Assembly (NCBI GenBank): GCA_019358945.1
Contig: JAHHIE010000002.1
Coordinates: 62,001-126,000, forward strand
Reading direction: 5' to 3'
DNA from: Stenomitos rutilans HA7619-LM2
Lineage (GTDB): Bacteria > Cyanobacteriota > Cyanobacteriia > Leptolyngbyales > Leptolyngbyaceae
Length of the DNA stretch: 64,000 bases
Part shown: positions 1 through 64,000 of the stretch, one piece after another
How positions within the stretch are numbered: position 1 is the stretch's first letter
How the letters are laid out: each line of letters opens with the position of its first letter
The notes under the pieces: model-generated
Databases searched by the model: none
Seen by the model: only the letters and a program-made list of their open reading frames with translations
Told to the model about the DNA's origin: nothing
Program-made: the position numbers and the translations under genes

Positions 1-123
1 GTTCCACACCCGGCTGTGCATCCGGTGGATACCCATAGTGAGCGGCGTAAGCTTGGAGGTCGATCGCCACTGCCCGTAGATCGGATTGAATTTGTACGTC
101 ACGCGCTGTAGAGACTTAGCCAT
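1..123 (-). CDS. Partial hypothetical protein cut by the window edge
   Basis: An ATG at 123 overlaps the stop of the upstream gene (116-118) and follows a purine-rich GGCGG stretch. The frame stays open to base 1, giving about 41 residues that begin MAKSLQRVTYKF. Another minus-strand frame is also open here and reads DLQAYAAHYGYPPDAQPGVE, which looks equally protein-like, so the true frame is not certain. No family recognised. It continues the minus-strand accessory operon and may lead into lysis or tail genes outside the window. Confidence 0.35.
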   Translation of the reverse strand, partial: MAKSLQRVTYKFNPIYGQWRSTSKLTPLTMGIHRMHSRVWN

Positions 124-724
124 TTTTGCCGCCTCGCAAGCCATACCCGCGCACACTATCAAGCGGCGCACGCTCCTGCACTATGCCAGCCTCAACGTAG
201 AAACTACGGACGCGGCTGAACGCAAACACTAACCAACTTTCGGCTGTGTAAATCTTGGTGCTGACCAGCAACCCTGGCAGTTTTTGATCAAGCACTACAA
301 ACGTTAGAAATTCGCCCACCGACCGTGCTACTGAATCTTTATCAAACCCTCTGATATTGAGATTAAGCCACACATGCAAGAGCTCTTTAGCGGGTGCTGT
401 TGGCGTACTGACAAGTTGATAGGAAAACCTTAAATAGTGAGTGGGATATCCTTGGAGGAGCGATCGCCAAATCACTTTGTCCTCTTCTCTAGTCCCATCT
501 GTTGACAAAATCTTTTGTGATAGTAGCTTCCCAGGCGATAGCGATCGCGTGTAGCCAGTCGCGCTTGAAAGCCTGCCAATGGTAAGCCGATGCACCAATT
601 GAGGAGTGAGAGCTTCAATGCTGCCATACGCCTCGTAAACCACTGGTAGTGCAGGATGCGCGATCGCATCAAACTTTGGGATTGAAGGTGGCTTCGGTTG
701 CTGTTTTTTGAATCTGAACCACAT
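116..724 (-). CDS. Hypothetical phage protein, 202 aa
   Basis: I chose the ATG at 724 over an upstream in-frame ATG at 871 because AGGAAGGA lies just upstream and the longer form would overlap the LuxR-type gene almost completely. The protein begins MWFRFKKQQPKPP and has no signal peptide or membrane segment. It is mixed alpha/beta with repeated aromatic and basic residues. No motif recognised. It lies 16 bases after the LuxR-type HTH gene and in the same minus-strand operon, so it is probably a non-structural accessory protein. Confidence 0.7.
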   Translation of the reverse strand: MWFRFKKQQPKPPSIPKFDAIAHPALPVVYEAYGSIEALTPQLVHRLTIGRLSSATGYTRSLSPGKLLSQKILSTDGTREEDKVIWRSLLQGYPTHYLRFSYQLVSTPTAPAKELLHVWLNLNIRGFDKDSVARSVGEFLTFVVLDQKLPGLLVSTKIYTAESWLVFAFSRVRSFYVEAGIVQERAPLDSVRGYGLRGGKNG

Positions 725-740
725 CGATCGCCCATCCTTC

Positions 741-950
741 CTACCCCACTGTTTCTTGTGTTCGCACCCAAAGCAAAGCAGCTTCTGTCCTGTTTCGCAC
801 GTCCAGTTTGTCGTAGATAGTGTGGGCATATGAGTCGATCGTGCGTACTGCCAGTCCAAGCCGGATCGCAATCTCAGGATTACTCAGTCCCAGGCTGAGC
901 AAAGACCATACCTCATGCTCTCGTGGTGTCAGTGGCTCAAGGTCGATCAT
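741..950 (-). CDS. Stand-alone LuxR/GerE-type DNA-binding domain, 69 aa
   Basis: The whole protein is one GerE-type helix-turn-helix. It starts with the signature LTPREHEVWSLLSLGLSNPEIA, continues with the recognition-helix region VRTIDSYAHTIYDKLDVRNR and ends soon after. There is no receiver or autoinducer domain, so it cannot sense a signal by itself. It may act as a constitutive transcription factor, a dominant-negative partner of host LuxR proteins, or a late-gene activator. It overlaps the preceding gene by 14 bases, so it is translated in the accessory operon. The family call is firm; the role is inferred. Confidence 0.85.
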   Translation of the reverse strand: MIDLEPLTPREHEVWSLLSLGLSNPEIAIRLGLAVRTIDSYAHTIYDKLDVRNRTEAALLWVRTQETVG

Positions 951-1308
951 TGGCTACTGTTTTATCTGTTCGACTGGTCTTCTGTACAGTCATTCCTTGC
1001 TGATATTCAGCCATCAGTCTCTTTGTTTCAGCAACCACGTCTGGATGAATAGATGGTAGTTTTAACTTGTGTGTGGCTATTGCAATGGCAATAAACCAGG
1101 CTTCGCTATCGTCCTCTTCAGCGTCTACATTCTCATCTTGGAAAACGAAGGCAATAATTTGATCAAGTGCTTGCCCCAGTCCATCTAAAATTTTCTGAGA
1201 GACACGGTAATGCCACCACTTCCAAAACTTCCATGTTTGACCAATTACAAGTGCTAAAGGGAAAGTGAGCCAAGCTCGGAGGTAAACACCGGGCGATCTT
1301 TTTGTCAT
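937..1308 (-). CDS. Hypothetical protein with one possible membrane segment, 123 aa
   Basis: The start at 1308 makes the classic ATGA overlap with the stop of the upstream gene. A longer frame begins at 1374 but would lie deep inside that gene. Residues about 10-35 are hydrophobic and Trp-rich (WLTFPLALVIGQTW), followed by an acidic stretch (DAEEDDSE) and a basic C-terminus. No family recognised. Its position among small membrane proteins suggests a role at the cell envelope or in lysis, but this is only context. Confidence 0.65.
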   Translation of the reverse strand: MTKRSPGVYLRAWLTFPLALVIGQTWKFWKWWHYRVSQKILDGLGQALDQIIAFVFQDENVDAEEDDSEAWFIAIAIATHKLKLPSIHPDVVAETKRLMAEYQQGMTVQKTSRTDKTVANDRP

Positions 1309-1709
1309 TTTCGCCTCTTGAATAAATGACACGTTGAAGGTATTGCACCCATTGGGACATATGCTAAACCCCAAACTTGAGCAGTTAAAACCAGCCTTGC
1401 TCCAAATTGATACCTTAACGTCTTGAAAATACTTCTAACGTCTGCTTCAAAACGTCGATAGACATAACTTGGCAAAGGCAAATCTGTGCGACAAACAGTG
1501 ACAGTATTATCAAACCAATCACGGCTAACAACTTCTAAGCGCCAAGGGTTAAGATGCTGAACGCAGTCCCATTCTCTGTGATCAAGCCTTACTACTCCTC
1601 GTGGATCACCATGCCATTCGCATCTTGAAAGATACATACCGTTAGTTAATGGATTGCGATCGTACTTCAGCTCAATCCAAGGCTCTGCTTCAGTCATTAT
1701 TTTTTTCAT
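1305..1709 (-). CDS. Hypothetical protein, 134 aa
   Basis: Begins MKKIMTEAEPWIEL; either the ATG at 1709 or the one four codons later could be used, and neither has a strong Shine-Dalgarno. Soluble at first (many Trp, Arg and Asp), then a more hydrophobic C-terminal stretch near ARLVLTAQVWGLAYV. No domain recognised. It lies 4 bases after the preceding gene and shares a 4-base overlap with the next, so it belongs to the same translationally coupled operon. Confidence 0.65.
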   Translation of the reverse strand: MKKIMTEAEPWIELKYDRNPLTNGMYLSRCEWHGDPRGVVRLDHREWDCVQHLNPWRLEVVSRDWFDNTVTVCRTDLPLPSYVYRRFEADVRSIFKTLRYQFGARLVLTAQVWGLAYVPMGAIPSTCHLFKRRK

Positions 1710-1713
1710 TTTG

Positions 1714-2046
1714 TTACGGCTTTGCCTTCTTCTGCACCGTTACCGCGATCGCCCCTCCAGTACCCACAGCAGGCACGACGATCGACAGCAATTGCCCGAT
1801 CGTGTCAGGGCTTAACCCGAACTTGAGCGAACTGTTGTCGCTTTTGTATTCCCAAGTGAACCCAGCCAACGCCCCGATCGCCAGTGCTCCACCTAAAGCC
1901 AGCGAAGCGCTTAGCAATTTCAGGCGGATGTCTAGCTGTTGTTCTAGCCCTTGTACTCGGTTCTGCAAGTCGGCGATCGTCTCTTCTTGATTGCTCTGGC
2001 TCCTCATTTGAGAAGTGGCGAGATCGGGCTTCAGGTGTTCAGTCAT
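1714..2046 (-). CDS. Coiled-coil plus two-helix membrane protein (holin candidate), 110 aa
   Basis: Residues about 18-40 form a short amphipathic coiled coil (EETIADLQNRVQGLEQQLD). Two hydrophobic helices follow (LLSASLALGGALAIGALAGF and LLSIVVPAVGTGGAIAVTV), with a basic tail QKKAKP. That arrangement fits a class II-like holin or a phage inner-membrane protein. It has an ATGA overlap with the gene before it. No endolysin is visible next to it, which weakens the holin call. A second, similar two-helix protein is encoded at 3143-3367. Confidence 0.55.
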   Translation of the reverse strand: MTEHLKPDLATSQMRSQSNQEETIADLQNRVQGLEQQLDIRLKLLSASLALGGALAIGALAGFTWEYKSDNSSLKFGLSPDTIGQLLSIVVPAVGTGGAIAVTVQKKAKP

Positions 2047-2348
2047 AGCTGTTCACTTCCTTGGGCTTCAAAGGTTTGAAGATCGCCAACAGTTAGTGCC
2101 CATCTCCAGACGATAATCTGAAAACCGTAGTAAGTGCCTTCTTCAAAATCGCGATCTACAATGGCTACATTAAATATTTGGTGCTGCTTTGACCCATCTT
2201 TGCAATAGACAAACCATAGCCCGTCGTCAGACCATTTAGAGTGAATGATGAATCGCTTAAATAGAACCATTTTCAACTCCGACTGGTGGATCATCACCGG
2301 GATGGCAATGGCAGCAACGGCAAAGGCGATCGCAACAGTCCAACTCAT
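2043..2348 (-). CDS. Small membrane-anchored protein, 101 aa
   Basis: The N-terminus MSWTVAIAFAVAAIAIPVMI is a clear membrane anchor or uncleaved signal. The rest is a soluble domain rich in aromatic residues and beta-strand patterns (GLWFVYCKDGS, TYYGFQIIVW). No family recognised. The stop overlaps the start of the holin candidate by ATGA, so the two are probably made together and could form a lysis or superinfection-exclusion pair. That role is inferred from context only. Confidence 0.65.
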   Translation of the reverse strand: MSWTVAIAFAVAAIAIPVMIHQSELKMVLFKRFIIHSKWSDDGLWFVYCKDGSKQHQIFNVAIVDRDFEEGTYYGFQIIVWRWALTVGDLQTFEAQGSEQL

Positions 2349-2351
2349 ATC

Positions 2352-2579
2352 TCACCACATCTTGTGTTTTTGGGTTCTGTCAGTTAGCGATGTTGCGATG
2401 TGCAGTCGAGAACTATCTATGACTTCACGATGATAAAGCTCCCACAAGATGTGGTTAAAGAGCGGTTTCCATATAGGATACGTCAAACGCAGAAGAGGCT
2501 TACGCCAATACTGGTATGGGTTGTAACAAAAAACATGCTTACAAATTTCTTGAGACTGCTGCTCATTAATAGCTTGCAT
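2352..2579 (-). CDS. Hypothetical protein, 75 aa
   Basis: A strong Shine-Dalgarno (AGGAGT) lies about 8 bases before the ATG at 2579. The protein is rich in aromatic and basic residues (CYNPYQYWRKPLLRL, IWKPLFNHILWEL) with no clear membrane helix. No recognised motif. It heads a tight run of small genes and has a 3-base gap to the next. Confidence 0.6.
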   Translation of the reverse strand: MQAINEQQSQEICKHVFCYNPYQYWRKPLLRLTYPIWKPLFNHILWELYHREVIDSSRLHIATSLTDRTQKHKMW

Positions 2580-2635
2580 TGTTAAACTCCTGTAAATTAA
2601 AACAAACGGCGGCTCATCTCATAGCGGTAATTTAC

Positions 2636-2824
2636 TCAATCGAGTTTTGCCTGGATAAAACAATCTTTTGCTTCAAGCAACTTCCGCATCCCTGCTGATT
2701 TTTCAGCGCCATCAGGCAATGTTGTATCCATTAATCTGGCTAAATCAGCGATCGGTCTGCTTACATCTTGCAAGTGCTGTGGCAGGTGGTCATAGACGAA
2801 ATATTTGTCAACAATGGCTACCAA
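2636..2824 (-). CDS. Acb2/Tad1-hairpin family protein, candidate anti-CBASS nucleotide sponge, 62 aa
   Basis: The C-terminal half, LPDGAEKSAGMRKLLEAKD followed by CFIQA, matches what I recall of the Acb2/Tad1 hairpin family: the (D/E)G-EK-S turn followed by an L-x-K-L-x-EA helix. Proteins of this type form oligomers that sequester cyclic di- and trinucleotides and so blunt CBASS or Thoeris immunity. At 62 residues it is the right size for a minimal family member. The start is TTG at 2824, preceded by GGAGG at good spacing. It sits among small accessory genes, as counter-defence genes often do. Binding and anti-defence activity are inferred from family resemblance, not tested. Confidence 0.65.
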   Translation of the reverse strand: MVAIVDKYFVYDHLPQHLQDVSRPIADLARLMDTTLPDGAEKSAGMRKLLEAKDCFIQAKLD

Positions 2825-2838
2825 TGTTGTTCCTCCAA

Positions 2839-3141
2839 TTAAACATCCTTACTGATCATGTTGTCAGGCAAAGCCTTGTCACCCTGAGCGGCAATTGTGG
2901 CAGCACCCATCATGGCCGCGATCGCATCTGCGTCACTGATGTCAGCTTGATCCACGGCTTCAGCAGACAGCCTGAGTTGTTCAGCTTGGGGCAGATACGC
3001 CTGAAGGTGAGCCACAACCGTCTCAAGTGCTTCTACTCGCCCTTCTAAGTGGTCGTGCATCCCTGCCAGTGCTGCTAGTTGCTGTTCTAGAAGGGTAAGG
3101 CGATCGTGCGCTAAAGCCGCATTCGGTTCGTTCAAAGGCAT
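2839..3141 (-). CDS. Coiled-coil protein, 100 aa
   Basis: I chose the ATG at 3141 (MPLNEPNAALAHDRL), which lies just after the stop of the upstream gene, over an in-frame codon at 3255. Residues about 10-60 show heptad-like Leu and Glu spacing (LTLLEQQLAALAG, LEGRVEALETVVAHLQ), so an elongated coiled coil is likely. The C-terminus is acidic and Ala-rich. No function recognised. It is encoded between the Acb2-like gene and a two-helix membrane protein. Confidence 0.6.
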   Translation of the reverse strand: MPLNEPNAALAHDRLTLLEQQLAALAGMHDHLEGRVEALETVVAHLQAYLPQAEQLRLSAEAVDQADISDADAIAAMMGAATIAAQGDKALPDNMISKDV

Positions 3142-3142
3142 G

Positions 3143-3367
3143 CTATTGCCCTCCCTGTGGCGGCTCGTAAGGCGCGTAATTACCTTGAGGTGGTCGGTAA
3201 GTTGGAGCCGTTGGAGGCTTCTGAGTAAACCAGGAAAAGACGCTGCCCAAAACACCCGCGATCGGGATCGTCATGTGTGGCGCTACACCAAAGCCGGCTA
3301 GCGTACCAGAAACGGAAGCACCCACGCCAGAAATAGTTGTAATCACATCGAGAGTCGGTTGACGCAT
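3143..3367 (-). CDS. Two-helix hydrophobic protein with proline-rich tail (second holin candidate), 74 aa
   Basis: The hydrophobic core runs from VITTISGVGASVSGTLAGF to IPIAGVLGSVFSWF and could form two membrane helices. It is followed by a Pro/Tyr/Gln-rich cytoplasmic-like tail (PPQGNYAPYEPPQGGQ). Start at 3367 chosen; an in-frame ATG at 3454 is possible but adds a less hydrophobic leader. The profile resembles small phage holins. With the 1714-2046 product there are two such candidates, so a holin/antiholin pair is possible but unproven. Confidence 0.55.
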   Translation of the reverse strand: MRQPTLDVITTISGVGASVSGTLAGFGVAPHMTIPIAGVLGSVFSWFTQKPPTAPTYRPPQGNYAPYEPPQGGQ

Positions 3368-3482
3368 GACTTTCAAGAAGGGAGTAGTACACCCATATTT
3401 TGCCCTACTGTCAACAAAAGGGGGCGATCGAGTACCCGATCTCCCCAGCATCATTCATGCTTCAATCTGTTTCCAAAATACG

Positions 3483-3806
3483 TCATGCGGACGGAGTCGC
3501 TGCTTCCAGGTAGGTGATCAACTCCTGAATTTGCCCCTCCTCTTCCACATCTTGCTGCTTCACCACTGCTAAATCAGCCTTGGCGGTCTCGGCTTCTGCC
3601 TTGGCTGTTGCCGCCTCTTGCAACAGGGCTTGAATGCGTTCTTCAGTCTCAGCAGGTAGCGCTGCTGTATCGGCTGGCTTTTGTTTGAGATCAGCGTTCT
3701 CTGCCTTCAGCGCTACGTTTTCCTCCTGGTACTCTGCTAGGGATGCGATCGCGGCTTTCAAGCGACTCACGATCCCATCAATCAATTCTTTAAGTCTTGC
3801 AAGCAT
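3483..3806 (-). CDS. Alanine/glutamate-rich coiled-coil protein, 107 aa
   Basis: Begins MLARLKELIDGIVSRL at 3806; a longer frame to 3866 lacks support. Almost the whole protein is a predicted coiled coil (YQEENVALKAENADLKQK, then Ala/Glu/Lys-rich repeats). It resembles in style, though not obviously in sequence, the coiled-coil protein encoded at 31837-32349. Function unknown. It is the first gene of the minus-strand accessory block; upstream lies a degraded region. Confidence 0.55.
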   Translation of the reverse strand: MLARLKELIDGIVSRLKAAIASLAEYQEENVALKAENADLKQKPADTAALPAETEERIQALLQEAATAKAEAETAKADLAVVKQQDVEEEGQIQELITYLEAATPSA

Positions 3807-3869
3807 TGTACTGATTCCATTAGTACAGGACGACTCTATTAAGCCATGAAAAACCCGTCGCGGCATTTA

Positions 3870-4276
3870 CACGAGGGGAAAGAGTGACTTCGATCGTCCC
3901 AGACAATAGAACTCAATATAGAACTTCTGTATTAGCTCAATATAGTTGCTCAACTTGGTTTCGCATCGCCGTAATTGCCACCTTTGCTGACGGTCACGCT
4001 GGGCACCACGCCGCCGCTGGCAATACCACCACCTGTGCTGATTAATTTAGCGCTGAGCGATCCGTTAGCTGGTATGCCGTGTCGCTGGGTGAGCTAACGG
4101 AAGCGCAAGCCCTGGTCGCCAACCGCTCTGCTGACCCTCGCGCCCGCATCGGCAGCGGCATGGGGAGCTACGGTCTAGCCCCGGCACTGGCAGCACAACT
4201 GCGGAGCGCCGTCCGCCAGGTATGGCTGCAAGCTTGACAATTTTGAGCCACGAAGACACAATCGGGCTGTAAGCAC
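3870..4276. other. Gene-poor stretch with remnant coding sequence on both strands
   Basis: No complete gene is seen. On the minus strand, 4072-3945 encodes an open C-terminal piece (LISTGGGIASGGVVPSVTV, ending GNYGDAKPS and a stop) that looks like the end of a tail or fibre protein. On the plus strand, 4046-4237 is open and ends in a stop but has no ATG start. Overlapping decayed fragments of opposite orientation suggest rearrangement between the minus-strand accessory genes and the plus-strand fibre genes. Confidence 0.45.
4046..4237 (+). pseudogene. Remnant C-terminal coding fragment
   Basis: Open frame that reads ELTEAQALVANRSADPRA and ends GSYGLAPALAAQLRSAVRQV before a TGA at 4235. It has protein-like composition and is higher in G+C than its neighbours. 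There is no ATG and a stop (TAA) at 4043 closes the frame upstream, so it is probably a truncated gene. A GTG start within it cannot be excluded. No family recognised. Confidence 0.35.
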
Positions 4277-4288
4277 CAATTGATCGCC

Positions 4289-4564
4289 ATGCTTGTTGAC
4301 GCGGCTTCGCTCTATTTTGGCTACTTTGACCGCCCCAACCAGGACGCTCCGACTTATGATCCGGGCATGGCGGGCGGGAAGTGTCTGCTTTGTGGTAATC
4401 CGCTAGCGCGCCCGGTCAAGACCATCAGCCTCATGCGGGATGGTGATTCTCGCTCCTATTTCTACCGGGCACATAAAGCCTGTTACGAAGGCGCGGACGC
4501 AGCGACCATTACCCAGTACGAATCAGCGCTCATTGATGCTCCCCTGAGCAGTGAGCCGCTTTAA
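4289..4564 (+). CDS. Small protein with a possible zinc-binding Cys/His set, 91 aa
   Basis: I took the ATG at 4289; TTG at 4280 would add three residues. No good Shine-Dalgarno is visible. The centre holds CLLCGNPL and, further on, RAHKACYEG, which together could hold a metal (C-x2-C and H-x3-C). Otherwise acidic and soluble. No family recognised. It is the first intact gene on the plus strand, ahead of the fibre cluster, and its G+C is higher than that of nearby genes. Confidence 0.55.
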   Translation: MLVDAASLYFGYFDRPNQDAPTYDPGMAGGKCLLCGNPLARPVKTISLMRDGDSRSYFYRAHKACYEGADAATITQYESALIDAPLSSEPL

Positions 4565-4576
4565 CCTTTTTGCACC

Positions 4577-4736
4577 ATGACCAATACTTTTTGATGACCC
4601 GCTGGCTGACGACCCAGAGCCTAGTGCGATCTTTTCGCTGAGCGATGCGGACGCGCTGGCGGCATCGCTGAGTTATATAGGTCAATATTTGTATATGGAA
4701 ATCGATTTTAGCAAAGAGGCGTTTAGTAATGGCTAA
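4577..4736 (+). pseudogene. Small acidic ORF broken by a one-base T-run insertion
   Basis: ATG at 4577 reads MTNTF and then meets TGA just after a run of five T (4588-4592). If the run had four T, the frame would continue without interruption as DDPLADDPEPSAIF and on through QYLYMEIDFSKEAFSNG to a TAA at 4734, overlapping the start of the next gene (4729), which is normal spacing for this phage. So this is either a recent slippage mutation, a programmed frameshift or a base-calling error. Confidence 0.5.
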
Positions 4737-4926
4737 TACAGCAGATGACGCATTACTGAAGGCGCTGCAAGACTACCGCGATCGCGTCACTGTACAGGTA
4801 GAGACAATTGCCTCCGATGCGCGACAAAACGGGACATTTCTTGCCGCGTCTTTGCAGGGACGGCAACAGTTCACGGTGCCTGTGTTGGACTCATCGGTGA
4901 GTAGAAGTTCAGGCACAATCGGTTAG
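4729..4926 (+). CDS. Small tail-fibre-region protein, 65 aa
   Basis: Begins MANTADDALLKALQDYRDRV. An N-terminal helix is followed by a short beta-rich end (QQFTVPVLDSS). The start lies within the end of the broken ORF before it (ATGGCTAA), with AAAGAGG upstream. It precedes the giant fibre gene by 35 bases and is probably a fibre-associated or hinge protein. No family recognised. Confidence 0.6.
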   Translation: MANTADDALLKALQDYRDRVTVQVETIASDARQNGTFLAASLQGRQQFTVPVLDSSVSRSSGTIG

Positions 4927-4961
4927 CCAAGGCATAATGAGAGTAGTTTGTCAACGCTTCT

Positions 4962-7900
4962 ATGACTGCTGTTTACGCCACCCTTCGATCGCAAGCCTCT
5001 AACATCACCTTCAGTGCCGTTTCCGGTGGTTCCCTCACTGGTAGCGGCACTTTGTATTTCTGTGCCCAACTGCGATCGCGCGCTGGCTTAAACTTACCTA
5101 CTACACCCGTTAGTGTCAGCTATACCGCAGGGCAACGCATTGCCGTGACGATCGCGTCTTCTGCTATTTCAGCAGTCGAAGCGGGGTCAGCCCATGCCGT
5201 TGTGATTAGTGCAGCGACAACGAATGATGTCACCCAAATGGTCAAGTTGGGGTCATTCAGTTTGCTTCAGTCTGATCAGATAACACAAGTGACGCTGCCA
5301 CAGACGTTCTACTTGTCCACCCCTGCTCAGATTGCCCTGGCTCAAGCGATCGCCACTCAAGCTTCTCTGCCAACGGGTAGTGATTTGCTTCAGGGAATGG
5401 TGCGACAAATTACGGCACCGACCGGGGGAGTAGCAGCAGGCTATTACAAATACGAGCCAAATGCGACGAGTGGCGCGATCGCGGCTTCTCCTAACGGGTA
5501 CTGGGTTAGCTCTTACCCCTGGATCGATGCGCCCAACGGTTTTACGACATACATTGGTATCAGCACGGACAACCCTGGAGGATGCGACTATCCTTTGCAG
5601 GCGGTAGGCAGCGATGCTCTGTTGTTACCTGCTTACAACCCAGTAGCAGGTGCCAGCACACCACTGAGAATAGCCATTGAAAACGGGCTGACTGAGGATG
5701 GTGGAAACAGTGTTGAGGCGCTTTCGCCAATTGGCATGATCGTGCTTGCTAACGGGGTCAATTTATCAGCAGCATTTAGTGGCGCGATCGATGTCACTTA
5801 TCTGGGTTTGGCGCGTAAGTCCACCGGGACGCTGGACACTTCCGATCCAAATGTGGGAGTCAACAAAACCGTAACGCTCTTTGCGGGCGCTGCCAATGCT
5901 CAGCAGAACGCCCAGGGCAACTCAACACTGAGTAGCTATGCCTCAACTAACCTGACCTTTCCGCAAGCAGTGCCGCGCGGCTATTTTGCGCTGTTCACGG
6001 TGCGCTTCAATGCTCAAGCAAACAAAGTTAGCCAGTTTATCAATGGTGAAGATATCACGCTTTATCTGGATGCTGTGGGTGACGTGGGTGAGTATTCAGC
6101 CCTAGCAGAAGCGATCGGGGATACCGTTCTGCGATACTCTGACTTGCCGAATGATGGTTACCTGCGGGTGCTACCTGCGGCCAACTCGATCGTCTCTCAA
6201 CCTGGTCTGGGCGTTTTCCAGGGGTATATTGCCAGACGGGCAGGGACACGATCGGCTTCACTTTCTGTGGCAGACACCGCAGGGCAAAAGGTAGCGATCG
6301 CGGGTACCAGCAACGGTCAAATTATTGTTCGTCAACCGTCAGACACGCTACTACCCACTGAAGCGCTACGAACCAAAGTCAGCACCTCCCCAGGAACAGC
6401 AGACGCTACGGCGACGGGGGCAGCGTTCAGCAGCGCAATCAGTGTCGGTACGTCCGGCACGCTTAATATTGCGTTGACATATCCGACAAGCATTCGGGCA
6501 AATTACCCGGATGAGATCGCAGGCACCACAGCCCCTTACAATGTGCCCCGGCTCAAGGTCTACCTGAAGGTGGGCGGGGTGATCACTGAGCAATCAGTGT
6601 TGATCACAGTAACACCGGGCGGCGGTACGCAGAACATTGTTGTTAGCGCTAACTCTGGCTCTACAGTAGGCACTCTGCCAACAAACGCTGATCCTGCTTT
6701 CTGCTTGTTCAACGCACCTTCAGCATCGGGCAGTGCCGGGACGGGCGGCAGTCTGGCAGCGGGCAGCTATCAATATGCGGTAGTGCCACACTTCCCTACC
6801 GGGAATATGCAGGCGACAGCGCTTAGCCACAAAGTCAGTGATGGCTGTGTCCCTGAGATTCTGACTGATTTAGCAACGGCGATCGGTGGGGCAAAAGGTT
6901 ACACCACGCTCGCGGCAAGTTTTGTGCAACCAGCAGTCGGTGGCACGGTTATTGCTTATCCTGGCGTGACGGATTTCTTTGGTGTGGGGCAACCTGTCTT
7001 TGTCGCGGGTGGGGGTGGTTACACGCTGCAAAGCAAGACTGCAAGCGCGCTCACATTGCTCAGAGCGATCGACAATGGCAGTGCCTATGCAGCGACGGGC
7101 GGCACAGTAGCCAGCGGTGGGTTAGTTGTGCCCGGTGGTCAGCCAGGGTTGACGGGTGCAACGGGGTCAATTAATGGGATTGGTTACAGCTTCAGCAATG
7201 CGATAACGGGTGCCCCTGCCAGTGGTGGGTTATTGCTCAACAACGCAACACCTGGTAGTGCCACAACGATCAGAGTGTCAGAGAGCGATCGTCTCGCAGC
7301 GAGTACTGTCAATTTTCTCAATGCTCTCACTGCTAACAGCTTGTTGCAACTTGCTAGTGATGCCGATAAGAGTGTTTACCACTGGTACACGTATGTTAGC
7401 CAAGTGGACAACGGCACAGACAGATCTCTGACCGTTACTTACTTGTTTGGTAACGGGTCGCTGGTGAATGCGTCTAATGTGACGGTGGGACTGGTGCTGG
7501 CAGGGGCAACGGGTGCAGCAGGTACGAATGGCGCTAATGGAACAAATGGGACAAACGGTACCAATGGGGTGAATGCCTATACCGCTACTACTGCCAGTTT
7601 CACTCAGCCTGCAAGCGGCAGTACTGTTCCAGTGGCGGTTGGCTCAACTGCCTGGATGGTAAATGGAGAGGTTCTGGTCGTTGCCACGGGGGGCTATTAC
7701 TCTGTCGCGTCTATCACAGACGCGACCCATGTTGTGCTGACCAATCTTGGCTACACAGGCAATGCTTCAACCAGTAGCACGATCGCCTCTGGCTCTGCGA
7801 TCTCACCGGGGGGCGTTAAAGGGCAAGATGGCACGGGGGCTGGGACTGTCACGAATTTTAGCGCAGGTGATCTCTATCCCTTTTTTACAACCACAGAAGC

Positions 7901-7979
7901 GACTCCGACAACTACGCCTGCACTGACATTTACGCTGACAAAAGCAGATTTATACAAGTGGAATCTTTTTTACGGATAA
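4962..7979 (+). CDS. Large tail fibre / receptor-binding structural protein, 1005 aa
   Basis: A Ser/Thr/Gly/Ala-rich, beta-dominated protein with few charged residues, typical of phage fibres. Near residues 840-870 it holds a short collagen-like stretch with N-G-T and A-N-G triplets (GTNGANGTNGTNG), a trimer-forming feature seen in many fibres. N-terminal residues 1-120 look like a virion attachment domain. It starts at ATG 4962 after a 35-base gap. The next three genes are small beta-rich proteins, so the cluster probably builds one adsorption device. Enzymatic domains were not recognised. Confidence 0.7.
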   Translation: MTAVYATLRSQASNITFSAVSGGSLTGSGTLYFCAQLRSRAGLNLPTTPVSVSYTAGQRIAVTIASSAISAVEAGSAHAVVISAATTNDVTQMVKLGSFSLLQSDQITQVTLPQTFYLSTPAQIALAQAIATQASLPTGSDLLQGMVRQITAPTGGVAAGYYKYEPNATSGAIAASPNGYWVSSYPWIDAPNGFTTYIGISTDNPGGCDYPLQAVGSDALLLPAYNPVAGASTPLRIAIENGLTEDGGNSVEALSPIGMIVLANGVNLSAAFSGAIDVTYLGLARKSTGTLDTSDPNVGVNKTVTLFAGAANAQQNAQGNSTLSSYASTNLTFPQAVPRGYFALFTVRFNAQANKVSQFINGEDITLYLDAVGDVGEYSALAEAIGDTVLRYSDLPNDGYLRVLPAANSIVSQPGLGVFQGYIARRAGTRSASLSVADTAGQKVAIAGTSNGQIIVRQPSDTLLPTEALRTKVSTSPGTADATATGAAFSSAISVGTSGTLNIALTYPTSIRANYPDEIAGTTAPYNVPRLKVYLKVGGVITEQSVLITVTPGGGTQNIVVSANSGSTVGTLPTNADPAFCLFNAPSASGSAGTGGSLAAGSYQYAVVPHFPTGNMQATALSHKVSDGCVPEILTDLATAIGGAKGYTTLAASFVQPAVGGTVIAYPGVTDFFGVGQPVFVAGGGGYTLQSKTASALTLLRAIDNGSAYAATGGTVASGGLVVPGGQPGLTGATGSINGIGYSFSNAITGAPASGGLLLNNATPGSATTIRVSESDRLAASTVNFLNALTANSLLQLASDADKSVYHWYTYVSQVDNGTDRSLTVTYLFGNGSLVNASNVTVGLVLAGATGAAGTNGANGTNGTNGTNGVNAYTATTASFTQPASGSTVPVAVGSTAWMVNGEVLVVATGGYYSVASITDATHVVLTNLGYTGNASTSSTIASGSAISPGGVKGQDGTGAGTVTNFSAGDLYPFFTTTEATPTTTPALTFTLTKADLYKWNLFYG

Positions 7980-7982
7980 GCT

Positions 7983-8300
7983 ATGCCAGTCACCAATAAA
8001 GTCAAGACAGTTGTACTTACAACAACCCTCACGACCGCTCTCTTGACGGCTGGAAGTGCTGAAACAATCCGGGTGACTCATATTATTGCGAGTTGCGGTA
8101 CAACTGCGGGTTCGCTTACGCTTTCACTCAACGACAACTCTGGTAGCGTACTGGCACGTCTCTGGAACGCCAAGGCCATTAACGCTAATGCAAATCTGGA
8201 AATATTCGACCTGTTTCTTGAGTCGAACGACGAATTGAGAGGCGGTTACACAACTGCCTCCAGTGCTGAGCTTACAATTTGTTACCAGGTGGAAACCTGA
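7983..8300 (+). CDS. Fibre-associated beta-rich protein, 105 aa
   Basis: Begins MPVTNKVKTVVLTTTL. Beta-strand pattern throughout (ETIRVTHIIASCGTTAGSL, SVLARLWNAKAIN). It resembles small tail-tip or fibre-decorating proteins in composition. It starts 3 bases after the big fibre gene, and its stop overlaps the next start as TGATG, so translation is coupled. No named family. Confidence 0.6.
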   Translation: MPVTNKVKTVVLTTTLTTALLTAGSAETIRVTHIIASCGTTAGSLTLSLNDNSGSVLARLWNAKAINANANLEIFDLFLESNDELRGGYTTASSAELTICYQVET

Positions 8301-9106
8301 TGCCGTTTTATCGCTTGCCAATGGACGGCGTGCCCAACAGGATGCGATCGCCGATCGCTGTAGAAAGCGCAGTTACAGGCATGATTGCTGCTCTAGCAAC
8401 AACAAACCTTGCTCTGCGTCTTGTTGCCAAAACTGATTACGTCACTTTAGCGAGTGGTGTAGTAACTCAAATTCTGGACATTTCAGGCAATAGCAATACC
8501 GCAACACAAAGTAGTAGTGGTGTTCGTCCTGTATGGAACGCTACGGCTGTGGCGGACAGCAAACCCGCGATCGTGTTTGATCGCTCCACTTATCTAGACA
8601 TTGCCAACTCAAGCTCAATGCAAATTAGTGCGGGCATGACCTATTACGGGGTTGCACGCTATGACAATTTTGCAGACAGTCAGCACAACACCATCATTGA
8701 GAAAGGGCCGCATGGTGTAGGGGCGAACTACGTCTTTGGTAAAGGCAACAGCGCACTCAGCAACGCATTGAAGTTTACCTATGTTGATTCAAACTTCAGA
8801 GACGTAGTTGAGTCGACTCATTATCAAGGTGCTGACAATACTTTCTATGTTTACTGTGTTGTTGTGAGACAAAGCGCTGGACAGGTGGATTTCTATGTCA
8901 ATGGAAGCCTGAAATCTACAGTTTCCGACTCTTATGGGCTGGACTATGGAGCCACATCAACAACGGGTGCTCGTATCGGACTAAACAATAGTGATGACGA
9001 AGGGTTAGCAGGCGCGATCGCAGAGTTAGTGATTGATCGTGCGGAGCATACCTCAACTGTTGTGAGTAATAACACAACAGCACTACGCGCATATTGGGGC
9101 ATTTGA
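8300..9106 (+). CDS. Concanavalin/LamG-like tail protein, 268 aa
   Basis: I chose the ATG at 8300 that overlaps the preceding stop (TGATG) rather than the in-frame ATG at 8279. Residues about 40-265 have the layout of a LamG/concanavalin-like jelly roll: KPAIVFDRSTYLDI, MTYYGVARYD, YVYCVVVRQS, VDFYVNGSLKSTV, and GAIAELVIDR near the end. Such domains bind carbohydrates, so a host glycan-binding role is likely. It lies between fibre genes and an acyltransferase gene. Confidence 0.65.
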   Translation: MPFYRLPMDGVPNRMRSPIAVESAVTGMIAALATTNLALRLVAKTDYVTLASGVVTQILDISGNSNTATQSSSGVRPVWNATAVADSKPAIVFDRSTYLDIANSSSMQISAGMTYYGVARYDNFADSQHNTIIEKGPHGVGANYVFGKGNSALSNALKFTYVDSNFRDVVESTHYQGADNTFYVYCVVVRQSAGQVDFYVNGSLKSTVSDSYGLDYGATSTTGARIGLNNSDDEGLAGAIAELVIDRAEHTSTVVSNNTTALRAYWGI

Positions 9107-9107
9107 T

Positions 9108-10130
9108 TTGCGGTATTCTTTCCTGGACGCAGTTCGAGCTTTGTCAGCACTTTATATTCTTGCCCATCATGCCTACATTTTGCAGTTTGGTGAAGGTGCG
9201 ACGGGTCAACTGACTGATGCGTTGCTCTACGGACATCTGGGTGTTACCACGTTTATTGTGCTAAGCGGGCTTTGCTTGGGGCTACCGCTGAGACAGAACA
9301 AACCGATTTTTTATCGGCAATGGTTCAAACATCGCTGTCAGCGCATCATGCCGCCTTACTATGGGGCGATCGCGGTGATTGGTCTAATCACTGCAACCAA
9401 AGCCTCACTGCTGGGCTTTTTTATACCGATTACAATAAATGGTATGTTAGCCAATCTGTTACTGCTTGGGGATGTCTACCCCAACTTGGCAAAGCAGTTC
9501 AGCATTACTTTCTGGAGTGTCTGTGTTGAATTTAAAATATACATGTTCTTTCCACTGCTGGTAGCTGCGTGGCGGCGGTGGAACATATTGGGACTTTTAG
9601 TATGCTCCACTTTTTGTGCCAGTGTTGCCGCGATCTCTCAAAACCTTTTACAGATACCGCTTGATTATGCTTGCCCTTGGTACGTGATAATTTTTGCTGT
9701 TGGCATCGCAATTTCTCAGTCTAATAGCAAGTGCTGGCATCTTGTTTCACTGCTTGGTTTTACCTGTCTAGCGTCACTGCTCTACTGCTTCCCCTACACC
9801 CAAACCGGGGCTTTAGAACTATTCAAACCACACCTTCTGCCCATTGATCTTGCATTCGGATTAAGCGTTGGGGCATTGATGGGATGGCTGATTTCTAAAA
9901 ATTCAAATAGATGGCTTGATTTTAAATTATTTAAATGGTTAGCGGCATGGAGCTACAGCCTCTATCTCATTCACTATCCTTTGTTGAAACAAGTTAACTT
10001 TCTGTTGTCACTGGTGGAGGTAAGAGGTTGGCAAGCGATCGCTTTTGAAACCATCCCTGTCCTCGCTTGCTGTTACCTTTTCTCGCTGGTGTTTGAGCGG
10101 CGATATGCCATAAAGGAACCATGCCACTAG
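9108..10130 (+). CDS. Acyltransferase-3 family membrane protein (surface glycan modification), 340 aa
   Basis: An integral membrane protein with about ten hydrophobic helices and the hallmarks of the acyltransferase 3 family: an N-terminal FLDAVRALSALYILAHHAY (conserved D, R and HH), then FIVLSG, then RIMPPYY, then SVCVEFKIYMFFPL and finally SYSLYLIHYPLL. These enzymes move acetyl groups onto surface polysaccharides. The start is TTG at 9108, one base after the preceding stop, so expression depends on coupling. Placed in the fibre cluster, it probably alters the host receptor (lysogenic conversion, superinfection exclusion). Family call firm; substrate unknown. Confidence 0.85.
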   Translation: MRYSFLDAVRALSALYILAHHAYILQFGEGATGQLTDALLYGHLGVTTFIVLSGLCLGLPLRQNKPIFYRQWFKHRCQRIMPPYYGAIAVIGLITATKASLLGFFIPITINGMLANLLLLGDVYPNLAKQFSITFWSVCVEFKIYMFFPLLVAAWRRWNILGLLVCSTFCASVAAISQNLLQIPLDYACPWYVIIFAVGIAISQSNSKCWHLVSLLGFTCLASLLYCFPYTQTGALELFKPHLLPIDLAFGLSVGALMGWLISKNSNRWLDFKLFKWLAAWSYSLYLIHYPLLKQVNFLLSLVEVRGWQAIAFETIPVLACCYLFSLVFERRYAIKEPCH

Positions 10131-10975
10131 AAGACGACCTCCCCAAAGCCCTGACTCCGCTCTCGCCGATCAAGCAGGGAAGGTTGCTCACAGCGCGCGG
10201 CGGGATGCCTGGTGAGCAAGTTTGGGTTGAAGTGGAAGGATCGCCGATTTCGCAACGACTGACCTGTGCCACCGTAGTCAACTCTGAGCGCGTGACCGTG
10301 ATTGGAGACAGGGTTTTTTGTGCGTCAGTGCCCAGGACATTACTTTCACGCACGTTAGAGTACAGTCGGTATCGACCGATCGGGGCACCCGTAAAGAACC
10401 CTGGCTTTGTTTTCTGGACAGACACTCAATGGCTAGATCCGCAGCTAAGTACAGATGTTTTGTACGAGATCATCAGGCTGTTTAACACAAACACAATTTA
10501 CGGTTTAAGTGCCAGTGCTACTGGTTTTAATCGAGTACAAAACCTTTTGGGTGTGCCTGCTGTGTCCAGCGCCCTTGCGGCTAAAAATATTCAAATAAAA
10601 ACAGTAGCAAGCATTGCAGAAGCGGTCGGTAAAGGTCTGTTCCTTCTCGACTTAATGGCTACGTTTACCATCTTCAGCAGTGATGACTTTAATTCCTTGC
10701 GTCAGATCGCTCAAACAAATGGATTATTAGTTTCTGGTGAGCGCTTTTCTTGGCTTGCTTACAACAATCGCATCCTACGCGGCATGGGTATAAGAGATGA
10801 GGTCACAATCGAAGTACCACCGATCGAGGATTCAGACTTTAGGACGGTGGGTAGATTGCCAAGTCTTTCTTTTCTTGGTAGTGGTAACTGCAAATTCGTC
10901 GGTTTGACCGCTTCCGAAATACTTGTGAAGAACGGTTTAGACGATAACGTTTTCGCCTTTTTTGATGTTACCTAA
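10121..10975 (+). CDS. Hypothetical fibre-region protein, 284 aa
   Basis: Its ATG lies within the last codons of the acyltransferase gene (10-base overlap). The N-terminus has a Pro/Leu-rich region, the middle is mixed alpha/beta (LSTDVLYEIIRLFNTNTIYG), and the C-terminus reads SEILVKNGLDDNVFAFFDVT. No family recognised. It ends the plus-strand fibre block; its stop overlaps the stop of the convergent tail gene by two bases (10973-10974). Probably a structural or tip protein. Confidence 0.6.
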   Translation: MPLEDDLPKALTPLSPIKQGRLLTARGGMPGEQVWVEVEGSPISQRLTCATVVNSERVTVIGDRVFCASVPRTLLSRTLEYSRYRPIGAPVKNPGFVFWTDTQWLDPQLSTDVLYEIIRLFNTNTIYGLSASATGFNRVQNLLGVPAVSSALAAKNIQIKTVASIAEAVGKGLFLLDLMATFTIFSSDDFNSLRQIAQTNGLLVSGERFSWLAYNNRILRGMGIRDEVTIEVPPIEDSDFRTVGRLPSLSFLGSGNCKFVGLTASEILVKNGLDDNVFAFFDVT

Positions 10976-13365
10976 ACCTGCAACGGTACTTTTAGTACGG
11001 AAACAGGTATCCGTAGATAGCGACCCAGAGTGAGTTGCATCCCCTCACAATCCACGCGCCCAGGACTAAGCTTTTCGCTCCAACTGATGTCAAAGATCAC
11101 AAACAACTGCCCTTTACGCCACAGCATATCGCCTTCCTGGTAGGCAAGGTTGCGGCGCACGGTTAGATTCACCACTTCACTCCCCTGAGAGTTGACGATC
11201 GCCAGATCACATTCTGCTGCCCTCACACCTCTTTGCAACACAGGCGTAGGGTACGATTCACTGCCCTGCTGTGGTTTTAGGTTAGCGTAGCTGCCATACT
11301 GCGAGAAGGTATCGCCCAAGTCGCCATAATCTGAACCTTGAACGTTGAGCAGGTACTTGATCTTTTGACTGGCTAAAGTATCACTCGTGTTGCCAAGGTT
11401 AAAGGTGAATAATTCAGTTGCCGTGTCCGCCCAGGTATGTGGTGAAGGCTTGCCCAGCTTTTTCTCAGTGATGGATTGCTTCGCCCCCTGCTTATAACCA
11501 GTACCCTCACTGTTTTGCGTTGTGGTGGTCAAATCAAAGGCTTCTTTACCCTGGATTGTACTGGTGATATTGACCGTCTTCTGCTGAAAGAAAATTTTAC
11601 CAGTGGTAATAGGCGGCAATGGCTTAGAGGTTGTCGAAGCTGGATCGGGTGCTGTGGTTTCACTGCGCTCTGTCGTTGTTTCAGTCAAGCAAAAGTAGCT
11701 GGGGACTTCGACATCGATCGGGGTGTCCGAAAAAAGGGTGTCCATGCGGGCCAACTCATAGGTGGTGTTCTTCTCCGTAGGAGCGATGATATTAAATTTG
11801 TAAGCCGCAATCTGAGCCGTCAGCGCATCGGCGACGGCACCAGAGGCCGTAAGCCGAGACTTAGCCAGTTCAAGCGTCTCTCCGTTCTGCTCCTGCTTTA
11901 AGCGACAGGTGCGCGTGCCTGTTTCGGTAATACCTGTCAGATACCCGTATTGGTTGTAGGTAAAGGTCGTCGTCGTGGACTCGATCGGTATCCAGAAAGC
12001 AGCGGGGTTAATGGCGCTGTTATAAATTGCTTGTGTGCCCTGACCAGATACACTAGCGATCGCGTACACATCGCTCAACGCAAAGGCAAAACCCCATTTC
12101 ACTTTGGTGCGGGCAAGCTCCGTATTACTGATAGCGGTGATAAATGATTGCTCTTTCGTGATGCCACCGTTGTCAAACGCTAAGCCACTCTCGCGTAATT
12201 CTTTGATTTCCGGTGGCGGGATGCTGGGGTTTTGCACCGGATCGTAGTAAGTGTGTCTGCCCTGCCCTTGCTGAATCTGGCTAAAGTCAAAGTTCAGTAC
12301 GGTATTCTTGTAAACCTTGACCAGTTGCCGTCCCTGGTAGATGAGTTCTTTTCCTGGCAGCGATGTTTCTGGTTCATTCAAAATATCGGCTTCGCTCAGG
12401 TAATGTTGCGTCGTCTGCCCAAAGGTACGCACCTCAACTGTGTTGGGGCTGCTGAGGAATTGAAAGCCATTATCGATTCTGATGTACTCCTGCAAGGCTC
12501 CTGCCAGCGTTGTTGTAGCGTTATGCGGTGCATTGGCAGGGATGAAAAATTGGGCACTTGTTCCGGTCAGTGTTAGCCCAGCACGACTGACAATATCAGT
12601 GAGCGGTACATATTGAGCCAGCCTACTTGTCACATTGGGAGGTCGCTGCTTGATCGGCTGCGCCATCAAATACTGGTATTTGCCTGTAAACGGAATGGTT
12701 ACAACCATCCGCCCTTCCGGGTACAGGCTCAGGCTTAACTCTTTGAATTTAGGGGCATTGACCTCTAACCCCATTTGGTAGAACAGCGCGGGTGTGCGAT
12801 TCCTGAAGGTGTTGATAATTGCTTCTTTGTCGCGGATCAGCGCATAGTAGGCGATTGTAGCTGATGGATGTCCTTCAAAACTGCGCTTGTAAGTGACAAC
12901 CGCTTCACCGATCGCATTTAGTTGCCCATACAGATCAGGGTAAGGCGGGGGTACATAAGCCGTAGGGATGCGTGTGAGAGGATAACTACCTGCCAACCCA
13001 AAGTAGGTGATATGTCCCGGGTTCTCGCCGCTCCTAAGCGTAATGGTGACGCTATTCCCCGCTTGCACATACTCGCCTGACTGTGGGTTGGTCGCATCGA
13101 CAGCAGGGGTGTAAGGTGCTGCACCAGGAGCAACGATCGTAGTGGGTGTCGTGCCCGCTGGTAGTGTCACCGTCACCACTCCAGCGGTGGGCGTCACAGG
13201 CAAACTTCCAGAGGTAGCAAGAATGGCATTACCAGCGGTGTAATCGATCGTCGCTAACTTCGCACCACTGAACGCTGTGCCTGTATTGATGCGCCCCAAA
13301 GAAGCCCCACCGCGATCGGGGTAGGGTGTGGAGGGTAGAGAGGAAGCGGCGATCGTCTGCACCAT
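10972..13365 (-). CDS. Large tail / baseplate-hub region protein, 797 aa
   Basis: Lies two genes after the tape measure in the minus-strand tail operon, the usual place for distal-tail and hub proteins. The N-terminus is beta-rich and Gly/Thr-rich. The middle holds a long mixed region (YEL, FSQIQQGQGRHTYYDP) and the C-terminus reads GRYLRIPVSVLKVPLQV. No catalytic motif recognised. The start makes a TGATG overlap with the preceding gene. Tail-tip hub is the best guess from gene order; a fibre-attachment protein is the alternative. Confidence 0.55.
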   Translation of the reverse strand: MVQTIAASSLPSTPYPDRGGASLGRINTGTAFSGAKLATIDYTAGNAILATSGSLPVTPTAGVVTVTLPAGTTPTTIVAPGAAPYTPAVDATNPQSGEYVQAGNSVTITLRSGENPGHITYFGLAGSYPLTRIPTAYVPPPYPDLYGQLNAIGEAVVTYKRSFEGHPSATIAYYALIRDKEAIINTFRNRTPALFYQMGLEVNAPKFKELSLSLYPEGRMVVTIPFTGKYQYLMAQPIKQRPPNVTSRLAQYVPLTDIVSRAGLTLTGTSAQFFIPANAPHNATTTLAGALQEYIRIDNGFQFLSSPNTVEVRTFGQTTQHYLSEADILNEPETSLPGKELIYQGRQLVKVYKNTVLNFDFSQIQQGQGRHTYYDPVQNPSIPPPEIKELRESGLAFDNGGITKEQSFITAISNTELARTKVKWGFAFALSDVYAIASVSGQGTQAIYNSAINPAAFWIPIESTTTTFTYNQYGYLTGITETGTRTCRLKQEQNGETLELAKSRLTASGAVADALTAQIAAYKFNIIAPTEKNTTYELARMDTLFSDTPIDVEVPSYFCLTETTTERSETTAPDPASTTSKPLPPITTGKIFFQQKTVNITSTIQGKEAFDLTTTTQNSEGTGYKQGAKQSITEKKLGKPSPHTWADTATELFTFNLGNTSDTLASQKIKYLLNVQGSDYGDLGDTFSQYGSYANLKPQQGSESYPTPVLQRGVRAAECDLAIVNSQGSEVVNLTVRRNLAYQEGDMLWRKGQLFVIFDISWSEKLSPGRVDCEGMQLTLGRYLRIPVSVLKVPLQV

Positions 13366-13886
13366 CAGTACTGGATCCGTCGCGTAAACTCCTGGAATGT
13401 GACCCGCAACCCGCCCGTACTCAATCGCCGCCCAGTGAAACCACTATTGGCAAACATCAGCGTCCCTGCCTCAACTGCAATCTCAGTAAAGATGCCTTGT
13501 CTGACTGTGTACCCCGTTGCATACCGATCGCTCGTCTCCGGTCGCACGTAATCTAATACGGTAATTGCTTGGATTGTTGTCGGGTCAGCGATCGCTGTGT
13601 TCATCAGCGTATTGAGAATGTCCTCAATTTCAACGCGACCATCCGCGATCGTCACTTCAAAGCCTATCCGTCGCGTTGGTGAGAGGGCAAAGGGCGAGGT
13701 AAAACCATCTTTTACCTCGATTTTACCCTCGCTCAACTTTTTGTAAGAGTTTGGCTGCACGGATAACTGCAACCAATTGTTAACACTGTCAAACAGGTCG
13801 CAGGCACCGGGGAGTGAGCCGAAGGAGCCGTAAGCAGTGACGATTGAGGGCGGACAAGGAATGACAATTTGGTTAATTTGCACCAT
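13365..13886 (-). CDS. Distal tail-like protein, 173 aa
   Basis: Directly follows the tape-measure gene (TAATG overlap), where siphoviruses encode the distal tail protein. The protein is beta-rich (GFEVTIADGRVEIEDILNT, GTLMFANSGFTGR, LRVTFQEFTRRIQY) and of suitable size. No diagnostic motif could be identified, so the assignment rests on position and fold-like pattern. Confidence 0.5.
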   Translation of the reverse strand: MVQINQIVIPCPPSIVTAYGSFGSLPGACDLFDSVNNWLQLSVQPNSYKKLSEGKIEVKDGFTSPFALSPTRRIGFEVTIADGRVEIEDILNTLMNTAIADPTTIQAITVLDYVRPETSDRYATGYTVRQGIFTEIAVEAGTLMFANSGFTGRRLSTGGLRVTFQEFTRRIQY

Positions 13887-16800
13887 TAATTAACTCTCCC
13901 TAGTACGCCGATCAGATTGTCAGTCATGCGTTTAGTAGCAAGGTCAACCACTTGAGAAGCATCAGGCCCCGCGATCGTGTTATTGACCGTTGCTTGAATC
14001 GGGCGTGCTTGCCCAGCCTCGATCGTTGCATTCAACTTATCCAAGGTTGACTGTAACTGTGGGCTGTTGTTGTTGCTAGTGATGGGCGCGATCGCGGTCT
14101 GCCCTTTGATCAACCCTGACAACTGCTGTTGCAACGCCAGCACCTGTGGCGACGATACAAAAGCTGATGGCGCGGCTAGTGGGTTGAGAATACCCGGTAA
14201 ACCTAAATTGCCTTGCCCTGTGATGGCAGCTTGGCGGATACGATCGGTGTTAATATCTCCCAGCGATGTCACGCCAAACCCTGAGCCACTTAAGACTTCT
14301 TGCTGTAAACGAAACCGAGCTTCCTGCTTGGCCCCGTCATCAGGTAGTGCCTCAATTAATGCCGAGCGTGCTTGCTGGGTTTGAGTGCGTTGGGTGATCT
14401 GTAGAGCCTGCTGTTGGGCGGCAGCGGTTTGAGCTTCCACGCGTCCGCGATCGTTTAGTTCAGCACCTTGTAATTGCAGCCCTAGTCCAGCGGCTTGCTT
14501 GGCCTGCAGGTTTAATTCAGCGGCTCGAATCGCTTCAGGATTGAGCCTAGCATTAGGATCAGCTTTCGCTTTAGCAAGGTCAGCAGCAGCCTGTGCTTGA
14601 TCAGCCTGGTTTTGAATCTGACTAATTCTGTTCTGAATTTTTTCGCGTTCCAACGCAGCGGCATTTTGCCTTAGCTGAATGTTTAACGTTTGTTGCTCTA
14701 GCTGTTGCTGGCGTTGCAGTGCCGCGAATTTCTGAGCAGCAATTAAGAGAGTGGCTGTTTGTTGATCTTTCTCACTAGCACCTGACTTTTGTAGCAGCGC
14801 TAAGGAGCTTTCAGCGAACCCAGTCAGCGCATTTTGTAATCCCTTACGAGCCTCTAGTAGCTTGTTCTGATTCTCTAACGACTTACTGAGCGCATCCTGT
14901 AGCTGTAGCTGTGCTTGAAGTGGTTGTACCTGCCCTTCTGCTGCATTCTTAGCAGCTTGTGCTTGTCGATCGAGCCTTTCACTAACGACTCTGAAAAGGG
15001 CTTCCTGCTGTTCAATTTCATTTTTGACTAAGCTATCAGCCAATTCAGCCGTTCTAATCCGGCTTGCCCTGATCTTCTGCTGCCTCTCTTCTTCTTTAAC
15101 CGGGTCAGAAACTTTGGGGAGCTTCTCCAAAGCTGCTGTCTTTTCTTTCTCCAGTTCCAGCTCTTTGGCGATCGTCTGCCGACTGGTTTGTACCCGCAAT
15201 AACCCTGCTTCTGACTCACGAATTTGACGAGCAGCAATAAGCTGATCAATCTCAGTATTGCGACTGATTTCAGACAGTTTGGCAGCATCTTCAGCTTTTT
15301 TCTGGGCGCGTTCGACGATCGCTAGCTTTCGGGACTGAAACTGCTCTTCCGCTGCTTCACGCTTGCTATTAAGTGCCGCCTCTTGCGCGTCGATCGCTTG
15401 CTGTCCCGCTTTATCACCTGGCTTAAGCAGACCGCGTTGTCGTTCAAGTTCTTGCTGCTCCAACGCAAGACGGCGTTTGGTGATTGCCAGTGATTCATTG
15501 GCAAATGCTTCCTCACTCAGCTTGCCGCTGACGCGCTTACCTTCTAAAATTTTGAGTTCATTATCAGCAGCGGTCTGTTCGGCCTGGGCGCGTTTGCGGT
15601 TACCATCCTCAGAGATCGCGCTTCTCTGCCCTTGTAATTCAGCTTCTTCGCGTCGCAGTGCTACCAAACGTGGTGAACTGCGTCCGCCAGTTAGCTCAAG
15701 TTCACGCTTAATACCTTCAGCATTCAAGGCCAGTTGTTTATCAAGCTCCTCAGCTTTAGCGACAGTTAGTTGGCGTTCGCCTTCGATTTGGCTCAAGCGC
15801 CCCGCTTTAAGGTCGGACTCAATCGTCTTCTCTTTAGTTTTAAGTGTGGCTACTTCTTCGTCAGCGCCTTTCTGCAAAAGGTCTGTCAACGCTTTCTGTG
15901 CCGACAACCTAGTCTTCAGTTCTAGTCCCTGGTTGTTTTGCAACGCTTCCAGATTTTTGGCGGCTTCACTTCTGGTAATTCGGCCTGCGTCTAACGCTGT
16001 TTGTGTAAATTCTTGTACCCGTTTTGCCGCATCTTCAGCTTTCGCAGGATTCAAAAGATCAGTCTGGGCACCCTTCAAACTTTGGTCGATCAGATCTTTG
16101 GTTTTACCTAAATCCTGTAGCGCACGATTACCCAGTCCAACATTAGCCTGACCGCTGAGCAGTTTAGCGCGTTGCTCTAGTAAGGCAATTTGTACTTTGA
16201 GGGCATTTGCTTGTTCCTGGTTTGCTGGTTGCAGCGCTTTCAAATCAGCAATTTGTTGTTCGATCGACTGTTTAGTACCAGCGGTCAAGCTTAATAATTG
16301 TTTTTTTAGTGCAATTTGTTCTTCGGTAAGCTTGCCGCCATTCTTCTCAATGTCATTGAGTGACTTCAGGCGCTGAGCGTAGTTCAGTGATTCATCAGCT
16401 AGCCTATTGGTAGATTCGCTCAGTGTTTCGATCGCGTCATTCACCGCTGCCAACTTGACTGCTTCAAACCCTGTCACAATCAACGCTAACGCAGCGGCTA
16501 GGGCGACCAAAGGTGCTGCTGCTAAAGCTGCACTGAGCGCCACGGCCCCTAGACCTGCGGCTGTGGGTGTCAATAGCCCGATCAGGAGTGGTAGCGCTGT
16601 AGAAACGGCTGTAATCGCGCCGACAGCGCTACTCACAACCGCAACGACCGCTAAAATTGTTGGTACCAAAGGCGCAACGATCGCGGCTAACAGCCCGATT
16701 TGTAGTAATAATCGCCCAATATCCGTACTAGCAAAACTGGCAAAGACTTTGGCGAGTTCGCCCACGATCGACAGCAAAGGCGCGATCGCGGTAGCTGTGG

Positions 16801-18232
16801 CAACAAAAGCATCAGCGAGGCTATTGAGGATACCGCCTAGCGATTCGCCGCCAGCCTTCAAAACACTGCCCAGTGCTTCTCCTAGTGGTTGTAAAGCTTT
16901 AACCAGGATACTGCCTGCGGTTTGCACTTTTTCAGAGATGCCAACTGCGAAATCAGCGACACTGGTCAGCAGCTTTTCAAGTTCTGGCTGAGCTTTCTGG
17001 AGGCTGATGAGAATTCGATTCAGTGGTTCAAGGATAGCATCTAGGATCGGTGCCCCCGCTTTCTGCGTGACGACCTCAAAGACCTCTTGCACGTTTGAAG
17101 TTAGTCCGGCGAAGCCTCTAGCCGCTAATTCCTGCCCTGCTACTAGCGCCTTTGTGCGTTGGTCAATGTACTCGTACAACCTGCCTTGAGCAATGAGCGA
17201 TCGCGCCTTTTCGTTATTCAATTCCAGCGTTTTCGCCAGTGTGTTAAAGGTCGGATCGATTTGTAGGTTCGCAATCTGCGCGATGTATGTCTGTGCCTGC
17301 CCCAGTGGTAAACCTAGCGTGGTAGCAGAGGCATTGAGTTTGATGGTGACTTTTTCGGCTTGCTCCAGGTTGATACCCAAGGCGTTTGCCTGCTGCGCAA
17401 CTAGCTTAAACGACTCCACCAGTTCGGAAGACGTGATGCCGCTAAGCTGTAGTGAATCAAGGCGGATTTGATCAATTTGGCGTTGTACTTCTGGTAGGAC
17501 GGTTTGGATTGCTTTCACCGGATCGGTGACATTCTCGCCACCGATCGACACTTGCTGTACGTTCGCTAGCAGAGCTGACAAACCCAATGTCTGCTCTCTG
17601 AGTCTGACGTTTTGACCAATTAGCAAGTTAAACGCTTGTCCGCCAGTTTGTGCTAGTCGTTGGGCGGCATTGGTGGCCTCGTTAAAAGCAAAAGCCACCC
17701 CTGCGATCGGTGTTTTAGCTAAATTAGCCAGATCGCCAAGACTACTGAACAACCCCTCCACAGGTTTTGTCTTTTCTTCAAGTGACTGTGTTCTTAACGC
17801 TGCTGCTTGCGCTCGTGACTGCGCTGCTGCTGCATTGGCTGTTGCCTGGATCGCCCTTGCCTTTTCCGTTTCCAGCTTCACCGCTTGCTGGTCAACCTGG
17901 ATCGCTTCTTTCTGTGTTTTCAGTCGTTCAGTTTCGGTTCTTGCTGCCTGTTGACTAGTTTTCTCTTGTTCGGCAGTGGCTTTAGCTAATTGCTGCGCAG
18001 CCTTGGCAGTCTCAGCCGCAACTTTCGCCCCTTCCTTCGCTGCTCGATTCTGTTCTGTCGTCTGGTTCAGTTTCTGAAACTCTTGAGCAAGCTGGCGAAT
18101 GGAGTCGATCGCGCCGCCAAACGTGAACGGGGTAGTGGCGATCGCGTTAATCTGCGTTTGAATTTGACTCAAGGATTCAATTCCTTGAGTCGATATTTGC
18201 AAAATAAGATCTAAAGTTCTTGAGCTTGCCAA
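13886..18232 (-). CDS. Tail tape-measure protein, about 1448 aa
   Basis: Very long, Ala/Gln/Leu-rich and mostly alpha-helical, with extended coiled coils at both ends and a hydrophobic central block (ITAVSTALPLLIGLLTPTAAG and following Ala/Leu-rich helices), the standard layout of a siphovirus tape measure. Length sets tail length; at roughly 0.15 nm per residue a tail near 0.2 micrometre is expected. The frame is open from TTG at 18250, but TTG at 18232 (ASSRTLDLILQIS) has AGGGAA at good spacing and is preferred. It is separated from its chaperones by the accessory locus at 18.3-21.3 kb. Confidence 0.85.
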   Translation of the reverse strand: MASSRTLDLILQISTQGIESLSQIQTQINAIATTPFTFGGAIDSIRQLAQEFQKLNQTTEQNRAAKEGAKVAAETAKAAQQLAKATAEQEKTSQQAARTETERLKTQKEAIQVDQQAVKLETEKARAIQATANAAAAQSRAQAAALRTQSLEEKTKPVEGLFSSLGDLANLAKTPIAGVAFAFNEATNAAQRLAQTGGQAFNLLIGQNVRLREQTLGLSALLANVQQVSIGGENVTDPVKAIQTVLPEVQRQIDQIRLDSLQLSGITSSELVESFKLVAQQANALGINLEQAEKVTIKLNASATTLGLPLGQAQTYIAQIANLQIDPTFNTLAKTLELNNEKARSLIAQGRLYEYIDQRTKALVAGQELAARGFAGLTSNVQEVFEVVTQKAGAPILDAILEPLNRILISLQKAQPELEKLLTSVADFAVGISEKVQTAGSILVKALQPLGEALGSVLKAGGESLGGILNSLADAFVATATAIAPLLSIVGELAKVFASFASTDIGRLLLQIGLLAAIVAPLVPTILAVVAVVSSAVGAITAVSTALPLLIGLLTPTAAGLGAVALSAALAAAPLVALAAALALIVTGFEAVKLAAVNDAIETLSESTNRLADESLNYAQRLKSLNDIEKNGGKLTEEQIALKKQLLSLTAGTKQSIEQQIADLKALQPANQEQANALKVQIALLEQRAKLLSGQANVGLGNRALQDLGKTKDLIDQSLKGAQTDLLNPAKAEDAAKRVQEFTQTALDAGRITRSEAAKNLEALQNNQGLELKTRLSAQKALTDLLQKGADEEVATLKTKEKTIESDLKAGRLSQIEGERQLTVAKAEELDKQLALNAEGIKRELELTGGRSSPRLVALRREEAELQGQRSAISEDGNRKRAQAEQTAADNELKILEGKRVSGKLSEEAFANESLAITKRRLALEQQELERQRGLLKPGDKAGQQAIDAQEAALNSKREAAEEQFQSRKLAIVERAQKKAEDAAKLSEISRNTEIDQLIAARQIRESEAGLLRVQTSRQTIAKELELEKEKTAALEKLPKVSDPVKEEERQQKIRASRIRTAELADSLVKNEIEQQEALFRVVSERLDRQAQAAKNAAEGQVQPLQAQLQLQDALSKSLENQNKLLEARKGLQNALTGFAESSLALLQKSGASEKDQQTATLLIAAQKFAALQRQQQLEQQTLNIQLRQNAAALEREKIQNRISQIQNQADQAQAAADLAKAKADPNARLNPEAIRAAELNLQAKQAAGLGLQLQGAELNDRGRVEAQTAAAQQQALQITQRTQTQQARSALIEALPDDGAKQEARFRLQQEVLSGSGFGVTSLGDINTDRIRQAAITGQGNLGLPGILNPLAAPSAFVSSPQVLALQQQLSGLIKGQTAIAPITSNNNSPQLQSTLDKLNATIEAGQARPIQATVNNTIAGPDASQVVDLATKRMTDNLIGVLGRVN

Positions 18233-18286
18233 GCTCGAATTCCCTGTCAAGACTACAATAGACGAGGGAAATTAGAATCTTCTCAA

Positions 18287-18318
18287 TTATGCCCTCTAGA
18301 TTGCTCTAGAGGGCATAA
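18287..18318 (-). other. Perfect 14-bp hairpin with GNRA (GCAA) loop after the pentamer array
   Basis: TTATGCCCTCTAGA (18287-18300) and TCTAGAGGGCATAA (18305-18318) are exact reverse complements separated by four bases. Read on the minus strand the loop is GCAA, a GNRA tetraloop. It begins about 19 bases after the last clear pentamer of the array. No U tract follows in either direction, so it is not a typical intrinsic terminator. It could cap, stabilise or define the 3' end of the array RNA. Confidence 0.75.
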
Positions 18319-18337
18319 CTTTTACTGCCATAATAAA

Positions 18338-18432
18338 CCGCACCTCAGCGCACCCCGCCTGACCACTACGCACCACAACTTGCCAGGTCATACCAAACCC
18401 AACAAACCTCGTCCTACCTGATATCGCCATGC
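18338..18432 (-). repeat. Distal part of degenerate 5-base repeat array (YNNGG)
   Basis: Read on the minus strand from 18432 to 18338 the sequence divides into 19 consecutive units of five bases (one unit has four), starting CATGG, CGATA, TCAGG and ending TGAGG, TGCGG. Position 1 is T or C in 18 of 19, position 4 is G in 18 of 19, position 5 is G in 12 of 19, and positions 2-3 vary freely. Unit length is five, not three, so it is not explained by coding. It continues the block at 20221-20315 across the inserted IS607 element. Confidence 0.85.
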
Positions 18433-18434
18433 CA

Positions 18435-18600
18435 CAAATATCAGTATGGCTTTTTATAGTCCATGGTTATTCAAAACTTTGGCATCTTGAACTTGGAAGT
18501 AAACGGAAACCATAGATTCCCGCCAACCCTAGATATTCAAGATTCTTGGAAGCATTAAAATCAGCATGGTCAGCATGATTGCAATTCACGCACAAGAATC
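18435..18600 (-). ncRNA. Putative TnpB omega/reRNA region (right end of IS607)
   Basis: TnpB proteins work with a guide RNA made from the 3' end of tnpB and the element's right end, with the guide taken from flanking DNA. Here that RNA would cover the end of tnpB (stop at 18467) and the last ~30 bases of the element, and the guide would come from array sequence starting near 18427. Extent is inferred from the family; I did not fold the RNA. Confidence 0.35.
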
Positions 18601-19576
18601 TATCGCCTCTACGGTTTCGCCTGTCCCACTTGCCACAAGCGTAGCAGCGCTGCGAAGTCTTCCAGGGGTCTTTGCGTTGAACCTCAATCCCCTTAACTTC
18701 ACAATGGCGCTGCAACAAACTTGCAGCATAGGCATACAGCCAATGAGACAACCGCCTGTTAAACCTGCGAGAGAACGTCCCTCGTTTGCCAGATTTAACT
18801 TTCTTCAAATCTTCAATGACAAGCACTTTGATCTGAGAGAAATCTATTTGCTTAATCGCCTGACCCAGCCAGGATTTAATCTCTGCTCTGGTGTGTTTTT
18901 GGCGCTTTGCAAAGCCTTGAATCAGATGGTACAACTCGGTGCCTACGTTCTGCCCATCCGAGAATACCAATCCATTTTTATAGTTAGAGTCCATCCCCAC
19001 TACCCGTCCTTCAGTCTTGGGTGTAGGTCGTTTTTTCTCCAGCAGAAGGTCGATAAAAAGTCTGCCTTTCCTCATCCCCAGTCGAATTGTTTGCCGCAAG
19101 TTCCAACCATCCGCCAGCTTCTCATTCAGCGGCTTAGTCGATGGAATCGGAACGGTCAACCCTTTGGGAGCGCCAGAGCCAGTGAAGCGAACTGCCCAAT
19201 TAAAGCCATTCCCTCGAAATGGCTCAACGCTAACGAAGTGATAGAACAATGTCACGACTTGGCGCTGCAAATTGGGCTTACGCTTCTTAATCCTCTTACG
19301 CTGACTGGCAACGACTTCACCGCCCTGTTTTGCCAAAGCCTGACTCAATCGAGTCGTCGCCCCGAACCGCTTCACAGCACGGTGAGCGGTAGACAAATCA
19401 GCCAGCTTGCCGCGAAAGTCTTGCCGCCGCCAATACAGGTCAACGAAGTACTGCATGATGTCATGGCAGCGATGCAGGAAGGCTTTCAAAACCTCTTGCT
19501 TTCCTTGATTCAGGTCATTCAGATAAACCCGATACGACCGAGACATCATTCCTTTGTCACGCCGCGCTGCCATCAC
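18467..19576 (-). CDS. tnpB: TnpB RNA-guided nuclease of IS607 element, 369 aa
   Basis: RuvC-type TnpB with all three catalytic acidic residues in place: D196 in GMDSNYKNGLV, E255 in VLVIEDL and D339 in HADFNASKNL. A zinc ribbon (C311, C314, C329, C332; CYACGKWDRR and FLCVNCNH) lies between the last two, as is normal. The N-terminal half carries the basic wedge-like region. Start is GTG 19576 (4-base overlap with tnpA) or ATG 19573; MSRSYRVYLND ten codons in is also plausible, with AAAGGA upstream. It should cut unoccupied target sites next to the element's TAM and favour element retention. Confidence 0.9.
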   Translation of the reverse strand: MMAARRDKGMMSRSYRVYLNDLNQGKQEVLKAFLHRCHDIMQYFVDLYWRRQDFRGKLADLSTAHRAVKRFGATTRLSQALAKQGGEVVASQRKRIKKRKPNLQRQVVTLFYHFVSVEPFRGNGFNWAVRFTGSGAPKGLTVPIPSTKPLNEKLADGWNLRQTIRLGMRKGRLFIDLLLEKKRPTPKTEGRVVGMDSNYKNGLVFSDGQNVGTELYHLIQGFAKRQKHTRAEIKSWLGQAIKQIDFSQIKVLVIEDLKKVKSGKRGTFSRRFNRRLSHWLYAYAASLLQRHCEVKGIEVQRKDPWKTSQRCYACGKWDRRNRRGDRFLCVNCNHADHADFNASKNLEYLGLAGIYGFRLLPSSRCQSFE

Positions 19577-20169
19577 TCCGTCTCCTCAATCGCTTTGATT
19601 GCAGCCTCAGTCTTTTTACGTCCTCTGCGTTGCCCATACAACCTTGCTGCAAAGCTCGTAATCACAGCTACCAAATCTTCCATCAAATCATGGGTGCAAT
19701 TATCTGAAAGGTTCACCACTTCGATTTTGAATGGGCAAAGAGACTCAAACCAACGGAATCCAAAGCGGGTTAAGCGGTCTTTATTTTCAATCAGGAGTAC
19801 GTCAAAGTTTTGGTCTTTCAATAGTTTGTGGAGCTTTTTGCGATCGTCATTCATCCCAGAGGCAAACTCTTTCGTTGTCGAAATGATTTGGTATCCCTTG
19901 GCGATGGCGTACCGGGTTAAGCCGTCTACCTGCGAGTCCATTGCCGCTTTATTTTCAGATGACGACTCTCTGGCATATAGGGCGCATTTAACCCCGCTAC
20001 TGGCAGGGGCTTCACCTAGCTGCTCTGCCAGCCAATATCCAGGAATAAAAACATGCCCTGATTCAGATTTAAGGCTAGGCGCTTTCCCTGCATACACCCA
20101 CCGTCTGAGTGTCCATGGGTTTACGCCTAGCATCTTTGCCGCTTTAGTAAGCTTGTACCTTTGCTCCAT
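19573..20169 (-). CDS. tnpA: IS607-type serine transposase TnpA, 198 aa
   Basis: N-terminal MerR-like helix-turn-helix (KLTKAAKMLGVNPWTLRRWV, residues 6-25) followed by a serine recombinase catalytic domain: YARESSSE with the probable nucleophile Ser69, then a conserved ENKDRLTRFGF segment. This N-terminal DNA-binding plus catalytic order is diagnostic of IS607 TnpA. Starts at ATG 20169 and overlaps tnpB by ATGA-type coupling. Length is typical of the family and no inactivating change is visible. Confidence 0.93.
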   Translation of the reverse strand: MEQRYKLTKAAKMLGVNPWTLRRWVYAGKAPSLKSESGHVFIPGYWLAEQLGEAPASSGVKCALYARESSSENKAAMDSQVDGLTRYAIAKGYQIISTTKEFASGMNDDRKKLHKLLKDQNFDVLLIENKDRLTRFGFRWFESLCPFKIEVVNLSDNCTHDLMEDLVAVITSFAARLYGQRRGRKKTEAAIKAIEETE

Positions 20170-20216
20170 ACCTCAAAGTATAGCAAAGAAAGTCAAAGTT
20201 ATGGAGAATTAGTTAT

Positions 20217-20223
20217 CATGCCA
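20217..20223 (+). repeat. 7-bp junction repeat CATGCCA (left end of IS607)
   Basis: Identical to 18428-18434. Serine transposases of this family exchange strands at a very short identical core, so the crossover lies within this repeat. Restoring a single copy re-forms the periodic array without a phase change. Confidence 0.7.
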
Positions 20224-20315
20224 AGTCTTAACTCAGCAAACCCGACCCAACCAGATCTCGTCAAACCGGATTTGACCCTGGCAAACCGTACCGAACCTTG
20301 CCAAACCTCAAGTTA
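20221..20315 (-). repeat. Proximal part of degenerate 5-base repeat array (YNNGG)
   Basis: Starting immediately after the TGA of the upstream gene (20316-20318), the minus strand reads in 5-base units: a leader TAACT, then 18 units from TGAGG, TTTGG, CAAGG to TAAGA and CTTGG. Position 1 is a pyrimidine in all 18, position 4 is G in 17 of 18, and position 5 is G in 11 of 18; positions 2-3 vary. On the plus strand this appears as CC every fifth base from 20221 to 20310. With the distal block there are about 37 units. The strict spacing suggests selection on RNA or DNA register. Confidence 0.85.
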
Positions 20316-20945
20316 TCAGTCTAATCCAACTTGAAAACTGGTTACAACAAACCGACCGTAAGTAGGGCGAAAATCAGCAACGCCAATAAGCTTCCCAGCC
20401 ATTGTCAGAACATCCATGAAGTCTACAGGTCGAATGTACTCAGGGACATTTACCAAAAAACTAATCTCGCACTTCCAGCCGGCTTTAAGCGCTGGTCTTG
20501 TTCTTGTTATACCAGCCCTTTGCACAGTTACACGGCACTTGTGTTCGTAGTCCCATGCACTTACACCCAAAGGCGCAAGTGGAGTCAACGCAACAATCCC
20601 AGCCTTGTATAAATCCATAGCCGATTTTCGCGGAGATCGTGGGTCTTGCCTGAATTTAGCGGCATTAATTACAGCCATCCTGAAATATTCGCCAGGGATG
20701 CACAATATACCTTCATCATCTCGATAAACATAACTTTCGATATTGTCTGATTTTTTGGTTTTAGACCCTTTCGCTGCATTCGCTTTTGCCTCTACCTCTT
20801 CACAATTCCAGCGATGAAATAGAATATCAGCCACGCCTTCAAGCTTGACAGTAGCAATATATGGCTGACAAAGCTCCAATACTTCAAGCGCCCCATTCGT
20901 AACTTCAGGGCCAACCGCTGTCGCAACAATACCGTTTTTGACCAT
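20316..20945 (-). CDS. Conserved phage protein with Cas7/RAMP-like features (putative RNA-binding), 209 aa
   Basis: I recognise this as a type of protein seen in diverse phages without assigned function. Features recalling Cas7-type RAMPs are an early strand VKLEGVADILFHRW, a long basic insertion (AKANAAKGSKTKK), then GILCIPGEYFRMAVINAAK (the IPG-x-x-x-R loop-helix), a strand pair VTVQRAGITRTRP, and a C-terminal FRPTYGRFVVTSF resembling the RAMP Gly/Arg loop. Start at ATG 20945, GAGG upstream. The stop is directly followed, in the same transcript direction, by the pentamer array, so protein and array are probably expressed together. The RAMP link is my inference. Confidence 0.6.
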   Translation of the reverse strand: MVKNGIVATAVGPEVTNGALEVLELCQPYIATVKLEGVADILFHRWNCEEVEAKANAAKGSKTKKSDNIESYVYRDDEGILCIPGEYFRMAVINAAKFRQDPRSPRKSAMDLYKAGIVALTPLAPLGVSAWDYEHKCRVTVQRAGITRTRPALKAGWKCEISFLVNVPEYIRPVDFMDVLTMAGKLIGVADFRPTYGRFVVTSFQVGLD

Positions 20946-21032
20946 TGAAAACCTCGCAATTAACTATTAACAGTATAGCATTATTATGCCATAGCAGTAT
21001 CGTAGACGTGTTTAATTTAGTGCTGTAGCATG

Positions 21033-21045
21033 ATAGTGGTACTAT
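21033..21045. promoter_or_regulatory. Candidate operator dyad between divergent genes
   Basis: ATAGT-GGT-ACTAT is a perfect dyad with 5-bp arms, lying 6 bases before the XRE start codon and within the 106-base space shared with the divergent RAMP-like gene. It is a natural binding site for the XRE protein and could control both directions. Short, so moderate confidence. Confidence 0.4.
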
Positions 21046-21051
21046 TTTGAG

Positions 21052-21273
21052 ATGGTCGTGAAAAATCTTGTTGCAAAGGCTCTTCAGGAAAGAGAAATGA
21101 CGCGTTATAGGTTTTGGCAAAAAACCGGATTAGCGCGTGTTACAGCGTATCGTCTGGTAGACGACCCGTTGTATGTACCTGGCGGTGACGTATGGGAGAA
21201 AGTCTGTGCGGCTTTAGATTGCCAGCCTGGCGAATTATTAATTAGAGAAATTGAAAACAATAACTTAAGCTAG
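21052..21273 (+). CDS. XRE/Cro-type HTH regulator, 73 aa
   Basis: A compact helix-turn-helix of the Cro/CI-like (HTH_26) kind: VAKALQEREMTRYRFWQKTG then LARVTAYRLVDDP, followed by a C-terminal helix AALDCQPGELLI typical of this subfamily. It is divergent from the RAMP-like gene and has a dyad just upstream, so it probably autoregulates and controls that gene. Start ATG 21052 has only a weak Shine-Dalgarno. It ends 17 bases before the convergent end of the tail chaperone gene. Confidence 0.8.
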   Translation: MVVKNLVAKALQEREMTRYRFWQKTGLARVTAYRLVDDPLYVPGGDVWEKVCAALDCQPGELLIREIENNNLS

Positions 21274-21289
21274 TCAATCGCCTAAAGAA

Positions 21290-21706
21290 CTACCGTCGCT
21301 GTCCGCTTTGCACAGGTTTGGGTTTGCCAGCCTTGGGTGTGGTCGTCACTTGCTGCAACTGGCTAAAAACCTGCAAGATTTCCTCAACGGTCAAGTTGAA
21401 CGTCACGTCCTCCTGCTTCGATCCATTGGGCAAGAGGATCAACCGATAGTCGCACAGCAGTGGGTCGAGTTCTGGTATCAACGCTTTAAGGCTGTAGGCA
21501 AGACGATAGTGGTTAGACGGGTCGCTAAGACGCTGTAAGACCAGTTCGGCGTAGTCATTGCCTAAGGGTGTACCCGGTTGAATTGGTCTACCATGTTTGT
21601 CCGTACCTAACACCGTTGCTAAAGGCACCATCTTGATCTCAGAGAGGTTAACGGGCGTGTTGATGGTGTAGGTGCGATCGCGCAACTTCAGTTCAATCGA
21701 CGGCAT
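21290..21706 (-). CDS. Tail assembly chaperone-like protein, 138 aa
   Basis: Second of two genes between the major tail protein and the tape measure, the classic site of tail chaperones. Contains VEEILQVFSQLQQV near the end and a beta-rich N-terminus (SIELKLRDRTYTINTPVNL). It overlaps the previous gene by 14 bases with its own AGGAG before ATG 21706, so normal re-initiation is more likely than the programmed frameshift seen in many siphoviruses. Assignment is by position. Confidence 0.5.
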   Translation of the reverse strand: MPSIELKLRDRTYTINTPVNLSEIKMVPLATVLGTDKHGRPIQPGTPLGNDYAELVLQRLSDPSNHYRLAYSLKALIPELDPLLCDYRLILLPNGSKQEDVTFNLTVEEILQVFSQLQQVTTTPKAGKPKPVQSGQRR

Positions 21707-22418
21707 CTGGTTCTAACTCCTGTGCGATTGCATGTTGTTGGATTAACTTTTGACGTTCGGTTTTGTCCCACCACTTCACCTGATAGGTACGGCGTTCGTA
21801 CTCTTCAGCGTTCTCTTGCTTCCAACCGTCATAACTGCGTTTTAGGCTTTCCATTACCCGTTGTTCAGGGTCTTTCTGAAGTTCGCTATGAGTGTAAAGG
21901 AACTTGTCAAGCCCTTCGATCGGGAAGTGTTCATACAGCCATAAACCCATCTCCCACCCGAACCCATTGGCTAAGTTGGCAATCGTGTCATAGTCGTAGT
22001 CGCCTGACGATGGAAACGGCAGATCATCAACTGTGATCGGGTCGTCTGGGCTTTTGACCCGTTCTGCCTTGGGTTGTGGTGTGAAGGTGTGCAACGCAAC
22101 TAACAACGAAGGCTCTAGCACCTCTGCAACCACTTGCCCAAAAAACAAGCGTTCAAGCAGGTTGATGTCGGTTTTCAACGCTTCCACTTGTAATGGCAAA
22201 GCGTTTTCAGCGGGAATGATGGCTGCGATCGCCTCTACCAAGCCCCACCCCTTTGGGTCTTCTGCGAGCAACTCAGTCATCTGCCCTAACTCCACCCACG
22301 CTTGCACCAATTCATTGAGGAGCAATTGCATCAAAGTAAGGCGCGATCGCGGTACCGGGTAAATAACCGCAATTGCGCCTGTTTGATAGCGCAGCACACA
22401 GGGTTGACCAAACGGCAT
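21693..22418 (-). CDS. Tail assembly protein upstream of chaperone, 241 aa
   Basis: Starts at ATG 22418, overlapping by one base the stop of the major tail protein gene. Helical N-terminal half (LMQLLLNELVQAWVELGQM), acidic linker, then a YDYDTIANLANGFGWEMGLW segment and a charged helical C-terminus (KWWDKTERQKLIQQHAIAQEL). Position fits the first tail chaperone. No family name can be given from sequence alone. Confidence 0.5.
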   Translation of the reverse strand: MPFGQPCVLRYQTGAIAVIYPVPRSRLTLMQLLLNELVQAWVELGQMTELLAEDPKGWGLVEAIAAIIPAENALPLQVEALKTDINLLERLFFGQVVAEVLEPSLLVALHTFTPQPKAERVKSPDDPITVDDLPFPSSGDYDYDTIANLANGFGWEMGLWLYEHFPIEGLDKFLYTHSELQKDPEQRVMESLKRSYDGWKQENAEEYERRTYQVKWWDKTERQKLIQQHAIAQELEPDAVD

Positions 22419-23203
22419 CAGCAGGGGTTGAGTTGGTTCAGAAACAACACATCAGGAGCAGACGAAAGGAAGAAGGCTAACTCTTGACCTGGCTCAGTAA
22501 TGGGGATAGAACCAGTTGAATCGGGTGAAGCATCAAAAATCCATTGCGTCAGCTTGCCATTGGTCAAAATGATGTTGAGCAGCACTGACAGCGAAATGAA
22601 TGGTGTGGATGACTTCACATAGATATTGCTGAGCGCAATCGGCACCTTATAGGAGACGTACTTGCCCCATAGTCCACTGCCCCACTTCTGAGCGTTATTC
22701 TGACCGATCGCAAACTTAAGCTCATTCCCCGCGCCAGACGGATCGAAGGCGTTGTAATCAGTGTCTTGCACCAGGTTGAACAACGATTTATCAACGGTGG
22801 GGTCAAACCACGATGCCTCAGTAATCGCATTTGCTAAGACACCCGTGCCAAACGTACCACTGGTAGAGGCTGCGACTAACCCGTTGGGTGGAACAAGGTA
22901 AGCAGATTTTGCTACAAAGGTCGAGCGGCTGCCAAGCTCAAACTTACGGGCAAACTTCATACCCAAAATATCCATCGTTTTAGAACCAAAGTTGAGGTTT
23001 AGTTTTGGCTCTTCTTTGGTGGGATAACGCAAAGCCACGTTACGAGTGCCCGCGCAATCCACTGTCTCAATGTTGGCAAGCTCGATGCCTGTATCATAAG
23101 CAGCGGTGGACGGTGGCGGGATGACCAACAACTCACCTGTCGTTGCATCAGCTACAACACAATCAACAACACCCTTAAATGCCTGAAAAATTTCCTTAGC
23201 CAT
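22418..23203 (-). CDS. Major tail protein (tube) candidate, 261 aa
   Basis: Immediately precedes the chaperone pair, where siphoviruses encode the tail tube. The protein is beta-rich, with ADATTGELLVIPPPS near the N-terminus and repeated strand patterns (YVSYKVPIALSNIYV, ISLSVLLNIILTNG). It starts at ATG 23203, about 100 bases after an inverted repeat that could act as an attenuator, compatible with high, tuned expression of a tube protein. No diagnostic motif was identified. Confidence 0.6.
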   Translation of the reverse strand: MAKEIFQAFKGVVDCVVADATTGELLVIPPPSTAAYDTGIELANIETVDCAGTRNVALRYPTKEEPKLNLNFGSKTMDILGMKFARKFELGSRSTFVAKSAYLVPPNGLVAASTSGTFGTGVLANAITEASWFDPTVDKSLFNLVQDTDYNAFDPSGAGNELKFAIGQNNAQKWGSGLWGKYVSYKVPIALSNIYVKSSTPFISLSVLLNIILTNGKLTQWIFDASPDSTGSIPITEPGQELAFFLSSAPDVLFLNQLNPC

Positions 23204-23260
23204 TGACAGGTATACCTCTGTGTGCTTTCGAGTAAACTAAAACAGAGGGTTTGGAACCCC

Positions 23261-23308
23261 AAAAAGAAACCGTTCCGGCGTGTCTGTTGGGCGGTTTCTT
23301 TTTGTACC
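23261..23308 (-). terminator. Inverted repeat with T tracts on both sides
   Basis: AAAAAGAAACCG (23261-23272) and CGGTTTCTTTTT (23292-23303) are perfect reverse complements with a 19-base loop, giving U-rich ends on either strand. It lies between a small structural gene (23313-23675) and the major tail protein, so it is likely an attenuator or an RNA processing/termination signal within the operon. Confidence 0.65.
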
Positions 23309-23312
23309 AAAG

Positions 23313-23675
23313 TTAAGTTGAGGCAACGCCCGCTGCTGTCAGTACGGCATCATAGTTGAACGGACTGAGCGTATAAATATTTGGGCTGGTAGCGTTAATA
23401 GCGGTACTATTGGCAGGGCTGGCACTGCTTACATAAGTGGCACCACCGGCAAACAGATACTCTGTAATCGTAGTTGTCTTCAAACTGCCGTTAAAGCCTT
23501 CTTTGATCAGTAAGCGTCGAGTGAGCTTTTCAACGGTGCCATTGTTGACTGTTTGCGAGAGAATCCATTGCTTATTCGGGGCGTCGATCGCAAAGTTAGT
23601 AGTGATGGCATCACTGGCACTCACTATCTGCGTGACAGAAGGACGCGCACCCATCGTTTGTGTAAAATCAGCCAT
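23313..23675 (-). CDS. Small virion protein (tail or decoration), 120 aa
   Basis: Begins MADFTQTMGARPSVTQIVS. Thr/Ser/Ala-rich and beta-patterned (TTTITEYLFAGGATYVSSA), like minor tail or decoration proteins. It lies just upstream of the major tail protein and is separated from it by a strong inverted repeat. No family recognised. Confidence 0.6.
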   Translation of the reverse strand: MADFTQTMGARPSVTQIVSASDAITTNFAIDAPNKQWILSQTVNNGTVEKLTRRLLIKEGFNGSLKTTTITEYLFAGGATYVSSASPANSTAINATSPNIYTLSPFNYDAVLTAAGVAST

Positions 23676-23716
23676 AGGGTGAAAAGTAGTTGTAGCGCTA
23701 CGCCTCCATTAAGCCC

Positions 23717-23758
23717 TTGACAGAGTACAATGATGATGATATATACCGCTTACGGTAT
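23717..23758 (+). promoter_or_regulatory. Consensus promoter overlapped by a palindromic operator
   Basis: TTGACA (23717-23722) and TATATA (23740-23745) are separated by exactly 17 bases, a near-perfect sigma70-type promoter. ATACCG-CTTA-CGGTAT (23743-23758) is a perfect 6-bp-arm palindrome covering the end of the -10 box and the predicted start point. Transcription would begin about five bases before the ATG at 23757, so the message is nearly leaderless. The site has the layout of a repressor-controlled, autoregulated promoter. Confidence 0.75.
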
Positions 23759-23948
23759 GACAAGTTCGTCTGAAATACTCGATCGGCTCATTCGCGCACA
23801 CCAAATGACCCAAGGGCAGGCAGCGGTCTTTCTTGGGGTGAAACAGCATCACATCAGCCTTTACGTGAACGGCAAACGCAAGATGAGCGCCGATCGGTTT
23901 TTATTGTTCTTGGAAAAGCTAGGCGGTGAAGTGAGGGTAAAGGGATGA
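23757..23948 (+). CDS. HTH antitoxin/repressor-like protein, 63 aa
   Basis: I chose ATG 23757 because the promoter -10 box lies inside the longer frame that begins at 23730. The protein is one helix-turn-helix: ILDRLIRAHQMTQGQAAVFL followed by VKQHHISLYVNGKRKMSADR, close to XRE or antitoxin-type domains. The palindrome over its own promoter suggests autorepression. It starts a three-gene plus-strand cassette inside the minus-strand tail operon, typical of an independently transcribed moron. Confidence 0.75.
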   Translation: MTSSSEILDRLIRAHQMTQGQAAVFLGVKQHHISLYVNGKRKMSADRFLLFLEKLGGEVRVKG

Positions 23949-24154
23949 GTGACAGTACAGAAACGGCATCGTCTCTGCTTCAAATGCCGTTAGTATTAGC
24001 GGAGTTACTATTTGCCTGTTACGGCATCAGGTCGATCGCGCATCGTGATTTCGAGTCATTTGCAGGCTGCATTCTGATCGTTGCATTTCTAGGATGGGTA
24101 GTACGGCAAATAAGCAGGACAGCAACACAGATAAAAGAAAATGAGAACTTGTAA
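23945..24154 (+). CDS. Two-helix membrane protein, 69 aa
   Basis: ATGA overlap with the repressor gene. Two likely membrane helices (LVLAELLFACYGIRSI and FAGCILIVAFLGWVVRQI) with a short charged tail. Coupled to an HTH gene, it might be a small toxin-like or exclusion protein; nothing in the sequence proves this. No family recognised. Confidence 0.6.
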   Translation: MSDSTETASSLLQMPLVLAELLFACYGIRSIAHRDFESFAGCILIVAFLGWVVRQISRTATQIKENENL

Positions 24155-24782
24155 TTCATGCGTTTACTACTACAATGATCGATCAGGTTCCGTCTGCAAT
24201 GCGTTTCATTCACTTGCTTCAATTGAGCATGCGGAAAGTTGCCGTGATTATAAAAAAGATGAATCAAAGCTTTTAGCGGTATCATCACGCGATCGATGGG
24301 TGTGCACACAGCCTGAGGATGGATGGCTCGACATTCATCGCTATGAACGTGTTTATTTTGATAAACCGAATAGGTTATTGCCGTTCACGATTGGTATTAC
24401 TTTTGACTCCAATTACAGACGTTGTCGTTATCAAACTTTTGGCATTACGGATAGCGCTTGGTCGTGCCACAAAGTTACTCATTATGAAGTAGAACGAGAA
24501 TTTGTAGAGACGATGGATATGAGCAGGTATGTACCTGCGGCTATTGCCACAAAAACGTTTATTTCTGCAAATATTGAATTCAGTGACCCTTTCTTAGGCT
24601 TGTCTACATTTGACGGGCATTACACTTTCTTAGACCTGTCTATATTTGACGGGCATTACGAAGTTACGTCAAACCCTGCTTACTCACCATCTATAGAATA
24701 TTTTTCGCATGTTTTGAGCATCAGGCGCTTGCCCGCTGAATTAACAATTCTCAGAATTCCGATCGCTGGAACACGAGGATAA
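24141..24782 (+). CDS. Hypothetical Cys-rich N-terminus protein, 213 aa
   Basis: Overlaps the membrane protein gene. The N-terminus has four cysteines in a short zinc-site-like set (CNSC, then SVCNAF, then SCRDY). The middle is beta-rich, and residues about 150-173 hold a tandem 12-residue duplication ending in FDGHY. Ends 9 bases before the convergent tail gene. Function unknown; it is the last gene of a lysogenic-type cassette, so it may act in the lysogen (exclusion or defence). Confidence 0.6.
   Translation: MRTCNSCVYYYNDRSGSVCNAFHSLASIEHAESCRDYKKDESKLLAVSSRDRWVCTQPEDGWLDIHRYERVYFDKPNRLLPFTIGITFDSNYRRCRYQTFGITDSAWSCHKVTHYEVEREFVETMDMSRYVPAAIATKTFISANIEFSDPFLGLSTFDGHYTFLDLSIFDGHYEVTSNPAYSPSIEYFSHVLSIRRLPAELTILRIPIAGTRG
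24588..24659 (+). repeat. 36-base in-frame tandem duplication
   Basis: Two adjacent 36-base copies differing at a few positions, each containing the shared core ATTTGACGGGCATTAC. They encode two near-identical 12-residue segments ending in FDGHY within the 213-aa protein. Confidence 0.7.
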
Positions 24783-24791
24783 TACCGCCCA

Positions 24792-25292
24792 TCAACGCGC
24801 GTACAAACTAAGCTCAAACGTCAGCATTACGATATGCCAGCGCGATCGCATGTCCCCTGCCGCCAAATTTGGCACTGCTCCGATACCTTGTACCCCGTTG
24901 ACTTCAAAATCTAACTGATTAGCAATGCCGAATGGGCCGCCCTTGCAATTCACCCACTCGACGATCGCGCCCTTGAGCAGGTCATAAAAATCATCAGCGG
25001 TGGTATCGGCGATGCCTTGCTGCGGCGGCTGGCAAGGGAAAATACGACCGACATCGATCGTGGCTGTTTCTACTCTTGGTGCATAGCCTGACGACTTGCG
25101 GCTGGTGATACGGTGCCCCGCCGCCAAACGGTTCAGGTCTAATGCCTTCCCAGTGAAGCCGTAGTTTTTCACCTCAAGTCCCTCAAAGGTTAGCCCAATC
25201 CGCGCATCAAGGTAAGTTAGCAATCCTTCAGGGCTGACGCTGGTGAGTGCTGGTGTAAAAGGGCTAGTGTGGGCAGTGATGGGTATGATCAT
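24792..25292 (-). CDS. Neck/tail structural protein, 166 aa
   Basis: Part of a run of four overlapping 130-175-residue genes between the major tail protein and the head genes, the usual place for head-completion and tail-terminator proteins. Begins MIIPITAHTSPFTPAL and ends WHIVMLTFELSLYAR, the beta-strand ending common in tail terminator-like proteins. Start overlaps the preceding stop by 4 bases. Exact role not determined. Confidence 0.5.
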   Translation of the reverse strand: MIIPITAHTSPFTPALTSVSPEGLLTYLDARIGLTFEGLEVKNYGFTGKALDLNRLAAGHRITSRKSSGYAPRVETATIDVGRIFPCQPPQQGIADTTADDFYDLLKGAIVEWVNCKGGPFGIANQLDFEVNGVQGIGAVPNLAAGDMRSRWHIVMLTFELSLYAR

Positions 25293-25801
25293 TGCTCGTG
25301 AGCGATCTCTAGTAATATAGTCTGTAATGCCTGCGCTTCATCTAACAAGTCTGCTGCGATCAATTGACAGGGCAAAGGTAGCCAAACGAAAAAACCAGAA
25401 GCTAACTCATTGTGCGGCTGAGTATAGAAAAAACCGCCAATGTCGCCACCGATTTCATATTTTAAGTAGTCTCCCCCTGGTTTATTTGGTGACGGCTTCC
25501 ATTGCTCTTGATTCAGCCCAGACTGAATAATGGTTAATTTACGGTAGACAATTCCAATTTGAGGGGTTGGCGTTTTGCCTAAATTAAAAAAGTCACCTGG
25601 GTTAATGTTGCTGGTGACGATCGGCACAGGCTGCTGCATTGCCTTATTGATTGGATAGACAACATATTCTGATCTACACCAATAGTCTTGAATCGTTTTT
25701 GAGGCGTAGCAATACGTTAAATAGTTCTGATGTTTAATTAAGTCTACAAGACAGGATTGCCCGTATTTTGCATCGATTGGTCTTTTGATTTCTTTAATCA
25801 T
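25289..25801 (-). CDS. Neck/tail structural protein, 170 aa
   Basis: Start at ATG 25801 gives the ATGA overlap with the upstream gene; four extra residues at 25813 are unlikely. Mixed alpha/beta with many Tyr, Gln and Pro (YCYASKTIQDYWCRSEYVVY). No motif identified. Position suggests a head-tail joining protein. Confidence 0.5.
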   Translation of the reverse strand: MIKEIKRPIDAKYGQSCLVDLIKHQNYLTYCYASKTIQDYWCRSEYVVYPINKAMQQPVPIVTSNINPGDFFNLGKTPTPQIGIVYRKLTIIQSGLNQEQWKPSPNKPGGDYLKYEIGGDIGGFFYTQPHNELASGFFVWLPLPCQLIAADLLDEAQALQTILLEIAHEQ

Positions 25802-26235
25802 TTCCCACTCCAAATTGCTTCAGCTTCGCCTAGCAGTAACGGCTCCAACAAAGCGTAAAACTCATCATCAGATGGCAGCAAGCTGGATTCTTGAGCTTGC
25901 CCGATCGCCTGTTTGTGTCCCAATAGCTCATCCACGATCGCGGCATAGGGCAGATCAGACCCGATACTCAATGAAGCATCCTCAACAATGATATTCTCAG
26001 TTAACTCTCTGAACAGCGCCTCTGTATCAATGCCCCAATTACCTTCGCCTGCACGTTTAGGATTGGCGTAACGGGTGGTGGCGCTGACCTTATTGTAATG
26101 CTGACGTTCAAGGTCGCTGAATACCTGCTTGTTCGCCTTTAACGTGTTGGTCAGCCACTCTGGGGATACGAGGAGTGCGATCGCGCTTAGCGTCTGCTCT
26201 AGACCTATGACTTCAGTGGTGATGTCAAACACCAT
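25798..26235 (-). CDS. HK97 gp10-like / virion morphogenesis protein candidate, 145 aa
   Basis: ATG 26235 has GGGAG nine bases upstream; the in-frame ATG at 26241 would leave too short a spacing. Sequence runs LEQTLSAIALLVSPEWL, then a basic RYANPKRAG region, then YAAIVDELLGHKQAIG. Such helical proteins with a WGIDTEALFREL-type centre occur at the gp10/neck position. Family call tentative. Confidence 0.5.
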   Translation of the reverse strand: MVFDITTEVIGLEQTLSAIALLVSPEWLTNTLKANKQVFSDLERQHYNKVSATTRYANPKRAGEGNWGIDTEALFRELTENIIVEDASLSIGSDLPYAAIVDELLGHKQAIGQAQESSLLPSDDEFYALLEPLLLGEAEAIWSGK

Positions 26236-26626
26236 AATCATTGGCTCCCATTTCTTTCAACGTCACCTGGTATTTCCCGATCGTATTAAACGCAGGTGTC
26301 CCCCAGGTGCGGCACCGTCGCCAACCCATTGTGTCACCCCGATCGACATACCAAATGTTGTTAGATGCCATTGCCGCGATCGCGTTAGTCATATTGCCAA
26401 AAACAGCGATTAGCGTGTCGTCAGGAATACTGACTTGATAAGTTTCGTAGCCCTGCCCCTGAATGGTCAGTTCACTGCTAACGGGGGCATCTGGTTGGAT
26501 ACCCATCGGCGTAACCAATGGATTAGGGGTGAGTATCTTGCTATCGCCAAACCGAATCTGGGTGTTGTTGAGTCCGAGATTGGTGAAAAGGCGATCGGCT
26601 GAAGCTTTGAACAGGTTGATGTTCAT
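26225..26626 (-). CDS. Head-tail joining region protein, 133 aa
   Basis: Starts at ATG 26626 with an ATGA overlap to the giant polyvalent gene before it and overlaps the next gene by 11 bases. Mostly beta-strand (SELTIQGQGYETYQVSIPDD, GKYQVTLKEMGAND). It stands between the head-entry genes and the tail completion genes. No specific family recognised. Confidence 0.5.
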   Translation of the reverse strand: MNINLFKASADRLFTNLGLNNTQIRFGDSKILTPNPLVTPMGIQPDAPVSSELTIQGQGYETYQVSIPDDTLIAVFGNMTNAIAAMASNNIWYVDRGDTMGWRRCRTWGTPAFNTIGKYQVTLKEMGANDYGV

Positions 26627-29600
26627 ACTTTTAACGCCACTTTCAATTGATCAGGCGCGTCTGGCAACTCTTTCTTCTTGCGCCTCTTCTTGGCACTACA
26701 CTCCTGGCAGCCACAGTCGCTATCCATTTTTGTGGCTAGATAGGGGTATTGCGCTACGAGACGAGATCGGGCTGCTTGTACAACCTCGTGTGACAGCGAG
26801 TCCAGGCTCACATGTTTGTACTTGCCCTTGTCACCAAAGTCAGCAGCAGTGCGCGATCGGGCTTTAGGTGCAAGGGGTGCGGAATGAATGCCTTTTGCAG
26901 TCCTTTTTTTGGCTATCGATGGATTCTTGTCGGGATCGAGAAGTACCGTATGCACTCCATGCTGCTTAGCGTTTTGCCAATCAGCATTTTCCATTTTTTG
27001 CACCTTCCAAGAAAGATCTCTCAAAGCTTCTTGGTTAAGCCCTTTTTGCTTTTTGCGTCGATAGTCGGCAGCAGCCTCTTTTGTCACTTCAGAAAGAAAT
27101 GTAGGTGTGTGTCCGTTTGGAGCAAATCCGCCAACTGTACCGCTTGAACTGGCTGGCACAAACAACGGCACACCGTAAGGATCTCTATGTTCACCATTCA
27201 CATTTCTTACAGAGCCATAGTATGATTTGCTTGCCTGTCGTTTCAGTTGTTCTGCTGTCTCAGTAAATTCTTTAGGCACCGTTGACGGCAACCCGATCGC
27301 CTGTCTCTCCCTCCCCTCAATCTCTTTCGATGGCTGCCCCTGCTTTCCTCTAGCCGCTAGTTGGTTCACTGTTGTTTGCGCCACCGCATAAGTCATTGCC
27401 GCATTGCGGTTACTGGCGGTCTCGTTCTCTTGCAGGTTGTTCAATAATTTCTCAATTCGTTGTCTGGGTGTACCCGTTGGTCTCTGGAAAGTACTGGCTG
27501 CTGGCTCAGACAATTGCACTGTATGCGTAGGGTCAAGTTGGTGCAGTGCAGCGTGTGCTACAGCATGAATTTGAGCCGCATTTTTGATGTCAGCCTCATG
27601 GTTTTGCTGCAACTGATTCACTAGACCAGCAAGACGTTTACCGCGTCCTGATTGTGAGGTTTCAGGTGGCAAAACTTCAGGCATAATTGCTTTTGTCGGC
27701 ACAGGTATCTTCATATGCCCCATCACCGCTAAACGTGCTGCTTCTGCTTGTGGAATGACGATTGGCGCTTTGGTAGTACCAGGCACGATCGCGCCTACAG
27801 TCATGCTGGCTGGCTTCTTAGGAGCAACCTCTGTTGGCGTGTTCTTCACCATTCGATCGCCCGTCCGTTTTGCGATCGTATTCGCCGCTTTCAAGTCTCG
27901 CGTCTGCTGAATCTGCGCTGCCACACCCTGCAACTTAGCAGCATCAGGCTTATCCAATCCTTTCGAGGGGTGCTCGCCCCCTTGGCTTAGATGCTCAATC
28001 AATGCGTTGATTTTGTTGATCCTACCGTGATCAACTGCTGCCTTCTCATTTTTGTGGCAATTTCGATGCACACCCTGACAAATGCCCCCGCATTGGTAGG
28101 TGGCACTACCACATTTCAAACGCTTGCCAGTAGCGTCCAGGCGTACCGGGTTTGACACCTTAGCCTCTAGCGCCTCTGTGTGGCTATCCCACCGCACAGT
28201 AAACTGATTCGCACTCTCACTGTCGAGCTTAGCTACAGCAGGCTGATAAGTGACATTTCCGTTGGCATAAGTAAACGCGTAAGACCTGCCATCTTGGGTG
28301 CCGACAAATTCACCCGTCACCGTCTTGCCCTGGACATTAAACTTGCGAATGCGGATGGGTGCCCCGTACAGCCCTGGTGCTTGCAGTTCTTCACCAATGA
28401 GTTGAGCCAAAGTAAGGCGATCGTCTAAAGCGTCTTTTCTGCTTAATTTAGCAATCGCTGTTGCCACTTCCTGTTTAGACATCGAGAATTGACCATAACC
28501 TTGGTCAGTCATGCCCATTTTGGCATAGAAGCCTTTAGCACTATCAACTGATGACGCTTCAATACCCTTACCAAGCTTTGCAGCATGGTGTAATAGTTGA
28601 TTAAACATCTCGCTGCCAGATCCTTTAGTTGAGCCATCAGCCCCAAAATTCTGCACTGAGATCAGTGACTTACCTTCTTTGTAAGACATCGCCCCTGTAA
28701 TGTACCCGTCTTTGTTATGGCTGGTAAACAAACCGATGCGTGGGTTCTTGGCATCTTTTAGCGCTGTCAAGGTTCCTTGCTTGCCGTGTCCATTCGGATC
28801 ATTGGCTTGAGGCTTGAAACGCCCTGACTCTAATTTGCTCACTAATTGATCAATACGGCTTGTTCTGCCCTGTTGCTCTTTTTGCCCCGATGTAGAGAAA
28901 GGGTCTGCGTGCGGCTCAAGAATATGACGACTGGAAACAGCGCCAGTGGGTCTGCCTGCCTTGCAACTTCCAGGAGGAGCATAGCCTTTGCCGCAGGGTT
29001 CCCATTTAGCATCTGCATGCAATTGATCAAGTGCATCAGCGCGTTCATCCTTGTCGCTGCTTACCTGTACAGCCCAAGCGCGATCAATGCCAGCCCGTCT
29101 GACTACTTCATGAGCAAAGTGATTTCCAACAACCTTGTAAGAACCATCTGCGTTTTCATGCACAAGAATCGGTACCCAGTTCCGCCCGTTTGTTTCCAGT
29201 AACTTCCTGGCGGCAGCATCCACCTGCCCTTGAGTGCCTTTATGCTTTTTGTTGGCAGTAGGATCCGTAGCAATTTCATCGGTATAGAGGTGCTGATAGT
29301 TGCCATTGTCGCTAAAGCCAGACCCACCCTCTTTTCTAGATAGCTGGTTTTGCATTGGCTTAACATGGGCAGCATCCACCTTGTCAGGCACTTGCATCAT
29401 TTTGGCAAGTGCAATCTGCTCAGGGTTATTCGATACAATCACGCTGTAAGCTCTGCCTCCTTTGGAAGCATTAGCAGAAGCGGTAATTTTTTCGCTGATG
29501 CCACCGATCGCTTGGTACTGATCTTTCCCAGTTTCGATGACCAAAGCAGGGTTAAAATTACGTTCACCTCTATCAAATGCTGCTGTGATAACAGGATCGT

Positions 29601-30807
29601 TTTTACCTTTGGTCTTTACTTCGTCTGCGTAAAGACTGATGAGGTTACCAACATCGCTAAACCCTTTGCCAATATTGCCTAAAGTACGGGCATCTTCTTC
29701 TTTGTAGTTCTTTCTTAAAATCGCTAAGTCGTTTGTTTGTTGCGGATTTTGCTCAGTTGGTTTTGTTGCCGTTGCTTTGCTTTGTTTCTTTTTTACTTCA
29801 GGTTTCAGTGCCGATTCTCCAGCTTTTTTTAGTTCCTCTACAGTTGCCTTCTTGCCCTGTTTTTTTAACTCTGTCCGCTTTTGCTCGATTGCGGCTTCAA
29901 CTTTCGCTTTTGGCGTAGCTTGATTCACTGGCTGACTGGTTGAGGAAGACGCGGTTTTAGCACCTCCTTTCTTTGCTCTCACGCACCCAGGTCTATTACC
30001 CTCCCAACCCCGTCCGCACTTTTCAGCGTCCTCCCGTAACCGCTCGATTGCCCCACTCATGTCATAGTCAAGGTCAGCATACTTAGCGATCGCTTTTTGG
30101 TGGGCTTCAATAGTTGGCATCTGAGCATCTTGTTTGGGTTGAGTTTTGAGGTGACGCGCGATCGCCCAGCCTGCCATCGTTAGGTCAAAGAGCGTCGATC
30201 GTTCCTGCTGAGTTAGTCGGTCAGTAGTTCCAGCATCAGCATCAGCGCGGCTGACAGGCACCCTAGCAGTAACCAGTGCATGAAGGGCTTTGCCTTGTTT
30301 GGTGAGTCGTTCGGCGTATCTGTGGGCAAGGTCTGAGACTGCAACGGCTGTACTGATGCCGCCTGCTTTTCCGGCAATGATGGCTCCAAGGGCTTTGGCA
30401 TGTGCTGATCCTTCTATATGTTCCAACGCCGAATGCGCCCCTGAATGCGAACTTTTGCCGATCGCCCCTGCTGCCGCTTCAGTAATAAATTTGGCAGCAA
30501 GTTCTGTAGGGTTACGATTCTCTGGCTTGCGGGCATGGATGAGAGTAGCAGCGATCGCTTGAACTGCGGTTTCACTAATCAGATGAGCCGCGCCAGGGGG
30601 GAAACCGTGCGAAGCTGCCACTTGCGCGATCGCGCCTCCTACTGTCTTGCCAACGCCCCAGGATAATGCTGATTCCGAGACGTGTTCTGCTGCATGAGCG
30701 ACTTTAGACCGAACGCAATGCCCCTTTAGCCCTTCCCATCCCTTACCGCAGTCATCATCCAGCCTGGCTTCGACGAGGCTATTGACACGGGCAAAGGTTG
30801 TAGACAT
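26623..30807 (-). CDS. Giant polyvalent head protein with Cys motifs, ParB-like and acetyltransferase-like domains, 1394 aa
   Basis: Multi-domain protein encoded downstream of the portal. Residues 20-32 (CGKGWEGLKGHCV), 264-277 (CGRGWEGNRPGCVR), 605-616 (CGKGYAPPGSCK) and 899-918 carry related Cys motifs that may hold metal. About 505-590 reads like a ParB/sulfiredoxin-type fold (VVGNHFAHEVVRRAGIDRAW). About 645-775 resembles a GNAT acetyltransferase (GSGSEMFNQLLHHAAK, then SAKGFYAKMGM). The rest is helical, basic and Ala/Lys-rich. This matches the idea of polyvalent proteins packed into the capsid and injected with DNA. Activities are inferred from motifs. Confidence 0.65.
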   Translation of the reverse strand: MSTTFARVNSLVEARLDDDCGKGWEGLKGHCVRSKVAHAAEHVSESALSWGVGKTVGGAIAQVAASHGFPPGAAHLISETAVQAIAATLIHARKPENRNPTELAAKFITEAAAGAIGKSSHSGAHSALEHIEGSAHAKALGAIIAGKAGGISTAVAVSDLAHRYAERLTKQGKALHALVTARVPVSRADADAGTTDRLTQQERSTLFDLTMAGWAIARHLKTQPKQDAQMPTIEAHQKAIAKYADLDYDMSGAIERLREDAEKCGRGWEGNRPGCVRAKKGGAKTASSSTSQPVNQATPKAKVEAAIEQKRTELKKQGKKATVEELKKAGESALKPEVKKKQSKATATKPTEQNPQQTNDLAILRKNYKEEDARTLGNIGKGFSDVGNLISLYADEVKTKGKNDPVITAAFDRGERNFNPALVIETGKDQYQAIGGISEKITASANASKGGRAYSVIVSNNPEQIALAKMMQVPDKVDAAHVKPMQNQLSRKEGGSGFSDNGNYQHLYTDEIATDPTANKKHKGTQGQVDAAARKLLETNGRNWVPILVHENADGSYKVVGNHFAHEVVRRAGIDRAWAVQVSSDKDERADALDQLHADAKWEPCGKGYAPPGSCKAGRPTGAVSSRHILEPHADPFSTSGQKEQQGRTSRIDQLVSKLESGRFKPQANDPNGHGKQGTLTALKDAKNPRIGLFTSHNKDGYITGAMSYKEGKSLISVQNFGADGSTKGSGSEMFNQLLHHAAKLGKGIEASSVDSAKGFYAKMGMTDQGYGQFSMSKQEVATAIAKLSRKDALDDRLTLAQLIGEELQAPGLYGAPIRIRKFNVQGKTVTGEFVGTQDGRSYAFTYANGNVTYQPAVAKLDSESANQFTVRWDSHTEALEAKVSNPVRLDATGKRLKCGSATYQCGGICQGVHRNCHKNEKAAVDHGRINKINALIEHLSQGGEHPSKGLDKPDAAKLQGVAAQIQQTRDLKAANTIAKRTGDRMVKNTPTEVAPKKPASMTVGAIVPGTTKAPIVIPQAEAARLAVMGHMKIPVPTKAIMPEVLPPETSQSGRGKRLAGLVNQLQQNHEADIKNAAQIHAVAHAALHQLDPTHTVQLSEPAASTFQRPTGTPRQRIEKLLNNLQENETASNRNAAMTYAVAQTTVNQLAARGKQGQPSKEIEGRERQAIGLPSTVPKEFTETAEQLKRQASKSYYGSVRNVNGEHRDPYGVPLFVPASSSGTVGGFAPNGHTPTFLSEVTKEAAADYRRKKQKGLNQEALRDLSWKVQKMENADWQNAKQHGVHTVLLDPDKNPSIAKKRTAKGIHSAPLAPKARSRTAADFGDKGKYKHVSLDSLSHEVVQAARSRLVAQYPYLATKMDSDCGCQECSAKKRRKKKELPDAPDQLKVALKV

Positions 30808-30844
30808 AGCTTAAACCGATAACTGCCCATATCATAACCGTGTC

Positions 30845-31687
30845 TCAAAGTAAAGATTCTGTTTTCTCGGCAAAACGGCATGGTCTTGTTAGCGTAGCTT
30901 CTATACTCCACCCCATTTTTAATCTCGCCCCAATGGTGCCACTTGTTAGCCCTGTATCTCTTGCCCAAGCAGCAATTGAGAGCATTTTTCCGTTATAAGA
31001 AAGTATCCGCTTTGCTCCGTTACGGGTTGTCAGCGCTTTCTCTACAGTCCATCCAAATTTGTCAATGCGGTTAGCAATTACAGAACCTGCTATACCCAGT
31101 CTTTCGGCCCACTCTGCCAAAGTCAGTCGTTCGCCGTTAAATTCTATAAACCGATTTCTTCTAGTATTTCTGGCTTGCTGCTTTTTTGTTGCCCAGTAGC
31201 AATTCTCAGGGCAGTAGTCGCCATCATTATCTCTACGATCGATAGAATGCTCTGAAGATGGTTTTAAACCCATGTCAGCAATGAAGTTCTCAAACTTACG
31301 CCAGCGATCGCAAACTTTTATTCCTCTACCGCCGTAGTCCTCAAACCTTGTGTCTTTAGGGCTATCGCATCGACGGATCATCTGACCCCATATTCTATAT
31401 TCTGGAGTTTTTCCGCCAACTGTTGCGCCATGACTTAAGTTATGCCTTGTTACAGGAGGCTTATTAATTGTCCGACAAAGCTCTGATTTGTAACATCCGC
31501 AAGATATGCCCTTGCCAGTGATTACTATCTGCGCGTTAGTAATCTTTTCTTTGCCGCAATCGCATTTGAACAGCCATAAATGCTTGTAAATCCATCCGCT
31601 TACAGGATGTTTGCACTTCTCAACAAGCCTTACAGCCTTTAATCGTCCATATTTTTGACCAGGACGCAAATCATGTATACTTGGCAT
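30845..31687 (-). CDS. HNH homing endonuclease with two C-terminal HTH repeats, 280 aa
   Basis: Central HNH-type motif: GRGIKVCDRW, then HSIDRRDNDGDYCPENC and YWATKKQQARNTRR. An N-terminal zinc-like module (CDCGKEK, ISCGCYKSE) and two C-terminal repeats (NGERLTLAEWAERLGI and NGKMLSIAAWARDTGL) of NUMOD-type DNA-binding helices surround it. Start is ATG 31687 with GGAGG five bases upstream. It is a free-standing homing endonuclease placed between portal and polyvalent genes and is probably mobile. Confidence 0.88.
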   Translation of the reverse strand: MPSIHDLRPGQKYGRLKAVRLVEKCKHPVSGWIYKHLWLFKCDCGKEKITNAQIVITGKGISCGCYKSELCRTINKPPVTRHNLSHGATVGGKTPEYRIWGQMIRRCDSPKDTRFEDYGGRGIKVCDRWRKFENFIADMGLKPSSEHSIDRRDNDGDYCPENCYWATKKQQARNTRRNRFIEFNGERLTLAEWAERLGIAGSVIANRIDKFGWTVEKALTTRNGAKRILSYNGKMLSIAAWARDTGLTSGTIGARLKMGWSIEATLTRPCRFAEKTESLL

Positions 31688-31836
31688 TGCAGCCTCCAAC
31701 TAGGTTGTCATCCCCCGGCTCTGACTCCCCAGAAAGAGCGCGGGGCTTTTACTTATTCTAGCATTTCGCCACTCAACACCAAGCAAGATGCACAAAGCGG
31801 TAAAAAGATCAACGCGATCGCTTGTTCTAGGGCAAA

Positions 31837-32349
31837 ATGGAACTGTCCATCCTGGACAGACTGATGAACCTCGATACTCTCTTAAAGACGATCGCGCAAA
31901 TCCCTGAAGACCTGGCAGAAATCTTGTCCAAGGTGCGTTTGCTGCCATTAATCGTCACTGCTCTCTCAAAAATGGAAGATAGAATTATGTCCACTCTCTC
32001 TGATTTCGAGGCATTCAAGCCCAAAGTGCTAGAGCTAATCGACAAGCTCAACCAGTCTACTGACCAATCACAGCAACTAGCTGACGTGCAGAAGCAGTTG
32101 GCTGAAGCACTGGCAGATGATAAGGCTGATGAAGAGGCGATCGATGCTGCCAATGCTAAGGCGGCTGAGTTGCAAGCGGCGGCTGATGCCAAAGCCCAAG
32201 AAGATGCTCAGTTGACGGCTGAAATCGCTCAATTGAGTCAGCAGATTGGTGGTGATGCTCCTGCAACTGCTACGCCCGCACCTGTAGCACCTGTGGTCGA
32301 GCCTGACCCCGTAGCGCCACCAGTTGTACCTGCTACGCCCGCTCAATAG
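31837..32349 (+). CDS. Coiled-coil protein with Pro/Ala/Val tail, 170 aa
   Basis: Lone plus-strand gene between minus-strand blocks. N-terminal helix (LDRLMNLDTLLKTIAQI), long Ala/Asp/Glu/Gln-rich coiled coil, and a C-terminal PAPVAPVVEPDPVAPPVV linker-like tail. ATG 31837 or ATG 31864 possible; a small dyad, CTGTCCA-TCC-TGGACAG, spans 31842-31858 and could be regulatory. A strong terminator follows. Layout resembles stalk or decoration proteins. Function unknown. Confidence 0.6.
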   Translation: MELSILDRLMNLDTLLKTIAQIPEDLAEILSKVRLLPLIVTALSKMEDRIMSTLSDFEAFKPKVLELIDKLNQSTDQSQQLADVQKQLAEALADDKADEEAIDAANAKAAELQAAADAKAQEDAQLTAEIAQLSQQIGGDAPATATPAPVAPVVEPDPVAPPVVPATPAQ

Positions 32350-32369
32350 TTGTATTGCTTTCTGAAAGG

Positions 32370-32404
32370 CGAAACCCCTGCCGAATAGCAGGGGTTTCGT
32401 TTTC
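32370..32404 (+). terminator. Intrinsic terminator
   Basis: CGAAACCCCTGC and GCAGGGGTTTCG form a perfect 12-bp stem with a 6-base loop, followed by TTTTCT. It ends the plus-strand coiled-coil gene and may also stop minus-strand transcripts coming from the portal region. Confidence 0.88.
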
Positions 32405-32628
32405 TATAGATTAGATTTTTTCTCTACAAGTCCCGTTTTGGATTGAAACAAAGACTGAATATTACCTGTACTGTTAACAACCCTTTTCAAAAATTCTTCA
32501 TAACAGTCTGAATTTGATAGCTTTGGTTGTGGGTGTCGAATATTGCCTGTCTTGTTTATGATTGTATTCTTAACAACTTCAATACTGCCAATTTTTTTGT
32601 CGTCAAGCAAGTAAATAAATTTAGTCAT
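32404..32628 (-). CDS. Small protein coupled to portal-kinase gene, 74 aa
   Basis: Start overlaps the portal gene stop (TAATG). Begins MTKFIYLLDDKKIGSIEVV, then a basic, Asn/Ser-rich stretch. The opening strand-turn-strand loosely resembles the first strands of HipA/HipS-like N-terminal subdomains, and it follows a kinase-like domain, so a regulatory partner of that kinase is conceivable. Weak evidence; otherwise unknown. Confidence 0.45.
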   Translation of the reverse strand: MTKFIYLLDDKKIGSIEVVKNTIINKTGNIRHPQPKLSNSDCYEEFLKRVVNSTGNIQSLFQSKTGLVEKKSNL

Positions 32629-35600
32629 TAAAAGCCTGCCTTTACTAGCTTTTCTAGCAATTCTTTAGCGTACCCGAAGCTGTCTCTAATAGAATTCTGC
32701 CTTTCTGGAGTAAACTCTTGTCTCTGTTTTTCATCCGAAGAAGGTATAAGTTTGTCTTGTGATGCTATAGCACTCTTGGCAAATTCGGCTTTATTCATAT
32801 CAGCAAGCCCGCGCAGTGTTTCTACAAAAAGGTGTAAATTTTCTTTCTCACTATGTGTCAACTTTTTGTTTGACAAAACAGAATCAAAACTTTTTTCAAT
32901 AGCCTCACGTTCGTAATCTCGATAGGGCGAGTAAGGAGACTTGTAGAAAGCACCTTCATTATCAATAGCGTGATAGGAATCTGTTTTCTGATCGTAAAAA
33001 ATATTTCCATCATGACGATCGCCATTAAACGAAAAAACATCAAAAGCGTGTATCCTGGCTAAATCTGGATGGCTGATAGCATTTTTAAGCGCATCCTTGC
33101 TAGAAAGCATAAGACTATCGGGTTGTGTAAATTTCTGAACCTCCCCCAGCGACACTCCCGACACAAATTGGCTCAATATTCTAGGGTAGCGATCGTCCTT
33201 GTCTGCTATTTCTGGATCTTCTATTTTGATCTTTGCTGTATTAATTCCGGCTGCTTGCATTACCTTTTGTGCAATCATCTCTGATGTGTTGTCATAAGGA
33301 ATATAACCAGTCATAGCGCTGGCAACTTTTGCAACATACTTCTGACCTCGATCGTCCTCAAAAATACTGTGTTTATTTTCGCCGATTGTGCCTAATTGTT
33401 TAAGCTCTTCAAAATTAACCAAATCTTTTTTAGTTAGAGCTAAGTCAGCAGTTCTGTTTTTTGGTTCTTCTGTGGCTTTTGCTTTCGTTTTTGCTTTTGC
33501 CTGCCGCTTCGGTTTCTTCTCTGCCGTTGGTTTTTCAGCCACAGTCGCGGGTGTTTTAGGCTTAACAGATCGCGTCTTCTTCTCAGCTTTTTCGGTCTTA
33601 GCCTTGGCAGATGCTTTCTCAGCCTTGGCTGAAGTTACAGCGGGCTTATCCTCACCTCTAGCAGCAGCGATCGCGCTCCTCGCCTCCACCTTCACCACAG
33701 CCCGTGCTGCTGCTCGTAGCTCTTTGGCAGTCGGTTCCTTGCCTGCTTTTTTGGCTTCACGGCGCGTCTTGTCGATCGCCTTCTGAATCTTGCCGCGCAG
33801 GTCTTTCTCAATAGACTCAGGGTCAGCCCCGGTCTTTTTGGCGATCGCGGTAGCAATAGCAGAGGATGTCTTGCTGGTCTGATATTTGCCGCCTTTAGTC
33901 CCACCCTTAGCTTTAGTAGCAGTCTTTGGGGTAGCAGGAGTGGCAGCGCCTTCACCAACGAACTCTGCGATCGCAACATTAGACTTGCCAAAGGTGTTAA
34001 ACTTCTTGCCTTTCTCCAGCCCTTCATTCTTGGCTTTGGCTTTGGCTAAAAGCTCCTGACGAGTGGCATCCAGACGCACATCAGAATCTTGTTTAGCAAA
34101 TTTGCGGGGGTCGTAAGCCCAATTTCTGAGGCTAATTAGGCGTTTAGTCATCCACACGGGCGCGTCGGCACTAACAGGCTCACCCTTACCTGCACCACGC
34201 ATGCGAGCAATAAACGACACCGTTCTGAGCGCTTGTGTGGCATCTGCCTGCGTCCACTGTGCTTTAGGCTTCTGCAACAGTCTCAGGTTGCGTTGGATAG
34301 GTGCGCGATCGACACTTGCCAGTTTGCTCCAACGTGTTTTAGACCATGCCAGAAACTCACTGGCACTCATGTTCACAGCGCCGTGGTATTTGGCATAGGC
34401 GGTGTCGATTGGTGAGTCAACAGCATCAAGCCTGTACCGCTCTAAGTCAGCTAAACTTATCGCCTTAATGCCACCGAACATATCGGCAGGCATCACCTTG
34501 AGGAACGTCTCGCGAGCAGTATCCAGGCTGTCAAAGCCCAGCATGTATTTGTGCTCATCAAATTGCCCATCAATGAGTTGAGTGACTTCAAAGACCCGAT
34601 TGCTTTCCAGGTCGGTGCCGACATAGCAATCACACGCCATGCCATCCGCACCGCGAGTCTTTTGAATATGCCCGTATGCCACAGGCAACACCTTCCCATG
34701 CCGGATATCGAAGGGCTGATATTGCAGCCCTAGTTTCAAGCCCTGCCAATCGATAATGCGTTTGACAGGAGTGGCATCATCCAAATGAAATGAGTCAGCA
34801 GAGTCGAGAAGAGCGCGATCGCTCAAAATATCGTCCGCGATCGACTGGTCTTGCTGCGCCTGTTCATCTTGCCCCAGTGCCTGATCTTCATCCGCAGTCG
34901 CTCCGTCCGCAGGCTGATCGCCACCTTGTAAAGCACTTACGTCTGGCTCAGTTGGTTGTGGTTTGGCTTCTTCCTTGATGTCACGTTGCAATGCCTCAGC
35001 GTATGGCTTGGGCAGGGTGATGGCACTGCTGTACTCTTTCTGTCCATAGGTAGCCGCGATCGCCACCTTGCCAAAGCGTGGGTCAACACCATTTAAATCC
35101 TGAATCAACTGTGCCCGCTTTAGTTCTAAGTCAGCCTGTTCCGCTGGCGACGGTGGATAAGGAGGTAACCATTCCCACCCCAAACCATCAGGCAAGTCTC
35201 CATTTGTGGGTCCTGACTTGCAAAGGCAGACTAACTGCTGCAAGTCTTGAATGCTGTCGTCATATTTATCAACCTGGAACTGCGTTGTTGTCTCGTTCCA
35301 CAGTTGGTTCTCAGTGGTCGATTGCCCGGTCGAGTTTAAGCCACTGGCAAACTCCCCAAAGGCGATCGCGGGTGGCAGGTCAATGCTCGCCAAAAGATTT
35401 TCCTTGACGCGATCATGCAAGTCACTCATACCTGTCACTTGCCGCGTCCAGTTGTCCAACGCCTCGTTATCCATATCAATCACCTGAGTCCGGTAATTGC
35501 TACGACTGATCTGATCAACCTGCAAGCGAGTCAGCAGTTCGGCTTTGTACTCGTCACCGCGATCTGCTAAGTTCTGCGCCAGGTCTTTCACCTTACGGAC

Positions 35601-36365
35601 AGGCACATCAAAATCGGTGAGCATACGCCCCGCCGCTTGTACAGCAGGTTGATACATGAACCACGCATCACGCACCAATTCAAGAATCGAATCATCGCAG
35701 CCATTATTGGCAATGAGGTCGTAGTCGTCAAGAATCGGCACACCCCGAAACCAATGCACACGACTCCTGTGAATGCGTTGCCCGTTGGCATAACCTTTCA
35801 TGTTGTAAGTATTCAACACAATGTAGTGCTCCGGCAACCCACTACTCAGTGTGGAAATGTCTGGTCTAAGCGCATGACGTGAGAGCAGCGCCATTTTATT
35901 GATGCGCTTGATGTGTTCGCGATCTAGCGGCTCATCCAGTTTGCGGCCATCATCAACATCGAGCACTAAACCACTATTGCCAGTTTGTAGAGCAAGCTCA
36001 CCCGCGATCTGATACCCCTTTTTGGTTCTGCCAAGCCGTTGCAAGGGTGTGACAACTGGAATATTGTTGACAGCATCGGCGATCGACTGGAGCAGCTTAG
36101 CGTCACCGTTTGCCAGTGTCGGTCTACCCCACCGCCAAGTGGCAGCTTTGGGCAAGTTTGTAGTCAGCTTTTTGAGCAGCCCTGACTGACGGACTAGCGC
36201 TGATTGCTCTTGCCTTGAAAGACGACTCAGACCAGGTTGAATGTAGGTATGCTGCGTTGGATCGACATACGGGTTCCCCATGCCTGTGTAGGGATTCTGC
36301 AAACCGCTGAAGACTTGCAACAGGGAATCTAAACGGATATCGAACGTTGGAGTTTCAGAAGACAT
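32628..36365 (-). CDS. Portal protein fused to pyrophosphatase-like and HipA/PI-kinase-like domains, 1245 aa
   Basis: Residues 1-460 look like a DUF1073-type portal (helical, with QVIDMDNEALDNW and a helix-rich clip region). About 532-645 matches the inorganic-pyrophosphatase-like domain of polyvalent proteins (IIDWQGLKLGLQYQPFDI, then RGADGMACDCYVGTD, then FDEHKYMLGFDS). After a helical domain and a long Ala/Lys-rich linker, residues about 985-1200 form a kinase-like domain: YVAKV with Lys1013, NGDRHDGNIF (1114-1123) as catalytic loop, and AIDNEGAF as metal-binding loop. A portal carrying cargo domains would place them inside the capsid. Portal call firm; enzymatic roles inferred. Confidence 0.78.
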   Translation of the reverse strand: MSSETPTFDIRLDSLLQVFSGLQNPYTGMGNPYVDPTQHTYIQPGLSRLSRQEQSALVRQSGLLKKLTTNLPKAATWRWGRPTLANGDAKLLQSIADAVNNIPVVTPLQRLGRTKKGYQIAGELALQTGNSGLVLDVDDGRKLDEPLDREHIKRINKMALLSRHALRPDISTLSSGLPEHYIVLNTYNMKGYANGQRIHRSRVHWFRGVPILDDYDLIANNGCDDSILELVRDAWFMYQPAVQAAGRMLTDFDVPVRKVKDLAQNLADRGDEYKAELLTRLQVDQISRSNYRTQVIDMDNEALDNWTRQVTGMSDLHDRVKENLLASIDLPPAIAFGEFASGLNSTGQSTTENQLWNETTTQFQVDKYDDSIQDLQQLVCLCKSGPTNGDLPDGLGWEWLPPYPPSPAEQADLELKRAQLIQDLNGVDPRFGKVAIAATYGQKEYSSAITLPKPYAEALQRDIKEEAKPQPTEPDVSALQGGDQPADGATADEDQALGQDEQAQQDQSIADDILSDRALLDSADSFHLDDATPVKRIIDWQGLKLGLQYQPFDIRHGKVLPVAYGHIQKTRGADGMACDCYVGTDLESNRVFEVTQLIDGQFDEHKYMLGFDSLDTARETFLKVMPADMFGGIKAISLADLERYRLDAVDSPIDTAYAKYHGAVNMSASEFLAWSKTRWSKLASVDRAPIQRNLRLLQKPKAQWTQADATQALRTVSFIARMRGAGKGEPVSADAPVWMTKRLISLRNWAYDPRKFAKQDSDVRLDATRQELLAKAKAKNEGLEKGKKFNTFGKSNVAIAEFVGEGAATPATPKTATKAKGGTKGGKYQTSKTSSAIATAIAKKTGADPESIEKDLRGKIQKAIDKTRREAKKAGKEPTAKELRAAARAVVKVEARSAIAAARGEDKPAVTSAKAEKASAKAKTEKAEKKTRSVKPKTPATVAEKPTAEKKPKRQAKAKTKAKATEEPKNRTADLALTKKDLVNFEELKQLGTIGENKHSIFEDDRGQKYVAKVASAMTGYIPYDNTSEMIAQKVMQAAGINTAKIKIEDPEIADKDDRYPRILSQFVSGVSLGEVQKFTQPDSLMLSSKDALKNAISHPDLARIHAFDVFSFNGDRHDGNIFYDQKTDSYHAIDNEGAFYKSPYSPYRDYEREAIEKSFDSVLSNKKLTHSEKENLHLFVETLRGLADMNKAEFAKSAIASQDKLIPSSDEKQRQEFTPERQNSIRDSFGYAKELLEKLVKAGF

Positions 36366-36433
36366 TGCGCTTTGCTGGAGTGCCGCTGCTTACATCATGC
36401 CTTGCAAGGCACAAAACGGTGCAACCTGCAAGT

Positions 36434-38014
36434 CTAGACGAGCGACTTCATCCAATTAACGTTAGATGGCATTTGATCAAGACTAGCAAAGGCGATCGCC
36501 GCCGCCATTACCGCATCATCATGCATCCCTGATTCAGCTTGACGCAACCGCGAAGCCCCTTTGATAGTTTCAATAAAATGCGGCATCTCTTGAGCAATCG
36601 CGCTGTCTGCCGGGAACTGTAACTGTTCGCGCTCTAAAAGCAAAATGAGGCGATCGGTGTTGATCAACTTGGATGTATTAGTGGTGCAGACACCTTGCCA
36701 GTTCCAGGCCGCTTTGAGCTGACTCAGATCTTCTAGGATGAGTGTACCGCCTGAGTTGGTTTCAACACTGACCACGCCCGGTTTATATTGTTCTAGCAGC
36801 AAAAGCGATTGAGAAATACTGTAATCTTTAGTCTTGCGACTGGCACCATATTCTGCTGCCAATGAGTATGGCGTGCGTGTCACATCCCATACTTGACAAC
36901 GGAAAAAGTCGGCACCGCCAAAGTTGGGATCAATCCCTGCCAGATAACGTCGTCCTTTCTGCGGTGCTTGCAAGCGCCCAATCGTAGCTTTCTCAATCAA
37001 CTCAAGGTTGAAAACATTCTTCTGCCCTTCGCTGAACTGAAGCTCGTATTCTTGATCCCAAGCTTGTGTAGTTAACTGGCGTTCAAGGCGCGTTTTTTCT
37101 GCCCACTCAGGATCAGCACCATACAGCGGATGCGATCGCCAATGCAAGAAAACTTTGGCCCATTTCTTGTGCTCCCACGAGCGGGTATTAGGATTTTGCC
37201 CCCGCTGAAACGGCACAATGTTGTTGGCAGGCTGACGAATAGCTGTCAAGGTTTCATTGACGCGTTTGGCTTCGCCGACACCAGCCATAATCAAACGGTA
37301 GAATAGCCCTGTACGTCCGTTCGGCGTACTGTTAAAAATCACCTTGCCGCGATCGCCCAACATTGATAGTGTCGGCATGGCTGCCTGGTATACCCCGTCA
37401 ATACCGTCGATAAACGCAGCTTCGTCAAAGAGAATGACCGAAACAGATGGGATACCACGAGCAGCGCGGGCGGTAACAGGTAGGAAATGAATGCGTCCCA
37501 GACCCTTAAAGGCAAGTTTGGTTGCACTTTCGCTAGTTAGTACTGGGCAAAGCGAACCAAGAGAGATTGCCATGTCTCGAATCCGTCTGCCCAATTCAGA
37601 CGAATCACCTTGAGTCTTGCTGAACACTACGGCACTAAACCCTGGTTCTGTGAGCGCTCGCATCAACAAATAGCAGCAGATGGTTTCTGAAACACCCATC
37701 TGCCGTGACTTGCAAATGACTGTGTTCTGACTTTGCTCGATTGATTGGATCAGGTCAATCTGGTAGTCGTATGGTGCAAACGGTTTGACCGTACCAGAGG
37801 TCTGAATCTGGGTCATGGGCGCAAAGATTGCCCACAGAGACACGAACGCCCCTACCGCAATCAGCTTTTGTGCCGTTTCCCTTAAATGCCTTGCAACAGT
37901 CGATTCTTTCGTCGATGCTGTAACGCTATCATCAATCAGCTTTTGCGTGGTTGACTTAAGCCTGCGATCGCTATGCTTCGGTAGTAGCGCTAGGCTCATC
38001 ACCGTCACCTTCAT
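36434..38014 (-). CDS. terL: Terminase large subunit, 526 aa
   Basis: ATPase motifs: Walker A-like CKSRQMGVSET (residues 101-111) and Walker B VILFDEAAF (193-201), followed by the coupling motif FNSTPNG. Nuclease acidic residues appear as AGIDPNFGGAD, VSVETNSGG and HDDAVMAAA. Length is normal. The annotated ATG (38014) overlaps the small-subunit gene by 44 bases; ATG 37999 is an alternative. It packages DNA into proheads together with the portal encoded downstream. Confidence 0.93.
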   Translation of the reverse strand: MKVTVMSLALLPKHSDRRLKSTTQKLIDDSVTASTKESTVARHLRETAQKLIAVGAFVSLWAIFAPMTQIQTSGTVKPFAPYDYQIDLIQSIEQSQNTVICKSRQMGVSETICCYLLMRALTEPGFSAVVFSKTQGDSSELGRRIRDMAISLGSLCPVLTSESATKLAFKGLGRIHFLPVTARAARGIPSVSVILFDEAAFIDGIDGVYQAAMPTLSMLGDRGKVIFNSTPNGRTGLFYRLIMAGVGEAKRVNETLTAIRQPANNIVPFQRGQNPNTRSWEHKKWAKVFLHWRSHPLYGADPEWAEKTRLERQLTTQAWDQEYELQFSEGQKNVFNLELIEKATIGRLQAPQKGRRYLAGIDPNFGGADFFRCQVWDVTRTPYSLAAEYGASRKTKDYSISQSLLLLEQYKPGVVSVETNSGGTLILEDLSQLKAAWNWQGVCTTNTSKLINTDRLILLLEREQLQFPADSAIAQEMPHFIETIKGASRLRQAESGMHDDAVMAAAIAFASLDQMPSNVNWMKSLV

Positions 38015-38507
38015 AACTGTCAGTAATCAAAAATCCGTTGGGCAGTGGTTTCACTTTGTACCCATAAGCTGCAAATGTTGCCAACGCGTCTGACAGAGGT
38101 AGTCGTTTGCCAATGACACTTTCAATCACCCATTGCGGTGTAGGCACTGAGCTAACGACCTTTTTTTTCTCGATCGTCACTTTGGCATCGCCTGTTTCTA
38201 CGCCATCCTTATCTGTAAGTGCCTCAGTTTTTTCAATTTCGTAGATGTTGGTCTGTTTGGCTCTGCCATAAAGGTAGCTATCTCGCTGCTTGAGTGCCTG
38301 TTCAATGATTTCAGGATCAACATGGCAACGATAATCGTTCAATGCTAACTGTACTTTCTGGACTAGGGGGGTAACGGTATGCAGCCAAAAATAATAAGTT
38401 GACTTTGTAATCTTGGCAGCTTTCCAGGCGGTCTTAAGACTACCAGTTCGTCTAATAGTGTCCAATAAAATTGCTTCAACTTCTGGCGTGTATTTACTTT
38501 CAGCCAT
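37971..38507 (-). CDS. Terminase small subunit candidate, 178 aa
   Basis: Directly upstream of terL and overlapping it. N-terminal helix-turn-helix-like region (EVEAILLDTIRRTGSLKTAW then ITKSTYYFWL) fits DNA recognition by small terminases, followed by a coiled central region (IIEQALKQRDSYLYGRAKQ) and an acidic C-terminus. Start ATG 38507 shares a base with the upstream HTH gene's stop. Good positional support. Confidence 0.72.
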   Translation of the reverse strand: MAESKYTPEVEAILLDTIRRTGSLKTAWKAAKITKSTYYFWLHTVTPLVQKVQLALNDYRCHVDPEIIEQALKQRDSYLYGRAKQTNIYEIEKTEALTDKDGVETGDAKVTIEKKKVVSSVPTPQWVIESVIGKRLPLSDALATFAAYGYKVKPLPNGFLITDSYEGDGDEPSATTEA

Positions 38508-38818
38508 TAGCCAACTAAATCCTTAAAGTCACAACCAAACACCTTTAACCACTCTCTCAACTCTGGCGGATCGACTTTGCGCCCCGCATTCATGATTGCG
38601 TAAACGGACGATCGCGGTAGCCCAATCATGTCAGCAAGCTGACTAATGTTGTAAGGCGATCGCTCAACTTGCTGCCTAAATTTACTAGCAAAAAGCTGCT
38701 GAGGCGTAACAGGTGTAGTATTTTCGGACACTTCCGCGTCGCTCAATCTTAGCAAGGGTAAAACAAGATATTGACCTAATGCCCTTATTATGCCTTCGGC
38801 TACCGCCATTCGGTTCAA
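38507..38818 (-). CDS. XRE-type HTH protein upstream of terminase, up to 103 aa
   Basis: Helix-turn-helix: SKFRQQVERSPYNISQLADM then LPRSSVYAIMNAGRKV, followed by ELREWLKVFGCDFKDL. The frame begins at 38818, inside the start of the divergent protease-like gene (38790), so one of the two starts may be wrong; a later TTG or GTG codon near 38750 would remove the overlap. It heads the packaging operon and could control packaging and head genes from the shared region. Confidence 0.65.
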   Translation of the reverse strand: MNRMAVAEGIIRALGQYLVLPLLRLSDAEVSENTTPVTPQQLFASKFRQQVERSPYNISQLADMIGLPRSSVYAIMNAGRKVDPPELREWLKVFGCDFKDLVG

Positions 38819-40223
38819 CCAATTAGCGACAATCGATCACTTCGACTCGAAAGACGGGGTGATGACGGTCACGGCGATCGCGCGCACGCCGGGGATATTG
38901 ACCTATCGTAATGCCGATGGATCTACTCGTCGTGAGTTGGTATCGCGTGAGTTTCTGCGACGAACAGATAGCAATGGTGTACCTTTAGTTGCTCAACTAG
39001 CAAACTTACCCGTAACAAATGAACATCCACCTTGCTTGCTGCGAAATGATGCTGACCTATTGAAAAAGTATCAAGTAGGTAGAACTCAGAACAAGGTGCA
39101 TGTCTTTGACGACGGACGTGTCCAAGTTACTTTTGACGTTTTCGATCCAGAGACACAAGACGATATTCGCCTTGGGCGTAAAGACGGCGTGAGTGTCGGT
39201 TACGAAACAGCCGTAAAACATGATGCTGGCGAATGGCATGGACAGCATTTTGATGCTATGCAAGACGAGCCGATTGACAAAGACCACATGGCAGTCTGCG
39301 TGAATAACAGAGCGATTGGCGCAAAGATTAAAGCTTTCAAATTTGACTCCGCTGACACGACTGATATTGCGTGGCAAGTAGACAGCGTGGAACCAGAACA
39401 ACCTTTAACAGCTACTCGCAAGGATGCGCCCATGCCTCAAATGTTCCAGATCGAACTGGCAACACCCGACGGTAAAGCGCCGTTTATGGTGCCTCGTGAA
39501 CTGTACATGGAAATTAAGCGACTCGGTTTAGATGATTGTGGCTGCCATGTTGACGCAGCAGAAATGGAATTAGTCTTTGATGCTGACGATGCTGAATATC
39601 GCGTTGATAGTGACGATACACTGTGGCGCTTTGATAAGGCGACAGGCAAAGGAAAGCAATGTCCAGGCGGATATTACATTCCACAAAATCGAAACTGCAA
39701 CCCCAAAACTCATGCGAAACGGGAAGGGCAAAAGTTAAATAAATTAGCTCAGAAAAAATCAACTTTTGACCCAGACTACGAAAAAGTAGCAGGCAAAGCA
39801 ATTGATAAAAGCATGATGGCAGCAAAAGGTAGCCTTGCTGCTAGGGTTTCTGAAAACGTTCTTTCTAGTGCCTACTCTCGCGTTTCTTCGCCCTATACAG
39901 AAGGTTTAAGAAAAGAAGAAGCTGATCATCTCGCAGCAAAGACTCTGGCAAGGCGAATGCGGCGAGGCAAATCACAAAATACAACGGGCGAAATTGCCGA
40001 AGAGGCGAAGAGCAGAGAGCAAATAAGATCGCATTTCAAAAACGAAGGCATGGAACAAAGTTTGGCTTCTGACAAATCACGCAAAAAGCTAGCTCAGAAA
40101 AAGCGTATAGCCGAAAAAAGAAGACTTCAATCACAAGGTTTACCAAATGAAGGCGGCGCTTTTAGAGCAAAAGCAGCGTCTGGAAAAGGTAAACGAGCTT
40201 CAACTTACAGGATGCCAGCATGA
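38790..40223 (+). CDS. DUF2213-type prohead protease/scaffold-like protein with Cys insertion, 477 aa
   Basis: The N-terminal 200 residues fit DUF2213: TVTAIARTPGILTYRNADGS with RRELVS, then LANLPVTNEHPP, then DDIRLGRKDGVSVGYE and a conserved CVNNRAIGAK. These proteins act in prohead maturation and are often considered proteases. Beyond residue 280 the family layout is replaced by KGKQCPGGYYIPQNRNC and a basic helical region, recalling the Cys motifs of the polyvalent protein. It opens the plus-strand head block. Confidence 0.72.
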   Translation: MPSATAIRFNQLATIDHFDSKDGVMTVTAIARTPGILTYRNADGSTRRELVSREFLRRTDSNGVPLVAQLANLPVTNEHPPCLLRNDADLLKKYQVGRTQNKVHVFDDGRVQVTFDVFDPETQDDIRLGRKDGVSVGYETAVKHDAGEWHGQHFDAMQDEPIDKDHMAVCVNNRAIGAKIKAFKFDSADTTDIAWQVDSVEPEQPLTATRKDAPMPQMFQIELATPDGKAPFMVPRELYMEIKRLGLDDCGCHVDAAEMELVFDADDAEYRVDSDDTLWRFDKATGKGKQCPGGYYIPQNRNCNPKTHAKREGQKLNKLAQKKSTFDPDYEKVAGKAIDKSMMAAKGSLAARVSENVLSSAYSRVSSPYTEGLRKEEADHLAAKTLARRMRRGKSQNTTGEIAEEAKSREQIRSHFKNEGMEQSLASDKSRKKLAQKKRIAEKRRLQSQGLPNEGGAFRAKAASGKGKRASTYRMPA

Positions 40224-41077
40224 CAACCATTACACTTCCAGGCAGCATCAAAACCTATGACGTAATGCCTGAATTGGCTGACGCAATTGAATATTCACTG
40301 CAAGTAAAACAAAGCAATGAAGCTTCTAAAAATTTTTTAGATGATAACAATGACGAGGATAGCACTATGTCAAGCCAATACTATGACAGCGATGACGAGT
40401 ATGACGAAGACGAAGACGAAGACGAAGATATGAATGATGACGATGATGATATGCCCAGTGGCAAGAAAATGCCGCTCTGGCTAAAAAAGAAAATGGCAAA
40501 AAAGGACTCTGCAATAGCAGAGTTAGCCGATCGTCTCGACTCACTCGCCGCTGAAATAGAAACCAAAGATGGCGAAATCGCAGTCTTGCAAGCGATCGTT
40601 GGGCGCACTGATGCTGAAGAGGCTACTGAACACGCCGACGCTGAGGCGATCGAGGCTGAAGTGCAGGCTCGTCTTGACAGCATGTTTGAGGCATATGCTG
40701 ATGCTGAGCCATACTTACCTGCTGGCTTCAAATTAGATGCCACGAGCACTCCTGCGACCATTCAGAGCGCTGCACTTAGCACCCTTGACACCGAGTTCAA
40801 GTTGGACTCAGCAGAGGCGATCGCGGGTGCCTATGCTGCCATGAAACGGTTTTCACCTAAGCGCCAGGACAGTAGCAGCCAATTAAATGGCCTTTTGTAT
40901 CAAACCTTGCCTACACCAGCAGCAAGGATAGATGCAACACCGCTCAGTATTCCTGAACTGGCACGGCTGGACAGCGCTGATCCTCGACTAGCAGCGCTTG
41001 ATTTCCGCACTCAAGGCCAAGTGCGTAGCTATCGCGTTGGTCGTGAAAAAATTACTACCCAAGGAGCGCATAACTAA
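40220..41077 (+). CDS. Acidic scaffold-like protein, 285 aa
   Basis: ATGA overlap with the protease-like gene. Residues about 40-78 are extremely acidic (a DEDEDEDEDM-type run), followed by a helical region (IAELADRLDSLAAEIETKD) typical of scaffolds, and a C-terminus with SIPELARLDSADPRLAA that resembles the end of DUF2213 proteins. It may be the C-terminal scaffold half of a protease-scaffold pair split into two genes. Its stop overlaps the next start. Confidence 0.65.
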   Translation: MTTITLPGSIKTYDVMPELADAIEYSLQVKQSNEASKNFLDDNNDEDSTMSSQYYDSDDEYDEDEDEDEDMNDDDDDMPSGKKMPLWLKKKMAKKDSAIAELADRLDSLAAEIETKDGEIAVLQAIVGRTDAEEATEHADAEAIEAEVQARLDSMFEAYADAEPYLPAGFKLDATSTPATIQSAALSTLDTEFKLDSAEAIAGAYAAMKRFSPKRQDSSSQLNGLLYQTLPTPAARIDATPLSIPELARLDSADPRLAALDFRTQGQVRSYRVGREKITTQGAHN

Positions 41078-41931
41078 TGGTTCAGTCTATCTATACGCAA
41101 CTGCCACAAGCAGGCTATCCAGGTAGTTTGTACGATTCTTGGGCAGTTGAAAAAGGCAACCGTTTTACGCTCATTAATGCTCCTGTTGCTGCCAAACAAA
41201 CCGTTGGCACGATGACAGTCGTGAAAGGTGCCAATGCTGGCGCTTATACCTATCAAGTGATCGGTACGGCACCTAATGGTAATGCGGTGAATATCATCAA
41301 AACTTACAACGCACTGGCTGGCGACGACCTCAATATTGTTGCCAATAACTTAGTGAGTCTGGTCAACAACGACGATGTGCTGAATGATTTTCTGTCGCTG
41401 ACGCAAACGGGCGGAGTGATCACCACCACTGTCATTCCCAGCAACAGCAACCCGGTTACGTCGATCGCGGGCACAGCTTCAGGCAGTGGTAACTCCATTA
41501 CAGCCTCTCCCGCTGTAACAAACTATGCGGCCAACGGCATCATTTACTACGGCTATGCTTTGGGGCAATACGGGCAGGCACAAGTCAACCAGTCACAGTT
41601 AACCGGTGGCACTTGCTCCCCCATCACTACAGCCTCCAATTTGACGATTGTAGGGATTGCGATCGAGGCAAAAGCGGCTGAATTTGTTTATCCCTATAGC
41701 AATACCGCTCAAGGTGGTTGGCTACCAAACGAAGCTGTGCCTTATGCACCTGTGGGATCTGGCATTCGCATCTGGGTGCCTGTTTTAGCAGCAGTCACAT
41801 CCGGTACGGTGCCGGGTGTTTCTAACTCCACCGGGCAGTTAACAACCACCGGGAGCGGCACCGCGCTAACAGGTGCCACTTACATCAGTGATCAAGCAGT
41901 CGCAGGGTTAACCGCCCTCGTCCAACTTTAA
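41077..41931 (+). CDS. Capsid cement/decoration-like protein, 284 aa
   Basis: Just before the major capsid gene, where cement proteins are encoded. Begins MVQSIYTQLPQAGYPGSLYD, the tyrosine-proline opening seen in Gp24-like structural cement proteins, and ends with a small beta domain (SDQAVAGLTALVQL). The middle is Ser/Thr/Gly-rich beta. Starts at ATG 41077, overlapping the previous stop. Confidence 0.6.
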   Translation: MVQSIYTQLPQAGYPGSLYDSWAVEKGNRFTLINAPVAAKQTVGTMTVVKGANAGAYTYQVIGTAPNGNAVNIIKTYNALAGDDLNIVANNLVSLVNNDDVLNDFLSLTQTGGVITTTVIPSNSNPVTSIAGTASGSGNSITASPAVTNYAANGIIYYGYALGQYGQAQVNQSQLTGGTCSPITTASNLTIVGIAIEAKAAEFVYPYSNTAQGGWLPNEAVPYAPVGSGIRIWVPVLAAVTSGTVPGVSNSTGQLTTTGSGTALTGATYISDQAVAGLTALVQL

Positions 41932-41949
41932 TTTAGGAGGTTAACCTTA

Positions 41950-42954
41950 ATGACCGCAGCGATTCTTGATAGACCGCCAGTTGCTAGTTTTGGGCTGCGA
42001 CTGGACACTAAAGAAAATATTCAACGCACCGCTATCGCGGCTGCAAGTGTTTCTCACTTAGACGCTGGCGAAGGTTTGTTCTTTGCCCGTCAGTTGGAGT
42101 ATATCGTCCCCCAACTGTATCAGGTGAAATACGCCGAACAACGCGCACGGGTACATTTTCCGGTTTCGTTTGAGGGTGGAAACGGCATCAAAACCATTAC
42201 CTACCGCGCTATAGATCGGCGTGGCAAAGCCAAAATTGTCACCAACTGGAGTACCGACTTTCCGCGTGTAAACGTGCTGGCAAGAGAAGTCTCTAACAAA
42301 GTAGTCTCTTTAGGTGACTCCTACGGTTACGACTTTCAGGAGATTCGTTCCGCCGCACAAGCCAATACACCGCTTGAACAGCTAGAAGCGAACGCGGCTC
42401 AAATGGCAATCACTGAGCTTGAAAACTCGCTGGCTTATTTTGGCGATGCCAATGCAAATGTTTATGGCGCTTTCAACAATCCATCAGTACCAATCACTTA
42501 CGCTGCCTATCCGCTAGCACTAGGTGGAACGCTTGCTGTCACGGTTGATCAAGTGGTCAGTGTTTTTAATACTGCCATCAATGGTGTCCTAGTCACGTCG
42601 CGTGGTGTGGAAAGGGTCAACATGATTCTTGTTCCATTAAAAGTCTGGACGTTTCTGTCAGTCACGCGACTTGGTAGTTACAACGACAGGACGTTAATGG
42701 AGTATCTGGAAAAAGTCTTTCCAGGTGTTGTTTTTGACTGGTGTAACGAATGCTCTGGGGCTGGCCCTAACGGGCAAGACATTATGTTTTCTTACGTGCG
42801 TGATGACATGCACTGCAACTTGTTAGTGCCTAGCGACTTTGAACAACTGCCCGTATTTTCCGATGGTGCCACTTTCTCGGTGAAGTGCCATGAACGTTTT
42901 GCTGGGGTGCGCTTACCTTACCCTGCCTCCTGTTTGCTCACCATTCTTCAATAG
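41950..42954 (+). CDS. Major capsid protein, DUF2184 type, 334 aa
   Basis: Signature stretches of DUF2184 capsids: FFARQLEYIVPQLYQVKYAE, then KTITYRAIDRRGKAKIV, then SLGDSYGYDFQEIRSAA and ENSLAYFGDANANVYG. The start at ATG 41950 is preceded by AGGAGG at ideal spacing, the strongest ribosome site seen here, as expected for the most abundant virion protein. Length normal for the family. Confidence 0.85.
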   Translation: MTAAILDRPPVASFGLRLDTKENIQRTAIAAASVSHLDAGEGLFFARQLEYIVPQLYQVKYAEQRARVHFPVSFEGGNGIKTITYRAIDRRGKAKIVTNWSTDFPRVNVLAREVSNKVVSLGDSYGYDFQEIRSAAQANTPLEQLEANAAQMAITELENSLAYFGDANANVYGAFNNPSVPITYAAYPLALGGTLAVTVDQVVSVFNTAINGVLVTSRGVERVNMILVPLKVWTFLSVTRLGSYNDRTLMEYLEKVFPGVVFDWCNECSGAGPNGQDIMFSYVRDDMHCNLLVPSDFEQLPVFSDGATFSVKCHERFAGVRLPYPASCLLTILQ

Positions 42955-42965
42955 CGACAAAACCT

Positions 42966-43391
42966 ATGCCAGCAGTTGAATTCTATGCGCGCCATCCTAA
43001 ATGGGGATGGGTATCGCCTCTAACATTAGGCCCAGTTGGTTTGCAACCCGGCATGGATGTTGATCCTGGTCATAATCTGATCAGTGAAGAAGCGATCGCT
43101 TCGATGTTAGAAAACCCGTTCTTTGCTCAAACTTGGCAAGAACTTCAAGACAGCAATATTGTCAAAGTGCTGAATTTGACAACTGGCACGATCGAGCCTG
43201 ATCTGCCTAGTCAATTAATTCCGGCGGTCAAGCAAGTGCAAGCAACTTCTAGCCTTTACGATTTGGAGCGCTGGCGTGACACTGATTTACGTCAGGGTGT
43301 GCAAACTGCGATCGCGGCACAAATTGAACGACTACAGCCAACCGAACCACCCAAACCAACCAATCGGGCAAAAGGACAGACGCAACCTTGA
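42966..43391 (+). CDS. Head-associated protein, 141 aa
   Basis: Begins MPAVEFYARHPKWGWVSPL and contains LENPFFAQTWQELQDSNIV, then a helical RQGVQTAIAAQIERL end. It lies between capsid and connector genes. No family recognised, but position suggests a capsid-linked or connector protein. Confidence 0.55.
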   Translation: MPAVEFYARHPKWGWVSPLTLGPVGLQPGMDVDPGHNLISEEAIASMLENPFFAQTWQELQDSNIVKVLNLTTGTIEPDLPSQLIPAVKQVQATSSLYDLERWRDTDLRQGVQTAIAAQIERLQPTEPPKPTNRAKGQTQP

Positions 43392-43780
43392 TTGTCACCT
43401 ACGATGACTTTAGCAACGACCCTCGGTATGAATCCTTTGGAACGCTTGACGAGGGTTTGGTTCAGGTTTACCTGTACGACGCGATCGCTGACTGCGCCCC
43501 TTCTGTGTGGCGCAATCCCACTACTAGAATCAGAGCGGTTAAATTGCTGGTCGCACATCGGCTGACTCTAGCTAGCCAAGCGGGTGAAGATGCCGTTCTG
43601 CCTGGTTTTGCTTCTGGTCAGATGACTTCACTTAGCACGTCTCAAGGTTCCAATTCTGCCAGTTTTAGCCCTGTTACGGGCATTGGCAGCACAGGTGATG
43701 AACTGCTGATGTTGACCATCTACGGTCAGGAGTTTTTGAGGTTACGTCGATCGCTTCCTACTGTTGGCTTTGTCGTTTGA
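43388..43780 (+). CDS. DUF4054-like head-tail connector, 130 aa
   Basis: TTG start at 43388 inside the preceding stop. The N-terminal YDDFSNDPRYESFGTLDEGL and helical VKLLVAHRLTLA fit DUF4054/adaptor proteins that bind beneath the portal. A central Ser/Thr/Gly linker follows, then a helix YGQEFLRLRRSL and a short strand end. Position after the capsid gene agrees. Confidence 0.65.
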   Translation: MIVTYDDFSNDPRYESFGTLDEGLVQVYLYDAIADCAPSVWRNPTTRIRAVKLLVAHRLTLASQAGEDAVLPGFASGQMTSLSTSQGSNSASFSPVTGIGSTGDELLMLTIYGQEFLRLRRSLPTVGFVV

Positions 43781-43792
43781 GGCCTAAAGTTT

Positions 43793-44338
43793 GTGTCTTG
43801 CCAAACGCTACACCTGATTAATTCTGAGCTTGGCTGCCTCGCCCTAAAGCAAGGAGCCAATTTCGGCTTAATGCCACTGAGCGACGGCATGCGTTTCTTC
43901 TACCCAGAGAACCCAGCGGTAGCAGGCAGCGGCGATCTGACAGGTTACACCGTCATTGGCCCGATTAAAGCAGATGTGAATGGCATCGTTCTAGCCACTT
44001 TCACATGCTCAGCACCGTTCTATCAACAAAAGGTAAAAGACGGAGTGCCTGTTGTGGCTAATGGCTCTCCTGTGATGGGTAGCTACTTCACCGTCAGATT
44101 GCCAGCAGTGGTGAAGCCAACAGCAACAGGAGACGATCGCTACCTACCTGTCCCACCCAATAGCCACAAACTGCCTGTACCGCTCGATAGCACTACGATC
44201 GACAATCAGGTAGCAAAAGGCCTTTACAAGCTTGGCAAACATTTCTGGACGTACAGCATTCTGGCAATGCCGCCTAATGATGCGGTGGATGCGATCGAGA
44301 TCATTGCCCCGTCTCTCATGCAAGTGATTGGGAGGTAG
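43793..44338 (+). CDS. Virion structural protein, 181 aa
   Basis: GTG start at 43793 (TTG 43791 possible). Mixed beta (DLTGYTVIGPIKADVNG, ATFTCSAPFYQQKV) with a helical tail (YSILAMPPNDAVDAIEII). No family recognised. Two bases separate it from the next TTG-start gene. Likely a connector or minor tail protein. Confidence 0.5.
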   Translation: MSCQTLHLINSELGCLALKQGANFGLMPLSDGMRFFYPENPAVAGSGDLTGYTVIGPIKADVNGIVLATFTCSAPFYQQKVKDGVPVVANGSPVMGSYFTVRLPAVVKPTATGDDRYLPVPPNSHKLPVPLDSTTIDNQVAKGLYKLGKHFWTYSILAMPPNDAVDAIEIIAPSLMQVIGR

Positions 44339-44340
44339 TT

Positions 44341-44769
44341 TTGACGATCTTAGACGTGGAAGTCGATAGCCCGCAACTGGAGGTAACGATTGATGGAGTC
44401 CTGGTTTTAGAAATTGACCCGATCGGCATTCAGGGGCCAAAAGGCGATCCGGGTAGTAGTGGACTGTTAAAAATGCCGTTTGCTTACGGAGATGCTTCAC
44501 CGATCGTCGTCACTTCGATCACAGGTTTTGTATTCACAGCAGCGATCGTGATTACAACTCCATTTAACGGTATTGGTGCTGCTTTGCGATTAGGTGACGC
44601 TGTTCAATCAGATCGTCTCATGAATGCCGCTCAAAACAACCCAGCGTTTGCGGCTGAGTACGAAACGAATCCAGGTTACGGGTATACCAGTGCTACGCAG
44701 CTTTTGTTCACAATCACTCCTGGCGCAGGGGCAACTCAAGGCGCTGGCTATGTTCTTCTAGAGGTCTAA
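44341..44769 (+). CDS. Small fibre protein with collagen-like segment, 142 aa
   Basis: TTG start at 44341. After a beta-rich N-terminus (VEVDSPQLEVTIDGVLVLEI) comes GIQGPKGDPGSSG, a collagen-like trimerisation element, then a small tip domain ending TPGAGATQGAGYVLLEV. Such proteins commonly form short trimeric fibres. Confidence 0.65.
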   Translation: MTILDVEVDSPQLEVTIDGVLVLEIDPIGIQGPKGDPGSSGLLKMPFAYGDASPIVVTSITGFVFTAAIVITTPFNGIGAALRLGDAVQSDRLMNAAQNNPAFAAEYETNPGYGYTSATQLLFTITPGAGATQGAGYVLLEV

Positions 44770-45471
44770 ATGTCTAAAGTCCTTGATGTTATTGCTACTA
44801 GTCTGTCAAAATTTCAAATTGCGATCGGAGGAGTGACGCTCAAAAACTCATCCGGTAATTTGCTTGTTCGCAACCCTGCTGATTCGGCTGACGCTGCGGT
44901 CACGGCCTCTCAGTTGAATAATTCAGGCGATGCGATCGTTATCAACTCTGATGCTGCTAGCACAGGGACGGACTGGGCTTTGACGATCGGGCGTAATCCA
45001 GCGGCAACGGCTGCTGTGACTCTCTACGCTCCACCCGCTAAAGGGACAGACGGCTTTTTCTTACGACAAAAAGCAGGCACCGCAGCAGGGGTGCTAGAGC
45101 TAGAGCTTGCATCAACCAGTGGCGCAAGCAATCAGCTAACTACAGACACGACCTCTCTCGCCTTCGGTACAACTTCGCCCTTGACACTGTTTACACTGCC
45201 TGCCAACGCGGTGGTTGAAGCTGTGCGGGTGATTATTGACACTCCTTTCACTGGCGGTACGCCATCCTTGTCAGTTGGCATTACGGGTACGACCTCAAAA
45301 TATATGAGCAGCACTCAAGTTGATTTGACCGCAACAGCTCAGACAATTTTTGAAGTTTACCCCGGACGCACAGCCAATGGTTCTTCTGAGAACTTGATTG
45401 CCACCTATGCGGCAAACAGTGCTTCTGCTGGAGCGGCACGCATTGAGGTTGATTACGCTATTCCTAGCTAG
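44770..45471 (+). CDS. Fibre/adhesin protein, 233 aa
   Basis: Directly follows the collagen-like fibre gene. Alternating Thr/Ser/Ala strands (LASTSGASNQLTTDTTSL, RIEVDYAIPS) and no charged catalytic sites. Likely part of the same adsorption apparatus. No named family. Confidence 0.55.
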   Translation: MSKVLDVIATSLSKFQIAIGGVTLKNSSGNLLVRNPADSADAAVTASQLNNSGDAIVINSDAASTGTDWALTIGRNPAATAAVTLYAPPAKGTDGFFLRQKAGTAAGVLELELASTSGASNQLTTDTTSLAFGTTSPLTLFTLPANAVVEAVRVIIDTPFTGGTPSLSVGITGTTSKYMSSTQVDLTATAQTIFEVYPGRTANGSSENLIATYAANSASAGAARIEVDYAIPS

Positions 45472-45482
45472 AGGCCGCGACT

Positions 45483-47519
45483 TTGGCTCGACACATTGAC
45501 TTAGCAAGCACAACCGAAGCCGATCTTAAGATCGGGGGGCCAGGAGGTAAGAGCGTACTGACAACAGATGCTCAATTCCTGTTGGTCGAGGGCTGTGAAT
45601 GCTCGGTCAACGGCAGCAACACACAGTATCTCGACCTTACCAGCGGCAAGGCGATTGTTGACGTGCAAGGTGTGCGCTACGTGGTCACACCAGCCGCGTT
45701 TACCAAGCGCCTCAACGCAGCCTGGGCGATCGGCACTAACGCAGGCGGCTTGCTGACAGGTTCATCGTTCCCAGCATCCACAACGCTGCATTGCTATATT
45801 ATGCGGCGGCGTAGTGACGGGACAGTTGATCACGGGTTTCATACGTCTGCAACCCAATCGACGTTTACAGACGGTTCTAGCAACGTTTGGGATCTGCGGC
45901 TGCACATGTCGATCACGACACAGAGCAGCAGTATTCGCCCAATCAAACAGAACGGCGGCTTAGTGCAATACCTCACGCCAGTCACAGATATTACAGCCGT
46001 TATTGGTACGACAGCCTCTCTCTATACGCTGTCGGTAGTCACTGGTATCAAAGTCAGGCCACTCTGCAAAGCGCATCTAGGCACGCAAGCATCGTCTGGC
46101 TACACTTTCTACTATTTCTCTGATCCCGACTGCGTGGATATTGCACCTGATTCCAGCACGCAATCCGGCAACACTGGGGCTTTTATGGTTGGGGCTTACT
46201 TGTATACTACGGCTGCCCCGATCGAGTACATCTACTGCAACACTTCGGCCCAAATTCGTGGACGGGCTAGCGCTACTGCCAGCAATACAATCATCACGAC
46301 CTTTGGGTACATTCACCCGCGTGGAGGCAATCCCACAGCAGCGCAGACGGTTGTCTTGAATGCGGGTACGGTGCGATCAACTTTTTCTGACGCGAACTAC
46401 ACAGTTACTGCTGGTACGACGATCGCGGCTCAGACGGGCACAATGAGCGCTGCACGGACAGTCACCTTGCCTGCTGCCAATGCTGTTATTGCAGGTTTTC
46501 AGTTATTGGTGATTGACGAAGCGGGTAGCGTCACCACCACAAACAGTCTGTCAATCAGTGCGGCTGGTAGCGACACAATTAATGAACTCACTTCGCTGCC
46601 AGCTTTAATCAACAACGCTAGCAGTTCAGTTATTTTGGAAAGCGACGGAACATCGAATTGGACGGTCGTTAAAAGCTCTCCTTGCATTTTTGAATTTACT
46701 AGTTCGGGGTCTTTCAATTTCCCGAATAACAACTTCAAACTAATAAGAGAACTACTCACAGGCGGTGGTGGTGGTGGTGGTGGTGGTAGACGTGACGCCA
46801 CCAGTACGGCAAAGGCAGGAGGCGGCGGGGGGGCGGCAGGCAGCGTCATAGACACGATCGTTAATGCCGTAGACCTACTAGCGCTAGGTCTTACTATGAC
46901 AGTGACGATCGGGGCTGCTGGTACGGCTGGTAACGCGGCTGCTTCTGATACCGCTAACGGAGGTAACGGAGGCACAGGCGGCACGACTAGCCTCAGTATT
47001 AGTGGCACTACGATCGGGCAAGCGCCTGGGGGCAACGGAGGCACAGGCGGCACCACCAGCACAGGTACACCGGGAGCAGCCTTAAACTCAACCTCGGCTC
47101 AATGGATTGGTGGTGGAGGCGGCACAGGTAATGCGACATCGGCAGGGCAAAATGGGTCTTCACACGCCTATGCACCTGGTAGCGGCGGCGGCGGCGGCGG
47201 TGTCAACGCCAGTAATGTTGCTCAAGCAGGCGGAGCCGGGACGGTTGGGTCGCGGGCGGCACATGGTACTACAACAGGCGGCACGGCTGGCACCAGTGGC
47301 ACCTCCGGGGGTAATGGTGGTGCTGGCAGCGTGATTAACAATACGTGGGGAGGAGGAGGAGGCGCGGGGGGCGGCGGCGGTTCGTCAGGGACAGGAGGTG
47401 CCGGGGGGTCTGGTGCACGTGGCGGTGGCGGCGGCGGTGGCGGCGCTTCGCTCAACGGCAATGCCTCTGGTGGAGGTGGTGCTGGTGGCGCAGGTTTTGC
47501 CCGTATAGTTTTCTTCTGA
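45483..47519 (+). CDS. Glycine-rich adhesin / receptor-binding protein, 678 aa
   Basis: TTG start at 45483. The first 400 residues are beta-rich; the last 270 are very rich in glycine, with runs of G separated by short Ser/Thr/Ala/Asn loops (GGNGGTGGTTS twice, GGGGGTGNATSAG, GGAGGSGARGGGG). This matches the glycine-rich sandwich architecture of T-even-type gp38 adhesins, where variable loops between polyglycine helices bind the receptor. Strong low-complexity DNA (GGNGG triplets) favours recombination and thus host-range change. Confidence 0.72.
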   Translation: MARHIDLASTTEADLKIGGPGGKSVLTTDAQFLLVEGCECSVNGSNTQYLDLTSGKAIVDVQGVRYVVTPAAFTKRLNAAWAIGTNAGGLLTGSSFPASTTLHCYIMRRRSDGTVDHGFHTSATQSTFTDGSSNVWDLRLHMSITTQSSSIRPIKQNGGLVQYLTPVTDITAVIGTTASLYTLSVVTGIKVRPLCKAHLGTQASSGYTFYYFSDPDCVDIAPDSSTQSGNTGAFMVGAYLYTTAAPIEYIYCNTSAQIRGRASATASNTIITTFGYIHPRGGNPTAAQTVVLNAGTVRSTFSDANYTVTAGTTIAAQTGTMSAARTVTLPAANAVIAGFQLLVIDEAGSVTTTNSLSISAAGSDTINELTSLPALINNASSSVILESDGTSNWTVVKSSPCIFEFTSSGSFNFPNNNFKLIRELLTGGGGGGGGGRRDATSTAKAGGGGGAAGSVIDTIVNAVDLLALGLTMTVTIGAAGTAGNAAASDTANGGNGGTGGTTSLSISGTTIGQAPGGNGGTGGTTSTGTPGAALNSTSAQWIGGGGGTGNATSAGQNGSSHAYAPGSGGGGGGVNASNVAQAGGAGTVGSRAAHGTTTGGTAGTSGTSGGNGGAGSVINNTWGGGGGAGGGGGSSGTGGAGGSGARGGGGGGGGASLNGNASGGGGAGGAGFARIVFF

Positions 47520-47531
47520 CTGGGGGTGATT

Positions 47532-47966
47532 ATGGCATCTGATTGGGCAATTTTAGACGACACTGGCTTGGTAGTGAACAAGATTGTGGCTGATGCTACT
47601 TTTCTGGAACAAGCGTATCCAGGCAAAGCTGTGCCGATCTTGCTTGATCAGCCTTGCGAAATTGGTTGGACACATACAGACGGTGCGTTTATTGCACCCA
47701 CGTCTGAAACAGTGCTCGACTATCGTTGGGTTGATTTGGAGAATGCGCTCAGAGGTACGGATTTGTTCGGAGTCGCTTTTGCTAACAACGCCGCCCTCAC
47801 GCTGATTACGCACTCGTTTGCAAACACCGCTCAGACGGATGAAAACCGCTTTGCCGATTTCACGTTTGCAGTTCAGGCAATTCAGTCTCAGTACACCCAG
47901 AAACAGCGCGATCGGTTCCTCACGACGCTACAAAATTGCGGGTTTCCAGCGATCGAGTTTAGCTGA
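47532..47966 (+). CDS. Tail-fibre assembly/attachment protein-like, 144 aa
   Basis: Start ATG 47532 has GGGGG five bases upstream; GTG at 47526 is less likely. The opening ASDWAILDDTGLVVNKIVAD and WTHTDGAFIAP resemble small fibre-associated proteins found beside adhesin genes. C-terminal half is helical (FAVQAIQSQYTQKQRDRFL). Ends by overlapping the convergent gene at 47959. Confidence 0.6.
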   Translation: MASDWAILDDTGLVVNKIVADATFLEQAYPGKAVPILLDQPCEIGWTHTDGAFIAPTSETVLDYRWVDLENALRGTDLFGVAFANNAALTLITHSFANTAQTDENRFADFTFAVQAIQSQYTQKQRDRFLTTLQNCGFPAIEFS

Positions 47967-48162
47967 GGGCAAGCGCTGGGTTAATAATCGCTAAATTCCG
48001 CATCGCTCTCATAAATTCCACATCGTTAAGCTGACCTTCCGCCCAGTACCGTAATGTCTGAACAACGATCGACACACTTACACCTAGCGCAGGATCTAGG
48101 CCAGCTTCCCGCATAAGCGCAATCGCTCTATCGGCTCTGTCTCGATCGTCTTGGTTTGTCAT
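47959..48162 (-). CDS. Small helical regulator-like protein, 67 aa
   Basis: Start at ATG 48162 chosen over an upstream codon at 48201. Sequence TNQDDRDRADRAIALMREA then VSIVVQTLRYWAEGQLNDVE, mostly helical. It is divergent from the integrase and shares the intergenic dyad, so an integrase regulator or excision factor role is possible; no family recognised. Confidence 0.55.
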   Translation of the reverse strand: MTNQDDRDRADRAIALMREAGLDPALGVSVSIVVQTLRYWAEGQLNDVEFMRAMRNLAIINPALALS

Positions 48163-48217
48163 TGACAAATTAACTCCGTGGGCCCGCCAATCGTAGGGCA
48201 AAGTCTAGCCTTCAATT

Positions 48218-48240
48218 ATACTATCATGAAGTGATAATAT
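48218..48240. promoter_or_regulatory. Imperfect dyad before the integrase gene
   Basis: ATACTATCA and TGATAATAT form 9-bp arms with one mismatch around a 5-base centre, 28 bases before the integrase start. It lies in the divergent promoter region and could be a regulator site or a recombinase-related site; attachment sites of serine integrases are also usually next to the gene, but none can be defined from one sequence. Confidence 0.45.
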
Positions 48241-48267
48241 TTCGATTATAGACATATTATTACCAGC

Positions 48268-49596
48268 ATGATATTGGGATACGCTCGCGAATCGACGCTT
48301 AAAGCGGAGCAAGATCAAGCTCTAGCTTGGCAAATACAGCGGCTACAGCGGTATGGCTGCGATCGCATCCTTACCGATCGTATGAGTGGAGCCAGCAAAA
48401 AGCGACCTGGCTACAAAGAACTACTAGCACTAATCGATTCAGACAACGTTACAGAGGTGGTCGTTTGCTCGGTTACCAGGCTAGGGCGATCAACTCGTCA
48501 AATGGTAGATGCGATCGATCTCTTTGCTGAGAAGAAAGTTAAATTTACTTCACTTGACGGCAAAATTGACATTGACACAGCATCAGGCAGGGCAAACGTA
48601 CAGATGCAAGCTGTTTTTGCACAGCTAGAGCGCGAGTTAATCCAAGAAAGGATCAACGCGGGCTACGACGGCATCCGAGCAAATAGAATGCCGATTCACG
48701 CCCCCTTTGGCTACAGAATCATTGACAAGCGGTTAGAAATCGATGTAGACGTGGAAACCATTGCACGGTGGATACGGCAATCAGTCATTGATGTTGGCCT
48801 GATCAAAACGACTCAAGCCATAAACCTCAATCACAAAGATTTGACTAAGATCCCACGATCGCCTGGCGGCATCAAGACCTGGCTGCAATGCGAGACTATC
48901 TACGGCAACCTTTGGTACGACCGTCACAATCGACGGGGCAAAACAAAAATTTACTACAACAACCATCCTGCCCTTTTCACTCAGCAAGAGCGTTTAGAAG
49001 TTGAAGAGTCTTTAAGCTTTCGGCAAAAACATCATGGTTTCAAGTCTGATCCAGTGCGGTTTCCCTTAACTGGCTTAATCTATTGTGCTGAGTGTGGCAG
49101 CAGTATGTCTGTCTCCTATAAGCACGATCGGGTTAACCCCATAGTTTATTACCGTTGCTATAAAGGAGTGCGGCGATCGTGCCCTAACAATAAGTACATG
49201 AATACTGACAACATTCAAAAAGCAATCATTATCGCTTTAGTAGACAGATCTGAAACCATTGCTGCACGAGCCATTCAAGCAGAACAAAAAGTAGCTGAAA
49301 ACCCTGGGCTTTTGGAGCTTAGAAAACAATTGATTGCTTTAGTAAAGCTGCCTACAAACTTTCATATCGAGGCCGCGATCGCAGGTATTCAATCCGATAT
49401 AGCTGAAATCGAAGTTGCTGCGTCTAAACAAGAAATTACGCTACAGCCGGATAGAGAGAAAGCATTAAAAGCATGTTCTAATCCAACTTTCTGGATTGAG
49501 CTAAAACCAGAAGACAAGCATTCAATTTACCGACTACTTGTGAAGCGAGTGGTTTGCCGAAGGAACAGCATCGAAACTGTTGAGCTTTGGGTCTAG
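48268..49596 (+). CDS. Large serine integrase, 442 aa
   Basis: N-terminal resolvase-type catalytic domain with YARES (Ser9), CSVTRLGRSTRQMVD and ERELIQERINAG. Then a recombinase domain (APFGYRIIDKRLEID, TIYGNLWYDRHNRRG), a zinc ribbon (CAECGSSMS, CYKGVRRSC) and a coiled-coil end. It resembles serine recombinases that excise elements in cyanobacteria (XisF-like). A complete gene of this kind supports a temperate lifestyle with integration at a specific site. Confidence 0.9.
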   Translation: MILGYARESTLKAEQDQALAWQIQRLQRYGCDRILTDRMSGASKKRPGYKELLALIDSDNVTEVVVCSVTRLGRSTRQMVDAIDLFAEKKVKFTSLDGKIDIDTASGRANVQMQAVFAQLERELIQERINAGYDGIRANRMPIHAPFGYRIIDKRLEIDVDVETIARWIRQSVIDVGLIKTTQAINLNHKDLTKIPRSPGGIKTWLQCETIYGNLWYDRHNRRGKTKIYYNNHPALFTQQERLEVEESLSFRQKHHGFKSDPVRFPLTGLIYCAECGSSMSVSYKHDRVNPIVYYRCYKGVRRSCPNNKYMNTDNIQKAIIIALVDRSETIAARAIQAEQKVAENPGLLELRKQLIALVKLPTNFHIEAAIAGIQSDIAEIEVAASKQEITLQPDREKALKACSNPTFWIELKPEDKHSIYRLLVKRVVCRRNSIETVELWV

Positions 49597-49597
49597 A

Positions 49598-49756
49598 TTA
49601 AGCGGCTTTTCGCAAGGCTGTTTCCAAATAGGCTTTTAACTGCGGCTCAGCTTTGTGCCAGTCAGGATGACCAGCAACAATCTTAGCTATTTTTTCTAAA
49701 GCTTCTTGACGCTCGGTAAAAGCTTGAATGTTTTCGTTTAACAATTGCCAGGTCAT
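49598..49756 (-). CDS. Small helical protein, 52 aa
   Basis: Begins MTWQLLNENIQAFTERQEAL and contains IAKIVAGHPDWHKAEPQLKA. The TAATG overlap with the preceding gene supports it as real. It stops two bases after the integrase stop on the other strand (convergent). No family recognised. Confidence 0.6.
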   Translation of the reverse strand: MTWQLLNENIQAFTERQEALEKIAKIVAGHPDWHKAEPQLKAYLETALRKAA

Positions 49757-49926
49757 TATTTTCCGTCCTTACAATTAATTGGCTTTGCCATCACTTTCAA
49801 ACACCCTTTGCATGTCACTGTTTGCGGATTGCTATTGCTGCTTATAGTGCTGCTGTGCCAGCGTCCACCTGCACGAAGGTCAGCTTTGCAGGGAATCCCG
49901 ATGTAATGGATGCGTTTCTTAGTCAT
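49756..49926 (-). CDS. Small Cys-pair protein, 56 aa
   Basis: ATG 49926 lies within the end of the upstream gene at a conserved junction (GAAGACGATCGCACC before ATG). Basic protein ending with VTCKGCLKVMAKPINCK, a C-x2-C plus a further Cys. Function unknown. Confidence 0.55.
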   Translation of the reverse strand: MTKKRIHYIGIPCKADLRAGGRWHSSTISSNSNPQTVTCKGCLKVMAKPINCKDGK

Positions 49927-50191
49927 TGGTGCGATCGTCTTCCTTAAATTCAAAACCTAGCCAATCCAAATCTGTGCGTTCAATTGTCCAAATGAGGCTA
50001 CCTTCTACTGGCTTAAAACCCTTTTCATCAAACTCTTTGTTTAAGAGATCGAGGCTTGTTCTTTGCTGTAGGCCAAGAATAGAGATTGCCATTAACGGTG
50101 GTAGTGCTGGATAGTTGTAATGCTGCCAGTAGCGCACATAATAACTGTTAGCCAAAAGCCGTACAATGGTGGTGAACTCTTTTAATGTCAT
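49919..50191 (-). CDS. Small early protein, 90 aa
   Basis: Begins MTLKEFTTIVRLLANSYYVR; helical N-terminus, then VEGSLIWTIERTDLDWLGF, and ends EDDRTND within the junction to the next gene. It follows a junction containing AATCGCAC before its ATG. No family recognised. Confidence 0.6.
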   Translation of the reverse strand: MTLKEFTTIVRLLANSYYVRYWQHYNYPALPPLMAISILGLQQRTSLDLLNKEFDEKGFKPVEGSLIWTIERTDLDWLGFEFKEDDRTND

Positions 50192-50445
50192 GTGCGATTG
50201 GTTCCATAAATGAACGCTCCAAGCTCATTGGTGTCATTGTCGTCACCGCCTGAGATTATTGGCTCGTCCCAAACAGGATCATCATCAAGGCGGACGCAGG
50301 TGATGACTTCGGCCAAATTCAGCAGGGCTTTAACTAACGACTGACCGTCAGCGCTAATAGAACTACCATTTGGAACATCGTTTTCAACGCGGAGAATGAC
50401 CCTGCCATTTGCTTCCCATACTTGGAGCTTGATGTTTTTAATCAT
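50188..50445 (-). CDS. Small beta-rich early protein, 85 aa
   Basis: ATG 50445 is preceded by GGAGG and the nine-base HIP1-containing spacer GCGATCGCA, so it is preferred over 50478. Sequence reads IKNIKLQVWEANGRVILRV and then an acidic C-terminus (DDDPVWDEPIISGGDDND). No family recognised. Confidence 0.6.
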   Translation of the reverse strand: MIKNIKLQVWEANGRVILRVENDVPNGSSISADGQSLVKALLNLAEVITCVRLDDDPVWDEPIISGGDDNDTNELGAFIYGTNRT

Positions 50446-50776
50446 TGCGATCGCCCTCCATGCCTTCAAGCCGTTCAATCAAAGCAATCAGTCTGTTTTC
50501 GACAGGGACCATTGTTTCTTTGACAATGGTTTCGATGACGTCAGAATGATCGACCTCAAAAACATCAGAGTCATCATCACAATCAGTGTCTTCTATCTCG
50601 CCGAACACAACTTCCCCAAGATTGTTTGTAGCTCGTTCTAAATCTTGCAGGCACTGGACAAAAGAAGAGATTGTGCTTGCGCTAGCGTTGGCTTCAACAA
50701 GGGGCGCTAGGCGCGATTGGATAAAGCTTTCTACTTCACAAATTAGGCTCAGAATCTTTTCGTTATCTCGGTTCAT
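50438..50776 (-). CDS. Helical early protein, 112 aa
   Basis: GAGGAAAGCGA precedes the ATG at 50776. Two coiled-coil helices (LICEVESFIQSRLAPLVEAN, MVPVENRLIALIERLEGME) flank an acidic centre (EIEDTDCDDDSD). Probably a dimeric accessory protein. Overlaps the next gene by 8 bases. Confidence 0.6.
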   Translation of the reverse strand: MNRDNEKILSLICEVESFIQSRLAPLVEANASASTISSFVQCLQDLERATNNLGEVVFGEIEDTDCDDDSDVFEVDHSDVIETIVKETMVPVENRLIALIERLEGMEGDRND

Positions 50777-50858
50777 TCGCTTTCCTCAATTTCATCAATT
50801 GGTAAACCTGATTAAGAGCGGCATCGCTACCTGATGGCGATAAATTACTAACTGTCAT
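50763..50858 (-). CDS. Possible micro-protein, 31 aa
   Basis: An ATG at 50858 forms an ATGA overlap with the upstream gene. The 31-codon frame (MTVSNLSPSGSDAALNQVYQ, then LMKLRKANEPR) ends inside the next gene's start region. Its coupling and lack of other content in the gap support translation, if only to carry ribosomes to the next start. Confidence 0.4.
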   Translation of the reverse strand: MTVSNLSPSGSDAALNQVYQLMKLRKANEPR

Positions 50859-51250
50859 TGCAGTCGGTTTGCTTTCCAAGTGGCTCTTAACGCATTGGAA
50901 AGCTGCATATACCGTGAACCAACACGTGATGCAAAACTAGGCAAAACGTATAGACAAATCCGTGCAAGTTTGCGCCACGCTTCTTGCTGCGTCTCCGTTA
51001 ACGCCTGCCAATGGTAGAACCCTTCACCTAGTAACGTCTGCGGTTCAAGTTCAAGATAATCCCATTGCTCGGAATCGACTAGCCAAGGTACTGTGCTGAT
51101 ACAACCTGAGCCTAGACGACTATTCTCGAATAGAACTCTTGCAAGCCACTCAATATCAGAGGCTTGTTGATTGCCTTTAAGCGACGCACCAAGGTTATGC
51201 AAAGTACAAGCAGCAGCGTCTAGTTCCAATGCTTCTTTAGAAAAATCCAC
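50855..51250 (-). CDS. Hypothetical early protein, 131 aa
   Basis: GTG start at 51250, with AAGGAG and AGCGATCTTTA upstream; the upstream gene's stop overlaps it by one base. Composition is mixed helical with many Trp and Ala (HWQALTETQQEAWRKLARIC). It ends in a basic segment (ALRATWKANRLQ). No family recognised. Confidence 0.6.
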   Translation of the reverse strand: MDFSKEALELDAAACTLHNLGASLKGNQQASDIEWLARVLFENSRLGSGCISTVPWLVDSEQWDYLELEPQTLLGEGFYHWQALTETQQEAWRKLARICLYVLPSFASRVGSRYMQLSNALRATWKANRLQ

Positions 51251-51462
51251 TAAAGATCGCTCTCCTTAATTTCATCAGGCGGGTGCGGTGGAAAAACATT
51301 TTCCCAGTCTTCTATCACTTTTGCTTCGTCAACGTACTGGCTCTGCTCTAATACTTCCAGCTCGTCAGGCTGGCGCGGAAAGCGTAACTGGCAAGCGGAG
51401 ATCGCTAGCACTGCGAGGGTTGAAAGAACGAAGCAGAGAGCAATGATCAGGCAAGGTGTCAT
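51250..51462 (-). CDS. Single-pass membrane protein, 70 aa
   Basis: N-terminal membrane helix TPCLIIALCFVLSTLAVLAI followed by a short basic turn and an acidic C-terminus. ATG 51462 is preceded by AGGA and CGATCGCAC, the recurring junction. Possibly an exclusion or envelope protein; family unknown. Confidence 0.6.
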   Translation of the reverse strand: MTPCLIIALCFVLSTLAVLAISACQLRFPRQPDELEVLEQSQYVDEAKVIEDWENVFPPHPPDEIKESDL

Positions 51463-51800
51463 GTGCGATCGTCCTCTTCTTTCAGCGCTTCAATTGCTCC
51501 TGTAAAGTGGCAGTAAGGTTTCTCAGGCTCAGCGACTGGGCGCTCATGCTGCCACTCATGGTATTGATTCAATTTCCCGTCAACCCGCAGCCATATAGCT
51601 TTTTCGTCAAGGTCGTGCGTCTCAACGACAAAGAGAATGGCAGCCATCACATCAGCTGCTTCATCTTGAAGGCGTTGCAAGAGCGATCCTTTACCATCAG
51701 GATGTTGATCTGTGTTGTAGTAAGCCGATTTTTTAGCAGCAATTTGAATGAGTTCGCCACACTCTTCCATCATTTTTGTTAAGCCATCTTGATGCATCAT
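51459..51800 (-). CDS. MazG-like NTP pyrophosphohydrolase, 113 aa
   Basis: Helical all-alpha NTP-PPase pattern: GLTKMMEECGELIQIAAKKS (EExxE motif) and RLQDEAADVMAAILFVVE (ExxD motif) supply the metal-binding acids. Such enzymes hydrolyse non-canonical or regulatory nucleotides, and phages use them to control nucleotide pools or stringent signalling. ATG 51800 follows GGAG and a HIP1 spacer. C-terminal EALKEEDDRT codes the next gene's ribosome site. Good family support. Confidence 0.75.
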   Translation of the reverse strand: MMHQDGLTKMMEECGELIQIAAKKSAYYNTDQHPDGKGSLLQRLQDEAADVMAAILFVVETHDLDEKAIWLRVDGKLNQYHEWQHERPVAEPEKPYCHFTGAIEALKEEDDRT

Positions 51801-51982
51801 GTGCGATCGCACTCCTGTTTTCTCATGGCATCAATCACTTCTTGAGCTTTGAAAAGCACTAGAACACCGTCATCACCAATATCAGCAAGGCATTGCCCGA
51901 CTGGAGCGCCTTTGCCGTTCCAAAGTTTTTTCCTGCCGGAATTCGTAAATGAGCCTTTGAGAACAAGGCTGATTTTTTGCAT
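51797..51982 (-). CDS. Small early protein, 61 aa
   Basis: ATG 51982 with AGGTGG upstream is preferred to GTG 51991. Sequence VLKGSFTNSGRKKLWNGKG and ADIGDDGVLVLFKAQEVIDA, ending QECDRT in the recurring junction motif. No family recognised. Confidence 0.55.
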   Translation of the reverse strand: MQKISLVLKGSFTNSGRKKLWNGKGAPVGQCLADIGDDGVLVLFKAQEVIDAMRKQECDRT

Positions 51983-52049
51983 CTGCTCCACCTAGAATTC
52001 CATGATTAATAGCGTGTTCGCATTTTTGAATTAATTGCTCTGGTGTCAT
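51882..52049 (-). CDS. Possible overlapping small ORF, 55 aa
   Basis: ATG 52049 has a strong AAGGAG eight bases upstream, better than many accepted genes here, and opens with MTPEQLIQKCEHAINHG. The frame then overlaps the following gene for 100 bases in another phase with a less natural composition, so it may be a true short gene, a decayed one, or a former in-frame extension of its neighbour. Confidence 0.4.
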   Translation of the reverse strand: MTPEQLIQKCEHAINHGILGGADAKNQPCSQRLIYEFRQEKTLERQRRSSRAMPC

Positions 52050-52061
52050 TTGCCGCACTCC

Positions 52062-52277
52062 TTAAAACAGTAAATCATCATGTTTGTTGTGGCGGTTCTG
52101 CCACCAATGCTGCAAATAAAAACGACGACGCACTAACCATGAATGCAGAGTGTCAGCGTGGGGATGTGGACATCGATCGCAGTGCAGAACTGAGCCTCCA
52201 TAACGCCTTTTGTATGAGCGTAATTTGTGACCGAGAAAGAAGCATTTTAAGTAACCGATCCAGCCGTGAAAAGTCAT
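52062..52277 (-). CDS. DUF1660-like small zinc-site protein, 71 aa
   Basis: Start at ATG 52277 with GGAGC upstream. Contains the pattern CFFLGHKLRSYKRRYGGS then LHCDRCPH, resembling small phage proteins of the DUF1660 kind (GHK followed by C-x2-C). Basic and aromatic C-terminus. Function of the family is unknown. Confidence 0.55.
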   Translation of the reverse strand: MTFHGWIGYLKCFFLGHKLRSYKRRYGGSVLHCDRCPHPHADTLHSWLVRRRFYLQHWWQNRHNKHDDLLF

Positions 52278-52349
52278 AGTGATCTTGCTCCAAAACTGCT
52301 TGAATAATAATCTTTGGTCAGTTTTTCGGTTAGCTTGCACTTCAGATCC

Positions 52350-53126
52350 TCAGAATGGAAAATTATCAAACTGATAGTTTTTGATTAGCTCAAGCATTTG
52401 CTCACCTTCATTGAAATTTGACATTTCAACCGCCACCCGCACGGCATCAACTAACGACACACCCGAATGCACGATCGCTGCTTTCACCAACTCAGCAGGT
52501 TCTAAATGCTTGAGCAAACCTTGCAACTGAATCCGTGCCACCTGATCAACCTCTTCTGGCTCCCAACGGCTGCAAACGGGGCGTTCTTCGACTAAGCCAT
52601 TTGCTTGCACGGGTCGGAGAGTTGGGTTTGCCTCGCCACACATTTCCCGCTTGGATTCTTCTGGCGTAATGGAAGGCGCACACACCTCAAGGCCCATTGA
52701 TGCCAACTTCGCTTCAACCTCAAGCGACACGGCGGTAGTGGTTGGGTCGGACATGTAAACCCGATCGCGCGGTACATCCGACGCCCGCTCCTCACCCCAA
52801 GTAATCCGCATCATGCCCTTGCCATTGGCAGCGATCGCCTGTCCTTCCACCACCCCACCGCCTGGATTGAACCAGACAGAAGTCGGATCAATGGGCTGAT
52901 ACTCGTAAGGGTTGCTCCCCTGATTTTCGTCCTCTAAGCCCTCTGTTTTGGTGGGGATGATGCTAAGAAGATCGCTCGACTCGCTGAAAGATACAAATGC
53001 AAGCGCGATCGCTAACTGATGCAGCCTTGCTCTGATAACTTCCTCAGATGGCTCCCTAGTGCCCTCAGAAACATCTGAAGAGGTTTTGTGATGACAAGGC
53101 TGTTTATGTGGTTGCAATGTGTTCAT
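52350..53126 (-). CDS. Hypothetical early protein, 258 aa
   Basis: ATGA overlap with the HNH gene before it. N-terminus with Pro/His/Gln-rich leader, then acidic and mixed region including WFNPGGGVVEGQAIAANGKG, and a helical C-terminus (EPEEVDQVARIQLQGLLKHL). No family recognised. It is the second gene of the RHH-controlled early transcript. Confidence 0.6.
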   Translation of the reverse strand: MNTLQPHKQPCHHKTSSDVSEGTREPSEEVIRARLHQLAIALAFVSFSESSDLLSIIPTKTEGLEDENQGSNPYEYQPIDPTSVWFNPGGGVVEGQAIAANGKGMMRITWGEERASDVPRDRVYMSDPTTTAVSLEVEAKLASMGLEVCAPSITPEESKREMCGEANPTLRPVQANGLVEERPVCSRWEPEEVDQVARIQLQGLLKHLEPAELVKAAIVHSGVSLVDAVRVAVEMSNFNEGEQMLELIKNYQFDNFPF

Positions 53127-53638
53127 AGACTTTCCTGCTTAGCTTTTTTGCCGGAAACATATTCAGCCAAAGTCACTCCTTTTCTGTAGGCAATCCAAAC
53201 ATCGGCAATGGTCAAATCTTCTAGGCGTGCAACAAACAAGCAATGGCGGATGCGCTCTAAAACAACCTGTTTTTCGGCTTGTTTTGCTTTGATCGCCTGC
53301 TTCAACCTGCCTCTAAGATCCTCGTAGTCTTCTTCAGACCAATGCGGCGAGTTAAGAAGTCGTCTATAGCGGACAGCAAGTCTCGTAGCCAAAAAATCGG
53401 CTCTTTCGGCTATGGAATAAAACGAATAAGAACTTAAGAGGCTGTTACACTCGCTACAGCAAGGGATAACCGTTTTTTCTGATCTCCATGCTTTAGCGTG
53501 TCGTTTTTGACCAGAAGCGTAAGCAAACGGAATGACATGATCAAAACAATTTGCGGTATGTCCGCAGTAAGAACATTCCGATACAAGCGCGCTGACTTCT
53601 ATAAAACCGCTCATTGTTGCTACGATATTGCTACACAT
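53123..53638 (-). CDS. HNH endonuclease with Cys pairs, 171 aa
   Basis: HNH layout: CSYCGHTANCFDHVIPFAY then CCSECNSLLSS, supplying DH and metal-site cysteines. A helical DNA-binding region follows (LKQAIKAKQAEKQVVLERIR). The predicted transcription start lies almost at the ATG at 53638, so the message is probably leaderless; ATG 53611 is the alternative. A longer upstream frame runs into the divergent RHH gene and is rejected. Confidence 0.78.
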   Translation of the reverse strand: MCSNIVATMSGFIEVSALVSECSYCGHTANCFDHVIPFAYASGQKRHAKAWRSEKTVIPCCSECNSLLSSYSFYSIAERADFLATRLAVRYRRLLNSPHWSEEDYEDLRGRLKQAIKAKQAEKQVVLERIRHCLFVARLEDLTIADVWIAYRKGVTLAEYVSGKKAKQESL

Positions 53639-53665
53639 ACCTTTATTGTAGCAACGTTGTAGCAA
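53617..53665. promoter_or_regulatory. Four-half-site dyad operator between HNH and RHH genes
   Basis: TTGCTAC occurs at 53617 and 53628, and its reverse complement GTAGCAA at 53648 and 53659. The four sites are perfectly symmetric around 53641 and each pair is spaced by 11 bases, close to one helical turn, as expected for cooperative ribbon-helix-helix dimers. It lies between the divergent genes and overlaps the minus-strand promoter. Confidence 0.85.
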
Positions 53666-53674
53666 CATGGTCAA
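53645..53674 (-). promoter_or_regulatory. Promoter for the minus-strand early operon
   Basis: On the minus strand TTGACC (53674-53669) and TACAAT (53650-53645) are 18 bases apart, a good -35/-10 pair. The predicted start point falls at about 53638, at the HNH ATG. It is covered by the RHH operator. Confidence 0.65.
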
Positions 53675-53822
53675 AGAATTTATGCTCCGGGTTAGGCTGT
53701 CAGGTAGACAAAAGCGGCGATTGAAGTGGGCTGCAAGAGAACAGGATAAGGACATGTCTGAAGTGGTTAGAGAGCTTGTCAATCGATTGCCTGAACCGCC
53801 AGAAGACTGGCAAGAAGAATAG
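53667..53822 (+). CDS. Ribbon-helix-helix (Arc/MetJ-like) repressor, 51 aa
   Basis: The frame ATG 53667 to TAG 53820 encodes MVKEFMLRVRLSGRQKRRLK and continues AREQDKDMSEVVRELVNRLP: a beta strand with R/V alternation, then two helices with the EVVRELV pattern of ribbon-helix-helix proteins. Its ATG sits at the edge of the four-site dyad. It overlaps tail to tail with the replication-region gene by 44 bases. Probably represses the early operon promoter and itself. Confidence 0.75.
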   Translation: MVKEFMLRVRLSGRQKRRLKWAAREQDKDMSEVVRELVNRLPEPPEDWQEE

Positions 53823-54783
53823 CAAGGCGTTGGGCTGTGGTGGGATCATGCTCTACCTGATCAGATGCTTCTGTGGTAACGAACGAATGTTTTACCGCAA
53901 ATCCTTTCCATTCCTCCTGCCATCGCTTCCAGGCTGAGGCGCGATCGCGAAAAGCAAGGGGGAAAGGAGCACCCATATCGTCACGCTCGACGGCACACCC
54001 TTTCTTCCAGCGACGGACGGTACCAATCTGGGAGTAGAGGGTCATGAGTTGTTCTAGCGTGGGAGTCGCGTGATCGCCGATCGCGGCAAATTGAGTCTCG
54101 ATCGCTTCCGGTGAGAGTAGTGATGAGTTTTGAATACTCACTGATGAGTCTTGTACGTTTCGAGACTCATTTGGATGTTCAGCAGGCATAAGCGCCTTCT
54201 TGCTAATCGCTGCCAAAGCCTCAGTCAGCGTCAATTCCGTCATGCTGTCGGCTTGTGCTTCAAGTTGCTGTCGATGATGCCATAACCGGATCGCACGTTG
54301 CGCCTGTCGTTCAGTGATGCCCCGATCGCTCAACCAGGGTAGCCACCGACCGTAGCCACCAATTTCGGGTAAAGCTTTGGCCTCTAGAAGTTTTTCGCCT
54401 AAAGTTAGCGATCGCTGGAGTGCTGCTGTGCCAGCCTGCCGCATGGTGCTTTCGGCTTCTTCTGCCTCGGCCCAAATCGCCTCGATTTCAGTGGCAAGGC
54501 GATCGACAAGGTTGTCAGACTCTGCGATTGTCAGCGCGTCTTCTACTTGGCTATCGTCGATCGCGGGTGCTTCCGGTGTGTCGATAATGGGTTCTGATTC
54601 TAGCTCTGGGGCGTCTCGTTCGACGGTGGCAGGGTTAAGGGCGATCGTCTTTTCACCCGTGCTGCATTTGATCCAATCATCGGTGGTGAAACCCTCAAAG
54701 GTACCCGTGTAAACATTTCCTTTGGCGGAAGTACCTGTGATGCGATCGCCCTTTTGCAGTAGCTGTTTAGTGGCTGTGGTCAT
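53779..54783 (-). CDS. DUF3102-like phage protein, 334 aa
   Basis: N-terminal beta-rich region (GDRITGTSAKGNVYTGTFEG) of small SH3-like pattern, then an acidic linker, and a central DUF3102-like section: LTLGEKLLEAKALPEIGGYG, then WLSDRGITERQAQRAIRLW. The C-terminal helical region is Trp/Lys-rich. DUF3102 proteins are common in phage early regions but of unclear role, possibly DNA binding. Start ATG 54783. Confidence 0.65.
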   Translation of the reverse strand: MTTATKQLLQKGDRITGTSAKGNVYTGTFEGFTTDDWIKCSTGEKTIALNPATVERDAPELESEPIIDTPEAPAIDDSQVEDALTIAESDNLVDRLATEIEAIWAEAEEAESTMRQAGTAALQRSLTLGEKLLEAKALPEIGGYGRWLPWLSDRGITERQAQRAIRLWHHRQQLEAQADSMTELTLTEALAAISKKALMPAEHPNESRNVQDSSVSIQNSSLLSPEAIETQFAAIGDHATPTLEQLMTLYSQIGTVRRWKKGCAVERDDMGAPFPLAFRDRASAWKRWQEEWKGFAVKHSFVTTEASDQVEHDPTTAQRLAILLASLLAVQAID

Positions 54784-54828
54784 GGCTCAATTTCCGGTGT
54801 GAAGGGTAACTGAATGCGGGTCGGGTCT

Positions 54829-55575
54829 TTACCGTGACCCGTTGCTATGGGGGGAGAGTTCAATTGCGGCAGTCGGTTTCACTTGCTGAAAACTGACAAC
54901 CCACACGTAAGGATTGCTAGCCCAGGGATATTTATCGGCATTAATGGAATTCCACAAGTCTTCATATGCAAGGCGTGAGCTAAGACACCAGCGCGACCAG
55001 TCCCAGCCGATATTGTCACCCCCTGGTAATCCGTCACGATCAGGGATGCCGTACTTCACGGTTTGCCCACCGTCCTTGGAGAGTGCTGCTAAACCTTCCG
55101 CGATCGCATCCTCTTCGCTGATGTCTTGGAGCCGTTGCACTCGCACGTTTGTAATTTCCAATAAGAGTCGCGAGGCTTTACGAGGCATATGGATCGACGG
55201 CTTCCAGCCCGCTGTGCTGCCATCGGGTTCTGGCATTGGCTTGTTGCAGCGATACTGTCGATCGGCTCGATAAGCAAAGCATTCATGCGTTTCAGACTTG
55301 GCTGGTCGCCAAGTCTCTCTCACCCAAAGGCGATCGCCAACCTTACCGTATGGGCATTGCATCGCACTAAAACAACCTGTGTTAGCCGCGATCGCAATTA
55401 ACTCGCCATCCTCAAGCTCAACATCTTTCCAGTTCTGAATCGCCCAGGATGGTAGCTTGGCTGCCCGTCTAGTCATCGTTTTCCGCCCTTCCAGAATGGC
55501 TTTTACCATTGCCCCAGAAAATAAAATCGGTCGTTCTCTTGCTGAGATCGTTGGTTCTAGCGTTGCGGTGCTCAT
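54829..55575 (-). CDS. ASCH/PUA-like domain phage protein, 248 aa
   Basis: Characteristic order: RPILFSGAMVKAILEGRKTMTRR, then CPYGKVGDRLWVRETW, then WKPSIHMPRKASRLLLEIT, LQDISEEDAIAEG and the end WASNPYVWVVSF. This is a widespread phage protein with an ASCH-type RNA/nucleotide-binding fold; reported activities for the superfamily include RNA or nucleoside binding. Start ATG 55575. Role in this phage unknown. Confidence 0.82.
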   Translation of the reverse strand: MSTATLEPTISARERPILFSGAMVKAILEGRKTMTRRAAKLPSWAIQNWKDVELEDGELIAIAANTGCFSAMQCPYGKVGDRLWVRETWRPAKSETHECFAYRADRQYRCNKPMPEPDGSTAGWKPSIHMPRKASRLLLEITNVRVQRLQDISEEDAIAEGLAALSKDGGQTVKYGIPDRDGLPGGDNIGWDWSRWCLSSRLAYEDLWNSINADKYPWASNPYVWVVSFQQVKPTAAIELSPHSNGSR

Positions 55576-55580
55576 GGCTT

Positions 55581-55784
55581 TTAACGGTTAAAAATGGGGT
55601 GTTTAATCCAGGCGAGGAAGCGGTGACATTGTTGGCAGCGCCAGTCTTCGATGCCGATCTGGGTGACGGAGGGGTAGCGATCGAGGCTTTTGCAAGCGGG
55701 GCATTGAGCGGGCGGTGGTTTAATGTCGGGAGCGGTTTTCTGGCGACGTGACTTTGGTGGGTCGGGAATAGCAAGCTGGGTCAC
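55581..55784 (-). CDS. Zinc-ribbon protein, 67 aa
   Basis: Two Cys pairs, CPACKSLDR and CQQCHRF, 20-odd residues apart, make a small zinc ribbon. N-terminus is Pro/Lys-rich. GTG start at 55784 shares four bases with the previous stop. Likely a nucleic-acid-binding accessory protein in the replication operon. Confidence 0.65.
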   Translation of the reverse strand: MTQLAIPDPPKSRRQKTAPDIKPPPAQCPACKSLDRYPSVTQIGIEDWRCQQCHRFLAWIKHPIFNR

Positions 55785-56149
55785 AACGACTCCCTCACCC
55801 AGCGACCAGTAGCATCCAGCCAGCGGCGGCAGGTGGTATCGCTACCCACAAACTGCAAGCTGGTGATGCCTGTCGTGAACACAACCTGCCAGCACAACTC
55901 CTCTAGCTCTTGCCAGTAGGCAGGCTGGCAGATAGTAGCGGGACCTGGCTCGTACTGCACAATCAGGAACGGTTGCACGCCAGGGACGTAGGCAAAGCGA
56001 AGGTTAGCACTGCCCAAGGCAATCATGGTGCGGTGGGAAAGTTGGCAAAAGAGGTGCTCCAAGATGCTGCTGCGGAGACTGGGAGAGCTTACCAATTGCT
56101 GAGCGGTATGGCAGCGGAAGGCGCGGGATGAAAGGTCGATCGTGCTCAT
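55781..56149 (-). CDS. Hypothetical replication-region protein, 122 aa
   Basis: Begins MSTIDLSSRAFRCHTAQQLV, with several Cys, a beta-rich centre (LRFAYVPGVQPFLIVQYEPG) and the end CRRWLDATGRWVRESL. No family recognised. Overlaps the zinc-ribbon gene by 4 bases. Confidence 0.6.
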   Translation of the reverse strand: MSTIDLSSRAFRCHTAQQLVSSPSLRSSILEHLFCQLSHRTMIALGSANLRFAYVPGVQPFLIVQYEPGPATICQPAYWQELEELCWQVVFTTGITSLQFVGSDTTCRRWLDATGRWVRESL

Positions 56150-56245
56150 AGTTTTTGAATCAGGGGTTGGAAGTAACGGAGGATGACGAGTAGCGCGTCT
56201 GTGCGTTAACGGGGATGGGGTCTGTCGGCTTTGCCTTCGAGGTAG

Positions 56246-56440
56246 TCAACGTCTCGCCCTTGCGGCTCGTTTACTGGTGTTTTGTTTGGCAAACGCTTCC
56301 GCTGTTTCCACAACTTTGGTTAACTCCTGTACCACAATATTTTTGAGATTGTCGCGGTAGATGTTGCTCAATGCTGGACGTAAGCGCTTGAATAGATGCA
56401 CCAACTCGGTATAGCGATCCGGCTCTTGTTTTTGCTGCAT
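56246..56440 (-). CDS. Small helical protein after DNA polymerase, 64 aa
   Basis: Start at ATG 56440 chosen because GGGGG lies upstream; the longer frame overlaps the polymerase end. Helical and basic (YTELVHLFKRLRPALSNIYR, ending TSKRAARARR). Might bind DNA. No family recognised. Confidence 0.55.
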   Translation of the reverse strand: MQQKQEPDRYTELVHLFKRLRPALSNIYRDNLKNIVVQELTKVVETAEAFAKQNTSKRAARARR

Positions 56441-56447
56441 ATGCCCC

Positions 56448-58451
56448 CTATTTGTCTGACCATGCTTTACAAACTTGCTTTTCCGGTGTGCTACCAAGGT
56501 CATCCACTGGAATAGAAGTGATAAAAACTTTCATTGCTGCCTGCATCTCCACCAAGATCAGGCGAGAGACCGCGAGAGCATAAGCTTCGTCACAGACAGC
56601 ATCGAGTTCGTCGTGAGCGCAATTGCACAGGTACGCACCCCACTCTGGATGAGCATCAAACCCGTCAAGAATGCCTTTCATAGCCAGTTTGATCACATCC
56701 GCTTCAGTGCTTGTCCAGACAAAAGAACAGGCATCGGACAATTTGACAGAAGGTGGTGCAGATGGTTGAAAATCAGATTTAAATTTCCGCATGTGAATGC
56801 GTCGCCCTGACCAGCCATAGACAAGACTGTATGTGTCTTTTAATCCTGGCAAAGTGACACATACTTTATTAGCCTGGTCAACAATGTCTAGTTGATAACG
56901 GCGCAGTCCTGCGTAGGCAGTATCCCAAGCTTTCACTGCTAACTTGGCAACATCTTCAGAAAGGTCAATGCCAGCATCTGTCTTAGCTGTACGCTGTAAT
57001 GTTGATGGCCCTGCACCATTCAACCGTCCGTAGAACACAGGTTTTGCTACCTGTCTTAACTGGTCTGCCCGTTGGCGATCGGGGGATGTCTTATCCTTAC
57101 GAGTCTGCTTGATATACTCTGCTGACCAATCTAGCCCTTGTAGCTTTGCAAGCTTACTAGCTGTGACTGAGTGAAAGTCAGGATCATCACCACTGTTGTA
57201 AATTTCCACCAATGTCTTATCACCACTTGCCTCCGCAGCAATCCGAGCATGGGCAGCAGACAAGTCAGAAATAATGAGTGCCTTACCTTCAGGCACTTTA
57301 AAGAACGAACGTACCTCAGGTAAGTTAAGTGCCTTGATCTCATCTGGCATGGAGATGGGATTAGGAGGGTTTTGCAAATTGACATTAGGAAATTGATCTT
57401 TAGCTTTGTCACCGCAAGTTGAACGCCCAAAGCCCGTTGGGCCTAACTGCCGAAAACTACCGCGTACAGAGCCATCAGAATAAGCGCGTTGACAACCCTT
57501 GATGTAATCAATGTAGGTAGTCATCGTGCGCCACAGGCTCAAAGACTTCAGAGCGGGTTTGTCCCAATAGGGAGAAAGACCCCCCTGGTCTGTGCTCTCA
57601 ACTGTGATACCCAACGTCTTTTGAATGGCTTGTTTAACTTGCTTCGGGCTGTCAGGATTAACACCTGGAAATGTTTCATTGAATGGCTGCAGTAAAGCAC
57701 CACAAGCAGCTTCATATTGCTGTAAAACATCTCTGAGAGTTTCGATACAAACGGGAAAACCGTAATATTCCATTTGCACAAAGGCAGGGTTCGCACCACT
57801 TTCTGCTAGAGCAGGGCCACTCAGGTTGACATTGTCTAGCATCTTCCCCAGTTGCCTGAAGACATCGAGAACGACTAGAGAATCTTTTGCTGAATAATTA
57901 CGTTGCGCGTTTGTAAGCGCTCCACCAAAGTCAGATTTTTGCTCAGCCTTGTCCACCTCAATACCCAGCCGTGCACAGATTGCTTTGAGATTGTGACGGT
58001 AGGGTACTCCTGCCCAATACAACTGACTGAACAACATCACATCGCGGACACAACGCGTATCAAAGCCAAACTTAACTTTGACCCACAATTGATCAAACTT
58101 TAAGTTCTGCCCCACCACACGCACATCTGGGTCTCGCAACATCTGACCGAGTAAAGGTAAGAACCCTGTAGCATCCAGACGCTGGCGGCAAAGGTTGCAA
58201 TCATCCATAAACCCTCCCAAGTCCACCAACAGACTTAAGCCGTTGGTCAACCCAATGGAAATGAGTCTGATGTCGCCTCGCCAAGGGTCAAGGGCTGAAC
58301 CATTGCTAGCAAAGGTCTCAATGTCAAACCCAAACATTTTTGACTGTTGCCACTCGGTTAATGCGTCCGCCCAGCGCACATCTGAGGGTGTGACAATACA
58401 AGGATCTAAAGCAATTTCAGGTTCAAGCAAGAGAGCTGTTTGATAACTCAT
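56448..58451 (-). CDS. Family A DNA polymerase with 3'-5' exonuclease, 667 aa
   Basis: Exonuclease domain with FGFDIETF (D43, E45), GQNLKFDQLW and YSAKDSLVV. Polymerase domain with motif A variant IISDLSAAHARIAAE, a fingers segment RADQLRQVAKPVFYGRLNGAG, and motif C HDELDAV (H613, D614, E615). Length and order match phage Pol I-like replicases lacking a 5' nuclease. Its start overlaps the primase-helicase stop. It should replicate the phage genome together with the DUF3987 protein and SSB-like protein. Confidence 0.92.
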   Translation of the reverse strand: MSYQTALLLEPEIALDPCIVTPSDVRWADALTEWQQSKMFGFDIETFASNGSALDPWRGDIRLISIGLTNGLSLLVDLGGFMDDCNLCRQRLDATGFLPLLGQMLRDPDVRVVGQNLKFDQLWVKVKFGFDTRCVRDVMLFSQLYWAGVPYRHNLKAICARLGIEVDKAEQKSDFGGALTNAQRNYSAKDSLVVLDVFRQLGKMLDNVNLSGPALAESGANPAFVQMEYYGFPVCIETLRDVLQQYEAACGALLQPFNETFPGVNPDSPKQVKQAIQKTLGITVESTDQGGLSPYWDKPALKSLSLWRTMTTYIDYIKGCQRAYSDGSVRGSFRQLGPTGFGRSTCGDKAKDQFPNVNLQNPPNPISMPDEIKALNLPEVRSFFKVPEGKALIISDLSAAHARIAAEASGDKTLVEIYNSGDDPDFHSVTASKLAKLQGLDWSAEYIKQTRKDKTSPDRQRADQLRQVAKPVFYGRLNGAGPSTLQRTAKTDAGIDLSEDVAKLAVKAWDTAYAGLRRYQLDIVDQANKVCVTLPGLKDTYSLVYGWSGRRIHMRKFKSDFQPSAPPSVKLSDACSFVWTSTEADVIKLAMKGILDGFDAHPEWGAYLCNCAHDELDAVCDEAYALAVSRLILVEMQAAMKVFITSIPVDDLGSTPEKQVCKAWSDK

Positions 58452-61369
58452 GGTGTCTCTCCTTGTTGTTGCAAGTAGTCGGAAAACAACATCAATTCAC
58501 TCAATGGCACCCGTCGCGGAAACATATCTAGTTCCGCCTCTCCGTCCATCACACCCTTGATCCGCACCCCCTCGTTATTGACGCGCCTGAAATGCACCGG
58601 CGGGGTTAACCAAGCAACCAAATCACCCTTCTTCAAGGTAGGAACTGGCACAAGGGGGGGTGGCTTTGGTTGTGCTGCGTTTGTCACGTCTGTCACAACA
58701 TTTGTCACACCCTCTAACGCTTGCCCGGTATACTCTTGAGGTAGTTCTGTCACACTTTCAGAGATTTTTTTATTTTCTAAAACCTCTTCCACTTTGTTAA
58801 CTTCTGTAACGGTATCTGGAGGTTTTGAAAAATTTTGATTTTTTGTGACAAACAGGGTTTTTTCGTCTGTATTGCCTTCCCCTGTTGTGTTGTAAGGTGT
58901 GACAAATTCGTCAAAAACCTGTGACAAATGTGACAAATCTACCTTTTCTGTGACAAACTTCCAGCGCAATGACTTTTTGTCACCGTGTGACAGTTCGCCT
59001 AAGCCAAGTTCAATAAGTTGCCTAATTTTGTCTCTTGCATCCTCAGCCGATTCGGCATAGCGTTTGCGAAGAATCTCCCGATCGCTGACTTCGCCAATGC
59101 GCTGGCTGAGTTCCACAATCTTGAGTAATTCGGGAGGGAGGTCAGTCTGAATTGTCTTGGCGTGTAGTAATTTGACCTGTTGGATGTAGTACTGACAGAG
59201 GTAGAGACTCCGTTGCATGGTTTTAGCGGGCACCCGGTCATCATCTGGGCATTCACCCAGGGCAATATCGAGGCAATGCAGCAGTAGTGCAATGCGGGCG
59301 GAGTAACCAATCATCTTGGCAAGGGCATTCTTAAAAGCGGCGGAACAGTACTCCCGTTGGTCTTCCACCCAGGACTCAAACTTGTAAAAGAGTTTTTGCG
59401 CTTCTGGAGAAAGTCGAAACATGCGGTCTGACGCTAAGTGGTCAAGCTTTGTGTAAACGTCCTCTAGTAGTGCACTGATGTCTGTAGGAGTGCTGCGATG
59501 GTCAGCCCTGATGTAGGGTGGATTGCTCCAAAGGATACGACCCCACATGCCATCACTATCTTCTTTGTTACCCATCTGTTGTTCCAGGACAGAGGTTTGG
59601 ATGGCTCCAGACAAAGAGACTGCCGACTTGGGTACAAAGACACTGGCATTCTCAGTCTTGCGGTCTGTCTTCAGGTCGCCGCCATTCCACAAGCGCAACA
59701 ACTTTTTACGGTCATTGCCTTTGCCACCAGACTTGTACTGGTCTAGTCCATCAAACAATTCTGCTAACTCGTCGTAGAGCAAGCTAAACCCAGTGGCTGA
59801 TTCCTCTTGAGCGTGCAAAGCAATAGCAGCATCAAGAGTAGTGTCTTCCAGGTAGTAGTGCCGCTGATTCGGTTGTTTGGGTACCTCAGAAGCGTCAGCT
59901 TCTGCGCGTTCCTCCCTCTTCTTACCGTCCCACTGCCGTTTGTTGATCTCATACTCTTCTTTACGAGCTTCAAACTCTTCACGGGCTTGCACCTGCAACT
60001 TCACCAAGGGTTTACGAATCACCTTCATGGCAGGCGATTTCTTAAACCCTGGTTCACCCACAAAGCCTGTCCACAAAACGCAAGGTTCTGTCCACCCTTG
60101 ATGCACTCGAATATCAGCACGGGTACCGACAATGCCAGCACACACCGCCATAAACACTTGGTGCAAACATTCGGGGGCAATGGGTAAGGCTAAAGCCTGT
60201 TGTGTGAGAGCATCAGCCAGGTAATTTGGGTAGACCTTGTGAAGATCCAGCCGATCCTTTGAGTAATAAGCCAGTTCCTGTAACAACTCTTTTTGGTTGT
60301 TCAGTGATTCAGCAGCATCGTCATCCGGCAATTCCAGGACAGACCGTTGCTGACTACGAGTGACAGCCTCTTTATAGAGTCGCCAAGCATACCCTTTGAT
60401 GCAACCCTCGATCGCGTCGGGAGGGAGAGAGGTGGAGCGACTTTTTTGACTCGCGGAACGCCAGATTGTTTCTCTTTCTGCTGCCTCAATCGTTGGATGA
60501 CAGCAATCGCAGTATGCCTCAAACATTGACCGAGGGTCGTCGTCAAACCGTTGTCCAAGTGCTTGCAGATAATTGGCGGTACCAATGAGGTTTGCTGCTA
60601 ACGCAAACCCTCGGTCATTCCGTACACCCTCACCTACACCCCGCGCAATCAGGCTGCGGTTCTCATGACTAAGGCACAACTCTAACGGTATGCTCTCAGC
60701 CAGCGGTACTGTACAACGTTCTTCAAACGTGTGCCAGCGCATTGAAATTTGCGTATCCGTGCTGTCAAGCTGTATCTGTGGTACAGCTTGCCTGAGCATG
60801 TCATAGCTGTAATCACTGTTGCTCTGACTGACAATCTGCACTTGTCCTGCTTCTGGGTGCCAGCAGCCAGCTAGACGCATCACCCGACTGGGGTTCTTAA
60901 GTTTGCGATCGGCGTTCGCATACTCCAATAGGTCTGTTTGTAAAACCTTCCAGGCCTCTGGGTAACAGGGTTCTTCCAATAGCCAGAAAGAGTAAACTGA
61001 CCGATTGCTAGTATCAACTTGGATGGTTGGCTCAGGTAACTGTAAAGATTGCCACAGTACCTTACTAGCCTCCCGCTCCAGATCATCGTGTTCGTAGAAG
61101 ACAGCACGACCACTCTTAATCTCGTCGTCTTTATGACCGCCGCCATTCACCACAAAATAGATACTCTTACCTTCAGCCTGGTAAGCCTCTAAGGCAGACC
61201 AATCCAAGTCAGGCATGATTTCACTACGGTTAATCCCTTTCTCCAGTTTGTTCTTAGAAAACAAGCGCAGAAACACAAAATCTCCGTCTTGGTACCCCAG
61301 TGATCTCAGATGGGCGATTGCTTGCCCCTTGTCAATGGGACAGTTTGTTGCGACGCTTTGGTTAGCCAT
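58448..61369 (-). CDS. Primase-like plus DUF3987 helicase-like replication protein, 973 aa
   Basis: The N-terminal third resembles RepB/primase-polymerase proteins of mobile elements (FLRLFSKNK, IYFVVNGGGH, RAVFYEHDDLERE, SRVMRLAGCWHPE). The central domain fits DUF3987: FVGEPGFKKSPAMKVI as P-loop variant and LLYDELAELFDGLDQYKSGG with KKLLRLWNGG. The C-terminus is linker-rich, then a small winged region. Such proteins prime and unwind phage or plasmid origins. Start ATG 61369. Strong operon link to the polymerase. Confidence 0.83.
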   Translation of the reverse strand: MANQSVATNCPIDKGQAIAHLRSLGYQDGDFVFLRLFSKNKLEKGINRSEIMPDLDWSALEAYQAEGKSIYFVVNGGGHKDDEIKSGRAVFYEHDDLEREASKVLWQSLQLPEPTIQVDTSNRSVYSFWLLEEPCYPEAWKVLQTDLLEYANADRKLKNPSRVMRLAGCWHPEAGQVQIVSQSNSDYSYDMLRQAVPQIQLDSTDTQISMRWHTFEERCTVPLAESIPLELCLSHENRSLIARGVGEGVRNDRGFALAANLIGTANYLQALGQRFDDDPRSMFEAYCDCCHPTIEAAERETIWRSASQKSRSTSLPPDAIEGCIKGYAWRLYKEAVTRSQQRSVLELPDDDAAESLNNQKELLQELAYYSKDRLDLHKVYPNYLADALTQQALALPIAPECLHQVFMAVCAGIVGTRADIRVHQGWTEPCVLWTGFVGEPGFKKSPAMKVIRKPLVKLQVQAREEFEARKEEYEINKRQWDGKKREERAEADASEVPKQPNQRHYYLEDTTLDAAIALHAQEESATGFSLLYDELAELFDGLDQYKSGGKGNDRKKLLRLWNGGDLKTDRKTENASVFVPKSAVSLSGAIQTSVLEQQMGNKEDSDGMWGRILWSNPPYIRADHRSTPTDISALLEDVYTKLDHLASDRMFRLSPEAQKLFYKFESWVEDQREYCSAAFKNALAKMIGYSARIALLLHCLDIALGECPDDDRVPAKTMQRSLYLCQYYIQQVKLLHAKTIQTDLPPELLKIVELSQRIGEVSDREILRKRYAESAEDARDKIRQLIELGLGELSHGDKKSLRWKFVTEKVDLSHLSQVFDEFVTPYNTTGEGNTDEKTLFVTKNQNFSKPPDTVTEVNKVEEVLENKKISESVTELPQEYTGQALEGVTNVVTDVTNAAQPKPPPLVPVPTLKKGDLVAWLTPPVHFRRVNNEGVRIKGVMDGEAELDMFPRRVPLSELMLFSDYLQQQGETP

Positions 61370-61399
61370 TTTCAGGTATCTATGCGTGGGGAATGGTTA

Positions 61400-61434
61400 G
61401 GAGCGGATCGAGAGGTGAGACTCTCGACCGCTCC
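61400..61434 (-). other. Strong hairpin between SSB-like and primase genes
   Basis: GGAGCGGATCGAGAG (61400-61414) and CTCTCGACCGCTCC (61421-61434) pair with one bulged base around a 6-base loop. No T tract follows on the minus strand, so it may be an mRNA processing or stability element that adjusts expression of the primase relative to the SSB-like gene, or part of an origin. Confidence 0.5.
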
Positions 61435-61468
61435 GTTAAATAGAATTAAGAGGGTCTAGGGAAGTGAT

Positions 61469-62203
61469 TCAGAAAGGTATGGCATCTTTTGCTGCTTCTG
61501 TAATCTTTTCTACCTGCTCTTTTGCAGCTTCTACAGAGCCAAAAAGTGTGGCAATCTTCTCCAGACGGCGCGGCTTCAGAATCCACTCTCGTGCCTCATC
61601 AAACTCGTCTACGTGAGCAGCCTTGTTCAACATGGTTTGGAAGGTGTCCCAGTCCGGATGGCCTGGTGCTGACGCAGGTGCAGGGGTACCATCATCAAAC
61701 GGGTTGTCGCCAGTCAGTAGAGCCTCAAGGTTGATAGCAGCTTCCTTGTAAGCTGTGATGGTGTCTTTGGCAGCAGGTTTAGCGGGTGATGGCTGTACGG
61801 TGTACTTTGTGTCCATACCATTACCAGAACGGCTAATTGTGATGTCGTAACCGTTGGGATGCCCCCACTCGTCATTGTCGTAAAAAGCTTCTAGCTGATC
61901 CTGGACAGAGACTTGTGTAATCTCCCAGATCGCAAGTTGCTCTTTGGCATAGTCCCAGACGACCATCGCCCAGAAGTATTTGATGCTCTCTGGCTTGCCA
62001 GTCTTGTCGCTCAGGCGAATATCGGTTGGGTTGCCAGGATGCTCCATGGAGCGGACGGGTTTGTTCTGGTTATTCCAGTACACATAGCCAACTGTGGCAT
62101 CCGAAAGAATGCGTACTTTGTTCTTGCCGTCCTGAGGACGGAAGTAGTTGCCACCACCAGAGGTGCGGACGGGGCGAGATTCAACAGCGGGTAAAAAGCC
62201 CAT
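61469..62203 (-). CDS. Single-stranded DNA-binding protein candidate, 244 aa
   Basis: N-terminal pattern NYFRPQDGKNKVRILSDA, then IKYFWAMVVWDYAKEQLAIW and DITISRSGNGMDTKYTVQPS, which matches a class of phage SSB-like proteins (gp32-like OB domain). The C-terminus is acidic and ends DAIPF, typical of SSB tails that recruit partners. First large gene of the replication operon. Call by pattern and context. Confidence 0.65.
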   Translation of the reverse strand: MGFLPAVESRPVRTSGGGNYFRPQDGKNKVRILSDATVGYVYWNNQNKPVRSMEHPGNPTDIRLSDKTGKPESIKYFWAMVVWDYAKEQLAIWEITQVSVQDQLEAFYDNDEWGHPNGYDITISRSGNGMDTKYTVQPSPAKPAAKDTITAYKEAAINLEALLTGDNPFDDGTPAPASAPGHPDWDTFQTMLNKAAHVDEFDEAREWILKPRRLEKIATLFGSVEAAKEQVEKITEAAKDAIPF

Positions 62204-62366
62204 ATGAGGTTCCTGTTGTGAGTGTTGTGAGTAGAACGTTGCCCGTAGGCGATGTCGTTGTACGGCAGGTTTAAGGTTTCAGCCGCTTCAACCTGGATGA
62301 GAAGAGAAAAGGGCGATGGCTAAGTCGCCCATTCGTCGCAAAACGAACACTGCAAAACTTGATTAA

Positions 62367-62765
62367 CTAAAACGGGGACTCGTCTTCCCCCCAACTTTCC
62401 CGAAAGCACCAGCGCTTGCTCTGGAACTCTGGATGCTGACGTACAGCCTGCATCACTTCCAAAAAACCTGGTGCATTGGTGACGAGATTCACAAGAGCAT
62501 CCTCGTCTTCCCATTCGTTTTCCATGAGGATCATTAAGCGCTCGATTTGATCGACAGGTCGATCGAGATGAATCGCTGTGATGTAAAACGTCTGCGGGGT
62601 TGTCTTCTCTGGTACGCGCTGCGTCTCGATCACTTGCTGCGCTGCCACCTGTCGGTAAACTCGTAGCGCCTCGTCCGCACGTTGGGCTACGGCTAAAGAT
62701 TGGAGTGCCTCGGTTTGTGGGGATGGCGCGATCGGCTCTTGAGTCGTCGTTGCTGCTGTTATCAT
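62367..62765 (-). CDS. First gene of the early replication operon, 132 aa
   Basis: Begins MITAATTTQEPIAPSPQ, then helical (QSLAVAQRADEALRVYRQVA) and an acidic end (ENEWEDEDALVNLVTNAP, FRESWGEDESPF). No family recognised. It is the first gene after the XRE operator region and divergent from the repressor, so it is likely immediate early. A longer minus-strand frame over the region is a shadow. Confidence 0.6.
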   Translation of the reverse strand: MITAATTTQEPIAPSPQTEALQSLAVAQRADEALRVYRQVAAQQVIETQRVPEKTTPQTFYITAIHLDRPVDQIERLMILMENEWEDEDALVNLVTNAPGFLEVMQAVRQHPEFQSKRWCFRESWGEDESPF

Positions 62766-62808
62766 TTGTAATATCCGTAAGTTGCTTGTAACGGCTTGTG
62801 GTAGAAGA

Positions 62809-62842
62809 CCAGCGCTGGAAGCCTCGGAAACTGTCAGCGCTG
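62809..62842. promoter_or_regulatory. Repeated CAGCGCTG palindromes before the early operon
   Basis: CCAGCGCTGG (62809-62818) is a perfect palindrome and CAGCGCTG recurs at 62835-62842, 25 bases on. They lie in the leader of the minus-strand early transcript and may bind a regulator or form RNA hairpins. Confidence 0.4.
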
Positions 62843-62883
62843 GCTCTTGTCAATAGGCTTGCTTTCGCTTGCCCTCCTCTATT

Positions 62884-62919
62884 ATTACAAGAAAACTGGG
62901 GAATTACAAGAAAACTGGG
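62884..62919. promoter_or_regulatory. Two 17-bp direct operator repeats, 19-bp period, over the early promoter
   Basis: ATTACAAGAAAACTGGG occurs exactly at 62884-62900 and 62903-62919. On the minus strand the repeats supply TTGTAA and, 16 bases on, TAATAA, a good promoter for the replication operon. They are the natural binding sites of the divergent XRE protein encoded at 62945. The plus-strand -10-like TAGAAT for the repressor lies at 62930. Confidence 0.7.
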
Positions 62920-62944
62920 AAATCTGTTGTAGAATAGGGATGTA

Positions 62945-63178
62945 ATGAAGCTTTCAGGGGGTGAATTTGTGAAGGTGTTTCGGGAAAGAACTGGTAAAAA
63001 CCAGCGCGAATTTGGTGCCGAGATCGGTGTGAGTGACCAGACAGTGAGCAACTGGGAGACAGGGGTTTCTAAACCCAAGTTGAATCCTCCGCAAATGCTT
63101 AAGCTTTGCCAGTTACTTAATTGTTCGTTGGAAGATCTTGCGGAAGCTTTCTCAAGTTCAGATAAATCAGCGGCTTGA
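62945..63178 (+). CDS. XRE-family phage repressor (Cro/CI-like), 77 aa
   Basis: Helix-turn-helix: FVKVFRERTGKNQREFGAEI then VSDQTVSNWETGVSKPKL, then a short helical end (MLKLCQLLNCSLEDLAEA). Compact and lacking a peptidase domain. It is divergent from the replication operon and next to the 19-bp-period repeats, so it is the best candidate for the main lysogeny repressor, or a Cro-like switch. AGGGATGT lies before the ATG. Confidence 0.8.
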   Translation: MKLSGGEFVKVFRERTGKNQREFGAEIGVSDQTVSNWETGVSKPKLNPPQMLKLCQLLNCSLEDLAEAFSSSDKSAA

Positions 63179-63271
63179 TTAGGAAGGCGACGCACAGACG
63201 TTTCAGAGAGTGTGCGATCGCCCGTCGTTTCAAGAGTGCGATCGCAATTTGAATAGGGAGAGAATATAAAC

Positions 63272-63466
63272 ATGTTTAGACTCACTGAAGAACAGAAGCA
63301 GGGGATTAAAGCGGATGCATTGCGCGAGTGCGTTTTGTTTGCCTATGCTCACGGACGGATCACTGAGGGATGCGGCATGGACTTGCTGGGCATTGATCGT
63401 CTGGGCTTTCGAGGCTTATGGCTGGCGTTTTTGGCGGTCAATCCTGATGTTGAAACGCTGGACTAG
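63272..63466 (+). CDS. Small hypothetical protein, 64 aa
   Basis: Begins MFRLTEEQKQGIKADALREC; helical with two Cys and a hydrophobic centre (LDRLG-type turn, then LWLAFLAVNPDVE). AGGGAGAG lies before ATG 63272. Two HIP1 sites fall in the 93-base leader. It follows the repressor and ends before a terminator. Function unknown. Confidence 0.6.
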   Translation: MFRLTEEQKQGIKADALRECVLFAYAHGRITEGCGMDLLGIDRLGFRGLWLAFLAVNPDVETLD

Positions 63467-63493
63467 CCTGTTTGTGACCCAGCGATCGCCTAG

Positions 63494-63530
63494 TCCTCCC
63501 TCTGTGTCACCAGATGGGAGGATTCTTTTT
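63494..63530 (+). terminator. Intrinsic terminator
   Basis: TCCTCCC (63494-63500) and GGGAGGA (63516-63522) pair, with extra pairing of TCTG and CAGA across the loop, followed by TTCTTTTT. It ends the repressor transcript; the convergent cupin gene stops here too. Confidence 0.8.
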
Positions 63531-64000
63531 AAGGGCTGGACCTAGAAGCTCGATCGAGATACTCCTGCCACTGCGTCCAAACCCCGTTCTGCACAAAACC
63601 CCAATCACGTCGCCGCTTGCCCGTGAAAAACAGGGTCCAGGTTTCACCACCCGCTCTCTCTGGGTCTAGCTCCAACCGATGCAACGCTTCAGCTGATCGC
63701 ATTCGGAACGAACCAGCACCACGCCAAAATTTACCTTCAGGTGTGTACTCCCAATAGCCACCCGTCAGAAGCAGCGAGGCCCAGTGCCAGGGATGGTCAT
63801 GGAGGGCGCGATCGTGGTCTGATCGACAGATGTGATGCAGCAGTAGATTAAAAGGTGGTTCTTGAATGTTGCTGCTGTTTTGCCCATCTTTACGACCCTG
63901 AAACAGCAAGAAGTAGCGTTCCAGGTAGACCGACCCGCTTTGGTCGTCGAGGATGACACGCAGGCGATCGTGCCTTGCCAAGAAGTCAGCTAATCTGTGC
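63529..64000 (-). CDS. Cupin-like protein, 5' end beyond the window
   Basis: The frame is open to base 64000 (RLADFLARHDRLRVILDD), so the start lies outside; a TTG at 63981 is less likely. Cupin-type core: DHDRALHDHPWHWASLLLTG then GYWEYTPEG and RMRSAEALHRLEL. Two or three His and a Glu could hold a metal. Similar small cupins are common in phages, with unknown substrate. It ends at the terminator of the convergent repressor transcript. Confidence 0.7.
   Translation of the reverse strand, partial: HRLADFLARHDRLRVILDDQSGSVYLERYFLLFQGRKDGQNSSNIQEPPFNLLLHHICRSDHDRALHDHPWHWASLLLTGGYWEYTPEGKFWRGAGSFRMRSAEALHRLELDPERAGGETWTLFFTGKRRRDWGFVQNGVWTQWQEYLDRASRSSP

Follow-up and report, generated by a model that had tools for sequence, protein, structure and literature searches.

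A prophage portal protein in frame with InPase and predicted kinase domains, with candidate head-protease sites at its domain junctions

Phages are believed to deliver enzymes that modify the host, and the loading of such enzymes in a fixed number and their release from the capsid are mostly unexplained. Portals fused to InPase, 2H, PBECR, Nudix and ADP-ribosyltransferase (ART) domains have already been published (PMC5512222; PMC9503650). The polyvalent proteins described by Iyer et al. (2017; PMC5512222) include portals bearing InPase (BcepF1), 2H or PBECR, and their injection was predicted. The kinases treated in the accessible part of that study belong to the Ser/Thr/Tyr group and occur mainly in the (pro)phages of Verrucomicrobia-Chlamydia and Bacteroidetes, and no portal fusion is described for them there. 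In giant phages, prohead proteases process the portal together with other head proteins (PMC5694885).

We analyzed a prophage gene for a 1245-aa protein in the window, i.e., the whole stretch of 64,000 nucleotides (Table 1). Both this protein and the BcepF1 example of Iyer et al. are InPase-fused portals in a head-gene context, whereas the atypical kinase, the shared module and the motif-marked junctions are, as far as the accessible part of PMC5512222 extends, found only in the former. The portal and MuF fusions to ART and Nudix likewise place effector enzymes on head proteins, and their packaging is expected, but those in the accessible part of PMC9503650 have neither a kinase nor processing sites. 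The Gratiaviridae gut phages encode a HipA-like kinase at a similar place, between the portal and major capsid genes, albeit as a separate protein in the part of the report at hand (PMC8008677), while the kinase described here is in frame with the portal. The portal of the giant phage SPN3US is also a protease substrate, and the sites in its head proteins are defined by a motif. According to the accessible text (PMC5694885), a long N-terminal propeptide is removed there at A-X-E, whereas the additions discussed here are C-terminal and the proposed site is [RH]xD[ASD]. Finally, cyanobacterial eCIS_core (DUF4157) proteins such as L102 and L101 have kinase domains related to this one, which contain DRHxGN and GIDND loops and ride on an eCIS_core-type N-terminus instead of a portal. 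Kinases of the L102/L101 type score highest with our kinase profile, of which they are also rows.

Domain architecture of the 1245-aa protein

The gene is a single frame without an internal stop. The prophage is present in two places and the gene is 100% identical in both; no split gene or frameshift artefact, a possibility raised in the preliminary description, was seen. The order in the chain is portal, InPase, domain X, module and kinase. The portal is of the HI1409/Phage_portal_3 type: PF06381 covers residues 55-422 with 110.8 bits (cut-off 33.8) and the phrog_146 portal profile covers residues 11-508, while the stricter equivalog model TIGR01555 of NCBIfam was not reached (59.2 versus 196.25). 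Judging from Pfam and PHROG matches, the gene adjoins terminase and head genes, as expected of a portal. The InPase match (PF18823) reached 69.8 bits against a cut-off of 26.8. Thus, the portal and the pyrophosphatase-type domain recognized in the preliminary description were both confirmed by above-cut-off matches, the former also by phrog_146 and the neighbouring terminase gene. The reading as a polyvalent protein given there is supported by a chain with multiple effector-type domains that is encoded among head genes. The sole match to an internal start with a ribosome-binding-like sequence sits at residue 562, inside the InPase. The minus-strand orientation, the domain at residues 651-760, the module at residues 767-905, the composition break at residues 931-955 and the candidate processing motif go beyond the preliminary description.

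Table 1. Positions of the features in the window. Residue numbers refer to the 1245-aa protein unless stated otherwise.
Feature	Position	Strand	Basis or remark
Second polyvalent-type protein, 1394 aa	26623..30807	-	Pfam/PHROG matches; 8 loose, 2 strict motif sites
74-aa ORF	32404..32628	-	ATG overlaps kinase stop codon (TAATG); AT-rich
Whole gene, 1245 aa	32628..36365	-	Single open frame; identical in both prophage copies
Predicted kinase domain, residues 986-1245	32631..33410	-	phrog_3162 E 5.7e-7; catalytic columns invariant; GC3 0.34
AT-rich Lys-rich linker, residues 931-985, left edge of putatively foreign block	33411..33575	-	GC3 0.31
Rho_N/SAP-like and helical Lys/Ala-rich module, residues 767-905	33651..34067	-	58% identity in sister portal
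Candidate site RLDA, residues 764-767, directly before module	34065..34076	-	Motif scan
Domain X (unnamed), residues 651-760	34086..34415	-	Weak matches in small frames of two relatives
Candidate site RLDA, residues 645-648, InPase/X junction	34422..34433	-	Motif scan
InPase domain, residues 538-644	34434..34754	-	PF18823 E 2.8e-19
Candidate head-protease site HLDD, residues 527-530, portal/InPase junction	34776..34787	-	Motif scan
Portal part, residues 1-508	34842..36365	-	Pfam PF06381 E 7.7e-32; PHROG 146 E 4e-46
Terminase large subunit, portal neighbour	36434..38014	-	phrog_2 E 9e-39
Head maturation protease (DUF2213)	38790..40223	+	PF09979 E 3.5e-15; phrog_530 E 8e-22; 3 strict sites
Scaffold-like acidic protein, 285 aa	40220..41077	+	8 loose, 5 strict motif sites
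Major head protein	41950..42954	+	phrog_264 E 6.5e-69; one site, HLDA, at its residue 36

Domain X has no Pfam match but resembles a 126-aa frame of G040 and a 117-aa frame of G008 (35-36% identity; E-values of 2.4e-4 and 3.5e-4, respectively). The G008 frame carries one internal stop. The module stretch of the 1245-aa protein has no Pfam match itself, and no match to the module was found in the phage collection. On the other hand, the module forms the N-terminal part of stand-alone proteins in G033 and G016; those of G016 match Rho_N, one of them over the cut-off. In the free-standing module proteins of other phages, the start Met falls at the equivalent of about residues 764-767. L119-L121 were set aside, as only a short Rho_N-like stretch matched.

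Predicted kinase domain and AT-rich block

The peptides YVAKV, NGDRHDGNIF and AIDNEGAF listed in the preliminary description are all present in the frame, and the active-site residues are intact (K1013 in YVAKV, DRHDGN at 1116-1121 and D1135). By its position, K1013 may correspond to the Lys of FKP in the relatives. The match to phrog_3162 spans residues 1005-1168, while HipA_2 (PF20613; E 0.007, 16.1 versus 27 bits) and PI3_PI4_kinase (E 0.061) stayed below the Pfam cut-offs. Across 10 aligned sequences including this one, the catalytic D, R, H, G, N and D do not vary, and a profile built from the 10 has matches to FAM20A (E 2.6e-5) and PI4K2A (E 6.9e-4). L106 and L108, which are both in alignment A3, and L107 were excluded from alignment A8. 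Two AlphaFold models were of low confidence (mean pLDDT of 43.1 and 46.5); their best structural matches (VIA) are kinases, namely CtkA (Z 6.5), actin-fragmin kinase (6.0) and PI3K (6.0), and Foldseek found no match to them at an E-value of 0.001. Altogether, the prediction of an atypical (HipA/PI3-4K/FAM20-like) kinase in the C-terminal part is supported by the profiles and catalytic motifs, while structure prediction lends the kinase identity of the preliminary description little additional weight.

No match to the kinase domain was found in the PDB by a single-sequence search at an E-value of 10, in 50,697 phage records at an E-value of 0.01, or in IMG/VR. Among 291 genomes, the domain sequence alone found only its own genome, and the kinase profile matched nine other cyanobacterial genomes, in which the carrier proteins have no portal visible by eye. 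Furthermore, two other groups of phage contigs (L099/L100 and L137) carry kinases of the same family in large proteins. We found no portal-kinase fusion in the literature or sequence collections searched, in agreement with the earlier remark that such fusions are unusual.

A composition change point was placed best at residue 955, with a log-likelihood gain of 21.1 as compared with at most 9.1 in 300 shuffles. Of 219 windows (260 codons each) taken from 46 other genes, none had a GC3 as low as that of the kinase part (minimum 0.35 versus 0.338). The likelihood from codon usage gave too faint a signal to be used, scoring a wrong frame higher for the module and linker. The 74-aa ORF that adjoins the kinase part has no Pfam match at an E-value of 1, and thus no HipB-like DNA-binding partner was recognized there; no convincing relative of it was found. 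The ORF is a candidate, and only a candidate, for a cognate immunity gene. As the kinase part and the 74-aa gene share the AT-rich block, their composition suggests that they were acquired recently.

Related portals and the candidate processing motif

Parts of the 1245-aa protein were matched in 7 of 97 whole related genomes, its own genome included, and exact peptide patterns found no close relative of the whole protein in GTDB contigs or IMG/VR. None of the relatives found in our searches has the same portal-kinase fusion; they end in a different C-terminus. A sister phage possesses the same portal (41% identity over 517 columns) and the same module (58% over 204 columns), with two ART domains in the kinase slot, both over the Pfam cut-offs. 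Its head protease is 74% identical over 327 aa, and the product of the gene following its portal shares 67% identity with the 1394-aa protein (26623..30807) over 212 aa. The G258 portal carries GNAT and InPase, the G006 portal carries MuF and DUF3626, those of G008, G033, L128 and L130 carry InPase alone, and that of L127 lacks InPase. In this small sample, the N-terminal part appears to be conserved and the C-terminal effector exchanged, as in polymorphic toxins. The DUF3626-type domain was found both on the G006 portal (over the cut-off) and in a separate module protein of G016 (below the cut-off, E 8e-4), which suggests that effectors are exchanged between the two chassis.

Three of the junctions in the 1245-aa protein bear the strict motif [RH][LIVMT]D[ASD]. 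Among 48 hand-chosen ORFs of the window, with other small or overlapping ORFs left uncounted, the five head proteins (3735 aa) hold 15 copies of the strict motif and the 43 other ORFs (13778 aa) hold two (Fisher 7e-9, for a motif spotted post hoc in the same proteins and a head set picked afterwards). Thirteen ORFs first omitted (116-3866, 50188-52340, 55781-56149 and 63529-63981) add one strict site in 1714 aa. No enrichment was seen for four of the five permuted control motifs, and the reversed motif was weakly enriched (4 versus 2, p 0.02). The acidic protein encoded at 40220..41077, which has no Pfam match, is probably a scaffold judging from its position and composition, and its 8 loose sites compare with 0.63 expected from shuffles.

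Of the 14 portals compared, nine have a strict site between the portal part and the domain that comes next; the set excludes L096, L123 (sequence cut off) and L131. All 15 strict sites of these portals lie in the 7318 aa beyond the portal parts, and none in the 5600 aa within them (p 2e-4); the portal-InPase junctions are homologous, and the counts across portals are hence non-independent. The strict junction site is absent from L127, L095, PaV-LD, CL131 and S-CBS4, and L127, L095 and PaV-LD have looser variants. PaV-LD, which was not used in motif discovery, is the only independent positive: six strict sites are found in 1486 aa (five in the DUF2213 protease, one in the major capsid protein and none in the portal) versus four in 11286 aa (p 3e-4). 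The generality of the motif beyond this clade failed for CL131 and S-CBS4. S-CBS4, with a DUF2213-type protease, has no strict site in its protease or portal and one, in the tape measure, in the 8704 aa read; CL131, judged by its portal alone, has none there and one in 8745 aa.

Proposed mechanism and alternatives

We propose, with belief and doubt evenly balanced, that the gene encodes a portal polyprotein, which would load effectors into the head and free them by a protease. The portal part would assemble as usual, drawing the C-terminal chain into the prohead and fixing the dose at about twelve effector copies per head. The neighbouring DUF2213 protease would cut at the candidate sites and thereby separate the InPase, X and module-kinase pieces, then free amid the DNA, from the mature portal. 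A kinase covalently bound to the portal ring would be hard to eject, and the proposed cleavage would remove this difficulty. The basic module may tether the kinase to DNA, and the pieces would exit with the genome. Once inside the next host, the kinase would act by phosphorylation on a host target, likely a protein, and the role of the InPase would be to clear pyrophosphate or a nucleotide signal. The gain of the kinase would be recent and would have taken place at the exchangeable gene end. More tentatively, with doubt prevailing to some degree, this class of portals may represent a protease-processed chassis, in which effector cassettes (kinase, ARTs, GNAT and InPase) follow the portal behind [RH]xD[ASD] sites, the ring meters about twelve copies per head and the protease frees them for ejection.

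If the portal remained uncut, the full-length ring would hold the InPase and kinase in the head, or excess chains would be free in the late-infected cell, and the enzymes would act in assembly or in the producing host, not in the next host. The unbroken frame in both copies and the fact that neither the module nor the kinase part showed an internal start accompanied by a ribosome-binding-like sequence are consistent with this alternative, as are the DUF2213 protease type without the motif in S-CBS4 and the role in the producing cell suggested for the late-placed Gratiaviridae kinase in the accessible part of PMC8008677. However, the motif sites at three successive domain junctions, their absence inside the portal parts of the 14 portals and the colinear separate module proteins of other phages argue against it, and we regard an uncut portal as unlikely. 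That the kinase is a recent in-frame passenger without lasting use, tolerated since a cut or the flexible linker isolates it, is improbable: the sharp edge of the AT-rich block and the lack of the same fusion in any relative found would fit, but all of the active-site residues are intact, the L099/L100 and L137 phage contigs carry same-family kinases in large proteins, and the slot is occupied by ART domains in the sister phage. HipA kinases are toxins, and the kinase and the 74-aa product share the TAATG stop-start overlap and AT-rich composition, but a toxin-antitoxin or superinfection-exclusion unit of the two on the portal messenger is likewise improbable, as no start of its own was detected for the kinase, the 74-aa product has neither a Pfam match nor a convincing relative, and the surrounding head genes would point to late expression.

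If true, the portal polyprotein would offer a concrete loading-and-release mechanism for injected enzymes, and injected effectors would be predictable from the cleavage motif. The kinase also suggests that phages use kinases akin to those on contractile-injection-system-type proteins. As computed, a cut within residues 764-767 would yield a module-kinase piece of 479 aa with a mass of 52.5 kDa and a pI of 9.6.

Domain architecture and differing C-termini of related portals

The portal gene, present twice in identical copies in the 7.28 Mb host genome, is a single frame of 1245 aa on the minus strand. Portal and InPase domains were clearly matched (table), and residues 1005-1168 matched phrog_3162 (5.7e-7). 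Since the frame is uninterrupted and these matches were recovered in Pfam and PHROG, the preliminary description of a portal fused to pyrophosphatase-like and kinase-like domains is correct, albeit without the strand. We file the gene among polyvalent portal proteins, as a variant of them. In their accessible parts, the cited papers describe portals fused to InPase, 2H, PBECR, ART and Nudix domains (PMC5512222, PMC9503650), and in Gratiaviridae the gene of a HipA-like kinase lies between those for portal and capsid (PMC8008677). No portal-kinase fusion was found in the literature searched, of which PMC7824862 and PMC11297309 were part and few subscription papers were covered.

Features in the window and in the compared sequences (GC3, third-position GC; motif counts, loose observed/expected from shuffles, then strict)
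Feature	Position	GC3	Motif sites
Portal gene (-)	32628-36365		5/1.64 (p 0.03); 4
Portal domain	residues 55-422 (Pfam), 11-508 (PHROG)	0.55
First linker		0.45
InPase	residues 538-644 (Pfam)	0.57
X and module	residues 651-760 and 767-905	0.52
Second linker	residues 931-985	0.31
Kinase	residues 986-1245	0.34
74-aa ORF (-)	32404-32628	0.31
HNH endonuclease-type ORF (phrog_374, E 6e-66), downstream of the portal unit	30845-31699	0.37
1394-aa second polyvalent protein (-)	26623-30807		8/1.28; 2
DUF2213 protease	38790-40223		3/0.69 (p 0.04); 3
Scaffold-like protein	40220-41077		8/0.63; 5
Major capsid protein	41950-42954		1/0.14 (p 0.13); 1
ORFs similar to those of G006	119-3866
Serine recombinase at prophage junction	48268-49596
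Two prophage copies	G000:C70:8024-212436 (window 48225)
Terminase-adjacent gene trio	L039 6003-10367
Large phage ORFs	L099 2687-8117
PaV-LD proteins, 808 and 769 aa	L132 23059-25485, 27278-29587

The IMG/VR contig IMGVR_UViG_2910170622 (L118/L122) represents a sister phage, with identities to the window of 74% over 327 aa in the head protease, 39% over 241 in the scaffold-like protein and 67% over 212 in the second polyvalent protein. Its 1424-aa portal protein comprises a portal (41% identical), the module (58% identical) and two ADP-ribosyltransferase domains (ADPrib_exo_Tox, 1.3e-12; ART, 4.6e-12; two stretches for each), and no InPase was found in it. Related portals in the compared genomes (G numbers) and loci (L numbers) differ in their C-termini, namely InPase alone (G008 twice, G033, L128 and L130), GNAT plus InPase (G258 and L095), MuF plus DUF3626 (G006) or an end without InPase (L127). 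In L124, InPase is followed up to the contig end by a start that resembles, by eye, the MuF region of G006; L123 breaks off within the portal, whereas the ORF of L131, at 483 aa, is no longer than a portal.

The module consists of a Rho_N/SAP-like stretch and conserved helices. Its query matched 3 of 291 genomes, own included, and it also opens separate proteins in G016 and G033. Those of G016 are encoded beside a terminase large subunit (Terminase_6N, E 7e-15); in one of them DUF3626 matched weakly (E 8e-4, short of the cut-off that it exceeds on the G006 portal), and another contains HEFGH and is, in our reading, metallopeptidase-like. The three terminase-adjacent genes of L039 (from G016) begin Rho_N-like (E 8e-7, 6e-5 and 0.03) and differ in their C-termini, resembling a set of effector cassettes. 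A nearby 546-aa ORF, at first sight a portal, lacks any Pfam match. Because of its basic composition and likeness to Rho_N, the module may bind or be retained on DNA.

Among the ORFs at 119-3866, some are 81-92% and others 49-69% identical to ORFs near the prophage head genes on the G006 contig. As the portals share only 29% identity, these far closer ORFs appear to have been exchanged recently between the two phages. By eye, a Cys word of the type CGKGW-G-KPGC-RAKKG recurs in the 1394-aa protein, L118, L034 and L095; polyvalent proteins as well as fused portals of the phage group carry it, often behind an RLDA-like word, and it may be a tag or a small metal site.

The C-terminal kinase-like domain

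Of 291 cyanobacterial genomes, 40 (that of the host among them) had phrog_3162 matches, most of which are open frames of ~230-330 aa; one such frame sits in the chromosome of this host. The A8 profile was built on ten sequences (the window kinase and nine relatives), in which the columns D, R, H, G, N and D do not vary. It had matches in 10 of 291 genomes, the open frames being 669-1079 aa apart from that of the window. An eCIS_core/DUF4157-like HE(L/A)(T/A)H stretch was recognized by pattern or eye upstream of the kinase in eight of the nine other genomes (all except G098). The combination of an eCIS_core/DUF4157-type part and a C-terminal atypical kinase was noted in 8 of 291 genomes (L088, L089, L101, L102, L138, L141, L142, L143 and L144); the Pfam check was run on one protein, L102 from G022, and confirmed eCIS_core. 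Related kinases with NGDRHDGN are carried by the phage contigs L099/L100 (616-617 aa proteins) and L137 (at least 1596 aa, the locus end being reached). In L099 and L100, three adjacent large phage ORFs, one of them kinase-bearing, share by eye a CPxG...FTD...C word, possibly a packaging tag.

PI3_PI4_kinase exceeded its cut-off in L099, and on the portal gene product both HipA_2 and PI3_PI4_kinase stayed below theirs. Against solved structures, the A8 profile matched FAM20A (2.6e-5), PI4K2A (6.9e-4) and CtkA (0.03). Two AlphaFold models of the kinase part were poor (mean pLDDT 43.1 and 46.5); the order of strands and helices in the second appears kinase-like in our reading. With this model, all 50 rows shown by VIA-align were kinases, led by CtkA (Z 6.5, rmsd 5.6, 170 aligned); these matches are weak, given Z values under 8 and the low confidence of the model, and Foldseek gave none at E 0.001. 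Altogether, residues 986-1245 are likely to be a kinase domain.

Among 219 windows of 260 codons from 46 other genes, GC3 was at least 0.35, so that every one exceeds the kinase. Within the portal gene, the change in composition is placed best at residue 955, with a gain of 21.1 against at most 9.1 in 300 shuffles. Judged by composition, the kinase block appears to be a recent acquisition. The start of the 74-aa ORF overlaps the kinase stop (TAATG), and a hairpin-like sequence was seen by eye just 3' of its end. Its matches at E <=1 in 15 of 57 other genomes (best 0.055) and in three records of the phage collection at E 0.1 were none above chance.

Candidate head-protease sites

RLDA-like words were noticed during the comparison of junctions, and loose ([RHK][ILVMTAS]D[ASD]) and strict ([RH][LIVMT]D[ASD]) motifs were counted. 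The strict motif occurs 15 times in 3735 aa of the five head proteins and twice in 13778 aa of 43 other ORFs (Fisher 7e-9, post hoc, as both motif and head-protein set were picked after inspection); 13 ORFs first omitted added one site in 1714 aa. Control motifs gave, for head versus other ORFs, 1 vs 3 and 1 vs 2 (D to E or N), 1 vs 2 (acidic first residue), 0 vs 2 (hydrophobic last residue) and 4 vs 2 (reversed; p 0.02).

The strict sites of the portal protein lie at residues 11 (near the N-terminus), 527 (portal/InPase), 645 (InPase/X) and 764 (X/module), and a loose site, KTDS at 1127, falls within the kinase. The 14 portals compared hold 15 strict sites, all of them outside the portal part (set as 400 residues per protein, 5600 aa), and nine portals (window, L122, L124, L125, L126, L128, L129, L130 and L037) had one after it, ahead of the next recognized domain. 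Variants stand in place of the strict site in L095 (RADD), PaV-LD (QMDS) and L127 (KADA). The CL131 phage portal has only RADA at 503, well ahead of InPase; that of phage S-CBS4 has no strict or variant site after the portal part, and in L096, where InPase is joined to a Mu-type portal, the junction is without a strict site, although one occurs at residue 62. As many junctions are homologous, they are not independent evidence. The best contrast is the sister phage, of which the site precedes the module, not InPase.

In PaV-LD, which played no part in forming the motif, five strict sites were in the DUF2213 protease, one in the major capsid protein and none in the portal, giving six in 1486 aa of these three proteins versus four in 11286 aa elsewhere (p 3e-4). 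S-CBS4, which possesses a DUF2213 protease, has none in protease and portal and one in 8704 aa overall; CL131 has one in 8745 aa and none in the portal. Two further PaV-LD proteins (table) both carry the motif at residue 82 (RTDS and RIDS), where an N-terminal propeptide may end.

We propose that the neighbouring protease may process the portal chain. Cuts after Asp would yield pieces 14-529 (57 kDa portal), 530-647, 648-766 and 767-1245, the last being the module-kinase with a computed mass of 52.5 kDa and pI of 9.6. The effector pieces would be loaded into the capsid through the portal, and the freed pieces would be ejected and then act on the next host; an uncleaved, ring-bound kinase could hardly exit the head. 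A precedent is found in giant phages, in which, in the accessible part of the source, the prohead protease processes portals and other head proteins (PMC5694885). The same limited literature search found no portal with effector domains split by predicted head-protease sites.

Prophage copies and insertion site

Two exact copies of the prophage, each of 102,201 bases, lie head-to-tail, and the 11-base core CATGAAGTGAT occurs three times at their boundaries. Either a double lysogen in tandem or an artefact of the assembly would account for this arrangement. When the chromosomal flanks are joined, they give a 258-aa ORF that is endonuclease III-like by eye, so the insertion interrupts this frame.
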